Part shown: in pieces, positions 1 through 64,000 of the stretch
Layout: the number at the start of each line of letters is the position of its first letter
How positions within the stretch are numbered: position 1 is the stretch's first letter
Assembly: GCF_040807025.1 (NCBI RefSeq)
Contig: NC_090964.1
Location: 5,766,001-5,830,000 of the forward strand
Reading direction: 5' to 3'
Source: Struthio camelus
Lineage: Eukaryota; Chordata; Aves; Struthioniformes; Struthionidae
DNA length: 64,000 nt
The notes under the pieces: generated by a model
Databases searched by the model: none
Told to the model about the DNA's origin: nothing
What the model saw: the letters and a program-made list of their open reading frames with translations, nothing else
Translations under genes and position numbers: made by a program

Positions 1-1470
1 TCGCACTGGTTTTCGTCCCCGTCCTCCTCGAAGGTGCAGCCCGCTGCAGAAGGGAGAGAGAGAAGGCGTCAGCCCCCGCGGAAAGCCTCGAGCATCCCCC
101 GGCGCAAAGGCAAACCGGAGCCCCGGCAGGCAGGAAAGGAAAAAGGGGGACGGCGTCGCGCGCCCGGCCACGTGGCCAGGTCTCCTCCCTCTTCTCTGCC
201 AGACAGTTCCTCTACAAGCGTAACGAGTTGGCAGGTCTCAGCACCCAGCGGAGAGGAGACAGAGTCCCGGCAGGGATGTCACAGCTACGGCTACGGGCCG
301 GGAGCAGGATTTCGTTCCCGGCTGCGTTGCCCTTGGGCCTGTGACTTCCCCGGGGATTTCTCGAGAGCCGCTGGCACTCGCCAGTTCGCTGCAGCCACGA
401 CTTCGCGAGGCTCTGGGCAGCGGTCCCACAAAATCTCCCAGCTTTAACCTTGGTGCCGTCGCCCCTCTCGAGGGGAGGCAGCAGCCCTTCGCCTGCCCCC
501 CCCCCGACGCGTTTAAGCAGCAAGTCTATAGCGTCCGGACAATACCCGACACAACGGCGTCAGGTCTCAGCCGAGACCGCCGCAAACACAGCAATCGCCC
601 GCCCCCTACAAACGCACGGATGAAACCCGCCGAGCCGAGGGCGGCCAGCCCCGAGCACAGCCGGCTGCTCCCGTCGGCCCCGGGCATCCTACGAGGGGAG
701 CGACAAAACGCCGGCGGGGGAGCGCCGCAGCACCCAGCACCGGCCCGGCGCGCGCGGGGCGACGAGCGGCGCCGATAACCGAGGGCCCCGCGCCGGGCGG
801 CTGTTGTCCGGGTGCCCAGTACGGGCCGGCGTGTTAAACGCTGACCTGTCGTTTCGTTAAAACCACAGATTACAAGCGGGCCAGGGCTTCAGCAATAATT
901 AATCCTAGTCCCCCCCCCGGGGCCGCCAAGGGCAGGCACACGAAAAAAGCCCTGAGCAAGCAGAACGAACAACGGCGAACATCCCCCGAGAGGCCAGCGC
1001 GGGAGCAGAGGCCAGGCCACGCTATTATGTCCTTTTCCTTTTTCACGTGTTATCCCCCAAAATTGCAAGCGGATCGTTCTCCCCGCTGCTCGGGCAGTCG
1101 CGCTCGGGCAGCTGACGGCTTCGTCGCCGCCGCCGGGGTTTCGCCTCCCTCCCCGCCGCGCAGAGGGATGCTCGGAGGCGTCCGGGAGAGGATGCTCACG
1201 CAAAGCCGCCCATGTCGGGTACCGCTTCCCGCGGGGATTTCGGAGCGCTGGGAGCAGCGCGCCCAGAACCTTCCCGCGGTGCTTCCCGGGAAACTTCCGC
1301 AGATCTATTCCGCGGTTACATGGAATAGATGTTTTGCCGGCAAACGCGGGGCTGTCCGAGCCGATCAATCCAATCTCCCCTCCTCGGACAGACGGGTTTA
1401 CGGCTACTGCTTTTTCCCCGCCCGGCTCAGTGGGGCGCTCCACCTGGCTGACAAATTTGTTGACGGTTTT

Positions 1471-1473
1471 TAC

Positions 1474-1504
<31 letters not shown>

Positions 1505-1528
1505 CAAAAAAGCATATATATATATAAA
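1471..1528. repeat. (TA)n / (ATAC)n microsatellite
   Basis: Three TA blocks separated by C and by CAAAAAAGCA. Gives the artefactual Tyr/Ile repeats in ORFs across it. Confidence 0.95.
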
Positions 1529-4500
1529 CAAAAAAGCAGCCTTGTAGAGTACTTCCACGTTAGAGAGAGCAGGGGATACATCACCTTGAAGCCCCTGATG
1601 GATCACGACCCCATTTCGGGGCTGCCGGCCCCTGTCCAAACCACCTGCAAAGCCAGGACCAGCCACGCCAGGCATGACCTGCCATCAGTAGGTTCAAGAA
1701 TACGACCGGCACGAGCCACTTTTAAGCCCAGCCAACAACCGCATGCGTCGTTTTACCCACGCCACGTGCCCGCGAGCGCGGGAAAGTGCCGCTAAAGCCC
1801 AGGAGGGCACGACCAAGGTGACTCTGCCCAGCGGGGTAACCTTCCTCCCCGGCATCCAGCTCCAAAAATCCCGAGCGCACCTGACGGCGCATCCCAGGCT
1901 GCTGGCGCCCGCCCCGGCTGCGTTTCCGGCGATAGGATGCTTTTCCTCCCTCTCTCCGGGGTCGAGGGCAGGGGGTTTGGGAGAAGCCAGGCCGCCCGCT
2001 CCGCCGAGCTGCACGGGGGGCTCGGCCTCCAGGCCGCTTCTCTCTCCCCCGTTGCAAAACCGACAGCAGCGCAAACGTGAACGTTCAGGCATCTAAATCC
2101 TGACGTCCCTAAACAGCTCCTCCGGCCGTTAGCCGAAAGCTGTCCGCCAGCAGCTCTGGCAAAGAGGGTAAGTCGGGCGCGCGGCACCTCCCGGGCTGAA
2201 AGGCTTCCAAAATACCACGGTTTCGGCAGGAAGCTCGCAACTAGGGCAGCCAGGACGGCCGGGTTTCCGCGCCATCCCCGCCACGCAGCCCCCGCTGCAA
2301 CCCGTGCAGCAAGGCGGAGAATGACATCCACGCGCACCGCGGGCCGTCCGCAAACGCGGCCGTTTGCCTGCACGAGGCAGGTCCTCGCTCGGGAAAACGC
2401 GGCGGCGGGGCAGAAGGGGAGCAAAGGAAGGAGGTCGGTTCAAGGCTGGGATGAAAAAAATATAAAAGGGAAAAAAAAAAAAATCTGTGTGCTTGGGATA
2501 AAAGCAGTATCTGCTGGAGGAGGTGCGATTCTAACGGCAAGAGCAGATAAAAATACCGTGCAAGGTGCAACCGCCTGCTCCTCGGAGGGCTCGACGCATC
2601 CGAGAAAGCCTGGCTCTCTCAAACTCGCATGAACGCCCCCGAAAGCCAAGAGCCCGCACCCAGACGGCAGCCGGCACGGCCTCTCCGGAGCTACCCCGCG
2701 CTGGAGCAGGAGCAGAAGGCGCCCAGGGCTCCCGGGGCCGCTGCTGCGCGGAAGCGAAGCCAAGCGATGGGAGAAAAATCCCTTCTGCTGCCGTCCGCGC
2801 CGAGTAGCCTCGCCTGGGCTAAATCTCGACGCGGCACGGCCCCCCCGAGCCCATCGCGGCCGGCGGGACGGACCCCACCGCCGGGCAAGCCCGGACCCCG
2901 GCACCACCCGGCCCCCTCGGACCTTCGGGTCGGTCCAGCCCGGCGAGGGCAGGGCCAAGGCGGCCGCATCCCATCGGAGCATCCTCGGCTGCGCCGCCCG
3001 GGTACCGCTGCCGGTACGAGCGGCTCGGGCAACCATCGGCTGCCAAAAAACGCAGCCCGGGGTTGCTCACCCCACCTCGCCTTCGGAGGTCTCTGCCGTG
3101 CCCAGGGCGAAGAGGCACCCAGGCGGCGGGCGGGCGGGCAGAGCCGCCGGGGACGTCGCCGTAGCTCCTCGCCGGCAGGGGAGACGAAGCCCCGCAGGAC
3201 CGCGGGACGGACGGCGAGATGCTCTCGCTCCACCAAAAGATCGAGCTCTTCCCTCGGGACAAGTCGCTAGCGCCTGCAGCGCAAAGAGGGCGCTCGCTAA
3301 GCCCGAGGTCCGTCCCGCAGACCGCTCATCTCGAAGGTCTCCCCAGCTCCAAAGCCAAAAACGCTCTTCGCCCCAAAGGCGCCGGCACCTTCTTAACGCT
3401 CCTCCTCTTCTTTTCACTTTTGCAAAGTAGAAACGCCTTAAAAAAAACCCCACCGATTTCGCTGCCCCGACACAAACTGATCAGAAGCATACGGAAAGCA
3501 GCACGGTTAAAATTCTTGCCAGTAGTTTGTTTTGCTTTTCTGACTCATTCTAAATATTGCATTTAATAGAAAAATAATTTGTTCAGCTGTAAGAAACATC
3601 AATTTGCAACTTGAAGCCTTGTACGTTAGCCAAAGAAGCTAATGTGTAAACATTAGCCGCTCCAACAGCACATGGGGTTTAGCCAGTGCGGTTCCAGGGG
3701 GAGAGGAGCCAGATATTAAGCGAGAGGATTTGCATAATAAGTCATTTATGCCCGATAACCCCAACGTTTGCAGAGTATAAGACTGGGAGAAACAATCTTG
3801 GTCTATCAGCAACTACCAGACACCGTCAATCTCCTTCTCGGCCTCTTAAAGGCTCTTCACGGTTTTCACCTGGAAGTCCCCGCTCTTGAAGCCCACCGAG
3901 CTGGTAGGTCTCCCGCCGCCGGCGCCCAGCCCGGACCCGCCGGCATCGCCCGCAGCGACGGCTCCCCGGCGGCGCAGGACCCGGCCCCGGCGCCCTCCAC
4001 CGCCCATCGTATCCGCGGCACAGCCGGGAGCCGGCAGGCCTGGAGTCGGCTGCAGGCGTCTCCAAGCCTTGGAGATGCAGCTCCAGAGGGCTTGCGGTTC
4101 CTCGGGACCCCTCGGCTCCTGGCCACCGAGGCGGAGGCGTGCATTTAGCAGCCAGGCCCCGGCCAGCCGCCGTCCCCGCGCGAAGGGCCTGCGGGGATTT
4201 TATCACTCTCATGAAATGCCCGGAGAGCGGTCCCGGAGGACGGGAACCCCCCCAGCGCCCCGGCCCGCCAGCCCCGAGACTGCCAGCCAGGCTTGGCTGC
4301 ACGCCGGGACTGTGCAGCCGCTAACCTGCCATGCAAGGGCTTAATAATTAACCTTCGTTTAATTAACATACTCAGGGCTGCCTCCTCTACTCCAAGGGGG
4401 GAAAAAAAAGGAGGAAAGACAAAAAAACCCCACGTAGGTCTTTGGAAATCTCCAGCCTGCAGCTAGCAGTCGCTTCCGGCGCGACGACGGCCCCCGGGCC

Positions 4501-7500
4501 AGGGCGCAGCCAGCTCCGAGCGCCAGCGGCTCGGCCCTCGGCCGGGGGAAAAACAGAAAAAAAAATAAAATCAAATCAAAATGCCCATTTTGGGAAAGCA
4601 AAAGGGGAGGTCGCCGAGGACAGAGATGCTCCTCCCGGAGGCGCCCCAGCAAGAGGCAGCGTCGCGCCAGCATCGCCTAGGGCCGCGGCGCCCGACCGAG
4701 GACCGGCGCGGCGGAAAGCGCGGGAGGGAGACGGCGTGCTCCGAAACGAATCCGCCTCGGCTGGGCAGGAGCCGGGGGCAGAGAGGGCAGGAGGCCCTGC
4801 GGCGGCGTCCCCACCGCCACCGCGCCGCGGCCAGACCCCGGTCCCGCGGGAACGCCGGCTCGGCAGCAGGACGCGCTCCATCGCCGGGGCCCTTACACAG
4901 GGCGAGCTGTTAAAAACAATTTAAAAAAAAAAAACCCAAAACCAGGCGGGAAGATCGACCCGGAGGCTCAACGGCGGCGGTTCGGTTGACGGGAGCGAAT
5001 CCATCACCCGCGCGCCGAGCGGCCAGAGCCCGGGGCAGGTGGGCGGCGGGGGCTAAGCTAAACTCTTTGTTATTCAATCAGCCAAAAAAAATAAATGAAT
5101 AAAAGCATTGCAGGATCCACCAAGAGGTTCGAAAGCATCGTCGCAGCCCCGGCGGCCCCGCGGGCTCCCGCCGACGCGTCCCTTCTGTAAACGGGCCGAC
5201 GGGCGCAGCCGTCTGTGCAAAAAAAAAATTAAAAAAATAAACCACTGAATTCCCCCTTTTCTCCGGGATACTAACGGGCTCTCGGGAGGGCTCCTGCGCC
5301 GCCGCGGGAAGCTCACCCTGCTTGGTGTTTGCCAGAGGCTCCCTACAAATGTACTCCACGGCCTGGTACCTGCCCCCTCTCGAACGAGGCGGGGGGGGGA
5401 AAAAAAAAGGACTGAACTGACAGTGCCTTTAATCTGAGCTCGGGAGGAGGAAGGAGGAATTAAAGAGAAGCCGAAGGTTGGAATCTAAATAAATAAATAA
5501 ATAATAAGAACAAGAAATAGCGACGGATGTCACCTGATAGTGCACGCACATGCCCGGGCGCTGCACGTCGAGCCTCAAAAGAGGAACGCTTTCCAGTGAA
5601 CCTCCTCCCGCAAGCTCGTCCGCGCGGTCCGAGCTCGCCCGCCGTGGGCTGAGACCCTGCCGACTCATCCCACGGCTAGATCTGAGCCAACACCCCGAAA
5701 GCAATAAATAAATAAATAAATTACAGCTCCGTTTCCTCATTCGTAAGCCGGCCCGGAGACGCGCTCAGCCCGTGGGGGCGAAAGCGAGGCCGAGGGGGAT
5801 GGCACCAAGGAAGCTGCGCGTCCGGCTGCAGGAAAAGGCGGCACGGCGCCAGCTCCGGCGCCGCAAGATCGGCCGCGGGGCGACGGGACGCCCAGGCTGG
5901 GTGCAGCGTCACCCTCCCTGCGAAACCCGGAGACCCCCACCCCACCCCGGCTTTCCGCCAAGCCTGGGCGGGAGGCACGTTCCCAGCAACTCCCTAGAGC
6001 GCAGAGACCGCCAAACTCGTGCCGCTTGTGACTCGACAGCGCCCTGAGCCGCAGGCCGGCGAGCCAGGTGCAGGAAGCACCCCAAAAAATGGGAAGCGGC
6101 ACAGATGGCCGGCTCGGACTCGCCGGAGCGACGCAGTCAGGCAGCAGCATCCCCAAAAGGCGGCCGAGCGCGGACGTCCCAGGCTGCGACGGCTTCGGGG
6201 GCAGAGCCGTGAAAGCCCCGGGAGGCAGAGCAGCGGGGAGACCACGCCAAGCTGCGGGCCGCTGGCAACCGTGGGGAGCAAATCAAATAAAAACGGGTCC
6301 TTCGAGGCTTTCTGCAGGCCTGCAGGTGAGAGCGGGGTACGTTCCCGGCAGGTCCTTCCCCTCGCCGGGAGGGAGCTGCATCACCCTGCTCCGAGCAGGA
6401 CGCGCCGCAGGAGGGAGCTCCCCGCTCTTCGGGGCGAAGCCCGAGCAAGGCGCCGGCTCGGGTCTTGCAGGTGCCTTCGATCCCGTTCCCAAGCCACAAA
6501 ATAGAAAAGTCCCAACGGGGACTTCGAAGTTGGCGACGGGGAAGGGGGGAAAATTAGCGGAGATCCTCCCACCTTTGCTAATTCAATCAGCCCAACCGCA
6601 GCAGCCGGCTCGCCGAGTCGCACCTGGCGATGAAACGAAGAGCGTTGGCTCAGCAGGGTGTTTAAAAAAAAAATCTCTCTCCCCGCGGGCGCCCGGGCAG
6701 CTCAGCCCACGCGTAGCCCAACCTGCCCGCACCCCGGCCAAAACGTCAGCCCTCACCTTGCAAAACCCCAGCCCGGCGGCAAGCGGAAGGGGAGGGCGCC
6801 CGCGGCGTCGCACGCGATCCAGTTGGGTAAGCTCTGCAGCGAGGCCGGCTGAGCATCCTGCCCCCGTAGCATCCCGCCGCGGCGGAGGGCTTCGGAGGGG
6901 ATGCCCTCACCCGCCCCGGTGGGATTTACTGCCCACTTGCAAAAGGTCAGCGTTTGCAAAAATTTGCTTCCGATCCCTTTGCCATGGATGTTCAGGCTGC
7001 TTCTCCCAAACCAAAGGGAAAGTTTCGGAGGTTCCCGACCCCCAACAGTCCCTCAGGCTGCACCAGTTCAGCCTGGGGGCACATCAGGAGCTTGGGAAGC
7101 TTCGAACGCCCGGAGACACGCCGCGCCGAGAGGGGATCGCGACGCTTGGCAAGGCGAGCTAGGCGGGACGCGGCGCCCGGAGCCTCGGCTCTGCAGAGCA
7201 TCTCCCAAAACCGACCTGGCTCCGCGCGACAGCTAGGAAACCCCTTCCGGGAAAGGCAGGCGGCTGGTCCCCAACGCCTCCACCCTGCCCCGCTTGGGTG
7301 GTCTGAGCCGAGCACCCGCGAGTCTTCATCCCCTTGCACCCAGCAGAGCAAAAACCGTTCCCACCTTTTCCATCAAATCTGAACCCTGCCGGGCAGCGCC
7401 CCGAAGGCGAGCGGGGGGAACCGCTGGGCTCCGAGACGGGACGCGCCTCCGATGGCGCCGGCATCCTTTGCTCATCCAGCAGCTGACGGGCTGCTTATCA

Positions 7501-7601
7501 GGCGAAACGCGCCCATACCGAAAGCCGTTAGGCTCCTCGGCTGGCTAAACCCTTGCCCAAACCCAAGGGACGCGGGGACCCCCTTGGGTCCCGCGGAGGA
7601 G

Positions 7602-7642
7602 GATGGCGGTGGCGGAGGATGGCGGTGGCGGAGGATGGCGGA
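7602..7642. repeat. 18-bp tandem repeat (GGATGGCGGTGGCGGAGG)
   Basis: Just over two copies in the PTPRU intron. Confidence 0.8.
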
Positions 7643-8515
7643 TGCTGCCGCCAGTGGCTCTCGCCCAGCTCCACCTTCCCCACCACCCGCACCTCTTTCC
7701 GCCCTGGCTGGGCACGCGAGCCAGGAAGGTCGGGAAAGGGCCGGCTCCCGGCGAGGCGCCGCGGGGAAGACGCCTTCCAGGCGCGGGAAAGGGCGGCGAG
7801 CGCTCCCCGAAGCAGCATCACCCACGTTGGGGGGGGGGGGGGGAAGGAACGTGGGGACACCCAGCACGGACGGCAGCCAACGGCTCGCCGAGCACTGTAA
7901 AAACCGGCCGGGAGCGGCGCGGGCAAGCGAGGACGACTCGCTTGAAAGCGCCCGGCACCGGGTAGGACTTTGGCCCCGGGAGCGTTTCCCGGCGTGCCGG
8001 CCGCGTCCGAGCCCGGGCAGCGAAACGCCTCCCTAAACGCTGGGCAAACAGCAACGGGGAAGTCCCCGGGGCGGGCGCCAGCTCGCTGCCGGAGGGCTCC
8101 CCGGGCAGCGCTTCTCCTCCCACCGCCCAGGTGCAAAAAACAACAAAAAAACAGGCGAGGGAAAGCGGGTGCCCCGGCTCCGGCCAGGGAAGGGTGCCCA
8201 GGCTGGCACCCTACCCGCGCCCCCACCCACATAAGCAAGAACAAGGGCTCCTGCCAGGCAGCCCCTGCAGCAGGGCTCGAAGAGGCCATCTGCAGCGGAA
8301 GCAGAAAGCTCCCTCGCCAGGACCTGTTTATTTTAAAGCTGCCAACAAGGAGGCAATTAACGCCGGGGAAACTTGCCGGGAATCCTCTTCTCGCGCGGCC
8401 GAAGCTGCCCGGCCTGGACGCGGCTCTCCAGAGGCCTCCGGTCGCCCCAGCAGGTCCAGCTGCAAGGAGGCACGGGGGTCCCGGAGCCCGGCCGCTGCCT
8501 CGGGTGCAAATCACC

Positions 8516-8542
8516 CGTCCGTCCGTCCATCCATCCATCTGT
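8516..8542. repeat. (CCGT)n(CCAT)n microsatellite
   Basis: Tandem tetranucleotides CCGT then CCAT. A shorter related tract is at about 9407-9420. Confidence 0.85.
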
Positions 8543-11500
8543 CCCCACCTCGCTCCTCGGCTTCACCCCGCCAGCCACATCCCGGGGGACCGCGGTAGGG
8601 GCTCGCGCGCCCACGGACCCCCGACCGAGGGGAGCTGCAAAGCCCCCCCGAGGCTGCCGCCGGGGAGAGGAACAGGTTTGGGAAGCTGGCATTTAATCAA
8701 GCGCTAACTAAAGGTTCCCAGACATGTCTAATAAGACAATTACAGAGCCTGTTAATAACAGCTTATTAAAAAAAAATTTAAAAATAAGCTTATTTCCGGA
8801 GGTTTAGGCAGGCAGATGGCAGGGCTGCACCGACACGCTTCTGCAGAGCCCGTTTTGGTCCGTGGCGGCTCCGAGCCGCCCAGGAGGGCACGGACCAGCT
8901 GCGCCAGTCCCCCCTGCGGGGCACGGCGGGTGCCACCCGCAGCTGGCGGGCGCCCGGCCTCCGAGGGCGACGGGCACGGCAAAGCACAGCCCCTCGGCCC
9001 AGCATCCTCCCTCCGCTCCGTCTTGTGGACATCCCGGTTGGTTTTCCCCTCCCGCCGGCTTGGAAAGCTCCCTGCCGGCCAGGGGTGCAAGGCAGCAGTG
9101 GGGGGGGGAACGGGACAAGACGCCGCGCCGATGGGCAGCGGGGAGGTTGAATCGCCAGGGACGGGTCGGAGGCGCCAGGCAGTGGCCGCCCTTCGCCTGC
9201 CGGGATGCTCGGCGGCTCCCGGGGGGCCCCCGATCCTGCTGCCTCCGCTCAGGCCAAACTCGCAGGGAAGCCGGAGGTCTCAGTTTGCCTTAGTTTGGAT
9301 AACAAAGAGGAAAGATTAAAAAAAAACCTCCACTGCTGGCCAGGAGGTGACTCATGAGGATGCCTGTTCCCAGGTGCCAGGGCAGGCCCAAACAGCAGGT
9401 CCGCGTCCATCCGTCCGTCCTGGGGACGGATGCTGCTCCCTCCGGCAGAGCCCCGGTGCAGGGCGCTCCACCCCGCGGGCGACCCTCCCCAGCAGGAAGG
9501 GTGCACGAGCCGGGGAGCACTTGCTTTGGAGCAGTGGAGGGGGAAAAAAAAAAAAAATCCAGTAAAGAGCCAAACCCAATTGCAAACCCCAGCAAAGGAG
9601 CCGAGGCATCGAGCTGCTGCGGGGGAGAGCCCGGCCTCGCCGGGGCCATCCGCCCGGACCCACCAGCCGCTCCGGGGACAGCTCCATCCAGGAGCTTCAA
9701 CATCACCCCGAGCAGCCCTCACCCCTCCCGCCCCCCCCCCCGAGCCAGCGGGCGCACGGAGGGGGGGGCGCAAGGGCAGCGCGGGAGCGGGCAGTCCCAG
9801 CCCTGCGCCTCCTCGGAGCAGCGTTTCGCCCCGGACGGCCCCAGAGCAGGAGCCCGCGGGGTTTTCGCGCCGTCGGGTGCCGCCTGCAGCCAGCTCCGGC
9901 TCGGGAGCTGAAGCGGCGCCAGGCGACTCGGCAGCGCGGATGCCAACGCAGAAAGCGCAGCGCTGGCAAGGCATTAAAAATAGGCACGTAGAAGGAGACG
10001 AGAGCGCGAGCCTCTCCCACGGCCCAGCAGAACAGGCCGGCGGGGGAAGCCCGAAACAAGTTGACAAGGAAAATGCAATGGTTTTTTAATACATTTTACA
10101 TGCCTGGCGAGAGCAGAGGGTGAAAAAACAAAACCAACCATCCTGGCAAGAGGGAGCCTTTCTCCAGCTGGGCGGAGGAAAGCAAACGCAGAGCAAAGCG
10201 CTGGGCGCCCGATCCTGCTGCTCCCAAGCACCCGGGAGCCTCGAGAGCATAAACACCCTGGTCCCATCCGCAGCGCCCGGCGCCGGTCAGAGCGGGGTGC
10301 CAGCAGCCTGCAAACCCGCGCCGAGCCCAGCTGCAGCCGTCCACGCACGACGCGCTGCAAAGCAGGGGCAGGGGGACCCCAGCGCAGGCGGGCACGGATG
10401 CAGCATCCCTCCTCCCCGAGCATCCCTGCCTGCCCCGGCTCTGCCCCCAACCCCCACCGCACGCTAATGAAGATGTTGCAATTAACAGCTGGAGAGGGGC
10501 ATTGCGGGCAGGGGGAAGCCACGCGGCTTTGTGCCGGTGCCTGACCCCAATCCCAGCCCCGGCCTGACAAAAGGGAACGCGTTGGCTCGGCGTTTCCCAT
10601 TCACTCGGGCGAGACAAAGCCGCGCCGGGACGCGGTCGGGGCTGCCCGTCGCGCCCGCGGTGGCGGGGGGGCCAGCAGCCTCGCGCAGCCCCTCCAGCCC
10701 GACCCCCAGCGAGGGGCTAATCCCGCCTGCAGCACGCTCCTCGCACAGCAATCGCTGAAGTTTCACGGGATGCATCAGTGCAACGCAGCAGAGCGAGAGA
10801 TTTGCTAGAGCAGGGACATAAAAAAGACCCAAACCCCCGAGGAGGTGGAGAACGACGGAGCCGGGGCTCCGGGAATCACGCCGCCCCGCATCCCGGAGCA
10901 TCAGGCGCCCCGTGAGCGAGCCCGATGCCACCCGGCAGCGGAGACGACCAGCTCTTAGGCCAGCCGCAACCCAATGGCAGCCCGCGTGTTTTATATAGCC
11001 GAGTTTGAGCTTTGACACTTGCTTTTATCACCCACCCATCCGGGAGTTAAAAAAAAACACCCGGAAGACGGGGACGGGGCCCGCTCTGCCCCAGGGCACG
11101 GGGCCAGCGACTGCTAGAAGCATCGATGCCTGGCGCAGGGCGGATGAGGACGTCTCGGCAGCTCCTCTTCCAAAGGCACCCGGGAGCAGGGAAGCTCTCC
11201 AGCACCCTCGCCCCACGGGGAGCAGCACCCAGAGCACCAAGCGGTCTGCGAAGCGCCCAGAACGGAGTGCTGGCACCTGTCCCCCCCCCACACACACACC
11301 CTTTAGGAGCCACCCGGGTGACAACTCACTGCCATGCCACTACTGATCGTGGCTCGCCGGGTTACGCTTGCATCCGGCCCGTCCACGCCAGGCTCCGGCG
11401 CCCGCCCCGACGCTCCCGGCCGCTAAATTAACATCCCCAGCGCGACGACCCCCCGTCTCGAGGTCCCCCCCCGCCACCCGCTCCCAGCGGCGCGACGCAG

Positions 11501-11609
11501 ATACGTGCCGACGGCTTCGCCACTGTGAAATTTTAATGAACGGCAAAAGTTTCGCCCGTTCCAGAAAGGAGCGGAGAGCATCGGCCCGGGGTCCCGGAGC
11601 AGGAGGGGG

Positions 11610-11730
11610 AAGCTGGAGCCAGGATGTTTGGGTTCATCCCCAGCTCAGCCTCTCTCATGGGAGCTGGATGGTCACAAGTGCTCTGTGCCTCAGTTTCCCC
11701 ACTCAAGGGAGTCACATTATGGCCCTTCTT
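11610..11730 (+). repeat. Possible ancient MIR/core-SINE fragment
   Basis: Contains GGGTTCATCCCCAGCTC, then CTCTGTGCCTCAGTTTCC in the spacing expected from the MIR consensus (B-box-like part, then the conserved core, followed by an ATTATGG-type segment). This is the best of the SINE-like matches in the window. It lies inside PTPRU intron 1. Confidence 0.55.
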
Positions 11731-12149
11731 TCAGCCATCCATCACCCACCTCAGCCCTCTCCCACCCTACAGGTCAGCCTTATTTATTTTCCTGCTGACA
11801 GGCACCGCTATTTTTAATTTTTGGCTAGAGGCTGCCATGAGGAAAAAAAAAGAAAAACGCCAAAAAAAACAAATCAATGCACCAGCACAGGGACTGCATG
11901 CAGGTGAGCCGCTCCGGTTTTAAGCGAAGGGAAAACAAAGAGCAAGGCAAAAACATGCCTTAGCGCACAGGGCGTCACCGAAGAGCTGGAGCTGCAGGGT
12001 CCCGTCCTCGCTGGGTGCCACTTTGCAAGGTAGCACCCAGGTCGACCCCCCCACCCTGCCGTGCACAAGGTGACGGCGATGCTCCGGGGCTGCCCGGAGG
12101 GAGCCCCGCAAGCGGCACCGGGCAGCGCGCCCAGCGGCACCCCAACCTC

Positions 12150-12180
12150 GCGCACGGGGAAACCGAGGCACCAAGGCAGC
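12150..12180 (-). repeat. Possible MIR core remnant
   Basis: CACGGGGAAACCGAGGCACC resembles the inverted MIR core (GGGAAACTGAGGCAC). Very short, so weak. Confidence 0.25.
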
Positions 12181-12874
12181 ATTGCAAAAAACAACCAAAA
12201 AAAATAGTTTTTTCACCTAGATTCTTGGTGCTGCCGTTTTAAGCCAGCAGCTGCTTCGGTGCTCGCAAGGGCCTCGCCGGGCACTGCCTGTCCCCCCTCT
12301 ACCGCCAGCCCTGTGCTGTCTCTGCTCATCATCATTAATACATGAAATCACTACAGGATTCCTAATTGCAGCTGCCCCGGCTCCGGCTGCAAGGCTTGGC
12401 TGACCCGGGAACATCCACGGCCCGGCCTCGCTCTGCACCCGCTCCCGTTTGCCAGGGGTTTTTTTCCCCCCCTCACCCTCGGCTTACCCTCTGCTCATCC
12501 CTCCTCTTGCAGGGGCGCTTTGTGCTCTTTCCCCAAGGAAAAAGCCAGAAGAAACGGGAAAGCAGCCTTTTTCCAAGGCTAAAGTGCTCAGCAGGAGGGA
12601 GAAAACTGATCATGCTTTAGCAAAACTCTAATTATATCTCAGGAAAACCAAAAAAAAATAAAAAACCCACAACAAACCCAGCACGCAGCCGAGCAGGCTG
12701 TAACCGGAGAGCGGCCTTCGGACAGGCTGCGGCACGGCCTCGCACACCACCTGTTTTTCCCCAAATCCCTACCCGGCAGCCGGCACGCAAGAAGCGGTGC
12801 GGGGGAAGAGCTGGGGCCCCGCTCCCCACTTGGGACCTCGCGGCTTGCAGCCACAAGCCAAAAAAGCACTTCCA

Positions 12875-12893
12875 AAAATAATAATAATAATAA
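12875..12893. repeat. (AAT)n microsatellite
   Basis: About six AAT/ATA units following an A-rich run in PTPRU intron 1. The similar AATA-type runs at 5488-5505 and 5703-5721 are tetranucleotide. Confidence 0.85.
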
Positions 12894-14060
12894 ATCAGAG
12901 GTGCCACCAGCTGCGTGTCTGGAGGGGAAGATCTTTGCCGGCGAGGGCCGCGGAGCAGGGCCTGGGAAGAGTCGCCCCGACGGGGCCGGCAGCGTGCGGG
13001 AACCGGCCGGGCACCCACCAGCGCTGACCACTTGGTGGGGATTTCCACCCGCCCCCCCCAACCAAAACACCCCGTAAATAACCACCCGCCCGCCGGGATG
13101 AAGTTTTATTTCCTGCTCAGGGCGCTGCGGGCAAGGAGGAAGAGGGAGGAAGAGGGAGGGATTGCGACGGTGGAGGCGCTCGGGGCGGTAAAGGGAGCCG
13201 GACGCGGCGCGTTCGTCCCCTCCAACTCGCGGCTTTGCAGGAAAATATGGCTTTTTCTTCCCCCCCCTTTTTTTTTTTTAAGGTGTCCCCAGGCGCTGCT
13301 CGCTGCGGGGACTTGGGAGCAGGAGGCACCGCGGAGCGGGGCATGACTCCGCGGCTGGGAAGGCAGCGCGGCCGCCGAGCGCGGGGCTGGATCGCGGCGG
13401 CGAAACAGCAGCTGGAAGGAGCAAGGCGGAGGGGGGGGAACACCCACATCTGGGAGAGGGGACACGGGCGTTTGGAGATCGGTGCGGGCACGAACCGAGC
13501 GATCCGCGCCCGGAGAGCGGAGCGAGTCCCTCTCTGCCGCCCCCCCTTCGCGGCGCTCCCCCCGGAGCGGGGCTCGGCGTGCCGGTGCCGGCCGGAGCGC
13601 TCCCGGGGCGGCGGCCCGAAACGCGCCGGGGGCCGAGGCGCCGGCCCCCGCTCCAACGCGGGCAGCGAAACTTGGCGCTCGCTGGGGACTAAATCTCAGT
13701 TGCAAACCTCAGCGGGAGCGGCCGGCAGCGGCTCGCGAGCTGCCGGGGCGGCCGCGCTCCGAGCCCCTCTTTCCCCCGACGGCCCGGAGAAGGTATTTGG
13801 GGGGGGGGGAACCCAAGCGCCCCCCCACCCCATGCAAGCAGGCACCCACACGCCGGCACGCCTGCGAGCACCCCCGGGCACGGCTGAGCGTGCACACCTG
13901 CGAGCATGCACCCGCGGGCGAGCGCGCCCCAGCCCGCGGCGCCCCGCTGCCCCCCGCGGAGCTCGGCGCTGCTGCGCAGCCCCAAAACGCCCCGACGGCC
14001 GGGAGCCGCCGTGTCCGTCCGTCCGTCCTCCCCCACCACCGCGCCGCGCACCGTCCTCAC

Positions 14061-14133
14061 CGGCGGGCGTCTCGGTGTCCAGCGCGCAGACCCGCAGGGC
14101 GAGGGCGAGGAGCAGCGCCCGGGCGCTTCGCAT
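14061..14133 (-). CDS. PTPRU: PTPRU coding exon 1 (start codon and signal peptide)
   Basis: PTPRU is a type IIB (MAM-domain) receptor protein tyrosine phosphatase at the plasma membrane, involved in homophilic adhesion and catenin signalling. Only the first coding exon is here. Reading down from 14133 it encodes MRSARALLLALALRVCAL and then DTETPA: a hydrophobic signal peptide followed by a start of mature chain that closely resembles the human N-terminus (remembered as ending ETETPAAG). The start has a good context (ACC before ATG). The exon ends after one base of codon 25 at a clean GTGAGG donor. An in-frame upstream ATG at 14250 would add an Arg/Pro-rich stretch before the signal peptide, so 14133 is preferred. 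Position and orientation beside MECR match the conserved neighbourhood. Confidence 0.88.
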
Positions 14134-14327
14134 GGTGCAGCCCGCCGCGGCGGGAGGGGGGGGGGAGAGGGGGGGGAGGGTGCGGGGCTGCTGCCGCCGC
14201 CGCCGCCGCCTGCGGGCCCGCGGATTCGGCGCGGCGGCGCAGCGGGGCACGCGCGCCCGCCCCGCGCCTCAAATAGCGGCGGCCGCGCGGCGGCGACCGG
14301 CTCCGCCTGACGTCAGCGCCGCGCGGG

Positions 14328-14330
<3 letters not shown>
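14134..14330 (-). promoter_or_regulatory. PTPRU: PTPRU proximal promoter / 5'UTR with CRE
   Basis: CpG-dense sequence directly upstream of the PTPRU start. A perfect palindromic CRE (TGACGTCA) lies at 14308-14315. On the minus strand a weak TATA-like element (CTATTTGAG) follows about 35 bases downstream, near 14268-14276, which would place transcription start near 14240 and give a 5'UTR of about 100 bases. The CRE match is seen directly; the start site is inferred. Confidence 0.5.

Positions 14331-14377
<47 letters not shown>
14328..14377. repeat. (GCC)n trinucleotide repeat, about 16 units
   Basis: Uninterrupted GCC/GGC repeat about 200 bases upstream of the PTPRU start codon, just upstream of the CRE. 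Such GC-rich triplets in promoters or 5'UTRs are often length-polymorphic. It encodes no supported protein here. Confidence 0.9.
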
Positions 14378-17300
14378 GCCTCGGGCAGGCCGGCGCCGCC
14401 CCCTGCCGGCCGCCGCGCGCAACCGCAGCCCCCCTCCCCCCTCCCCTCCCCGCGCGCCCCGGGGCCGCCGCGCCGGCGGGGGCTCCGGTTGCGGGGTTGT
14501 TGCTGCCTGCACGGGGGGGTCCGGTTGCACGGGGGTCCCGCGTGGCGGAGGGAGCCCCGGTTGCACGGGGGGGGGGTCCGGTTGCGCGAGGGTCCCGCGT
14601 GGCGGAGGGAGCCCCGGTTGCACGGGGTGGTCCCCAGCTGCAGAGAGATGCATGGGCTGCAGGGGGGTCCCCGGTTGCAGGGGGGTCCCCAGCTGCAGAG
14701 GGGTGCGTGGCCGCAGGGGAGTCCCCGGTTGCAGGGGGGTCCCCAGCTGCAGAGGGGTGTGTGGCCGCAGGGGGGTCCCCGGTTGCAGGGGGGTCCCCAG
14801 CTGCAGAGGGGTGCGTGGCCGCAGGGGGGTCCCCGGTTGCAGGGGGGTCCCCAGCTGCAGAGGGGTGCGTGGCCGCAGGGGGGTCCCCGGTTGCAGGGGG
14901 GTCCCCAGCTGCAGAGGGGTGCGTGGCCGCAGGGGGGTCCCCGGTTGCAGGGGGGTCCCCAGCTGCAGAGGGGTGTGTGGCCGCAGGGGGGTCCCCGGTT
15001 GCAGGGGGGTCCCCAGCTGCAGAGGGGTGTGTGGCCTCAGGGGGGTCCCCGGTTGCAGGGGGGTCCCCAGCTGCAGAGGGGTGTGTGGCCGCAGGGGGGT
15101 CCCCGGTTGCAGGGGGGTCCCCAGCTGCAGAGGGGTGTGTGGCCTCAGGGGGGTCCCCGGTTGCAGGGGGGTCCCCAGCTGCAGAGGGGTGCGTGGCCGC
15201 AGGGGGGTCCCCGGTTGCAGGGGGGTCCCCAGCTGCGAGGGGTGCGTGGCTGCAGGGGGGTCCCCGGTTGCAGGGGGGTCCCCAGCTGCAGAGGGGTGCG
15301 TGGCCGCAGGGGGGTCCCCGGTTGCAGGGGGGTCCCCAGCTGCAGAGGGGTGCGTGGCCGCAGGGGGGTCCCCGGTTGCAGGGGGGTCCCCAGCTGCAGA
15401 GGGGTGCGTGGCCGCAGGGGGGTCCCCAGCTGCAGAGGGGTGTGTGGCCGCGGGGGGGTCCCCGGTTGCAGGGGGGTCCCCAGCTGCGAGGGGTGCGTGG
15501 CCGCAGGGGGGTCCCCGGTTGCAGGGGGGTCCCCAGCTGCAGAGGGGTGCATGGCTGCGGGGGGGGGTCTCCAGTTGCAGGGCAGGTTCCTGCCTGCTGG
15601 GGGGTTGCGTGACTGCAGGGGAAGGTCCCCCATTGCAAAGGTGGGGGGGATCCCTGGTTGCAATGCATGGGGTGCATGGCTGCGGGGGGGGGGCGCTGAT
15701 TGCAGAGGCATCCTCAGTTGCAGGGGGGGTGCGAGAGATGCTCGCCGGGCAACGAACGCCCAGGGCTGGCGAACGCAGCCGGAGCGGCCGAGATAACCCG
15801 GAGCAAGCGTGGGGTGAACACAGAGGGGCAGAAAAGGAGGAAAATCTCTCCGACGGGGGTGGGCATGGGGCGGGGGGGGGGAAAAAAACACAGGGCAAGG
15901 GAGAAGGCACCAAGCACCGCCGGGGAGCCCTGCACGAGGGCACGGCGCCGTCTCGGGAGCAAGCGCGGGGACGGCGCGGCGCTGGGCACCGGTGCCAAGG
16001 GATGTGAAAGCCGCCTTGTTCGCCGGCATCCTCTGCAGCTCTGTTTACGGAGGGAAATGTTTTCCCAAAGGTTTGGAGCAGAGGGCGGGAGTTTGCACCG
16101 CGGTCGCCGGCGTCATCCGCCGTGGCCCCCGGCTCCGGCGACAAATAGGGTGAAAAAAAAGGTCTAAGGGAAGATTAAAACAAACTTGGAGGGCGGGTGG
16201 GAGACGGCTGCGTTTCGCCGGGCAAGGCCTTGGCGTGCCCGCGGCGGTGCCCGGATGGAGGAGGTGCGGGAGGAGGCATCCGAGCCTGAGCATGACGGAT
16301 TGCGGTGTCAAACGGCTAATAGATGGGTGTAATTCAGCTCTGCAAACCTCCTAGGAAAATCCCGGCTCGGAAGACGTGCGCCGTGTCCCTGGTAATAGCC
16401 TTGCTTCGCATTGCACAGCGCTGCCAGCAAATGCCAAAAGCTTTCTCCAATTTCTCTTTGTCCCCCCCCACCGAAAAGAAAGGCAGCGCTCCGCCAGGCT
16501 GCCTTGCCGCTCTTGCAAATTGAGCTCATTTATTTGCTTTATCCAGGTGGGGTCGGATCCATCACAGGACAAAGACTCGCTCGGGAAAATAAATCGCGCC
16601 GGGCCGGCCCCGGAGGAGCGCTTCGAAGCGCCGGGCCAGCGCAGGAGCCGCTGGCGCCCGGAGCCGAGCCGTCCTTTCCCAAAAGCAGCGGGGGCGGAAC
16701 GAACCCGCCGGCGATGCGGACCCGAGAGGTGGGCCGCGTCTCGGGCATCGCTTGCCGAGCTCGGCCCGGCGTCCCTCTTCACCCGCCCGGCGTCGTCCGT
16801 CCGAAGGGAAAACAGCTTGGATGGCGCCTGCCGGCTCATCGGAGCCAGGCCGGAGCGTGGCGGCTCCTGCCTCGCACGTCCGCGGCCCCACCACGGACGT
16901 CCCCGCGCCGGCTGGCGCCCGTGCCCACGGTGCCAGCGGGGCCCCGGGCCGAGGGGAGGCCGAACCGCCCCGGTTCCCGCGCCGGCACCGCGGGAAATCG
17001 CCGCTGCCCATCTTCTCCTCCGCGCGTTAGGTGAAGACCCTGCGTCCGTCTTGGCGCGTGGCCTGGGAGCGTGTCCCTACCCAAGGGACGGTCCCGTCCC
17101 GGGACTCCAAACACGACGTGGCCCCTACCCAGAGCGCCGACATCGGTGCGATCGGAGCCAAAGAGCCCGCCGGAGACAGACGGCTCCGCCGCCGGCTGCT
17201 CCTCCACCTCGGGGAGCATGTCCGAGCTGAGCCAACCGTAAAATCTCTGCAAACCATTAAAATCCGTCCTGCCCGGAGCGGACGCGGGCGCCCTTCACCC

Positions 17301-18910
17301 CGAGCACGGACGGGCCCCATCGCCAGCCGGCGACGGCAGAGCCGTCCCCCTGCCCCTCGCTGCGCAAGCCTGACAAATCCCCTTCCGACGATGCTAAAAG
17401 CCTGTTAAAATAATGCCTCATAAAGGAATTAAGCCGCTTAGACGAGCAGCGAAGCCAGGAGAGCGCAGAACCGGCGACGGACGAAACACCTCCCAGGAAT
17501 AAATCTCTTCCGCGGCAATTAACGGCTTGGCTGCGCTTCCCGGGCTCGGTCCCTCCGACCCGCCGGCCTCCTTGCTCTCCAGGCACGAGCCCGCGGGCGG
17601 CAGGCACGAGTTCATTAACTGCAGCTGACAAACCGCTTGTCCGAAGCCAATTAACATCTCCGCTCCGTTCATTAAGGCCGTGGTTCGCCAGGAAGCAGGT
17701 ACGGCTGCGCCGGGAGAACGGGAACGCAGGGGCAGCTCAGCTCCCCGCAGGGGCAGGAGGAGCTGGAGCTGCGAGCGGCCGTTGGGTGCTGCCCGGCGGG
17801 CTGCGATTGCCCCGCTTGGGTCCTGGCTCTGCAGGATCCTGCCGCCCTGCAAGTCCCTACGCGTCCTTTATCCCCAGGGATGAGGAATACGATGCTCCCC
17901 TTCCCCGATATCCGTTCCCTCGGGACACAGCTCCTCTAATCCGCCGTCGCTTCAGGCCAGCGGGCTGCCGCAGGACATCGCCGGGATTTTTTGGCGAAGC
18001 AACCCGAAAAGACGGCGCTTTGAAGGCGCGCGAGCGTTTTCACGCGACGCGCCGGCCCTTTTCTAAACGCCAAAGTCGCTTTTCGGAACAAGGCGTCGCG
18101 CAAGCAGAGCGGGCACCGGGCCAGCGTTTCCCGAAGCGCCTTTCCCGGCCAACGTGTCGCAACCCAACGCGCGCCCGCTTTCCGAGCCGCTTCGCAACCC
18201 CTTCCCCGCTCCCGCACCGCCTGCCGAGGAATTTACCAAGCACGGGGAGAAAAAAACCCAAAAAAATCCCAACTCTGCCAGTTGCAGCCGCGGAGGCCGG
18301 AGGTTGGAGCCCCGCCGGAGCCAGCCGCCCGCCCCGGGAAGCGCCAGCGGCGAGGGGGCGGCCGTCGCCCCGAAATCACAGCTCTTCTCTCGCCTCCGCC
18401 GGTCCCACGCTCTCCGAGTGAAATCAGAGCGTTAGCCACGATTTGACCCGCCTGCGCTGCAGGGCCCAGGCGTCCGGGCTGCCCTCTGCTTCCTCCCGCA
18501 GCGGGATTAAACCGGGCAGCCCCGCTCCGGCCGCCGCTCAGACAGCGACGCAAGTCCATCCTTCCCCTCCCGCCGCGCTGCCGCCGAGGGCCCCCCGTCA
18601 GCGTGTTTGCAATTAAAGCAGCGTTTCGGCTCTCGAGCAGCAAACGCTCGTTAAAGCGTCTCGCCAGGAGAGCCTCGAACGGCTCGGCAGCTAACGGGCG
18701 AAGGGGACGGCGACTGGCCCCCCTCTCCCCCCTCCTTCTGCCGGCGGGGGATCAAGTGCCCGGGCACGGAGCGCGGGATGAAATGAGTTTTGATTTCCCA
18801 CGCGCTAAATGTGTTCACGCAGCCTAACGGGAAGCGTTAGGGTCGGGGCCGCTGGACACAACCTGGCCGTGTCATGCACTCACAGCAGCCAGGGGACGGG
18901 GAGCCCCGTA
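14378..18910. other. Intergenic, PTPRU upstream flank
   Basis: Apart from the 54-bp minisatellite this stretch is CpG-rich DNA without a supported gene. AT-richer patches with homeodomain-type TAAT/ATTA motifs occur at about 16295-16420 and 17385-17690 (ATTAAC, AATTAAC and ATTAAG in a short span). They are possible regulatory elements for PTPRU or MECR; this is inference only. Confidence 0.6.
14620..15560. repeat. 54-bp minisatellite made of three 18-bp subunits
   Basis: About 17 tandem copies of a 54-bp unit. Each copy is three diverged 18-mers in fixed order: GTCCCCGGTTGCAGGGGG, GTCCCCAGCTGCAGAGGG, GTGCGTGGCCGCAGGGGG. One copy near 15418 lacks the first subunit. Copies near 15230 and 15480 have a one-base deletion in the second. 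Flanking degenerate copies extend to about 14510 on the left and 15730 on the right. The period is divisible by three and almost free of stops, so long spurious ORFs cross it in several frames. The plus strand carries regular runs of four to six G. Confidence 0.95.
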
Positions 18911-18917
18911 CCACCAC

Positions 18918-19256
18918 CATGGACCCACCACGGACCTGCCACGGACCTGCCATGGAGCCACTCCGAAGCCACCATGGACCCACCACGGACCTGCCACGGA
19001 CCTGCCATGGAGCCACTCCGAAGCCACCATGGACCCACCATGGACCTGCCACAGACCTGCCATGGAGCCACCCCAAAGCCACCATGGACCCACCACGGAC
19101 CTGCCATGGACCTGCCATGGACCTGCCATGGAGCCACCATGAAGCCACCATGGAGCCACCCCCAAGCCACCATGGAGCTACCATGGACCTGCCACGGAGC
19201 CACCACAGACCCACCATGGACCCACCACGGACCCACCACGGACCTGCCATGGACAG
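18918..19256. repeat. 11-bp minisatellite with 55-bp higher-order period
   Basis: About 31 tandem 11-mers of the form CACCATGGACC, CACCACGGACC, TGCCACGGACC, TGCCATGGAGC. At the left end they form a 55-bp block of five ordered 11-mers that repeats at least three times (18918, 18973, 19028 onward) before the order decays. Period 11 is not a multiple of three, so each translated frame carries a 33-base repeat. The ORFs here are artefacts. Confidence 0.93.
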
Positions 19257-22225
19257 GCTGAGCATAAGGATGAGGCCGAGGGTGAGGATGAGGATGAGGA
19301 AGGCTCGGGGCCCTGCCAGGTGGACAGGGCAGTGGGTAGCGCTCTCCTCCCAGCCCTGCACCTGCTCCAGGGCCGGCCCCATGCCGGGGTGCCGTCCTGC
19401 CTGGTGCGGCCCGGAGCCGCCCCGGCCGGTGGAGAAGGTCCCAGCTTCCAGGGGTGATTCCTGGGAATTTCCTCGCATCCCAAGAGGGCCGTGATCCGGA
19501 CGGGATGGGGCCTTCAGGCAAGCCCCTAGGGCGAGCAGGGTTTTATCCTGCTCTCCAGGTCGGTTCCTTGCTTTTTACTGCCGCCGGAGTAAATTCACCC
19601 ATTTTCCCATGAAAACCACGGGGTTTTGCTTTGGCTGAGTGAGCTGGGAGACAGCCCGAAGCCCGGGGAGGGCGAGACGGCGGGAGGAAAGGAGGAAGAT
19701 GAAACGGGGAGGGGGGAAACTGAGGCACGAGCAGCGGTGGTGGCGCAGCCGGGGTCTCGATCCCGGGATGCCGTAGCCTCCACCCCAGCTCCACCGCAGA
19801 CCCCTTCCGACCAGACTCACTGCAAAATAAACCCCCCTCCCCCCCCAAAATTAGATTTTAGGTCATTTTGAGAATATTTCCCCTGCAAGGACAAGGCAAA
19901 GGTTTCCGCCTCGGCAGCCTCCGCTCCCATCCCCGATGGAGCAAAGCCAATTCCCAGCCGGCGCATGCAGATTGCGGATGTTTTGACCCAAAAAAGGGGG
20001 TCCCCCCCCCCGCAATGCCTCCTGCTTCTAGCACGGGCTGGAGGGAGCATCTCCCCTCCCGAGCCGTAACTCGCTGCGGTGACCGTCCCTGGGACGACCG
20101 ATCTCGCAGAGCGCCGAGGGAGCCACCCTGCCCAGCGCCAGGCAGCCGTCCGCGATGCTACAGAGGAATTGAAGCCATTCGAGACCCCAAATTTTTACCT
20201 TCTGCTCCCCCCCCACCTTTCCCTTTATGCCAGTCTTTTTTTTCCCCTCTTCCCCGGCCTTCTCCCTCTTTCTCTCTCTCCGCCTATTACGCCCCCAGCC
20301 AGTTCTTTATCTCTAATAAGACTCCGCTATTTTCTCAAATCACCTTTTACTAATGCCCAAAGTCCTTTTCTTCCTTAACGGACAAAAAAGATTGTCTCAT
20401 CTAGCCGCTCTCGCCCCGCAAGGCCCCGCCGGCAGCGGCCAGGCGCCCGCTGCGGCGCCGCGGCCGCCTCTAATAGAGCTATTAGATGAGTTAGCGCAGC
20501 CTGAAAGGACGAAATAACTTGGGCCCCTTCGTCCGAAGAAACCGCCGGAGCCGCCCGGATTCCTGTTCGCGGCGACGAATGAGCGAGCGCTCCCGCGGGA
20601 AATAGCCGGGAAGATGCTATTCGAGCACCGTGGGTGCCCGGACGAGACCCCCAAAAGCTGCCGGGGGGGAGGGGGGGGGCTGCAGCCGCCAGCGGCACCG
20701 TCGGTTTTTGGTTAGCAGCTCCGGGATGGGGAAAGGGCGTTGGGTGTCTCCCGCCCCGTCTCACCGCAATAGCACGTTCCCGTTCCTCCCGCCGCGCGAT
20801 AGCTGAGATGCTGCAGTGAAGCCGCCGGGGATCCTGCGGCACCGCCGTGGCCGAGCTGCTCCCGCGGCTGGACCGACGCTCCCAGTCCCGGCCGCTCTCT
20901 CCAGGCTCAGGCCGAAACGCTTCCCACGGCCCTAACGCCCCTCACCCCCCCCCCACCCCAGGCAATTAGCGCTTTTGCAATTAGTTTGCAATTCTCCGTT
21001 TGCAGTGGCGGGCCCGGCCAAAACTACCTGCAGCCAGGCGAAGCCTCTCCCCTTCTCCCCGTCTTGTTGCACCAAGCCGAAAGAGCCTTTTGCAGTTTAT
21101 CTTGACCTTTCGCCAGCTTATTTATCTCATTTCGGGTCATTTTTGTCCCCGAAAGACTCTCTGCCTTTTTTTTTTTAACTCCTGAAACAACCCTGAAAAG
21201 ACCTGCTGGATGTAATGGTTAGGACGGAGCGGGGAAATAACTTTGCACTTCACGGGAGGAGGGAGTGACATCGTGTCCAGCTTTATTTTATTTATTTTTC
21301 CCCCCTTCCCTTGCATTTGGGAGAACTTATTTTATTTTACCTTAATTTATGGGTGTCAGGAGCATCAGCAATCCTGCTCCTCGTTTGCCCTCCTTGCGAG
21401 CGCTGACAGCTCCGGCTTGGTGCTTTTCCAGGCGGTAGCAGGCAAAGGACGCGGTCTCCAGCCCAAAGAGCTCGCCGGGCACCCGAGGTTACCACGAACG
21501 GACAAAACCCACCAGTGTTTTAACTGGTAAAACCCGACAAACAAATCAGTTCCTTTCCCGGAGAGGCTGCTTCACGCCGGCGGTTTCCCGCGATGCCGCA
21601 ACCGTTTGTGCGGCTGAGCGGAGCCCTGCGGCCGGGGGGGAGCGGACGCAGCCGCTCCGGACCGAGAGCGGAGCAGAAAGGAAGAAGGAAAAAAAGAGTT
21701 TTACCGCGCCAGGAGCTGCGGTGCTGCTCCTGGGAGGTGCAGCCCCAAGCCGGGCTGTGAAACGGCGGCGAGAGGCGTCGGCGCGCGGGCGGCGCAGCGG
21801 CAGCCCCCGGGGCACCGGCTCCGCGCCGCCCGGAAACGGGCCCAAGCGCAATGAATTTTGCACTCATCGCTGCTGAGAGTCCAGGCCCAGGTGGGTGGCC
21901 GGGGGCCGCACAAGCCACACGGCAGCGGGAAGAGTAGAGACGGCGGGAAAAGCAACAGCAGGGGCGAAACGAAGAAAACCCCTTTGTTGGGTGAATTGGT
22001 GGCTTTTAATGCCCCCGAGCGCTGATGAAACCTATCGACTTGAAAGTGTTTTCTAGTTGCTTTTCTGCAACGTGATTTTTCTGGTTTGTTCCACCGTAAA
22101 ACACTTGGATCTGCGAAAATCCTGAGATTGTCTTGATTGCGAGGCCGGTCGTTGCTGCAAATACAGGCGGGGGGTCGTTGCTGCAAATACAGGCGGGGAG
22201 ACAGCGGGCCCCGAGATGCCCAGGC
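19257..22225. other. Intergenic, no gene seen
   Basis: GC-rich to mixed sequence between PTPRU and MECR. Pyrimidine-rich stretch at 20200-20300. Inverted repeat CTAATAG-AG-CTATTAG at about 20470-20486. Clustered GCAATTAG / GCAATTAGT motifs at about 20960-20990, AT-rich to 21350. A 26-bp tandem duplication at about 22147-22199. No ORF looks like a real protein. Confidence 0.6.
19711..19775 (-). repeat. Possible ancient MIR/core-SINE fragment
   Basis: The stretch with GGGGAAACTGAGGCAC followed by GGGGTCTCGATCCCGGGA resembles the reverse complement of the tRNA-derived MIR core (the conserved CTCAGTTTCC part, then the B-box-like GGTTCGAATCCC part). Seen by eye only; diverged. Confidence 0.4.
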
Positions 22226-22715
22226 CTACAAGTGCATGTGTGCGTGTGCATGCACATATGTGTGCGTTATGCATGTGTGCAGGTGCGTGTGTGCATGTGC
22301 ACGAGTGTGTGGGCACGATGCATGTGTGTGTGCGTGTGTGCCTATGCATGTGTGCATGCATTATGCATATATGTGCGTGTTTGTGTGCATGTGTGCATAT
22401 GCATGTGTGTGTGCACTATGCATGCATGTGCATGCTTGTGCATGCGTGTGTGTGTGCGCATGTGTGCATATGCATGTGCGCATACATTGTGCTTGTGTGT
22501 GCACATGTACACATGTGCGCATGTGCGCATGTGCCCCCTGTGCACATGCATGTGTGCATGCATTACGCATGCATGTGTGTGCTTATGCATGTATGTGTGC
22601 ATTGTGCATGTGTGCGTGTGTGCGTAAATTGTGTGCATTATGCATGTGTGTGCACATATGCATGCGTGCATTGTGCATGTGTGTGCACATGCATCTGCGC
22701 GTGCATTGTGCATGT
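22226..22715. repeat. Long alternating purine-pyrimidine tract (TG/CA/CATG)n
   Basis: Nearly 490 bases of almost strictly alternating purine and pyrimidine, built of TGTG, TGCA, GCAT and CACATG steps with occasional interruptions. Alternating TG/CG sequence is the classical Z-DNA-forming type. The Cys/His/Met-rich ORFs across it are artefacts of the composition. Confidence 0.93.
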
Positions 22716-25706
22716 GTATGCCGCTCCCTTCCTCCAAAGGGCCTGGGTGGGTGACGCCTTTCGGAGGTCATGCTGTTCGTGGCGAGTGTTGCAACAGGCA
22801 GAGTCAGTGGGTAACAGCACGGCGGGAACCCCCGTCGGCCTCCCGCTCGCCCTTTCTTTCTGCGGCTGAACGAAGCTGCCTTTTTTTCATCTCGTTGGCG
22901 GGGGACCAGAACTCATCAACTCTCCGTTAGCCGCCCGGCGTTGGGTTGCTCGCTTTTTCTTCTTTTTCTATTACCCGACAAAGAAACAATTCAAAGGGAG
23001 GGGGGGGAACAAAACCAAAACCGAGCCTGTGCCGGAGGCACGGAAAGCATCCCTGGGTGCGCTTAACAAATAAAGACCGGTCGGGCGCCCGGCTGCCTGC
23101 CGCCGCCGCCTGCCGCCGCGCAGAAACGCGTCTGTAGGTGATTCGGTGGAATTCACAGCGTCGTCCGGCACGGCGAGGGGTGTTAAAGGAGAGATTCGGG
23201 GATAAACCAAGCACTATGTAAAGCGGCTCTTAAAGCCCAACGTGTTCTTTCGCGTTAAGACGCGCGCAAGTCTAACGCAAAAGGCCATCGATTGATCTCC
23301 AAGCCGCGTTTCGCCGCCAGCGGGCTGGCGCCCCGCCGGCACCGGCGTTTTGGGGTGAACGCGGCTCCGAACGGGAAAACAACGCCCGGCCCGCGCCGGC
23401 CGAGCCCGGCGCGAGAGCAAAGGCTGCTGCGAAGAAAACGCTTTCAAACCAGACACCGCCAGCCTCCGCTCGCCTGAGTACTCCTCAGCGAGGCAGACCC
23501 ACCTGCGCTCTCTCCCCCGAACGGGCGATGCATCATGATCCTCTTTAATTAAAAAGGGTGTCGCTCTCCTACGGAGCCAATGCACAACCCGGCGGCGGGA
23601 GGCGTCCCGGCACGGGCGATGCTCCGGCGCCTGCTGGGGCCCGACCTCCTCTCCGGCAGCACTTTCGCTTTCCGGGTAGGTGCGAGGGAGAACTGCTCGA
23701 ATCAATCAAGGGCCACGATAAATCATTGCTTCATAATTAACCGTAACGGTTATTAACCGGCCGGGAGCGAACGGCGCTCGGCCGCCGCCGGGCTTTTGGC
23801 TCTCGCAGGCCGGCTGCGGCGCTGCAATCACAGCGCTGCACTCCTTGCCCTGCCTCGAGCCGCCCAAAAGCCCGACGGGACGGGGGGGAACAGGGGCATC
23901 TCCCCACAATTTGGGGAGCTCGCGGGTGCCGGGCTGGGGTGGCGCGCGCGAGCTGTCCGCGGCTATTAACTTGCAAATCGCGCGGGCGTCAAGAGGCACG
24001 GGGGACCGGCTTCGATGGGAGGTTTAGGGAGCAGCTTCTCCCCAGGCAGTCGTTTGCTTGCTCTCCGGGAATAAAACAGCCGTCCCTTGAGAACCTCCAA
24101 ACCAAAATCTCGGAGGTTTCCGGAAGATCCGGCCTAGCTGAATGCAGTCACTTAAAGCCCAGCCGGGAAACGCGTGAAGACCCTGACGCCGAAGCAGGAG
24201 CCGGCTCAGGACCCGGCTGTCCCCGGGCGCTGCGCGAGTGCCAGGGGACGGGCAGAACGGGCGCCCGCGGGAAGAAAAACCGTTTCATCTCAGCCGCAGC
24301 CACGTGGATTTTGGCCTCTCCCCCAAACGATAACGCCCTGCGGGCCGGCAGCCGAAGGGCGCGCGCGCCGGGAGCGGGGCCGAGCCCCTCGTCCCGCTTT
24401 TGCAGGGGGCCGAAGCGATGCTCGGAGGCGGGCGGTGATTTCCCCGCCCGGAGCAGAGCAGGGATCCCGGCGCGCCGAAGCTCTCCTCGCCCCTGGTTCG
24501 ACTCCCCCAAAACCGCCCGCACGGGGCAACCGGGAGCAGCAGGAGAAACCCGCTCGCTCAGAAACCATCGGTTTTCCCAAGTCGGGAGGTCCCGAACGAA
24601 GCCGCCCGGCGCTTGCCCGGCAAAACGAGGCGTTTTCCCCAGCTTTTCTGCTCTTTCCCCTCTGCTCCGGAGGGAGGACGTTTTTTCGGGGCAGCTGCCC
24701 TCCTTCGGCGGCAGCCCGAGCTGGGAGACGGAGGGAGGGAGGGAGGGCTGCGACGGCGGCCGATCCGCCGAACGGTTTCTCCCAGCCCGGTGACGAACTC
24801 GGATGCTCCTGCGAAAGAGGAAGCCGGTTTTCGAAAAAAAAACGCCGTGACACCTCGCTCGGTAAATGTGTTCCTTGCTGGGGTTTGTTTTGTGTTGGTT
24901 TTTTTTCCCCCTCTGGTGTAATTAGTTTTAATTGCAACAACAAACGAGACCTTTCTCTCAAGATAATTATACAAAACATTGAATTAAATTACTACTAGGG
25001 ATTTTTTTTTTCCCCTCGCCCTCAGCGTCCTTTCAAGCAACCATCCGATCAACATTTCCTGTGCCGCTTTTGCTGCGCTTGCGTTACCAGCCAGCGCGGC
25101 GGAGAGGTGCCCAGGCGCGCTCAGCGGAGAAAGGACCGTTCTGCCCCAGGTGTCTCCGACATGCACAAAGCTCCGAGTTACTCCCCAGCGCCGCGCTGCC
25201 GCCCAAAGGATGCTCCAGGCGCCCCTCAGCGCGAGACCCTCCGGGCAACCACGGCCGCCGCAGGGCCGGCGCGGCCAACGCGTCCTGGTTTGCCCCGCAG
25301 GTAAAAGAGGAGCTTTTTAATGTTTTTATTCGCCCATTTGGCATTAATCAGCCCCAAAGCGCAGCGTTTCAGCCCCGATTCTTCGCTGCCCTCCGGAGAG
25401 CGGCATCCGACAGACCCTTTCTGAAACGCTCCCTCCTTCTACAAAACCAGGGAGCCTGCTGGAAAGCTGGCGCAGACCCTCGCTTCCCGGCCAAAATCCT
25501 CCGCCCGGGGAGCCGGCCCAGCCGGCTGCCTGCCTGCGCAGACCTGACCCCCAGCAACGCATCGGGAGAGGCGCGCAGCGGGCCCACCTTCCCCTGCAAG
25601 CCCGGAGGAAGCCAGCAGCTCTCGGCACGCCCGGAAGGGCAAAACCCCCGAGCTGCTCTTCCCGCCCCGCGCCCCGCCTGCTGAGCACCGGCGCAGCTCA
25701 TCGCAG
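22716..25706. other. Intergenic, MECR upstream flank
   Basis: CpG-rich DNA with AT-rich patches at 23540-23560, 23695-23760 (four MYB-like hexamers, see findings) and 24890-25000 (TAATTAG, TTAATTGC, AATTAAATTACT). No supported gene. Confidence 0.6.
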
Positions 25707-25808
25707 GTGCGGAGCCTCCTTAAGGCCGCGGCGCGCTGGGCGGGCCTGACCCGGCGGGGGCGGCGCTGCGCCGTGACGCTGCTGGCAGCGCAGCGCATCG
25801 CGGCCGGG
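25690..25808 (+). promoter_or_regulatory. MECR: MECR CpG promoter / 5'UTR
   Basis: Very CpG-dense sequence continuous with MECR exon 1. An upstream ATG at 25707 is in frame with the MECR start at 25809 and has no stop between. If transcripts begin upstream of it, a 34-residue longer N-terminus is possible. Transcription start is not determinable by eye. Confidence 0.45.
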
Positions 25809-25951
25809 ATGCTGCGGGCGGCGGCGGCGGCGCGGGCGCTGCGCGGGGCGCGGGCCCCCCCCGGGCGGGCGCGCTCGGCCCCGGCCGCGGCCCCGGCCCG
25901 GCCGCGGGGGCTGCTCTACGCGCGGCACGGGGAGCCGGCGGCCGTGCTGCA
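25809..25951 (+). CDS. MECR: MECR coding exon 1
   Basis: Encodes the mitochondrial presequence and the first strand ([13 protein letters not shown]). 143 bp; ends two bases into codon 48 (CA) at donor GTAAGG. Confidence 0.9.
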
Positions 25952-28900
25952 GTAAGGGCGAGCGGGGCGCGTTGCAATGGCGGGGGGGGGCGGGGGGCGC
26001 GTTGTAGTGGGGGGTAGTTGTGGGGTGGGGGTGCATTGCAACGGGTCGTGGGGGTGGGGGGGGCAAGGCTGAGGGTGTTGCAATGTGGGGACAGGGATGG
26101 GGTGGGGGCCCATTGCAATAGGGGACAGGGGTGGGGTGGGGGCAAGGCTGAGGGCATTGCAATGGGGATGGGGGGCAGGGGTGGGGTGGGGGCACATTGC
26201 AATAGGGGGCAAGGGTGGGGGCAAGGCTGAGGGCATTGCATTGGGGGTGGGGGGCAGGAGTGGGGTGGGGGCACATTGCAATAGGGGGCAGGGGTGGGGG
26301 CAAGGCTGAGGGCATTGCATTGAGGGTGCAGGTGTAGAGTGGGGGTGCAGGTGTAGAGTGGGGGGGCAATGCAGTGGGGGTGCAGGTGTAGAGTGGGGGG
26401 GCAATGCAGTGGGGGTGCAGGTGTGGGGTGGGGGTGAGGTTGGGGCATCGCAGTGGGGGTGCAGATGTGGGGTGGGAGCACTGCAATGGGGCCGTGCCTG
26501 GCTGAGGGTGCAGTGGGGGGGGGCTCTGGGTGCCCTGGGAAGAGCAGCGCTGGGGTACCTGGGGGTGCTGTTGGGGATGTGTTTTGGGGGGCATCGGGGC
26601 TTGGCTGGCCCGGGGGCAGCAGGCAAGAATGGGCTGTACAGACCCCTGGAGGAGAGAGGGCAGCCAGACCTCAAAAGAGGTTTTTAAAGTTGTTTTATCT
26701 ATAGTTACAATTGTTCTCCTGAAGTCCAGAGTATCCTAGCGAAGCTCTGCTGGGGCTGTTAGGAAGATGCAAAAAAAGCGCTGGTGGGCCTGCGAAGAGA
26801 GGGGTCTGCGGCGAGGAAAGAGCCTGGACTTGGGGTGATGCACTGTCCCCACAAAGACCTACGTGAGAGGGAAGCGATCTTCGCCAGCGCTCTGCAAGCT
26901 TCCCCGGGGGCGCGAAGGCCGGAGAGGGGGTGGAGGGACCCGTAGGGACGTGGGTGACTTTGCTTTATGCCGGAGCATCATAAAGTTTGGCAACGCAGCG
27001 GAGCCCGTTGGCGAGAAACGCCCTCGGGGCGGGGGGCAACTCGCTCGCTTTGGCCTCGGGTATCCGGGGAGAGGCGGCGGTGGTCTTCGTGCCGCGGTTG
27101 TGCAAGCGCTGCGTCAGCCAGCACCGCCCCGGCGGGTTTTCCCGCGCATCAGCCGGGGACGGCCGCCGGCCAGTTCTCCTCGGCCTCTGTCTTGTGCAAG
27201 ACGAGTCGCCCTGTGATCTTTTAGTCACGCCGTTTCTCAGAAACTCTTGCTGCTTTTGGAAAAGGCTGTTCGGGGTGCAACTTCCCCCCGAGGCTGAAAC
27301 GGGATGGCACAAGCCATAAAGCACAAGAGCGGGTTAAACGATGAGGCTCTTGCACGATCTGCTAGCTCGAGTAAGGTCGGTGACCGTCGCTTCGCAGGAC
27401 AGCACCGCAGGTGTTGTTAGCCAGGTCCGTGGGTGCGATTATAGCAGCGTCTAGCAAAAATCTGCTGACGTTTCTATCGTAAAGCCAATTTTTCGAGGGG
27501 CCTCTACACTGAGAAACTCTTTTTTCCCGCAGAAATATCAGCGCCAGTAACTGGGGCGCGATGTTGGATGCTGCAATGGAGACCTCGCTGTTACGTTCAT
27601 GGCCCGAGGTGCTGGCACGGGGCTGATGCTAGGCAGGGGTGCTGGAGAGAATTAATTTTAATTTCAATATACACTGTTTCCCCCCCCCCCCATAACTTAA
27701 TGGGAGGAGAGGGAGGGATGCGGGTCTCCCCGGGTCACAACTCGAAAACGCTGGCCGCGACCGGAGCCTCGCTCCGTGGTCCAGCGAGCGCCTCCTGCAG
27801 CAGAGCCCGTCCGCAGCTCCACGCGCCAAGGAGAGATCTGAATCGCTCAGACGTGCAAAACCCAGGAAAGCCCCAAACGCTCCAATTTGCTGCCTGACAA
27901 GGTAGCAAAAAAATACGTAGCGTGGGAACCGTGGTGCTCGCCATCCCATGGGGACGGCCAGGCGTGGTCTCACGGTGGGCAACGGACATCAGGAGCCCAT
28001 CAGCCTCCTGCGGCTGAGAAGCAAACGCGGAGCGGAGATCAGCAGGGAAACCCCTTGGAGGATGGCGTGGTACCGCGCAGGACTCCAGCCGCTCTGCAGA
28101 AGTGCTGGATATGCCTGCAGCCAGAAATGCCTCTAAATGAGCCCATGCATCTGTAATGTTAATTTTTAAACCTTGGGGATCGCAACACTTTGAGCAGAGT
28201 CACCGTACGTTCATGCAGGAACCTTAGCAAGGCTGTAGGAATTCAGTTTGAAGTAGGTTTGCAAGAAACCAACTTTATTGTGCTAATTCTGGTGTGTGGT
28301 TTAAGCAGTAGCTGCTGATGCTTTTTCCTGGGATGTTATATGCAAGCAACTTAATCCATGGGGGAAGGCCACCTTGCTAAAAACTCCCAGTTTTGAGCAA
28401 AGTGCACGGAAGTCAGGACTCCTGGTCGCACCCAGGAGCTGCGGAGCCGTGTCCCGCTTGCGAGCGTGGTTCTCGCGACGCGGCCGGGCGGCCTTCCCGC
28501 GGCGCGGTCCTGCCCCGTGCGCGTCTCGCCGTTGCCTGCGCCACGTCCTGGCACCCCAGCGTCGTCGGGAAAGAGAGATCTGGTCCCGCGTCTGCCACGG
28601 GCCTCGGCTGGCTGCCTTCTGCCTCGCTTCCCTGGCAGCCCGAAGCGAAGCTGTGCTTGGTTTCTGCTGCGACCCCGAAGGTGTTTCCCTCCCGACAGAC
28701 TGCCCCAAGCCTTGTCCTGCTGCTTGCAAATCAGCTGGGGGAGAAAATTGGTGCAAAAGGCAGAAGGAGAGAGGATGCTACGGGGGTGTTGTGCCTGGGG
28801 TCCGGCTCGACCCCGGAGCCGGCAGCCGTGCTGGGACGCTCTCGCTGCAGCTGGGAGGGATTTGGCCTTTCGTGGTGGGCTCAGAAAAGGCTATGCAAAA

Positions 28901-31900
28901 GGGGGCAGGCACCTGCTGACTGGTTGCGTAGCTGTTGCTAAAAGTGCGACCTGGAGCCTGATGCCCTGACCCAAACCTGGAGTCAGGAACGTATCTGAGC
29001 GCGAGCTTGCGTGCTGCTCGGCCCGGGAGCCGCCTCTAGCTCTGGTCCCGGCCGGCTCGCGAGCGAGTCTCCAGCCAGAAGGGTCAGCGCCCTGACATGC
29101 CGTTTGGCTCAGCTCCCCGTAAGACTCTCGATACAATTTTGGGGAGTCTTTAACAGCCTGATTACAGGATGCAAATTCCTGCGGGCTAAAAGCCTCCTGA
29201 CAAGTGCGTCGTACTATTTAATTCCAAGCTCAAAGCTGTCTAGAAATCAGCCGTGCAGCTTCGAGGAGGGGAAGGGGGGAGACGCTTTGCCAGCACAGGA
29301 CAAGCTGTGAAAAGAATCGAGTATACCGTTCCTAATGACATGTACTTAGCAGGATGTAATTGCAGCAAATAACTGTTCTTAAAATTGGCAGTCGCGCAGG
29401 GGCTGCGCTACCTCCTTTTCAGAGCCGGTAGCTCGCTCAAATGTAGTTAAAATTGCCCTCATCTTGCAAATGGGCAAGTCTCAATGGATTTGCCCTGGAC
29501 GGGAGATAGGGCAGACAGTAATCAAGCGCTGGGCTCCTCTTTCTTGTGATCTCTGTCGCAGGGCGCTTTCTGGCTCCCGCTCTCCGGAGTAACTTCTCTC
29601 CGTACGCGACCTCTTGCTGCACCCTGCCTTTCTTCCTTTGCTTCCTGTAATGACGCAGAGCTGCTGGGTGCTCGGAGTCGTGTGGTCACAAGGCCCAAGG
29701 CATCCCAAAAGTTTTAGCAGCTACCTGGTGTTACGTGGCAGTTCTCCCTGCGGCCGTGCAGCTCCAGGAGAAAGCGGGCTTGTGGGAGTCCTTCACGTCT
29801 TTCCAAGGGAGATAAGCTAAGTTTAAGCAACCCTTCTAACCCTGCTCTTCCTCCAGTGTAAGAGCGTTTCCATCTGCTTTAAAACGGTCTTGTGGCAAAG
29901 GGGTTGGGGAGGTCTTCTGCCTTGGAGGAGCTTTTTTCCATGCAAGAAGTATTGGGAGTTCATCCCTACCCCCGGCACTGCTGCCCACAGCTCCCTGGGA
30001 AGAAGGCATGGTGAGGACATGTCCCCAGGTAGAGGGGGTGGTTTTTGGGGAGCAGTGGAGTCTTGATGCAGTTGTCTTAGGTTGGATATTGGGCTTTTTG
30101 CTAAAGGAGACCAGGCTGAGGTGATAGCAAAATACGTTGTGGGGAAAAGAGTGCTGTGGCATATTAGACATAAGATAATACAAGAATCTCTTTTCAGGTT
30201 ATACCATGTGCAAAAGACATCAGCCAAGCACATATTAATGCACTTCTACTTTGTGTGTCCCTGTGCAGACTAAAAGACCTAGAGATGGCCAAGCTGGGGG
30301 ATTCTCATGTTCATGTCAAGATGTTAGCAGCCCCTATCAATCCAGCAGACATCAACATGATCCAAGGTAACCCGGCTTCTGCAGCTCAACTGCCTTTTTG
30401 CTGCCAAGCAGCTTAATTTTCATTCCATCCATGAAACGCTCGCCTGTTCTCCCTGATGAGCACCGTGCTGTCAGGCACAGACCACACAAATGGGCCGCTA
30501 GACTGTCTGTGATGTGCCCAGCAGGACATCTGAAACGGTTCAGAGCCCTGTTCCTGGTGTTATCCTGGGACTAGCCCTTAGCACACCAAGGGGAGAAGCT
30601 TGTGATTCACCACAGGCTTGGTGCAAAGCCATCTGCTCCTCACGCTCTGGCTTCCTTGCAGGGACGTACGCCATCCTCTCCGAGCTGCCGGCAGTAGGGG
30701 GCAATGAAGGCGTTGGCCAAGTGGTGGAGATCGGCAGTCGTGTGACGTCCGTGAAACCTGGCGACTGGGTGATCCCAGCAGACACTGGACTTGGTGAGCC
30801 AAACTCCTGGGGACAGGTCCATGGTGCAAGAGTGGTAGCTTCATTGGCTGCGCGGATGAGTATGGCAACGTGGGCTGCCTGTTGGCTTATCTCATAGCTT
30901 TTGGCTAGTATCATCCACTGCAGACCTCGGCACGTGGCCAGCACAGGGCACAGCTCACCCCGTGTCTCGGCCAGGAAGACGCTTGCTGAGACCCGGGGCA
31001 GTAGTGACCTCCCCAGCACGCTGCAGCAGTGGCGTTTGGCAGGGACCTGACGCGAGTTTCTGGCACATGCCTGTGCTTTAACGGGTAGGAAATGCACTTT
31101 GGTGTGGTGATGGGCAGAGCTGTGGGGACAGTGCCAGCACTTAGACCTGCACGAACGTTTCGGCTAAGCTTGCTACTGGGGACCAGGGCTTGGTGGAGCA
31201 GAAGATGGTTTTCCCAAAATGAAGGGTGCTACAGGTATTGCAGAGGTCACGTCTGGAGCAGCTGGTTGCTCCTGTCATCCCTGGAGCTATCTAGACCCCG
31301 TATCATCCATGGTCACCAGCAAGGTCTTCCTGGGTGCTGCCCTCACCTGTAGCACCTCGTCCCAGGGGCTTTTCAGGGTGCTTGGCACCGCTGGCGGCTG
31401 TTACGGCAGAGCTGAGAGCAAACCCATACCCTGAGTAAAGCCCAAGGCTCCTGTTCCCGGCATCTCCCTGGCACTCCTGCATCCCTTTGCCTCCCTTGTG
31501 AGCTGTTGCTTTCAGGGTTGGCCCAAGAGATTTAGGGGTTTATCCGCCCTAGAGCTGTCCTGGAGCAAAATCATTCCTCTCCGAAGTGCTGTATTTGCTT
31601 AGCACAGCTATAATCACATGCACCTCCCAGGTACAGCAATTACATCTAATCGGATGTGACTTAAAAAGAAAAAAACTCCATTAGAGAATGTTCCAGGCGA
31701 GGAAAGCAGCAGTTGGAATCCATTTAGTGCCATATTAGCCTAATCATAAATATAATGGGCTGTATTGTCTCAGACGAGAAGCAGCTGGATAGCTGACGGA
31801 GCTGTACAAAGGCCTCTTAATATCTTACCTGTTTCTGTACAGTTTCAAGCATTATTCTTTCTGTCGCTTGTTTTTGAACGCTTTTTTTTAAGGGAGCTCG

Positions 31901-34900
31901 GTAGCTGATACCAACCACAGTGAGTCAGGCTGCCATTGCCCTTCGTCCGCAGGAACGGTAGGGCCCCAGGGAAACGCAGGGTGCAAAAGAGGTGACGCGG
32001 GCCGCGTGTGTCCCTGCGCCTTGCTGCCTCCCCGGTGCTCCCCGGCATCGGTACCGCAGGCGCGGGAGCTCGCGTGGGTCGTGCTCGCTCATCGACGTTG
32101 CTTGTCGTAACGCGAGAACCCGAAGCACTTCCAAGGTGAGCAGTGGCGGTGCCGTTGCTTGTGCTACACTTGAATTCAGAAATAATTTGGTTTTCTGTAG
32201 TGTAGCGCCATCGCGGGCCTTCTGAACCGTTATAAAACGTTATAGCAATCTGCTGTTCTCTGGAAACAACTGGGTTTTGTCACATCTGCTTATGGCTTCT
32301 TCACAGACACGGGATAAAGCATTTAACCTGCGCAAGGTTGTACTTATATCTCACTGCAGTTCTCTCCTTAAGAGTGCTTTGATGGGAAAGCATGGGAATT
32401 TATTTTTAAACAAATGTCTCCTGTGCTACTCGAAAATACCAATGGCCAGAAAAATTGCCAGTTCAGGTTTAGCATAAGAGCTTGTTCCTTGCCTATTTCT
32501 TTTCAAAAGGCTTTTTCACTTAATGGGGGAAGGAAAGCTATCTAGTTAAGATCCAAATGTGATGTTTTTAAACGTTAAAAAAGGTAAATGGATGATAGGG
32601 GGTTAAATCTGATATAGAGTCACTAAATCTAAGTAAATTGGCTTTGAATATATGGGCTCATCTGTAGGATATGGAGTATTTCTATTAGCTCTGCGCACTC
32701 TCTGCACTCAAGGAGCCCCAGTCCTATTATGCATCTAGGAAATGATTAGACTTTTCTAGGTATTAAATCTCTCTTGTTCCTGGGCAACCGGGGATTCGTC
32801 TCCTGTCTCCCGCAGGTGTCCTAACAAGGCAAAGGCAGTGTGCGCTGCGAGGTGTATGATAGTATTTTGCCTAGAAACCCTGTAAATGGCATCGCAGTCG
32901 TTCAGTGCGTGTACGGACTGGGGGGAACCTCTCTTACCCTGGGACATTGGGCACGTTTCACACCAGCAGTGTCGGCGTGCGGGACGCGACGGCCCTTGGA
33001 GCAGCAAATCCCAGGAAGCAGAAGCAGAGCCGCTTTGCCAGCGGTGCAGAGCAGGGTGCAGATACCTGCCGTGGGAGCTCCCCTCGGCCCCGGGGTCGTT
33101 GCTTGCTGATACGCAAACCCAGCAGAGGCTGCCGAGCAACCCACAGTCTCTCTGCTGTGCTGTGGAGAGCGGAGGCAGGACTTTGCAGATCTTGTGCTGT
33201 CGGCTGAGCGTACGCTAGATTTGCACAAGTGCCCTCAAAGCCTACGTGGAGACTGAGCTCCTAAGGTGTTTTTGCATCTTTCTGAACAAGTCCTGAAGAA
33301 ATGCATGAAATTGCAATGAAACCTTACCTCCGGCCTGCAAATTGCTTTGGGCACCAGCTGTCGGTGGGTTTCCCCTCTTTTGGTGAAGTGTTTCCTGTGC
33401 CCTAGGGACGTGGCGGACGGAAGCAGTGTTCCCCGAAGGGACCCTGCTGCGAGTGCCCAGTGACATCCCCGTGCTCTGCGCCGCCACCCTGAGCGTCAAC
33501 CCCTGCACGGCGTACAGGATGCTGGCCGACTTTGAGACCCTGAGGCCGGGTACGTGTTGGGCTGCAGGGACCCGAGGTTCTCATCAGCGTTACCCATCAG
33601 CTGTGACCCGTTTCGTGAAGACGGGGACACAAATGTGTGGCTTCCCCTCACTGCAGCCAGTCTTGGCAAATGTCCCGGCAGCGCCAGGAGGGGAGTCTGC
33701 ACGGCTGGAGAGAAGAGGGATGGTTGCTTGCGGTTCCCTTGCCAAAATCCACTAGTCCTCACAGCCAGGGGCACCTGAAAGGCTGCCTTGCGTGCGGTAC
33801 CGTGGAGGAAATGAGTTTTAGTGGGCCTATCAGTCACTTCTGCACCAAATCCTTAACCCAAGTAGTCTCGCCATCACAGCCCTGGCAGAGGTGGAGGCAG
33901 AGCAGTTGCCTTCTCCTTCCCGAGGGCAAAGCAACAGCACGGGCCTTGGCATGGGGCTCAGTGTCACACTAGCTGGGCTCTTAGCTTGCGGGCAGGAGGC
34001 CACCGGTCCCCCAGGAGTGCTCAAAGGCCGAGCTGAGCCGGTTTCTGTGCTGCTCCACAGGTGACTCTGTCATCCAGAACGCTGCCAACAGCGGCGTGGG
34101 CCAGGCCGTGATCCAGATCGCGAAAGCCTCCGGCATCAGGACCATCAACGTGGTCCGAGACAGGTGAGTGGTGGCGTGGACGGCTGGAGACCCCTCCTGG
34201 GAAGGTAGGAGGTTTCCAAGGAGCAGGAAAGGAGGGCGAGCAGGGAAGGCTGAAACGCTGACAACGCTGGTGAGATGGGAGGAGACCCCCGTCAGCAGCA
34301 GCTGGGGTTAGCGCAGGCTCCCATGGCGGAGAGGGGCTGGAAGGTGCCTCCCAGCCTCTGCTCTACCACATCTCCTGCATGTCTGCATGTGAGCAAGAGG
34401 GAGATGAAGGTGATGCTCTTTCCTTTCTGACTAATCAGAAATGTCTCTTCCCCCCCCACGCCCACAGACCTGATCTCCCAAAGCTGGTGGAAAGATTGAT
34501 GTCCCTTGGTGCAGACCATGTCATCACAGAAGAAATGCTGAGAAAGCCAGACATGAAGGATTTATTTAAGGTACTCACTGTTGATCCCTCCAGAGAGAAA
34601 ATCCAAGGCTGTCCCAGTTGCTCCGTACTTTGAGCAAAGGTGCAAGGATGCTGGAAAGGACAAATATGAAATAAGCTCTTCCTAATTCGCCAGGCAGGCA
34701 ACCATCATGTTCAGGCTGTAAGTCATTAAGGACAGATATGAGGTTAACAAATAGCATTCTTGCACTCTTTCCTAAGTCACTAGTTGCCATGCATATTTAT
34801 CCTCTCATGTAACTGAACGTGCCCATCTGCTAATAGAAATATGTACTAAATCTGCCAAACTCCTGGTCTCAAAGTGCCTTTCACAAAGTGTTGCCTTACC

Positions 34901-37900
34901 AGCAATAAACCGGGACGTGTTCATCTCTCCTGCTCTGATTAACTTGTTACTTCTCATCCCTTCTCCAAGCTGAGCAGTGTGTTTGGCATCTACCTGGCTG
35001 TACCAGGAACAGTTTTCACAGTTAAATCAGAAAAAGGTCTCTGAGGGGACCAGACCAGAGGTAGAGGCACTGCAGTGAAGTGCTGCACCTTGATATACTG
35101 CAGGGAATGTCCTGTCCTGGCAGAGGTGCAATAAATGTCTCTGGGGAGTATCCCCTGGGCATGAGTTTTCCTGCTTCCCTTGGAGTGGTTTCACTTGAGC
35201 TTTCTCTGGATTGGGATTTAGCCCTGCAGGGCTGGGAGCTTTCGCTGCTGCTATGAGGCTCAGCCTCCCAATTTTGGCTCTGGTTATGATTCTTGGCTGC
35301 CTTCAAGTAAACACTGGGGTTAAGGCAGTTGCTCCTTCAGGAGCTGTGGTCTCACGCTCAAGAGAAGGGAACCCTGAAATTTGGGAACCTTCTTAATCAA
35401 CTTTTCCTGCTCACTGCTCTCCCCTGCTGCTGCAACCGTGACTCTTTCAGAGCATCCCAAAGCCCCGGCTCGCCCTGAACTGCGTCGGAGGGAAAAGCAC
35501 TACTGAGATGCTGCGGCACCTGCAGTAAGTTTGGCTCTTTGCCCCGGATGTTGGGTGGTGGCTTCTGGGCAGGCTTCAGCAGCACCAGGGTGGGCCTGCT
35601 CCAGAGTGCTCGGAGTGCAGGGTGGGGACTGGAGATGTTAGTAGCTGATGGCAGTCCTCATTGAGATTTCGGTGCGGGAAGAGGAGTGCAAGGGGAGAAG
35701 TCTTGGGGAAATAATAATAACTGAAAGTTAACCTATCATCGCCTCCTCTCCCACTTGTCTCAAACCTTTCTGTCAGTGGCATGAGGCGAAAGACATCTGA
35801 AATCTGAGTTACGAATGTCCATCGGGTGCTGGCCAGGTTCAAGGGTTGGCTGGTGTATCTAACAGCAAATTCAGCTACTGCTGTGTGCAGGGAAGAGGGG
35901 AAGTCTAGAAAGCGGAGTTGAACAGATATTTAGAGGAGCCTTTGGTGCGAGGATAGCCCCATCCGCACAGCGATGGGTTTGGGTATGACAGAGGAGGAGG
36001 CAAAAAGTGAGGCCAACGATCCGTGTTGGAGATCGCAGATACCTAAATACCTCGTTCCTCTTCCAGGCACAAAGGGACCATGGTCACCTATGGAGGAATG
36101 GCGAAGCAGCCTGTGATGGTCCCTGTGGTGAGTATTTGAGATGCTCTTGACTTGTCGTGGTATTGAATAGCCTTCTTGCTTACAGGCATGTCTGCTTTGC
36201 CATGCTGCCGATACACAGGTGCTCTGAGGCATTCGCACCTCTAATTGCTTCTTGCCCATCATTCTTGGTACCACTGTCCTTGCTGGAAGGACCGCATGAG
36301 CTTGCTCTCGCCTTCCTTCAGTAGGAGGGTTCATCTGCCGCCATCTGTTGTTGGAGGCTCTGAATTTAATGTTCAAAACTCTTTTTAAACTGACTGGGTC
36401 TGTTGCAAGATGAGCTGGTTTGCACCTCTGGTGCAGGTCTCTTGCATTATGTGTGAAGGAACTGGCTGGTGTGAACTCCCAGCCTGGGAAGTCGCCCAGC
36501 AGACACTGAGTAACAAACGCTCCCTGAAATGAGCTGATCTCGCATATCAGAGTCGCATCCCTGTATCCCTCTGTGCTCCGACTGCAATCTAGTTTTATTC
36601 TGGCAAGGTAAAGCCCCTCTAACCCTGGACCTGTAGCAGCTCATAGCTGTGGTGCCATGGAGACCCTGGGATAATGTGAGGCGTTTCATTAACGTGAACT
36701 TGCTAAAGTGAATTTGTCACAAATTAAAGCTCTAACGGAAGAGTGAAGATCCTCATCGCCACCTTTCAACCGCTGTCAAACTTGCAAGAGCTTAGAAATA
36801 TACTGGGGGGAGCTCTCGCCTTCTGGCGTATGTGGAACAGACACGCATATTGGTGAGTGTCTCCCTGTTTCCGCAGAGTGCGTTCATCTTCAAGGATGTG
36901 AAGCTCCGTGGATTCTGGATGACCCAGTGGAAGAAAGACCAAATGCACAGTAAGTTGGCGGTTGCCATCCCAGGTGCAGATGCCGAAGGATGTCATTGAA
37001 GTGGCAGGTCGACATGTTCATGGCTGACCTGTCACTCCTGTGCTGGGATACCCTCCCTGTTTGCTCTTATTCGGTCATGAGTTTGATCGTTCTCAGACCT
37101 GCTGAAGTGCAGCCAGGGAGGCTGAAGCACTAGTTTGGAAAGAAGATGCCTCCTGGCGTTCCTCAGTACCTCCTATTGCTCCCCCTTGTCTTGTCACACT
37201 TGTCTGGGGTAATACAGCTGCAAAGTCCTGACAAGCCTTGCTGGAGCAAATGGAGCTGAGTGTAACTGTCTGACTTCACTGGGGGTCGGTGGGAAGAGCC
37301 ACCTGTGCATCAGGAGTGAATTTGGCCCGTGGTCCCGTTTGCCACCAGCTGATGGATTTGGGCAGCTTTACACTTGGTCCAAAAGCCATTTCTACAACTC
37401 CTTGGGAATCCAGTTAAGGCACATGTTGGATTGACTTGTCTTTCCCCAGGCCCTGTCCCAGAAGGGGTCTAAAGCACTGGCCCAGCTTTGCTGGGGGAGG
37501 TAAACCAGAACATCTGGTTCACTGAGCCAGAGCTGTGGAAGCTGCCACCTCATCCCCCCTGTGTCCCCAAGAGCGGCTGGTGATAGGTGCAGGAGCAGAG
37601 GCATGTGCTGGGCAGCGACCTACGGCTGTGCACCCCCCCCCCAAGGCAGTTTGGGGAGCTGGGGGAGCTCCGCTTCGGGGTGGTGCAGGTTGTACAAGGA
37701 CTGGGGATGTTCTGGCCAAAGGTGACCCCTGTACCCAATCCCTGCCCTGTGCTGCCCCATGGGTGCCAGCTGCTGCTGAGCAAGCAGGGCTCGGGCTAAC
37801 ACAGCTGTAGCCCTAACCCAAATGCCTGAGCTGGGAGCACAGTGCATGTGCTTTGCACCCCAGGGCTGTGTTGGCTGCAGAGCCTGTGCCGCCAGGACCC

Positions 37901-38172
37901 GCTCCGGTGTTGGTTTTGGCAGGTATTTTGCCTGAGAACTACTTGGTGGCTCTGGCTTATTGCAGGTGTGGGATATGGCAGGATAAGAGTTATCTCCTTC
38001 CCCTGCAGACAAGGACAACCTGGAGAGCATGATACAGAGCTTGTGTGAGCTCATTCGGAAAGGGCAGCTCACCGCACCAGCATGCACGGAGATCCCGCTC
38101 GAGGACTACAGGACAGCCCTGGAGGCCTCCATGAAGCCGTTCACATCATCGAAACAGATACTCATCCTGTGA
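25809..38172 (+). CDS. MECR: MECR, mitochondrial trans-2-enoyl-CoA/ACP reductase (ten coding exons)
   Basis: MECR carries out the last step of each mitochondrial fatty-acid synthesis (FASII) cycle, NADPH-dependent reduction of trans-2-enoyl-ACP/CoA, supporting lipoate supply. Coding exons: 25809-25951, 30269-30366, 30662-30793, 33406-33549, 34061-34163, 34468-34570, 35451-35524, 36067-36127, 36877-36949, 38009-38172. Together 1095 bp, 364 codons plus TGA, close to the human 373. All introns are GT-AG and every junction keeps frame. The N-terminus is Ala/Arg-rich without acidic residues until after residue 35, as expected for a mitochondrial presequence. Tyr83 (in [16 protein letters not shown]) matches the catalytic Tyr of the family. 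NSGVGQ at 182-187 is the Rossmann nucleotide-binding turn. The C-terminus [14 protein letters not shown] matches the family. It looks intact. It belongs to the medium-chain dehydrogenase/reductase superfamily without the catalytic zinc. Confidence 0.96.
25952..30268 (+). other. MECR: MECR intron 1
   Basis: 4.3 kb. Its first 600 bases are a G-rich minisatellite (listed separately). The rest is mixed-GC DNA with CpG-rich segments at 26860-27220 and 28430-29060 and no supported exon. Confidence 0.85.
25975..26560. repeat. G-rich minisatellite in MECR intron 1
   Basis: Two related families. At 25975-26330 there is a period of about 77-80 bases containing GGCAAGGCTGAGGGCATTGCA and GGGGCACATTGCAATAGG. 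At 26330-26460 there is a period of about 35 bases (GGGGGTGCAGGTGTAGAGTG, GGCAATGCAGTGG). Strong G/C strand asymmetry with many GGGG runs. The proline-rich minus-strand ORFs over it are artefacts. Confidence 0.9.
30269..30366 (+). CDS. MECR: MECR coding exon 2
   Basis: Acceptor CTGTGCAG, donor GTAACC. Encodes [10 protein letters not shown] and the highly conserved [16 protein letters not shown] of the catalytic GroES-like domain. 98 bp. Confidence 0.95.
30662..30793 (+). CDS. MECR: MECR coding exon 3
   Basis: Acceptor CTTCCTTGCAG, donor GTGAGC. Encodes [20 protein letters not shown] with the catalytic Tyr, and [13 protein letters not shown]. 132 bp. Confidence 0.95.
30794..33405 (+). other. 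MECR: MECR intron 3
   Basis: 2.6 kb with no exon seen. The AT-rich block 31590-31845 is dense in TAAT motifs and near-palindromes (see findings). Confidence 0.8.
33406..33549 (+). CDS. MECR: MECR coding exon 4
   Basis: Acceptor GTGCCCTAG, donor GTACGT. Encodes [20 protein letters not shown] and [15 protein letters not shown]. 144 bp. Confidence 0.95.
34061..34163 (+). CDS. MECR: MECR coding exon 5
   Basis: Acceptor TGCTCCACAG, donor GTGAGT. Encodes [20 protein letters not shown], the nucleotide-binding turn of the Rossmann domain. 103 bp. Confidence 0.95.
34468..34570 (+). CDS. MECR: MECR coding exon 6
   Basis: Acceptor CGCCCACAG after a C-rich tract, donor GTACTC. Encodes [19 protein letters not shown] and the following [14 protein letters not shown]. 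103 bp. Confidence 0.95.
35451..35524 (+). CDS. MECR: MECR coding exon 7
   Basis: Acceptor GACTCTTTCAG, donor GTAAGT. Encodes [20 protein letters not shown], which contains the family's [10 protein letters not shown] motif. 74 bp. Confidence 0.95.
36067..36127 (+). CDS. MECR: MECR coding exon 8
   Basis: Acceptor CCTCTTCCAG, donor GTGAGT. Encodes [20 protein letters not shown]. 61 bp, too short to stand out as an ORF. Confidence 0.95.
36877..36949 (+). CDS. MECR: MECR coding exon 9
   Basis: Acceptor TTTCCGCAG, donor GTAAGT. Encodes [20 protein letters not shown] and DQMH. 73 bp. Confidence 0.95.
38009..38172 (+). CDS. MECR: MECR coding exon 10 and stop
   Basis: Acceptor CCCCTGCAG. Encodes [19 protein letters not shown] and continues to SSKQILIL followed by TGA at 38170-38172. 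164 bp. Confidence 0.95.
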
Positions 38173-39655
38173 CTCCCCGAGGGAGGGCTCAGGTGTTGCA
38201 GCAGGCTGAACTGCAGGTGCTTCCCATCACGCTGGACCCTGTAACTGGATCCCAGCTGGCTTACAAACATTTCCTTTGCCATGTTGTCTGCAGGGGAAGG
38301 TACTAAGGGGAGAAAAACAACTCTAGATCCATCAATTTTTTTGCCCACTTGAAGTTTCAAAAGCCTCTGCAACTTTGCATAAATGGCACTGTGAGAGCAG
38401 GTTATAATTGCTTTTGGAGAGAGATTCCAACCTTGCTTTAGCTTAGATGAGTTTCATTGCAATGGAAAGCTCAGGGTGTTAAGGCAGCTGTTGCAGGAAT
38501 TGCAGGCAGGGGTGACTGCAGGTGATCAGGCAGCTGAGGATGTGAGGAGCAAAAGTTCCCATTTGGGTGCATTTGTGTAACAACAGGAAGGGCAGTAAGT
38601 TCGTTCTGCCATCCACGGTAGCTGCTCGCTGCCTTCTGCCTCATTTACTAGCTCTAACTTTCATTCTGCTGTTTATATTGCCGTCACCTCCAGGTGATTC
38701 AGGCTCTTCTCAGGTCGCTTTGCAGGGAAGTGCACAGCTGGTTGATGCTTACCTCTGAGCCAGCACTGGCACAGCCAAACCTTCCGCTGCTAAAGGCACT
38801 CTTGCTCTTGGCCACCCCACAACACGCAGAGGCCCAGCAGCGTCCAGCAGAGCGGGATCGGAGACTGCTGTCCCTGCTCTGATATCGGGCGGTCTCTTGC
38901 TAAGTGCTGCTCAGCTGTGCTGCAGCCTCAGCCAGTGCCAGGCCACGTTGAGGGCATTGCCATCACAGGTCCATGAGCTCAGGATGACCCCAATCCCTCC
39001 CACCCTTGGGAGGAAAACAGGGCAACGCAGCTGCACTTGCAGCCTAGCACCAGCTGCTGTTTGGGACCTACTATAGGGACAGGCACTGCCAGGACAGGCA
39101 GGATTGCGTTGGGGGTGCAGTGATACATGCCTGCATGCCATTGCTTTGATCATCATCGCAAATTAAATCCAATGAGACAGAGGGTCGGATATGAACATGA
39201 ACTTTAAAGCACTGGCTGAAGATTACAGGGTCGCCTGGTGCCAGCAGGCTGCTCTGCCAACGCAGCCGCTGGGCTCGCCTGCATGAATGGCGTGCTCCTC
39301 CGGGTGCATTTCCTCAGCCTCCTCTGCCAGGAGCAGTGGCTCCATCATTGCCAGCCTCAGGGTGAAATGCTGAGCCAGACAGATGCTAGGGGGACATGCA
39401 CTCCTTTGAAAGCATTGCAATGCCTTCCCTTGGGAGACAGGCTGGGGTGCGAGGAGGTGATCGGCTCTCTTGGCCTGTGGGATTAGTCGCTCTCCAAGGT
39501 GGATGGTCCAGAGTGGGGACAAATGGAGCAGGTGAGGAGGTGTCCAGTGCAAATCATGAGGACAAGCCCACTCCCTGCAAGAGAGGAGGGTCTGTGTGAG
39601 GCCTCCCAGCATCTGGGACCTCCGTGGCATTACAGACAGACCACCCTGGGCAGGC

Positions 39656-42600
39656 TCAGGTGTTGAGGGCTTTGCCCAGAGGAAAAGGAGGCTGGAGAAA
39701 TGGCATAAAAACAAGCAGAAATGAAGACTTACCAAGCGCCAGCCACCACTGCCACACCAGCGGGAACTGTCCCATCACTGCAAGACACAGCAGACATGTC
39801 AGGGAGTGCCTCAGTTCTCGTGTCCCTGTGTTTGAGCTGGGGATGGGACTCCCCTCCTGGTTTGCAGCTGGATTTTCCCAGGGCCTTGGTCCTGGGTGCT
39901 GCGTCCAAGCCCTCAGTGGGAGCCCAGCTGCCTGCGTTGCCCTTGTTTGGGGTCTCAAATGCATGTAGGAAGGGGGTGGCTTTTTGCAGTACCTTGACTT
40001 GAACTAATTTTTGCTGCTGTTACTAAACCACTGGCACTATGATTGTGAGACTTGCAGAGAAATCTCTTTGAAATCAGTGTTTTAACTTTTTTTTTTTAAG
40101 ATGCTGTCAATAAATTTTTCTGTGTTCAGTTCTGTGCGACTTGCCTAGGCCGATTGTAAGTGCTGCTTCCCCAGCAAGCATAGTTAAGAAGGAAGACCTC
40201 GTACTGATCTCAAATTCACCTGCAGCTGTGCAAAGACTCCCATTGGTGTCTTGAGGCTTTGAAAGAGGACTAGGGTAGCTAACCTGCAGAATGTGCTAAA
40301 GCAGGATATTTGCATGGCTGTCCTGCTACAGGAAACTCTGACTGTAGCTCATCAGCTGCTCAGAGCTGTTCTGGCATTCATTCATCCATCATCCCTTAAT
40401 TTACTTCTGTTACTCCTCCCCATCTGTCTCTTGGCCTGGGAGCAGGCCAGGCCCCCAGGTACTGGGGCCCGGCCAGCACCGCTGCTGATTGACCCAGACA
40501 TGGGGATTGCGCTGGCAAGAAGCGCCTTGTGGCAAAGCTAATGAGCGAGGCCACGGAGCTGCATAGCCCTTTCCCCTTGCTAAATTATAGGTATTTATAC
40601 TGCAGCAAAACCATGCTGTTTGCACACAAGCAATTAAAAGCAGCAGGAGGAGGCAGGCTGTGGTCCTTGGGCAACCACCTCAAGGCTGCTGCGGGGGTGA
40701 CAGCACTGTCTCTGCTCCGTTAGCTCCAGCAGGGCACAAAAAGTGGTGTCTCTCTCCCCAAACTTTTGCCCCGGCCACGCGTGCTCACCGAGGCGGGTCA
40801 GCAGCACGTGGAACAGCGTGACGGTCACGGCGTAGTCCCAGACCCAGCGCTTCAGCAGCGCGGCGAAGAGGATGCTGCTGGTGAAGTACGTCAGCTCTGT
40901 GGCCAGCAGCCCCCCTGGGAGGTGAGAGGAGCCCTCTGAGCCTGCTGCGAGGCTGGGTTTTTTCCCCATCTAAATGCTACGGAGGTGCTTTGCAGCTGCA
41001 GTGCCTTCCCGTCCCCGTGCATTGCGTTCCCTCCCGCGGTGAAGCGCGCCTCTCGCTGCCAGGGAGCCTCGTGGCTTCGTGTCCCACCTGTCCCCCTTCT
41101 CATCGACTCACCCAGATATTTGGGGTTGGAAAGGGATGGTTCAGTCCTGAACTCGAAGGGGATGAGGCCATCAAAAGTGTCGAGCCTGCAGCGAGAGCGG
41201 GGAGGGAAAGGAACGCCGGTAGGGAAGCGGCCAAGGACGAGCCCTTGGACCAGGCGGTTATGGGACAGCCAGACCCCTCATCCCCGTGTCTCTCCACCAG
41301 GCCAGGTGCAAATGCCACCACCCATCAGTGCCACCCAAGCAGCCTCGGCACTACAGACGCCCTGTACCAGCCTGGCTCGTCCAACAGCTCTTGGCAAGTG
41401 TAGGCTCTGGCTGCTCTCCCCTGTTAAAACCAAATATTGTTTCTTTTACAGTGGAGCGAGGCATTAGAGACTTCTAAAACATGGTTTTCCCCCCAAGGCA
41501 TGACCCCTTCAAATACCCCTGCAGCCCCCCATGCCACCAAATACTCCTTTTCAGCTCCTTTTCCTAAAGAAGAGCTTTATGCACCCCACAGGTTTAAAAA
41601 CCCTGTAGATTTAAAAATCCCATAGATCTAAAACAACTTGTTTTAAACCTTCCATCGCACAGGCATCTTGGGCCACCGGGTGCTAGCTGGGGGCTCGCTG
41701 GCCCCCTCCGTCTCACCTGAGAGCCCCATGGCAGATGCTCGCCGTGACATAGTAGACGGTGTAGAAGATGCCCAGGCACAGCAGCAGCTGCAGGAGGAGG
41801 ATCTGCAACGGGAGCAGGGTTCCCTTTTTAAAAACAGGCCCATAGAAGAGTTAAAGTGTGACGGTTTAAGGATCTAATATGTTCTGGTGTGTTTAAGCCT
41901 TAGCAAAGGGTAATTTGCACTTCAGTGTAAACATTGTTGGAGCAGCCCATGATTGCTGCCCAAGTTTTGGAGAAAGTCGAGTGCTTCAATTGGAGAAACT
42001 TGCTGGCTAAGCAGTCGGTATCAGGGTTGGCTTAAAGGGCTAAAGCAGCTTTGGGGAGCCAGCAGGAGTCTCCTTTGCAGGAGACTGCAGGGAGATTATC
42101 TTCTTCATTTGTTCACTTCAATGTCTAAATCAGTCAAAGTTGGAAAATAAAAGGCAAAAGTTTGCAAGCGGCAGCAGCGGTGAGTAATAGGACCAAACTG
42201 TGGAAGGGGGCAGATCAGCCGTTTCCACCACCGCAAAGGGCATCGTGACCAAGAAGAGGTTGTTTGCAACCCAAAAATACGTTTTTAATCCCTCCGGCAT
42301 GGCGCGTGGGGCCACAAGCGTGGCTTGAGGACGCCTGCGGCCCGTGGGAGCCGTGGCCCCGCCGGTTTGCAGCTGGGGACGCCGGTCGTCCCCGCTCCCT
42401 CGCCCGGCCGAGACGTGCCGTTTCTCCGGCCCCGTCCCCAGCGTCCTTCTTCTCTAGGAAGGAGGAGGGAAGAAGAAGGAGAGGGAGCAGCGGGGGGCGG
42501 ATTATCCCCGGCAGGAGCGAGGCTCCCCGCGGCCTCGCCAGATGGCCGGGCAGAATTAGCCGCGGTGACGGGCAAAGCGAGCGGCCGCCCTTGCTGGCGC

Positions 42601-42786
42601 TGCCTCCCCGCCGTGCCAGCCCCGGTGACACCTCCGCTGCCCCCGCGTTTCCTTCCCCGAGCCGCGCTGCCCGCCGCGGCCGGCGCTGCCCCACAGAGCT
42701 CGCTGCGCCGGGCCGTCTCCGACACAGCGAAGCCCCGTTGCCCCCTTTACCTTGACGCTCGTCGCCCAGCTGCCGCGGCGGGTCAT
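39656..42786 (-). CDS. TMEM244-like small multipass membrane protein (at least four coding exons)
   Basis: A spliced minus-strand gene whose exons join in frame. Coding exons: 42786-42751, 41802-41717, 41185-41112, 40914-40789, then 39777-39733 (or read-through to a stop at 39656). All borders are GT-AG with good consensus. The product starts MTRRGSWATSVK, then TM1 (about 13-31, containing FYTVYYV), a loop with FDGLIPFEFRTEPSLSNP, TM2 (about 67-86, TELTYFTSSILFAALL), TM3 (about 89-106, WVWDYAVTVTLFHVLL) and the segment VMGQFPLVWQWWLALG. FYTVYYV, WVWDYA and the FPL..WW..ALG pattern match my recollection of vertebrate TMEM244 (about 128 aa, function unknown). Human TMEM244 is on chromosome 6, so this would be a second, related locus. 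No stop or frameshift is seen in the 123 residues joined. The exact C-terminus is unresolved, because a GTAAGT donor at 39732 may lead to a further exon I could not identify. Expression is unproven. Confidence 0.72.
39733..39777 (-). CDS. TMEM244-like coding exon 5 (possibly extends to 39656)
   Basis: Acceptor GTCTTGCAG, phase 1. Encodes VMGQFPLVWQWWLAL. Either spliced at GTAAGT after 39733, or continuing as GKSSFLLVFMPFLQPPFPLG to a stop at 39656-39658. Confidence 0.65.
40109..40114 (+). terminator. Poly(A) signal AATAAA (candidate, MECR distal)
   Basis: Perfect hexamer with a GT-rich element 10-25 bases downstream, in the MECR orientation. Confidence 0.5.
40789..40914 (-). CDS. TMEM244-like coding exon 4 (TM2 and TM3)
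   Basis: Acceptor CTCACCTCCCAG, donor GTGAGC. Encodes GGLLATELTYFTSSILFAAL, then LKRWVWDYAVTVTLFHVLLT and RL. 126 bp. WVWDYA is the most recognisable family motif. Confidence 0.78.
41112..41185 (-). CDS. TMEM244-like coding exon 3
   Basis: Acceptor GCTGCAG, donor GTGAGT. Encodes LDTFDGLIPFEFRTEPSLSN and PKYL. 74 bp; the loop between TM1 and TM2, comparable to the PFDFKTNPS region remembered from TMEM244. Confidence 0.75.
41717..41802 (-). CDS. TMEM244-like coding exon 2 (TM1)
   Basis: Acceptor CCCGTTGCAG, donor GTGAGA. Encodes ILLLQLLLCLGIFYTVYYV and then TASICHGAL: a clear membrane helix with the FYTVYYV motif. 86 bp, phase 0 to 2. Confidence 0.75.
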
Positions 42787-43110
42787 GAGCGAGCCGGGCT
42801 GCCGCCTGCGGGTGACCCGTGCCTGTGCCGCGCGCGGGGATTTGAGGCCGCGACGGCGGCTGCAGCGACGAGGCAGCCGCGAGGCGGCCGGCGTCGGCCC
42901 AGCGGAAAGCAGCACCCGGGCCTACCGCCAGCGCGTTCGCGCGCCGCTCGGCTTCTCCGACCGCGACATTGCAGCTGCGTCGGGTTTCTCGCACCGAAGT
43001 TTGCCACCGGCCACGAGACGGGCTTTGCACAGAGCTGGGATTTGTGCGCGCACGCGGGTGCATCGCAGGGGTTTTGCGCTCCTTCGACAGGAGCCGTCTC
43101 TCTTTAGATC
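42290..43110. promoter_or_regulatory. CpG island at the TMEM244-like 5' end
   Basis: CpG-dense stretch in contrast to its flanks, centred on the proposed first exon (42751-42786). It fits a promoter for the minus-strand gene. Confidence 0.5.
42751..42786 (-). CDS. TMEM244-like coding exon 1
   Basis: 12 codons, MTRRGSWATSVK, ending at donor GTAAAG (phase 0). The ATG lies in a CpG island. The same length and basic character as the N-terminal segment of TMEM244 before its first membrane helix. Confidence 0.6.
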
Positions 43111-44590
43111 CCCTCCCCGAGCAGTCGGCCGGTGCATGAGCAGGGCAGAAACAAGAAATTTTTGTCTGACCCTAAAGAGCGGCTCGCTCTGGTAATTACT
43201 AGAAAGCCGTGCAAATTAGCAGCCCTTTCACAGGCGTGCAAAACGCCAGCGCGGCAGCAGAGCCACGACTCGCGGTTCCCCGCCGAGTCCGTCCCGCCGG
43301 CGGAGAGCTGTTTCCCACCAGGCTGTTGCCTGCTGGAGCCTGGTTTCCTCACTGGAAAAAAATAATACATAATTTGCTCTTCTACCTAAACGCCCCCAGT
43401 CCTCAGCTGCTGGCCCAGCACCCAGTGGCCCCTTAGGAGCCCCTTGCTGCGGGCAACCTCCTCGGCACAGCCCCTGGAAATGACTTTTTTTCCCTTTTTC
43501 TGTTAAGGGGAGATGTCAGAGCCGCAACGCAGCCTCCGCCCGGCCAAGTCTGAGCCGAGTCTTGCCGCGTCGTGTTTTCTGACTCCTTTCTCAAGGGAAT
43601 TCCTCCCCTTTCTCGGGGTAATTCCCTCCTGTCCTGCAACAGCGCATCCTGTGATTTTGGAGTCAATGCAATACTTCTCCTTGCCTTCCCGTAGGGAGGT
43701 TTTGAGCATCGCCGGTAAAAGGCCGCTCTGCTCCACCTCAGAGCTAGCTGCGCTTTGCTGAGGGACAGGAAGATTTCTGCAATAGCTGCAAGAAGCCCAT
43801 TTACCTCTCCAGAGGGTGACGAGCAATAGGCAGCACCGAGACGTAAAAATCACTGTCGTTAACGGTTACACAGGCAGGTCTTGGGCTGCCCTGTCCTGCT
43901 CGTCCCGCTTCAGCGTCGCAAGCTGGCACGTAACACGCAGATTCGTCCCCGGATTTATGCAAAGAGGATTCTGAATTTGCAGGAGACGTATTCAGCACCC
44001 CGCTGTGCGCCGACTCTTGGTTGGGGTTATAGCGCAGAGGAAAGTCAAGGCTAAATTGCGTTTCGGATGTGAAAAGTGAGGGTTAAAAATTGCATCCGCG
44101 TTTCCTTGCCTTTGCCAGTTCACAGAGCGGGGAAGGAGAAGTCAGCGGCTGCGGCGAGTCGTTTTGAAGGCTTAGAACTGATTCTTTAAAACTACGTGTG
44201 TTTTCTTGTGAAGAATAAAACCACTTCAAAATTAGCAGCCTGTGTTAGGAGCTGAACTCGTTAGACTGTGTTAAAGCCATTTTAACCGCATAAAAAGAAG
44301 CTGCCGAAACACAGAAAGATTTGTCCTTATTTTAGGGGAGGGGGGGCGGATTAGCTAATGAGTCTCATCCCACAAATTCCTCTTCGAAACAAAGCAAACG
44401 ATTACAAGTTGAAAAGGCAGGCGAGCTTATTGGCCCTTTTTTGAAACGAGGAAGAAAACCACGAAGTTTCGCTCTACTGGTTCTGAATCTCGAAGGCCAC
44501 AATTAAGTTGAAACCGTTAAGTTCGGTCCCTATTTACTGTATTTAAAAAGTTAGCTTTCGCTAAATAACATTTCTGGTAAACTTTTTCAG
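43110..44590. other. Intergenic between TMEM244-like gene and SRSF4 upstream island
   Basis: Mixed and AT-richer sequence; I see no coding exon, RNA gene or clear repeat. Confidence 0.5.
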
Positions 44591-45000
44591 ACTTTAATCC
44601 ATTCCCCCCCCCCACCAAACCTTGCCCTCGGCTCCCCCCGCGGCGAAGCGACCCGGAGGAGAGCGCAGCGGCGGCGACGTCCAGGCAGCCCCGGCGTGAG
44701 GAGAGCCCCGGCCCTGCCGCCGCCGCCGCCGCCGCCGCCGCCGTCACGCTCAAACGGCGGACGAGGGCCGGGAGACAAGGAGTCGGAGACCAGCAGGAGT
44801 AATACACGGCTTGACGTCAACCAGAAAAAAATAACGCTAGGTTTTTATCCGCCTCGTTTATTTTAGCCGGCGGGGAAGCGCGAGGAGCCCTGGGGGACGC
44901 GCCGCCTGTCACGGAACGTTCCGGAACGGCCGCTCCTGCCCCCCCCCCCCCCCCCCGAAACCTAACGGCGCTTGTCCGGCGCCGAAAGTACGTTCGCTAA
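44590..45000. promoter_or_regulatory. Orphan CpG island with CRE and heat-shock element
   Basis: CpG-dense block about 1.1-1.5 kb upstream of the SRSF4 start. Contains (CCG)9 at about 44716-44743, a perfect CRE TGACGTCA at 44812-44819, a perfect three-pentamer heat-shock element GGAACGTTCCGGAAC at 44913-44927 and an 18-base C run at 44939-44956. It could be a distal SRSF4 promoter or enhancer or the promoter of an unrecognised transcript. No coding exon supported. Confidence 0.5.
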
Positions 45001-45209
45001 TCCGGCTGCTTCCTTCGAACATGTGCGATTTGTTTTGTTTTTTTAAGGTGCTGATTTATAAGTTGAAATATTGCCGCGTTTTTGGCGCCATTCAGCGATG
45101 GGTGAAAAGCCCGCTGAAGCCAAACGGAGGTTTTCTGCTCGCGTTAGGGGCCCTTGCCTCAGGCCTCAATCCCACCTGATGTATCCGCAGAAATCTAAGC
45201 GGCCCCCCC

Positions 45210-45860
45210 ACCCCCGTGTCCATATGGGGAAGGGGGACCCCAGAGGCCCCCTGCTACTTGGGGGGACCCCCTAAGCACCCTGGCACATGTGGGACCCCCA
45301 TCAGCACCCTACGTTTGGGGAAGGGGGACCCATAGGTTCCCCCCCATAGGGGAAAGGGTTAATACCCTGCATAGGGGGAAGGGGTCTCTGTAAGTCCCCT
45401 GCTATATAGGGGACCCCCATAAGCACCCCAGCATATGGGGAACCCTCACAGTGCCCTGCATAAGGAAAGGGGGGGCCCATAAGTCCCCCCCATATGGGGA
45501 AAGGGGATCCCCATAAGTGCCCTGCATATAGGAAAGGGGGATCCCCGTTCATGCCCTACATATGGGGAAGGGGACCCCATCAGTGCCCCCCTATGGGAAG
45601 GGGGACCCCTATTAATACCTTGTATAGAGTGAAGGGGACTTCCATGAGTGCCCCCCTATGGGGAGGGGGACCCCCATTAATACCTTGTAATACCCCCATC
45701 AGTGCCCCACATGGGGAAAGGGGACCCCACAAGCCCCCCGCACCCCGGCACATGTGAGAAGGCCAGCAGCGCCCTACGCTTAGGGAAAGGGGGACCCCAT
45801 CACTCCCCCGCCATGGGCAACGGTCATAAGCCCCGGCACACGGGGCCCCCGCCTGGGCCC
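45210..45860. repeat. G-rich minisatellite upstream of SRSF4
   Basis: About 15 degenerate units of roughly 35-45 bases around the pattern CATATGGGGAAGGGGGACCCC followed by ATNAGTGCCCTGC. Many GGGG/CCCC runs that could form hairpins or quadruplexes. Ends about 235 bases before the SRSF4 start codon, abutting its core promoter. Confidence 0.88.
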
Positions 45861-46094
45861 TGTAGGTGGGGCCCACCAGCGGCGCGGCCGCTTTAAGAGG
45901 CTCGAGGCCGGGCAGGGAGGCGGGGCTGTAGGCGGTGCTTCGCCGTGACGTCCCGTCCCCTCCCGCTCGCTTCTCCTTCCTTCCTCCCCTCCCCTCCCCG
46001 CCCCGCGCGGCGCCGGGGTGACGTCGCACCCGGCGCCCCGCCCCTCGGCGCGCGCGTTCGGCCGCCCCGCCCCGCCCGCCCGCCGCCGGGCGCC
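45861..46094 (+). promoter_or_regulatory. SRSF4: SRSF4 promoter and 5'UTR
   Basis: CpG-rich, with CRE-like sites TGACGTC at 45946-45952 and TGACGTCG at 46019-46026. A long pyrimidine tract (about 45968-46003) between them is a typical start region for housekeeping genes. No TATA box. The transcription start is inferred, not seen. Confidence 0.55.
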
Positions 46095-46201
46095 ATGCCG
46101 CGGGTCTACATCGGCCGCCTCAGCTACCAGGCGCGCGAGCGGGACGTGGAGCGTTTCTTCAAGGGCTACGGCAAGATCCTCGAGGTGGACCTCAAGAACG
46201 G
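46095..46201 (+). CDS. SRSF4: SRSF4 coding exon 1
   Basis: Encodes [20 protein letters not shown] and [15 protein letters not shown], the first half of RRM1; donor GTGAGC. 107 bp. Start context GCCATGC. Confidence 0.97.
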
Positions 46202-49200
46202 GTGAGCCCGGCCGGCCCGGCCCCCCGCCGCCCGCCCGCCCGCCCGCCGCCGGAGCGCGGCCCGGCCCCGCTGCGCAGGCGCCGGCCGCTGACGGGAGCG
46301 GGCGGGGGGCAGGACGCCTGGGTCCCTTTGAGGGGCGGGGGGAGGACGCTTGGGGCAGAGGGCGAGGTCCCTAGCGGGGACGGGGCGCCTGGGCCCCCCT
46401 GGTTGGGGGGGGAGGGGGTAGGACGCCTGGGTCTCCTGGTGGGGGGGGGGGCTCAGGACGCCTGGGTCCCCTTGGGGGCGGGGGGGGGGCCTCAGGACGC
46501 CTGGGTCCCGCAGGGGTGGGGGGGGGGGCGGAACGTCTAGGTCTCCATGGCAGCGTTTGGAGGCAGGACGCCTGGGCCCCCGCTTCAGTGTTCGGGTGGG
46601 GGGGGGGGCAGGACGCCTGGGTCCCCTTGGCGATGGGGGGAGGGGGGAACGCCTGGGTCTCCATGGGAACGTTTGGGTGGGGGGTGTAGGGGTTCCCTTG
46701 GGGCTGGAGGGGAGCAGGGTGCTTGGGTCCCCACCTTGCTGGAGGCAGGGAGACAGCAAGCTGAGGTCCCCTTGGGGGGGGGGTCGGGGCAGCTGGGTCT
46801 CTGGCAGGGTTTGGGGTGGGATGGGCAGGATGCCTGGGTCCCCACCTGATCTCTGAGGGAGATGGTGTCTCCTGTGGTGGTTCCCCTGCTGTCCTGCCCC
46901 ACACACTGGCCCTTCCTTGCTCTGCAGCTGGAGGTGAGCACCCATGGGTGAGCCTGGCCACACCCTGGGATAGAGCCACTTCCCCCCCCCCCCCCCAACA
47001 TCCCCAATTCCACTGCAGCAGGTGCTGAGACCCACGCTTGCAGGGTCACCCACGGGTGCTGTTGCACTCATGGACAAGTACCTGCCTAGCTTTGCTAGTG
47101 GGTGCCTGTTAGTGTTGAGTTCAGGGAGTAGCGGCCCTCGAGGGTATTCGCAACCAGGAGCGGGGCAGGTGGGATGGGATCAGTCCGTAGCAACTGGTGT
47201 GGGTGAACTTCCCCCAAAGTAATGCTGAAATCTTAATATAATGTGTGCTTATACGTGTGTGCCGTTCTAGTGACTGATGTCTTGCTGTACCTAGATGGTT
47301 TTGGATCCTGCTCCACCAGGACTTGCCCAAGACATTCAAGTATGGATTTTCAAGAGAAAACAAATTGCGATTTTCCAACACTTAAGCCACCAGCCTAACA
47401 AGTGTTGGCATTTTTACTTTACAAGAAACCCAACTTGAAGTCTTGCTTTAGGGAGACTGAGTGGAATACGGATTTTGTTACTAGCCAGAACAGCCAATTA
47501 CTGTTTCCGCTTTAGAAGCGGAGAAGAGGAATCTCTTACAAAAGTTAGTCCTTTAGGGCAGAAAAAGGCTCGTTTTGTTTTAACGTTGTTTTTACTGGCA
47601 GGTTGATGTATACCAAGTTTATAAGGTGAATAAAAGCTATTCTTAAAACAAACAGGTGTGCATGTGTCAGTGTTTTATCCAACACAGCTTCAGGTAGGAT
47701 TGAAGATTGCTGGTAGCTGAAATACTTGAGGGTTCTGTGTGCCGGTTCCAGTCTGTGCCCATGAGGGTGTTCTGTGCTGTTAGTTTTCCTGTTGTGGTAT
47801 AAAAGTGCCAAATGAAAGAGAAATACTTCAGACAGTTGTTTAAAAAAAAACCAAACTTTATTAGCAGCTGTTTAAAAATTGCCAAATGACATGACTGATG
47901 CCGTTAACAGACTTATTTTCCTGCTTTACTGAAATCTATCTATTATTGACCAGACCTATGCTCCAAGCTCAGCTTTTGGAAGTCGCCGTTTGCGGGGACG
48001 AGGTGTGGATGCAGGAGGCTGCTTGTGTGTGTGCGTGCTTGAGACTGGCCCAGACTTGGAGTGTCAGACTTCTAGGTTCTTAAATGTGACTTGCACCTGG
48101 GACGTGGAGTGGAGAAGGAGGACGCAGCTGACCTGGATCTAAAATTTAGGTGCTCTGAACCTGAAGCAGAAATGACTTCAGCTCTGAAACAAAGCATAAC
48201 TTCACTTGGGGGAGACAAGAGTTCAGAAGTTACAGATAGCCACAGGAATAGAGGCAACTTAGAGTTGTATGATTGAGTTGTCATTCACCTTGCTGTTTGC
48301 TATTTCTATAGTGAATTGCTTCAGCTGTGAGTTAAATGGAGCTTAGTGTATATTTCTTGGGATTAACTCGAAAATTTAGTTCCTTTTGAGTTGTGTATTC
48401 TGAAATGTTTTCAACAAGCTATTGTTGGTTTGTAGTTAAAGTTCCAGTTTAACAAAAATCTACTTTAAAAACTCAGATTGTATGTCTCTCTCCTTGGGAT
48501 AATCTCGCACTGCAGTTTTGTCGAGGTGCTTTACAGTTTGCTTTGTTTATTCTCTGATCCTTTCTCCACAACTTATTTTTAGCAGTGCTTAGCAAATGAT
48601 TAAAAATTACTGCACAGTGTGTGACTTGAAGAGATTCTTTCAGCTCTTTCTAGGAAGTGTGGGTTATCTTAAATGTTCAGCCTGAAGGAGATTAGCTGTT
48701 CAGTATTTTAGCAGTTGGTGAAGTTAAGCTGAAAGCTTGAGCAAGAGAATGAAAGTGGAATGTGTCCTAAAAGCCTAGCTTGGGTCTTGATTGCTGGTAA
48801 TTATAATTTACAGCTTGCAATTCAAAGACTTAAAGCAATGTTTACCTGAGAGAAGAATGGGAAAATAAAAATCCAGTTTTTGTAGGATTCTCTATTTCAA
48901 TTGCCACTTCCAATTGTGTGCTCTTAGTTTTCATGTTTTGCTTGTTCCTGCTCAGAACTGTATTGATAGCTGGAGCCACGCGTGGCCATAATATATGTAT
49001 TAGGTGACCAGAAAATTGGACATTCCAGCCTGCTTTTTTTTATCTTCTAAAAACATGCTAAAAGCCAACAGTAATAATTCTAAGAGCTGGAAGCTTTCAT
49101 TTATGGTGAAACCAATTTGCAGTCTCAGCAGCTTAAGCAATCTTTTTGCCTATTTACTTATCTACCTTCCATCACTCTGACTTTCAAAAATTTGTGGCTT

Positions 49201-50963
49201 CATCCTCTAAAATCTTTGCAAGATGAAGGGATGTACTTTCTCCAACAAATTAAGGAACACAGATCAAAGCCAAAAGCTTCAAGTGTCAGTTCTTTCTTCT
49301 AGCTAGGTTCAAAATTTGTGTTTATTGCTTAAGGGGAAGTGGTTTGATTTCCCTCACCCCCCCCCCCCCAGGTATTTACTGCCCATTAACTTCAGTGAGA
49401 GTGACTGGCATCGAATGCCTTTGAAATTGGAGATATAGTGTATTAATACCTAGTATACCTAGGTGATAGATTTCCTTTTTTTTTTAATTTTAATTCCAGT
49501 AGCCTCTATGGATTTTCTTGCTTTACTAATATTGCTGTGCATAAGGTGAAACTTTCATCTGTTTTGCCTTAAATAGAGCATTCGGTTTTGCTAGAAGACC
49601 GAAGAGACTCTCAGATGTTTGTTGTCACTATGGAAACTTAAATATTGCTACCAAAAAATTCATGACTGGATCTTAAATATATTCCAAAGCGGTAACTTCA
49701 GTAACTTGTTTAAATGAGCATTAAGTTTCAAGTGGCCCAAAGATGCTTTTCCTCGATAAGCTCACCTTTCCGATCAGAGCGTAGGTGAGTACAGCTCAAA
49801 AGGTGGCCTTCCTCAGACCAAATGACTTGCGAGGAGTTCACTCTTTAACCTTTTGAGCCCTTTTAGGGCTGGAAGCGTTGTGTTCCTTATTCCAAATGAG
49901 GCCAAAGCCAGGAATCACGTGTGCGTGCATTTGCGCTTGGGTGGCTGCTCCTGTTGGTGGGTGCTGCCACCTGATTCCTCTCCTTCCAGAGGTGCTGGAG
50001 GGAGGAGGAGGTGTGGAGAGCTGAGTTCATTTTTGTAGCGTCTCTCCGTATGACTGTAAAATAGAATTAAGAAGGCTGTCAAGCTTGCGCTTTCTTGAGA
50101 AGAAAGTGGGACAGTACTTTAGGTAGGTCTCTTATTCTAAGAACATGTGAAATGCCAGTTGAGGCACTGGCCAGGCTCAGCCAGGCTGTGGACTGCCACT
50201 GCTCCTCTCCGTTTCATGGATTTTTTTTGCTTACGTTGGTGAAGGGACAATGGTTTTCAGTGAGTGGGCTTCATGCTTTAGGGCTCCACCAGTTCTCCAG
50301 CACCAGCCATTCGTAAGTATTGGAAAAACTTTGGCACCTTGTGAATGCCGTAGAAAAGGACTTTTGTGCTGGCTCTTGGCACGCCGGCACAGAGAGGAGT
50401 GTGCTGAGCCAGCAGGGAAGAACCCTGTGGCCTTAGGCGCCTTTGTACGTGGGGGAGCGGCTAAAAGGAGAAGAACACCAACTTTTTTTTCCTTTTATTT
50501 AGGGCATCGTGCAGTTTTAGAAGATTACATTTTTTTCCCTTCATTTCTGACTTAATCTCCCAAAAGGTGTTTTTTCTGTTTTGGTCTGCTAGAATTGCTT
50601 GGAATAAGGGCATATAGTCTTGTGGGTTTTTTCCTTTTTTGATACACAAACAGAAAATGGTGTAGCTTCACATTATCTGAAGTAAATTGCATTGACATTT
50701 TTAGTAAGTAGTTTTATGCCACATGTGAAGTAGTAATAGTAGATATTTAAAAGAAGATTTACTTGTACTACCATCATCAGGTTCAGATTGCTGTAGTTAA
50801 GGCTGTGTCAGCAACTGTGGCTTTCTGGGGTATAAAAGTACGCTTCTAAACGTTTTTGATTCATGTTTATAGATCATATGGTGCAATATTATATGTATTT
50901 AACAAAGGTGGGTCACAATTGCATTCATATCTGGGCTGTAGGGGTATGTATGTGGTGTGGTGT

Positions 50964-50996
<33 letters not shown>

Positions 50997-53470
50997 TATT
51001 TGAAAGCAGATGCTCTTTTGAGGTTTGCGTAAGCTTGCTAGGAGTGTTTTAACAAACCCCTGAAGTTCCTTGTTGTAACTTCTCATTTTTCCTTCCTGTC
51101 ACAGTGATGTCTTATTCCAGGACTACTTGCATTCTGTGTATTCCCACATGAGAGGGGTTAACGGTGTAGGATAAATGTTAAGTATTCCCTTTTGGAGCGA
51201 GTGGAAAGAAGAAGACAAAGCTAACGCCATCTATCAAGATTTAGTCAGGCTAAATCTGCTCTCTAGAGCCTCTTGGGAGAGTTTCATGGAAAACTCCTGT
51301 GCGTGAATTTGCATGAATTTGTAGGTGTTTTGCTTGAAGCCAGCTCTGGAGCAGTACCTAACCTACCGCTTGGTCAGCCATGTGCTGCTGCGGGCGCCCT
51401 GTTTTGTCTGGTTTAACACTGCGCTCTGGTGAAATTTCGATATTCCTCTGTTACGCTAGCTTCATCTCTTCATCCCTAGAACGCTATTGTCTTGCAAATG
51501 AGTGACTGGTGCAATACCAGACACTTCACCTTGTGCGTAATAGCCCCTGTGGTGAGATCCTCTTTAAATATGAGAGGATGTTTGCTCTGTTTTGGGGAGT
51601 GGAAGGAGGAGGAAAAAAGTTCCTATTGTACTTCTGAATTGAAAACTGTTGGAGTTTTACAATGGCTGTCATTGTTTCAGTTGTTATTAGTCAATCACAC
51701 TTGTTTCTTTCACCAAACTACAGCACTTGCATGAGAAAGCAGCTGCCTTGTGTAGTGTGTGGATATATTCTTAGTTAATAAATGTAACATTACATAGCGA
51801 AGGTTGCTGAGGCAGTGAAAATGCTTAAAAATGAAGTGACCTAAAAGGGGAGGTCAGCATTCTTGTGTAATGGATTTGCTTTTATGGATCACTTAAAACA
51901 CCAGTACTCACAAAAATGGTCCTCCTCTACTTGCTTGTGAAGACCTGAGTTCAGGATTGCGTTTGCTCTACAGCAACCAGAGATGTTGCAGCCAGCTGAA
52001 AAGAGACTCCCAATGCTGTGCAGGGCTGTGATAGCATCAGTTATTGCATGGGAGACTCTGAAGCCTGAATTTGGGTCTTGGCAGGTAAGTGAAGGACAAG
52101 TGGATTTCAACTGCAGGTAAACTCGGTCTGGACCCTGATTAACAGCATTCTGATGTTCTCTGTCCTTTTCTCTGGCCCATTTGGATAATGGGCACTTATA
52201 CAATCTTTATTTTTAAAATAGGTATTTTGCTCTGGCAGTTTAGAAATTGGCAGACTTGAGTTTTGTTTCGGTGCTGCTGTAGATTTGCTCGGCAACTGTA
52301 GGCAAGTCACCAGCTTGTCCCTGAGCACCAGCTGTAAGACACGTTATTTAAAAACCTATGTTCAGTCTTTTGAGATCTCTAGTCAGTAGAGATTAGGTAC
52401 TTGCAGCAGCCTGACCCCTTCTCTGATGTCTGTGACACCTCTGAGGATTAAAGAAATGCTAGCTTTAACTTTTCAGGCGAGCAGTGGTCTGCAAGCCTTG
52501 CGTATGTCTCTGTTATTTTCATTTGGTAATAGGAAACTGATTCAAAACCATTCATTTGTATGTTAAGAAAGTGTTACATTTTTTGAATTTGCATCCTTCA
52601 TCGTGCGCTTTGTCTGCCTGCGTTTCCAAAGTATTGAAGCAAGGCTAGTGCAACTTAGTTTTAAAACACGGGCCAATGCGTTGTCTGATCTTCTAGACCT
52701 GCACCCTCTGCTGCCATGCAAGGCCTCTTGGCCTTGGGTGGACCCTTTGTTCACCCTGGGAACTTGTTCCTGGCTATGGTTGCTGGATTTTCTTATGTCA
52801 GTAAATGAAGGTTTGGACTTGCCACGTTCTCTGAAATGCTGGGATTTTAGGAGCCTGGTGGACATAAAGCGCTCTCTCAGCGGTGTATGGGAAGCTGCAA
52901 GTATCTCAACAGGTTTAAGATCTGTCCTGTTGAATGTAGCTGCTTTTCATATCCAAATCATCAGTATTGTCCACAGTCAAGAATAAAATGAGTTTCTGAT
53001 TAAAACAAACAAAAAACCCTTTTCCTGACCCACCTTAACATTTTCTTTTTTTGTGAGACCTTCCAAGCAGGGCGTGCAGGACACTTGCAAACGCGTATTC
53101 CACTAAAAGTGTAGGAACTAAGGTGGCTTCCTAACATACGTAGTCTATCAGCCAGGAATGGAAAGCAGGGCTAAATCCTAATCCACTGAGCATATATCCT
53201 GTAATATCTGTCAAATGCTACTTCAGCCTAACTGTAGTCAGCAAACGTACTGAAGAAAGAAGCACAGCATCATATTTAGCAGGTGAGTGAGTGGGGTATG
53301 GTGCTCAGTGAGCTTGAACCCTCAGCCAGCCTTCAAGAGGTCGCAACTGATGTTCGCCTAAAGGACAGCACAGAGAGGTTCCCCCTTGGAGAGCTGCAGA
53401 AACCTCCTCTGGGATGTGGGTTGTTTTTGAGTATAGAAAACTGAGGAGTGGTTCTTTCTGAGCAGTTGTT

Positions 53471-53510
<40 letters not shown>

Positions 53511-56500
53511 GGTATGGCTTTGTTGAATTTGACGATCTGCGAGATGCAGATGATGCTGTCTATGAGCTAAATGGTAAAGATCTTTGTGGGGAGAGAGTGA
53601 TCGTTGAGCATGCCAGAGGCCCACGTCGTGACAGCAGTTACGGTTCTGGACGCAGTAAGCACCAAAATGCATTTGTATCAGTGGCTTATTTTAAATAAAA
53701 TATGTTTTTACTTATTTTTTCTAAATAACTTTAAAAGGAAATGATATGAAGTTGTGAAGTGTTCTGTAACTGTAAATGTAACTGTTGATCTGAATATTTA
53801 TTAACTTGTCTATTGTATTAAACTATTTAATTGATAATAAACACAATTTCTTGTACCATTTTTATTATTATCACTTTATTTAACTATTTTAATGGCTTAT
53901 TTGTAATGTGATTGTTTAACATAGATTTAACAAAGACCTCAATGTTTTAATTAAGAGTCCTTTGAGGCTAAGATGACTGCCTGTTCCATTTGCTGACCTT
54001 GGGTTACCTTTCCATGAGTGGCTCTTTGACCTTTGTGGCCCTTGGCTGACCAAAAAAGGAAGCCATGTGACGACCGCAACCTTTTCCTATTAGACCTGGG
54101 TGGTGAGGATCCCAAGGGTTAGAGACAGATGAGATTAATCTGAAATAGGTGCCTGAAAATCTTTATTCATATCAGATATTCAGAAAACCTTTAAGCAATG
54201 TAAGTAACACTAGTAAACTGGCTTAAATGACTTGGTTTCTTCTTTCAAAGTTTTAAAAATTGCTTAAATTTAATTGCATGTTAACTTTAACTAATTATAA
54301 CGGTGTGTGTTGTTTTAATTATGTATTGGTATTGCAGTAATGACTTTTTAAAGTGCTTTGCATCTTTCTAACGTTTTATACAATGGGGATCTAATTTAGA
54401 CTAGAGGGTGGGTGAAGTTTTTAATGTATTCACAAACATGCGGGGCAGAACAGTTTGTGGCCGGGGTGTAGAGCGAGCCCTCCACTTCCCTAGTTGAAGT
54501 ACTGCTGTCTGCTTGTCACCTCCTAAAGGTGGATATGGTTATAGAAGAAGCGGAAGAGATAAGTACGGTCCTCCTACCCGTACAGAATACAGATTGATTG
54601 TGGAAAATTTGTCAAGCCGCTGCAGTTGGCAGGATCTTAAGGTATGGGGCCCCTTTCTTTACCCTCTCTCTATTAAGAGCACAAAGGGTAATCGGTTAGC
54701 TTCAGTTTTATCAAGAGAAACTTGTGTAGACCTGTATTCCTCACTGCAATTTGCTAAAATAAGTCTGTGTGCTCATATGCATACGAGGAGGTTGGTTTTT
54801 TTTGTAAGTAATACATTAAGTCAATATTGAAGTATTTCAGGTTTTTAGCAATTGTGCAAAATCTCTGCCAAAAGCTAAAACTTTGTCAGAGTCTGAAGGA
54901 ACGGAAAGTGATTCTCAGCAGTGGAAACACTGGCTAGCACGCTGTAGACTGCAGTACATGTGAATACGTGTGTAGGTGAAATGTTGATTCATGATTATCT
55001 GCATCATGGGTTGGAGGGGGCAGGACAGAGAGCAGAGTTCCAACAGTAGTTGCAAAGGGTAGTGTTTCCTTATCAAAACTAGCAGAAATGGTTAAAAACA
55101 CTTGTTCTTACAGGAACGCTTTCTTATATGGCTCTCTTTTAAGGATGTGTAAAATTTGTTCTAAACAAACTTTGACGTATTAGAAACTGATCTGTAATTG
55201 AATATGTAACTCTAGTCCAGGTACGTACTGAGATTCTTCAAATGTCTTTTGTTGTTAATGCTTCACACCATCAGTAGCTTGTCTTTGCTTCTGGTATTAA
55301 AAATTGTAAGTAGAGCATGGCATGATTAATCCTCTACTGGATGCGTTGCTTTTTTTGAATAGCTTTAATTCAGTGTACGTAAGATGGGAGTAGGTGGGTC
55401 AAAAATAGACTGAACCAAAATTCTGTGCAGCCTAAGTCCACAGCAGCTGAATGACAGCCCTGTCTGACAGCTTGCTTGAAGCAGGGCAGAATGTCACTTC
55501 TTGATAAACAGATGCGTTTAGTAAATGAAACGGAGCAGCCAGGTAGCATGAAGTGGGAAACTGAATTTAGCTTTTATTGCTGTGAGACTTCTTCCAGCAG
55601 AACATGAGGTGTTTTACCTAGGTGAAGGAAAAAGGGATGCCTATGCTCCTGTTGCCTATTTGAGGCCTTTGTTCATAGTAGGTCTTTAAGTTTTTCACCT
55701 TTCCGAAGTTACCTTTGAAAACGTGATTTAGAGGTCAAACACTTTCTTTAATCACTTCTGTAAGTTGAAACTTGTCACAGTCCAGAGCGTATTTGATATT
55801 AGACTTTAAATGTGAGACCTTAACTTATGGTTTAGATCAAAACTATCGACGTGGCCTTAGCTCTAATCACACAGCATCTCTGTGAAATTTTAGTGTGTTA
55901 TTTGGCTTGCTCAGAAACCTTGCCTTTAGTTCTGCAAATGCTATTTGGTTATAACCCTTGCTGGCATCAGCGTACATAGAAAAGGCTAAGTGAGCATCAT
56001 TACAGAAATAAGCAGAATCAGCTTGAAAGCCCGACTCTGGATTCGAGGCAATGGTTATTCTGTCCTCTTCCTCTAGGATTATATGCGTCAGGCAGGGGAA
56101 GTGACATATGCAGATGCACACAAAGGAAGGAAAAATGAAGGTGTGATTGAGTTCAAATCCTATTCTGACATGAAAAGAGCCCTTGAAAAGCTGGACGGGA
56201 CAGAAGTAAATGGCAGAAAGATTAGATTAGTGGAAGACAGACCTGGATCGAGACGGCGCCGCTCTTATTCCAGAAGCCGAAGCCATTCAAGGTATGTCTC
56301 TTCATAGGTAGCTGAAGTTAAATCTAACCACAATAACATGAATATATAACAGATTTCAAAATGCTTTGAAAGTGTTCCGAGTTCTCAATAAATTTAGTTT
56401 TTGAGAATTTATTATTCACCTGCAAGTAACCAAGGAGAACGAAGCCGCCTTTTGGAGTTGTTGTCCTTAGTGAATGTGTGCATCTGATAGCTGAACATCA

Positions 56501-58690
56501 TGGTGCGTTATTGTTCTTCAGCTATATGAAGTCCATAGGCCTTACTATCTTGCAGCAGAGCACTGCATGATAGGTGGAGCTGTGCATAAAAAGGGAACAA
56601 CATGCTTGTAACACTTCAATTCTGACCATTGCATTCTGCTGTAAGCACCAGGACTAACAGTTATTTCTCAGCTTGGAGACCCCACCCGTTCCCTAGACTT
56701 GCAGCTGCCTTGGTAGGGGAAAAAGTGCTTCAGCACACAGTAACAGACAAGTATTTTCCCTATCCGCTCTTGGATAGTAGTTGCTCTGTCTTAAGAAAGT
56801 TCAGGCAAGCTTCTACTACTCGTGCTCCTCCCTGCCCCTGAGCAGCGTGCTGGTTTGGAGATAACAGCTCTGTTGCTGGTTCATAACAATAAGTGTTCTC
56901 GAGGGCCCCCCGCCCCAGCATGAGCTGCCAGGGGAAGGGGCCCTACCCTAGCTGTTAGCTAGGGGAACATTGGTGCGTTGTCCCCCCTTTCTGGGGATTC
57001 CAAGTTTTTCTCGGAGGTTCAAGAGAGAACGTTCATATGTTTGAGACCTTTGTGAAATATCACTGAAGAGAGTCTATGTGCTGAAAAGTTAACAAGGTGG
57101 GAGGATTTTATGGGACTGACAACCAAATTGCATCCCTCTCAGTTATAGATCCAGGTAAGAAAATAGTATCCTTTAACTTTTGCAAGTAATATGTGAAGTT
57201 TCTTGGAAGGTCATGGACGGACAGGTTGCGCTTTGGAGGGGCTGAAAGTAGAAGCCCACTGTCTCTGGGCATCAGCCTACAGCTTTCCTCGCTGGAGTAG
57301 TGGGGAGGAACCTTGTTCTGACAGTGTTTTATATCTGAATAGCTTCCTGTAGTCAAGACTTTGACTTTGTTTGGAAAGTGATTCTCACTTCCTTATCTTA
57401 AGTCTGTATACTATTTCAGATTGGCAGCCCTGCTGACTTCCAGACATAGCAGCAGGGGATGAGCACTGTGGAGAAGGGTGCTCTAAATCTGTAACCGTAT
57501 TGTGTAAAGTACTCTGCAGTTCTGCTGCTTGAAAGGTGCTTTGATGCTACAACTTCTTACTCATGTGGGACCAGGGGATCACAAGCTGTGCATAGGCACG
57601 TCTTAACGTTGAACTGATGTGTCTTATTTCAGGTCTCGCTCTCGAAGCAGACATTCTCATAAGAGCAGGAGCCGCAGTGCCAGTAGCAGTCGCTCCAAGA
57701 GCAGATCCAGATCCAGGTATGTCTTTGTGGTGGAAGCAATGGGGGCTACCTACTTAAATGAGAAGCATCACCCTAAATTTGCAATAGGAAAACTGTTTTT
57801 CTTTTCCTTACCTCATGTGCGGTATTTAAGTGCTAGTCAAATCTAAGCTGCACTGAAGTGGAATCACGGTCTCTTGCTTTTGCACTTTCAGGTCTGTGTC
57901 CCGTTCCAGAAGCAAGAGCCGTAGTCGAAGCAAGAGCCGTAGCCGAGGCCAAAAAGAGAAAAGCAGGACTCCAAGTAAAGAGGATAAAAGTAGGAGCCGC
58001 AGCAGGAGTGCAGAAAAATCACGGAACAAAAGTAAAGACAAATCTGAGGGCCCTCTCCATAACAGTGATGAGAAAGCAAAGAGCAGGAGCCACAGCAAGG
58101 AAAAGAGTAAGAGCAGGAGCAGAAGTGGGAGTAAAGACAGGGGAGAGGAGAGGGAGAGCATGAGAAGGAGTAGGAGCAAGGAGAAGAGTAGGAGCAAAGA
58201 CAGGGAGAAGAGCATTAGCAAGGCTAGAAGCAGGAGCAAGAGCAGGGATGAGAGTAGGAGCAGGAGCCACAGTAAAGACAAAAGGAAAAGTAGGAAGAGA
58301 AGCAGGGATGACAGCAGAAGTAGAAGCAGGAGCCGCAGTCGAAGCAAGAGTGAGAAAAGCAAGAAGCGCAGCAAGCGAGACAGCAAACCAAGTAGCAAGA
58401 AGAAAAGGAAGGACAGTCACGAGCGGTCCAGGTCAGTCTCCAAAGAAAAGGAGCATCTAAAATCAGAGCCTGACAAAAAGGAGGCAAAAGGCGAGGGTGA
58501 GGATACAGATGTCCATCGGGTGTCTCGCTCCAGATCTAGATCAAATTCTAAGTCAAAACCAAATGTCAGATCAGATTCTCGTTCCAGGTCAAAATCGGTT
58601 TCAAAACCTAGATCCCGCTCCAAGTCTAGATCTAGGTCTGCCTCGAGATCACACTCCCGATCACGGTCAAGGTCTCGCTCCAGATCCTAG
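46095..58690 (+). CDS. SRSF4: SRSF4 (SRp75), serine/arginine-rich splicing factor 4 (six coding exons)
   Basis: SRSF4 is a nuclear SR protein that binds exonic enhancers and regulates constitutive and alternative splicing. Coding exons: 46095-46201, 53512-53654, 54529-54641, 56077-56291, 57633-57716, 57892-58690. Total 1461 bp, 486 aa plus TAG (human 494). RRM1 is residues 2-72, with VYIGRL (RNP2-like) and GYGFVEF (RNP1) split across the exon 1/2 junction. After a Gly/Arg/Tyr hinge (about 75-100) comes the pseudo-RRM with the diagnostic SWQDLKD at 116-122 and NEGVIEF. From about residue 178 to the end is an RS domain rich in RS dipeptides with basic KSR/KEK insertions. All introns are GT-AG and keep frame. 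N-terminal identity to human SRSF4 is nearly complete; paralogues SRSF5/SRSF6 have shorter RS domains. Neighbour MECR supports the call. Confidence 0.97.
46305..46850. repeat. Minisatellite in SRSF4 intron 1
   Basis: About a dozen units of roughly 35-45 bases sharing AGGACGCCTGGGTCCCCTTG followed by a variable G run. Starts about 100 bases inside intron 1. Strongly G-rich on the coding strand. Artefactual ORFs cross it. Confidence 0.9.
50966..50994. repeat. Poly(T) run (29 bases)
   Basis: Uninterrupted T run after TGTGGTGTGGTGTGG. It could be a simple repeat or the poly(A) of an old minus-strand retrocopy; no insert is recognisable next to it. Confidence 0.85.
52255..52330 (+). repeat. Possible MIR remnant
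   Basis: GGCAACTGTAGGCAAGTCAC followed by CTTGTCCCTGAGC resembles the MIR core (GACCTTGGGCAAGTCACTTAACCTCTCTGAGCC). Weak. Confidence 0.3.
53475..53509. repeat. (TC)17 microsatellite forming the exon 2 polypyrimidine tract
   Basis: Perfect TC dinucleotide repeat ending one base before the AG (53510-53511) of the SRSF4 exon 2 acceptor. Confidence 0.97.
53512..53654 (+). CDS. SRSF4: SRSF4 coding exon 2
   Basis: Encodes [20 protein letters not shown] through [12 protein letters not shown]. The acceptor is preceded directly by a (TC)17 microsatellite acting as polypyrimidine tract; donor GTAAGC. 143 bp. Confidence 0.97.
53655..54528 (+). other. SRSF4: SRSF4 intron 2
   Basis: 874 bases, AT-rich at both ends with a more GC-balanced, complex block at about 53930-54210. 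A candidate poison exon is listed separately. Confidence 0.85.
54094..54199 (+). other. SRSF4: Candidate SRSF4 poison (NMD) exon in intron 2
   Basis: A 106-base interval with acceptor CCTTTTCCTATTAG and a perfect donor GTAAGT. Spliced after exon 2 (phase 1), the frame reads NLGGEDPKG and then TAG. Its length is not a multiple of three. Several SR-protein genes carry such cassette exons for autoregulation through nonsense-mediated decay; that this one is used is inference. Confidence 0.35.
54529..54641 (+). CDS. SRSF4: SRSF4 coding exon 3
   Basis: Encodes [20 protein letters not shown], then [17 protein letters not shown] of the pseudo-RRM. Acceptor CACCTCCTAAAG, donor GTATGG. 113 bp. Confidence 0.96.
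54642..56076 (+). other. SRSF4: SRSF4 intron 3
   Basis: 1.4 kb AT-rich intron. No other exon or repeat seen. Confidence 0.85.
56077..56291 (+). CDS. SRSF4: SRSF4 coding exon 4
   Basis: Encodes [20 protein letters not shown] to the end of the pseudo-RRM and the first RS residues. Acceptor CCTCTTCCTCTAG, donor GTATGT. 215 bp. Confidence 0.96.
56292..57632 (+). other. SRSF4: SRSF4 intron 4
   Basis: 1.3 kb intron; nothing else recognised. Confidence 0.85.
57633..57716 (+). CDS. SRSF4: SRSF4 coding exon 5
   Basis: Short RS-domain exon ([20 protein letters not shown]). Acceptor GTCTTATTTCAG, donor GTATGT. 84 bp. Confidence 0.94.
57892..58690 (+). CDS. SRSF4: SRSF4 coding exon 6 (bulk of RS domain) and stop
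   Basis: 799 bp encoding the long RS domain, ending in [14 protein letters not shown] and TAG at 58688-58690. The AGN-Arg and AGC-Ser codon bias makes the plus strand purine-rich and leaves a spurious Leu-rich ORF on the other strand. Confidence 0.96.
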
Positions 58691-59345
58691 CCTTGCTGCA
58701 ACTGCACTTGGAACTATCTGAAAAGTCTTTTGTACATGTTTGGTAGTTGTAGCACAAGTGATTGAAGTAGAACACATGTCAATGCTGTATATTTTTATCT
58801 ACCCTGGTGGTGTCTCTGTCACTAACTGCTGTGCTCGCTCCCTGAAATGCTCTCTGGTGCAAGGCTATTCAGTTTATTTGCTATCTTACAGAAAGGTTCT
58901 CTTTAAATATAGTTCTTCCTAGAGCACTGAGATTGCCCTGTTTTCCAAGAACAGCCTTACAGGGAGTGAGCACTGCACTTTGGCTTTATAAGATTGGAAT
59001 GATGACTGATAGGTAGGTATGATGGCTTCAACAATCTTTGCCCTTGAATTGATGCCCTTTGATGTATGCCATTTAGTGGAAGTGCAAAGTCTTAAGTTTC
59101 ATACTACTTTTGTTTCATATTTTTGGACTTACAGAGTTGTGAATAGCACAGTCAAAAGGAAAAAAAGAAATAGATATTTGCAGTAATCCATAGGGAAAAA
59201 GAAGTAGCGTTCCATATTCTGGTATTGTGACAATATCCTTGTTTTATATTAAATTTTTTTATTTTATTTTTTCCCCGTCTTGCAAAGTACAGTGATACCT
59301 GTTTCCATGAAATTTGAATAAAGACTATTTTTGCTTGACGACATT
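58691..59345 (+). other. SRSF4: SRSF4 3'UTR
   Basis: AT-rich sequence from the stop to just past the poly(A) signal, about 650 bases. A GT-rich stretch (TTTGGTGGTGGTT) follows at about 59344. Confidence 0.75.
59317..59322 (+). terminator. SRSF4: SRSF4 poly(A) signal AATAAA
   Basis: Perfect hexamer with a G/T-rich downstream element about 25 bases on. First canonical signal after the stop. Confidence 0.8.
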
Positions 59346-62300
59346 TGGTGGTGGTTACACGAAGTTGTGTTGCGACTGTCACTGTTCTATATTTATTGCT
59401 ATAAACTTGAATATAAAGAACGGTTAGTCACAAAGAATGGATTCTTCATTTAGAAAATGACTTGATCTTAAATGTGGTCACGGCACTCAAATACAATCCG
59501 GTTAAAAACTTGTTTCTCTAGAAACGCTTCCTGCGTTGTTTGGAGTTCTAACCCTGCGGTAGGGAAAAGAATAAGGGAGAATGAAACAGAAGCAATAATG
59601 AAGGTGAGAAGCCTCTTTTCCGTTGTCTGTGTAAGTTAAATGTACTGACCTTCAGCTTCCATAATGCAAGGTAGAAAACACATCACCCACTTAACTCACT
59701 AGACTCAAGTCAACTGAAACCATTGTTTGTCCAAAAACATTTTATTCTTGATACAGCTAGCACTGAAGGTAAGTCAAGTTGACATGGAAAGCATCTCTTC
59801 TACTTTTTGCTTTATTTTGTAGGTCATCTGTTTGATTTTCTTCTTTCACACAGTTGGCTTTTCTTATGGGGGCTTTGAGAAACAAAGGAGGAAAACGTGA
59901 TACTCTTTAACAGCTTTTTTTCTAGTCTAACACACTCAGCAGGAGAGCACGAAGCTGTTCCAGCTCTTTACTTCTAGTTGTTTTTTGATTTCGTGATCCC
60001 TAATTGTGAGTAGGCTTTCTACTGTGATCCATGCAAGTTAGTCTGAACCAGGTGGGATGAGCACATTATGGGCTTTCATAGTGCAAAGTACACTGTGTTC
60101 TGGGCACTGCACAGCAGCCTTAAGTTTCAGCCCTTCTGCCTTATTTCCCCCCTCCCCCTCCAAAATGAGGGGGGAGTTGTAGTTTGGAGACTTCTAATAA
60201 TTTATTGAAAGGTCAGTTAGTACATGGCATTTTCCTGCAGTGGGCCTGCTGAATAGAAATTCTGTCAGCGCTGAATTAGCAGCGGCCGAAAGGGCCTCTA
60301 TCGTCTAACTAAAACTCCAGCAGTTAACTTCCCAGAATAGCTGAATCCATCTTGCGTGGTTACACACAGCAACCTGGAGTTGAGGTTAGAGCTTCACAGT
60401 GTCTTCTCTCAGCATGTTTTCCTGGAATTCTTCCTCCTAACAAAGCAACTGTGCTTGAGAGAGAGATTCTGGGTGCTTGTGGGGGTTATATGGGGTGGTT
60501 TGGGGCGCTGATCTGGAGTGAGGATATCGCCACTGCACCATCTCCCACTTGCAATTGAGCTCAACGGTTTCTGGCTGTTGCATAGAGTTGTCACTGTTTC
60601 AAATGGCTGCAGCAGTCTTCCCATCTAAAGCGTGTTCTTTCCTTGTGTAACACTGGACTTAAGGAGAGGGAAAAAAAAAAAGTGCAGGATATGCTTCTGA
60701 GGAGTGGTGGACTTTGGAAAACTGAGCGTTTGATGGACGTGCCCTCCATAATACCTCTAGACTTGGGGAGAAAGGAGGGCAGCCTCTAGAAAGTTTCCTA
60801 GATGTTCCTGAATAAGATCCTGATCTTCCGCTTGGATCATTAGCAAGCTGCTGAAACTGAACCTTTTGCAAGCCCCTACATTTCAGCAGTGGTTTGGCTT
60901 AGACTGAAGGTCTTGTGACCTTCTCGGTACCGTTTTACCCAGCAGCAATGCTGCAAACAACATATGCTTTGCCTTTGCTTAGTTGGGTTGGGTATTGTTT
61001 ATCAAACGCTTTCCTGTTGCCGTTTTCAAATCGCTAACAGCGTTTATGATGGTGCTTTGTACAACTCGATGCTAACTTCATAGTAAGAAATTCTGTATAA
61101 TTTGATCATTTGAAATTTGTATTGCCCTATTAAAAAGATGAAAGGGTGCTAAATGATAAGAATATTTTTCAGCACAAAGTATTTCCGTAGAGTTTAAGTG
61201 GGGTCAGGGCTTGTGGAGTTTCTCAGACTTTATCAAATATTACATTACTACAGCAACAGGAGAAAGCTCTGGGGAAGTGATATTTAATTTCTTTAAAAGT
61301 AAGAAGGAAAAGGCTTTTTCAGCTGTATACTTAGTGCTTTAACAGCTCAGGCTATCACAACATCTCCAACTCCTTCTGCTGCTTAATCTCTGTACAGAAA
61401 CAAACCAGGCTATGGAAAATGTTTGCTAATAGGAGATAATTAGCTTAAAAATATCTTTAACAAAATCACACATGACAAAGTCTAAGCCAAGACTTTAAAA
61501 AGTGACTCTGGCTTTAGCTGCCCCACTGCAAAGGCTGCTCCTAATGAAGTACATATGTTTTAGCGAAGATGCTTATGACTTTGGGAGAAACATTTCTTCC
61601 CCAGATACCTGAAGATGGAGGTACATGGAGAAGAGCTATGATGCAAGTTTTCATTGCATCTGGTAGGAAATGTTCTCTACGCTAGGAAAGGCAAAAGAAC
61701 CCTTTAAGGCTGCATATGTGAGCCCCGAGGGTAGTGCTGAGGGACAGAGCCTGTGCCTGCTCTGCATTTAAGGGTTTCTGTATGTGTGATAGGTTGTTCC
61801 TGTAGGGGTTGGATGCAGTTAGTTGCTGAGTTCCCTGCTTTAGCTTCTTCTGTTTTCAGATCGGGGGACAGGCAGACATAGACAAACTATCAATGGGTAA
61901 AAAAAGATAAAGATGTGCTTTTAGTAAAGATAGGCTGGGCAGTCTGTGCCTGTTTGCCTCAAAGTCTCTGAATGCCTTTCTGTCTGCAGCGGCCTCCGAC
62001 TTGTCCTTATGGAGGCAGCTCTTAAAAATCACTTGAGTATCTAAAGATGTACCTCAGGGCTATTTGGAAGCGCTCCTCTGGATTTCAAGAAGCATTTGGC
62101 CACCTCTCGGGGAGAAGGTCTTCTGCAAAGCCCTGGGTTGCTTAGCTGCACTTCAGGCTCACGCTACCTTAAGCCTTGCTCTGAGATTGTAATCCGATTT
62201 GATTCATTTTAGACACACGATGACTGGGAGTCTTCTCATGCTCGGTACAAAGCATACGCTTCAATGCTTGCTGCCATGAGGGCCTGCATCCTCTTGTGCT

Positions 62301-64000
62301 TGGGTTTACCCATAAATGCTCGCGAGACCTGAGGGCCATGTGCAGAGGCAGTGGTGGAGGGACACGGCTGGCAGAATCACCTAGATCCCTGGGGCAGGCT
62401 GGTTTTTCAGCCTGTTTAGTCCCAGTTCGGATGGTTTGAGGTTGCCATTTCTCTGGTTGCTCATAGGAAGTCAGAAACTAAACCAGAGATGTGATTGCAC
62501 TGCCACAAACACATGATGCTTCTACTCCTTCGTGTTCTGTGATCCCAATGGCACCAACCTGGAAAGGATGTGATGGAGCTGGCAAGGAGAGAAGGAAGGG
62601 CTCATTCAAGGGGGAGAGCGACTTCCTGAAGAGCAGATTTGATCAGCTTCATCGAAAGAAGGTGAAAATTAAACCTTTATGCTGTAGTTGCCACCAGTGA
62701 CCGTGAGCAGGGCCAAGCACAGGCCCACAGGACGTCGACTGCTCTTTGAGATGCTCTGAAATGTCGAATGAAGCGGCTTCAAACCCAGAGGGCTTTAGCA
62801 ATGCAGTCTGTAAAGTGAGATTTAACATGTAAAAGGGGCTATTTTCCACTGTTTACAGAGGCAACAGAAGTTTGTCCTAAAAAAAAAAAAAAAGTTATTT
62901 TCTGTCTCCTGCCTCTGGGATGGGCCACTCCAGCCCCAGCTGGGCAGCAGCCCCCGAGCCCCTGTACTGTAACCCTCCTTGCTCCCTGCGTGCTTGCTCT
63001 GGTCGGACACTACGTGGAATTGGGCTTTCCAAGGAAGCGGCCCCTTTTCCCCCGTTCCAGCCTGGCGCCCTCGGGTGCAGAGCTGTGGCCTCAGCAGCTT
63101 TGAGGCTAAGGTGGTGTTGCTCGTTGCCTTCAACCCCTCCACGGATGAGTTTGGAGTAGGGCTGGCATCAGCCAGGAAGAAGCTGCTGTGACCACCCTCG
63201 ACCTTGACCACCCTGGTCCAGGAGAGGTGTTCAGGAGTTCACTCATCGCAGGACTGAGCTGTCTGGTCGAATGGCACGAAAGCACCGTTTCTGCTCTGGG
63301 AGCCAAAGCTTCATGTGGATGTGGAGCCAGTGCTGGAACCTGAAACCCCCAGAAGAGGAGACCTTGCATGGGAGGTCCCTGTGCCATGCAGCCTGGTGCA
63401 GCACCAGGCCTGTCTCCCCAGGAACCGCGCCGGCCGGGCTGGCATGCGGTGGCAAAGCGCGGCGCTGTGTCGTTCGCCAGCGTCCCGCCCTGCGCGCTTG
63501 CCCCCTTCCTTGCCCCGGGAGAGCCTCTTGGGGTTGCTGATGCGAGGCCTCCCTCGATGCGAAATCAGCCTGCGCGTCCGGAGCGACCGGCTGCTCCCCT
63601 CCAGCCTGGGGGCCGGCACGCGCCGTTCGTAGTCTCCAGATCCCCAGGCTGCACACAGTAGGCGATGAGCATTTAACTAATGAGAAAAGCTCTTGAGAAG
63701 ATGCCTTCTCTGTCAGGTTCAACCGCTGCCTGGGAGCACTCGCGCCTGCTTGGCTCGAAAGGCTCGGAAGTGCCGCTCTGATGGAGCGTGAAGGCACGCC
63801 TTCCCCCAAGTAGTTCTGAAACGCAGAGGGAGGGGGGCAAAAAAGAAATCAGTGCTAACTGATTCAGCTCCTATGATGACTTAGCAGGTAACGCCAGGCT
63901 GTTGAGAAAGCCCCCGCAGAACGCAACACGTGCTGTGAGGACGCAGCCCCTTAAACAACTAGCGGGGGCAACGCGGCTGCTCCAGGAGCCTCCGGGCTTG
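59346..64000. other. Intergenic downstream of SRSF4, no gene seen
   Basis: 4.6 kb of AT-rich to mixed sequence, becoming GC-richer after 63000. ORFs are short, without family features. In mammals TMEM200B lies next on this side. I see none of it here, so it is either beyond base 64000 or absent. Confidence 0.55.

Follow-up and report, generated by a model that had tools for sequence, protein, structure and literature searches.

TMEM244, which has received little study, is related to the Golgi protein SYS1; the human gene lies at 6q22.33. No second TMEM244 is described in the literature that we found, judging by titles and abstract openings, nor did a literature search recover a paper joining TMEM244 with SYS1. 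In the relevant passages of two papers, SYS1 is described as binding the acetylated helix of ARFRP1 and as recruiting ARFRP1 to the Golgi (PMC7864062, PMC11585589). Passages of a study of the human gene give the annotated TMEM244 five exons and a length of 128 residues, report that the protein was undetected even when FLAG-tagged and overexpressed, and call it a long non-coding RNA (PMC9963807). The only human TMEM244 letters considered here are the shRNA sequences printed in that source, which encode EEWVWDY in exon 4 and can be read as PSWLNI in exon 3 and WAALGI in exon 5 (PMC9963807).

The window analysed here is a stretch of 64,000 nucleotides from contig C23 of Struthio camelus, and it contains a minus-strand gene (hereafter the window gene) which, on the evidence of its sequence, is very probably an intact, spliced, protein-coding paralogue of TMEM244. 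Among scored candidates, one other such gene was found in the same genome, on contig C3.

Structure of the window gene and its paralogue

The window gene possesses six coding exons, which join in a single open frame and encode a complete protein of 152 residues ending at a TAA stop. All five introns are GT-AG, with phases 0, 2, 1, 1 and 1. The exons are as follows:

42751..42786, minus strand: exon 1 (coding part), 36 nt, MTRRGSWATSVK, donor gtaaag, phase 0
41717..41802, minus strand: exon 2, 86 nt, first hydrophobic segment, with FYTVYYV; size and phase as in exon 2 of the C3 gene
41112..41185, minus strand: exon 3, 74 nt, loop with DGLxPFxFxTxPS
40789..40914, minus strand: exon 4, 126 nt, second hydrophobic segment, WVWDYAVTVT, beginning of the third segment
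39733..39777, minus strand: exon 5, 45 nt, VMGQFPLVWQWWLALG, good donor at 39733, followed by gtaagt
39483..39574, minus strand: exon 6, 92 nt including TAA, acceptor ttgcag, last hydrophobic segment and C-terminus

The initial annotation had described five minus-strand exons with correct splice sites and an uninterrupted frame, the longest of 126 nt, and in these respects it is borne out by the GT donors, AG acceptors and open frame. Its joined protein of 123 residues falls short of the full 152, because exon 6 (39574-39483), which it missed, follows the exon 5 donor; the TGA at 39656 that closes its range is met only if the frame is followed on into intron 5. Unlike the six-exon window gene, human TMEM244 appears to end via read-through past the exon 5 donor.

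Exon 1 falls inside a CpG island (GC 0.75, CpG observed/expected 1.12 at 42500-42999), and transcription would proceed from a CpG-island promoter. Hydropathy peaks near positions 13-31, 67-85, 97-115 and 118-136 of the protein, the last two poorly separated. Translation would yield a SYS1-family protein with four putative membrane spans. When the whole window is translated in six frames, FYTVYYV and WVWDY are each found a single time, both in the window gene, and W-x-ALG is found twice, once in the window gene. A search of the window against Rfam returned no matches at gathering scores.

Window and C3 proteins are identical at 67 of 151 aligned residues (44%), with identity across exon 4 varying from 36% to 50% depending on the alignment. 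Exons 2-5 are equal in size in the two genes (86, 74, 126 and 45 nt), introns 2-5 have the same phases, and in the alignment each of the five introns falls at the same place in both. The independent structural match consists of exons 2-5, as exons 1 and 6 of the C3 gene were sought in matching phase (phase 0 for intron 1). Exon 1 is the least certain exon of the window gene, bearing a weak likeness to the chosen C3 exon 1 (MALKVKTAETK), a pairing that scores 12 against 10 for the runner-up of 7 phase-0 candidates. The C3 counterpart of exon 6 lies after C3 exon 5, at 70634406-70634312; it and its own upstream extension score 46 against exon 6 of the window gene. The comparison covered 1031 candidates bounded by AG, drawn from 35 kb of sequence downstream of C3 exon 5, of which the next best scores 35, and a score of 46 was reached by none of 5000 shuffles. 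Genome searches link the same two loci: the window protein gave 8 matches at E up to 10, all to its own locus (5) or the C3 locus (3), and the C3 protein likewise gave 8, of which 5 fall on its own locus, 2 on the window gene and 1 on a place at chance level (E 8.8). The two genes differ in GC3 (0.83 in the window gene vs 0.42 in the C3 gene).

Judged by its sequence, the C3 gene is TMEM244 proper, because it has the EEWVWDY encoded by the published human TMEM244 shRNA letters; the C3 block, we assume, corresponds to human 6q. At the sites of the human letters the window gene reads PSLSNP, KRWVWDY and WLALGS, and the C3 gene PSWIDP (with NPSW in its exon 3), EEWVWDY and WLALGS. The core motifs are thus common to window gene, C3 gene and human letters, and the flanks differ, as would be expected of a paralogue. 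C3 TMEM244 has the same six-exon layout, intron positions and WVWDYAVTVT and WWLALGSG motifs as the window gene, yet carries EE before WVWDY where the window gene has KR, and it lies in another chromosome block. The six-exon and phase definition of the TMEM244 family applied here is taken from the C3 gene rather than from a curated source. TMEM244 is thus found elsewhere in this genome, on a separate contig. The place of the TMEM244 orthologue is filled by the C3 gene, the window gene being its paralogue, and with TMEM244 itself on C3 the window gene is therefore not the same gene moved.

Relationship to SYS1 and possible function

The window protein passes the cut-off of the Pfam SYS1 profile (PF09801) with 27.2 bits against 22.3 (E 5e-6), in a nearly full-length match spanning positions 13-134 of 144, and the C3 protein also exceeds it (28.1 bits). 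When the whole genome was searched exon by exon with Pfam, SYS1 was reported on contig C18 only (2 matches from 12 candidates) and neither TMEM244-type gene was reported; a hit to the family emerges only once the exons are joined into proteins. A search of solved structures gave a single match at chance level (E 1), and a viral contig scan with the joined protein gave 7 pattern matches, none of them confirmed.

SYS1 on C18 is 22% identical to the window protein, and differs from it in having three coding exons and a longer loop; its loop and tail are not conserved, and neither of its two introns coincides with a window gene intron in the alignment. With no intron in common, and with SYS1 itself on C18, the window gene is not the SYS1 orthologue. 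Given that C18 carries 4.1-CTD and MAM matches alongside SYS1, a recent SYS1 duplicate was also considered; it is disfavoured because the genes have no common introns and the C18 4.1-CTD and MAM matches lie megabases apart.

We tentatively suggest, by analogy with SYS1, that the window protein may serve in the Golgi membrane as the receptor of an ARF-like GTPase. Like SYS1, it would reside in a Golgi-type membrane and would hold a small ARF-like GTPase there via the modified N-terminal helix of the latter, perhaps in a tissue- or cargo-specific manner. This reading of function draws on a distant family match, of 22% to SYS1. A functional membrane protein that has lost ARF-like GTPase binding, for example a structural or lipid-related protein of the Golgi or ER, has a comparable, somewhat less than even, chance of being correct: such a loss would fit an identity to SYS1 of just 22% and a SYS1 loop and tail that are not kept, whereas the SYS1 columns YY, D-VTV-H and FP-WW are retained in both TMEM244 copies. 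Columns identical across window protein, C3 TMEM244 and SYS1 number 21, and include YY, D, VTV, H, FP and WW.

Origin and coding status

The neighbours of the window gene within the window are:

30631..38172, plus strand: MECR, one flank of the window gene; other exons not delimited
46095..58690, plus strand: SRSF4, the other flank; first RRM exon from 46095, RS domain to 58690
14098..14133, minus strand: presumed PTPRU exon 1, signal peptide start; MAM exon outside the window

A stretch at about 30631-30798 matches human MECR (2vcy, E 4.2e-17), and the exon ending at about 38172 is assigned by its motif as the C-terminal exon of MECR. SRSF4 is named from its likeness to the SRSF4 sequence, and PTPRU is a presumed name; a MAM exon lies at C23:5756535, on the same strand as PTPRU exon 1. 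The original proposal, that a second member of the TMEM244 family stands between MECR and SRSF4, finds support within this one genome in homology, in exon structure and in synteny. A human 1p gene list, which is not in gene order, names MECR, SRSF4, PTPRU, TMEM200B and EPB41, and a TMEM244-like gene is absent from that passage of it (PMC8269103); similarly, the relevant parts of chicken candidate-gene lists name no gene between SRSF4 and MECR (PMC11507135, PMC9412053). Such lists may hold named genes only, and the window gene may therefore be annotated without a name.

Order and orientation match between C23 and C3 in all four families examined. On C23 these are MAM (PTPR-type) at 5756535 (minus), the window gene at 5.805-5.809 Mb (minus), TMEM200 at 5918235 (plus) and 4.1-CTD (EPB41-type) at 5.933-5.936 Mb (minus); on C3 they are MAM at 69853642 (minus), TMEM244 at 70.634-70.647 Mb (minus), TMEM200 at 70900169 (plus) and 4.1-CTD at 71.090-71.095 Mb (minus). 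We consider it highly probable from this arrangement that the window gene arose by whole-genome duplication rather than as a moved TMEM244, and hold a coding gene of such origin, taken jointly, to be equally well favoured. A whole chromosome block would have been copied, most likely when the genomes of early vertebrates were duplicated, and Struthio camelus would still keep this copy of the gene. A small-scale duplication or transposition of TMEM244 is improbable: just two copies were found, and a third TMEM200/4.1 block, on C2, has no TMEM244 match with either the window or the C3 protein as query, both of which favour it, but four families in the same order and orientation, deep divergence and the retention of introns all speak against it, the introns further implying that the window gene is not a retrocopy.

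It is very unlikely that the locus is transcribed with its protein not made or not needed, as a dying gene or non-coding RNA. There is a precedent for this in the long non-coding RNA claim for human TMEM244, the nearest relative that has been studied, and no canonical poly(A) hexamer lies near the window gene (from the stop as far as 37001 the minus strand has no AATAAA or ATTAAA, only weaker variants including AGTAAA at 38649 and TATAAA at 38677). Against it stand the intact 152-codon frame, five introns that are all GT-AG, and a divergence from the paralogue that falls mainly at third codon positions: codon positions 1, 2 and 3 are identical at 52, 74 and 30%, and the divergence is thus protein-constrained. 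No dN/dS is given for the two copies, because their synonymous divergence is saturated. Moreover, a rough simulation of neutral decay, which assumes an indel rate one tenth of the substitution rate, leaves few intact copies (3.5% when substitutions reach 0.05 per site, 0.05% when they reach 0.1). Intactness and the paralogue, within this single species, suggest constraint on the window copy. Lastly, although short exons can be assembled by eye within 64 kb, a chance join of unrelated open stretches has virtually no probability and is, in our reading, refuted by the C3 paralogue search and exon structure, given the Pfam match at E 5e-6, the failure of all nine block-shuffled window proteins (local composition kept) to match SYS1, and a paralogue with identical exon 2-5 sizes and phases that was found afterwards.

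Implications for the TMEM244 and SYS1 families

The window gene, as a coding paralogue of whole-genome-duplication origin, would add a second TMEM244 and link TMEM244 with SYS1 and its family as well as with a chromosome block that was duplicated. It also offers a full-length yardstick for judging the short human TMEM244, for which a non-coding RNA in lymphoma has been reported, and it illustrates how a gene divided into six short exons is overlooked by open-frame methods. A possible history, which we advance with reserve, is that early vertebrates had two TMEM244 genes, both belonging with SYS1 to one family of Golgi GTPase receptors, that mammals lost the window-type copy and the human TMEM244 was shortened, and that birds or sauropsids keep both at full length. 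If true, human TMEM244 would have lost its final exon and, with it, its final membrane span, and this shortening would account for the failure to detect the human protein. Birds or sauropsids, under the same history, would keep a wider set of Golgi GTPase receptors.

Exon structure and genomic setting

The five short minus-strand exons that the initial annotation placed between MECR and SRSF4 are present in the window, with canonical splice sites and a single frame on joining. The gene end proposed there, 39656, is a TGA met only by reading on into intron 5: exon 5 stops at a strong donor at 39733, and beyond it lies a sixth exon, missed in that annotation, with a good acceptor and a terminal TAA.

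Coding exons of the TMEM244-like gene
42786-42751, minus strand, exon 1, 36 bases
41802-41717, minus strand, exon 2, 86 bases
41185-41112, minus strand, exon 3, 74 bases
40914-40789, minus strand, exon 4, 126 bases
39777-39733, minus strand, exon 5, 45 bases
39574-39483, minus strand, exon 6, 92 bases

The coding sequence comprises 459 bases including the stop (152 residues; intron phases 0, 2, 1, 1, 1), and its GC3 is 0.83, versus a GC content of 0.56 in its own introns. A CpG island surrounds exon 1 (42500-42999; GC 0.75, CpG o/e 1.12). FYTVYYV and WVWDY each occur once in a six-frame translation of the whole window, and the hydropathy profile shows roughly four hydrophobic stretches, of which the final pair is badly resolved. 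Judged by sequence, we regard this as a real, intact, second TMEM244 gene.

MECR was confirmed in the window through a match to solved human MECR, while its C-terminal exon, placed by a motif, and SRSF4 and PTPRU exon 1, recognised from protein sequence, are presumed identifications. The locus resembles chicken chromosome 23, and the window is probably avian, given that a published table for that chromosome has the order EPB41, TMEM200B, SRSF4, MECR, PTPRU, with the SRSF4-MECR interval empty in that table (PMC11507135), and that PTPRU, MECR and SRSF4 are named around one chromosome 23 site in a second chicken paper (PMC9412053). Several tandem repeats also lie in the window: a GC-rich minisatellite adjoining PTPRU exon 1 (14513-15582; 54-base unit, 15.3 copies with 96% matches at 14612-15441, several open frames on both strands), an array at 18914-19254 (11/55-base unit, CCACCATGGAC type), and a repeat at 45450-45689 (unit 65-66 bases) that separates the TMEM244-like gene from the first exon of SRSF4.

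Family membership and a paralogue on contig C3

Against Pfam, the joined protein matched a single family at E <=1, SYS1 (PF09801), above the curated cut-off and near full length. When the protein was shuffled in blocks of 12 residues, so that its hydrophobic outline was retained, none of nine versions matched SYS1; other families were matched weakly, all below cut-off. When the genome was searched with Pfam one exon at a time, SYS1 alone came up (2 matches among 12 candidates), and the TMEM244-type genes exceed the cut-off solely when their exons are joined. SYS1 itself has three coding exons on contig C18; its identity is 22% with the window protein and 24% with the paralogue of that protein on contig C3. 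It shares with the window protein the profile family and 21 columns identical across all three proteins (including YY, D92, VTV, H101, FP and WW). In the alignment, neither of the two SYS1 introns coincides with any of the five TMEM244-type intron positions. The profile thus places the window gene in the SYS1 family, yet the gene is not SYS1.

The C3 paralogue emerged from a search of the window's own assembly (1.45 Gb, 262 contigs; E up to 10), in which the window protein gave eight matches at two loci: its own (5) and C3 70.636-70.640 Mb (3). Searched in turn, the C3 protein hit its own locus (5 matches), the window gene (2) and one chance-level place (E 8.8). Read from 70 kb around the locus, the C3 gene has exons of 33, 86, 74, 126, 45 and 95 bases, canonical splice sites and 152 residues. 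Exons 2-5 agree with the window gene in size and phase, an independent match; exons 1 and 6 were looked for in matching phase. C3 exon 6 is a clear best among 1031 AG-bounded candidates: it scored 46 against window exon 6, as did an upstream extension of itself, the next best scored 35, and none of 5000 shuffles attained 46. The exon 1 pairing is weak (12 versus 10 for the runner-up among 7 candidates). The proteins are identical at 67 of 151 aligned residues; identity at codon positions 1, 2 and 3 is 0.52, 0.74 and 0.30, and non-synonymous divergence is 0.52 (NG86), with synonymous sites saturated.

The shRNA target letters printed for human TMEM244 exons 3, 4 and 5 (PMC9963807) read, in one frame each, PSWLNI, EEWVWDY and WAALGI. 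The corresponding residues are PSWIDP, EEWVWDY and WLALGS in the C3 gene and PSLSNP, KRWVWDY and WLALGS in the window gene. We therefore place both genes in the TMEM244 family, with the C3 gene as TMEM244 proper; the window gene keeps the core motifs with different flanks, fitting a paralogue. The family link proposed in the initial annotation is supported by the C3 homologue, the shared exon structure and synteny within the genome. ARHGAP18 is a neighbour of TMEM244 on human 6q. In a medaka gene list, TMEM244 lies two gene models away from ARHGAP18 (PMC9597887).

A duplicated block

In the assembly, MAM (PTPRU/K/M/T type) has 42 matches, TMEM200 (DUF2371) has 3, and 4.1-CTD (EPB41 type) has 11, on 4 contigs; gene names within these families are our assumption. 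Four of the 42 MAM matches, those closest to the other families, were used; the remainder map to other places, a number of them also on C2 and C3.

Positions (Mb) and strands of block families, by contig (C23 carries the window, at 5766001-5830000)
C23: MAM 5.757 (-); window gene 5.805-5.809 (-); TMEM200 5.918 (+); 4.1-CTD 5.933-5.936 (-)
C3: MAM 69.854 (-); TMEM244 70.634-70.647 (-); TMEM200 70.900 (+); 4.1-CTD 71.090-71.095 (-)
C2: MAM 117.06 (-); TMEM200 117.85 (+); 4.1-CTD 118.10 (+)
C18: 4.1-CTD 0.26; MAM 5.03; SYS1 7.64 (megabases between them)

Order and orientation are identical between C23 and C3 for all four families; searches of the assembly with the window and C3 proteins gave no TMEM244 match on C2. 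Genome duplications early in vertebrate history are established, and the C23/C3 pattern fits them; the window gene is most likely an ancient duplicate of TMEM244. On C18, SYS1 is accompanied by a fourth family set of the block, matches presumed to be of EPB41L1 and PTPRT type, although these lie megabases apart and the SYS1 introns are unlike those of TMEM244.

Intactness, possible loss and possible function

A less likely alternative is that the window gene is a copy recently released from constraint. Counting against the window gene as a coding gene, neither AATAAA nor ATTAAA was found on the minus strand from the stop down to 37001, exon 1 is weakly conserved between the window and C3 genes, and human TMEM244, the closest studied relative, is described as non-coding in a report (PMC9963807). 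A long-dead copy is unlikely, since under assumed rates of neutral decay only 3.5% of simulated copies were intact at 0.05 substitutions/site and 0.05% at 0.1.

The same report gives human TMEM244 five exons and a supposed 128-residue protein (PMC9963807), and TMEM244 is tabulated in a survey of three-span proteins (PMC6987440). Its exon 5 letters are TTTAGGTATATC (PMC9963807), against CACTAG followed by the donor gtataatt in the C3 gene; the stretch compared is C3:70635319-70634312, its human counterpart being shRNA 3 of that source. The human frame seems to run past the old donor used in the C3 gene, leaving out exon 6 and with it the final hydrophobic segment, and we infer that human TMEM244 is truncated.

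For the intact window gene, loss in mammals is plausible. ARFRP1 is brought to the Golgi by SYS1, which binds the N-terminal helix of this GTPase in its acetylated form (PMC7864062), and ARL5 with its effectors is recruited downstream of Golgi ARFRP1 (PMC11585589). By family, the window protein might likewise act in the Golgi membrane as the receptor of an ARF-like GTPase, performing work of the SYS1 type, a role that we propose tentatively, as possible rather than probable.
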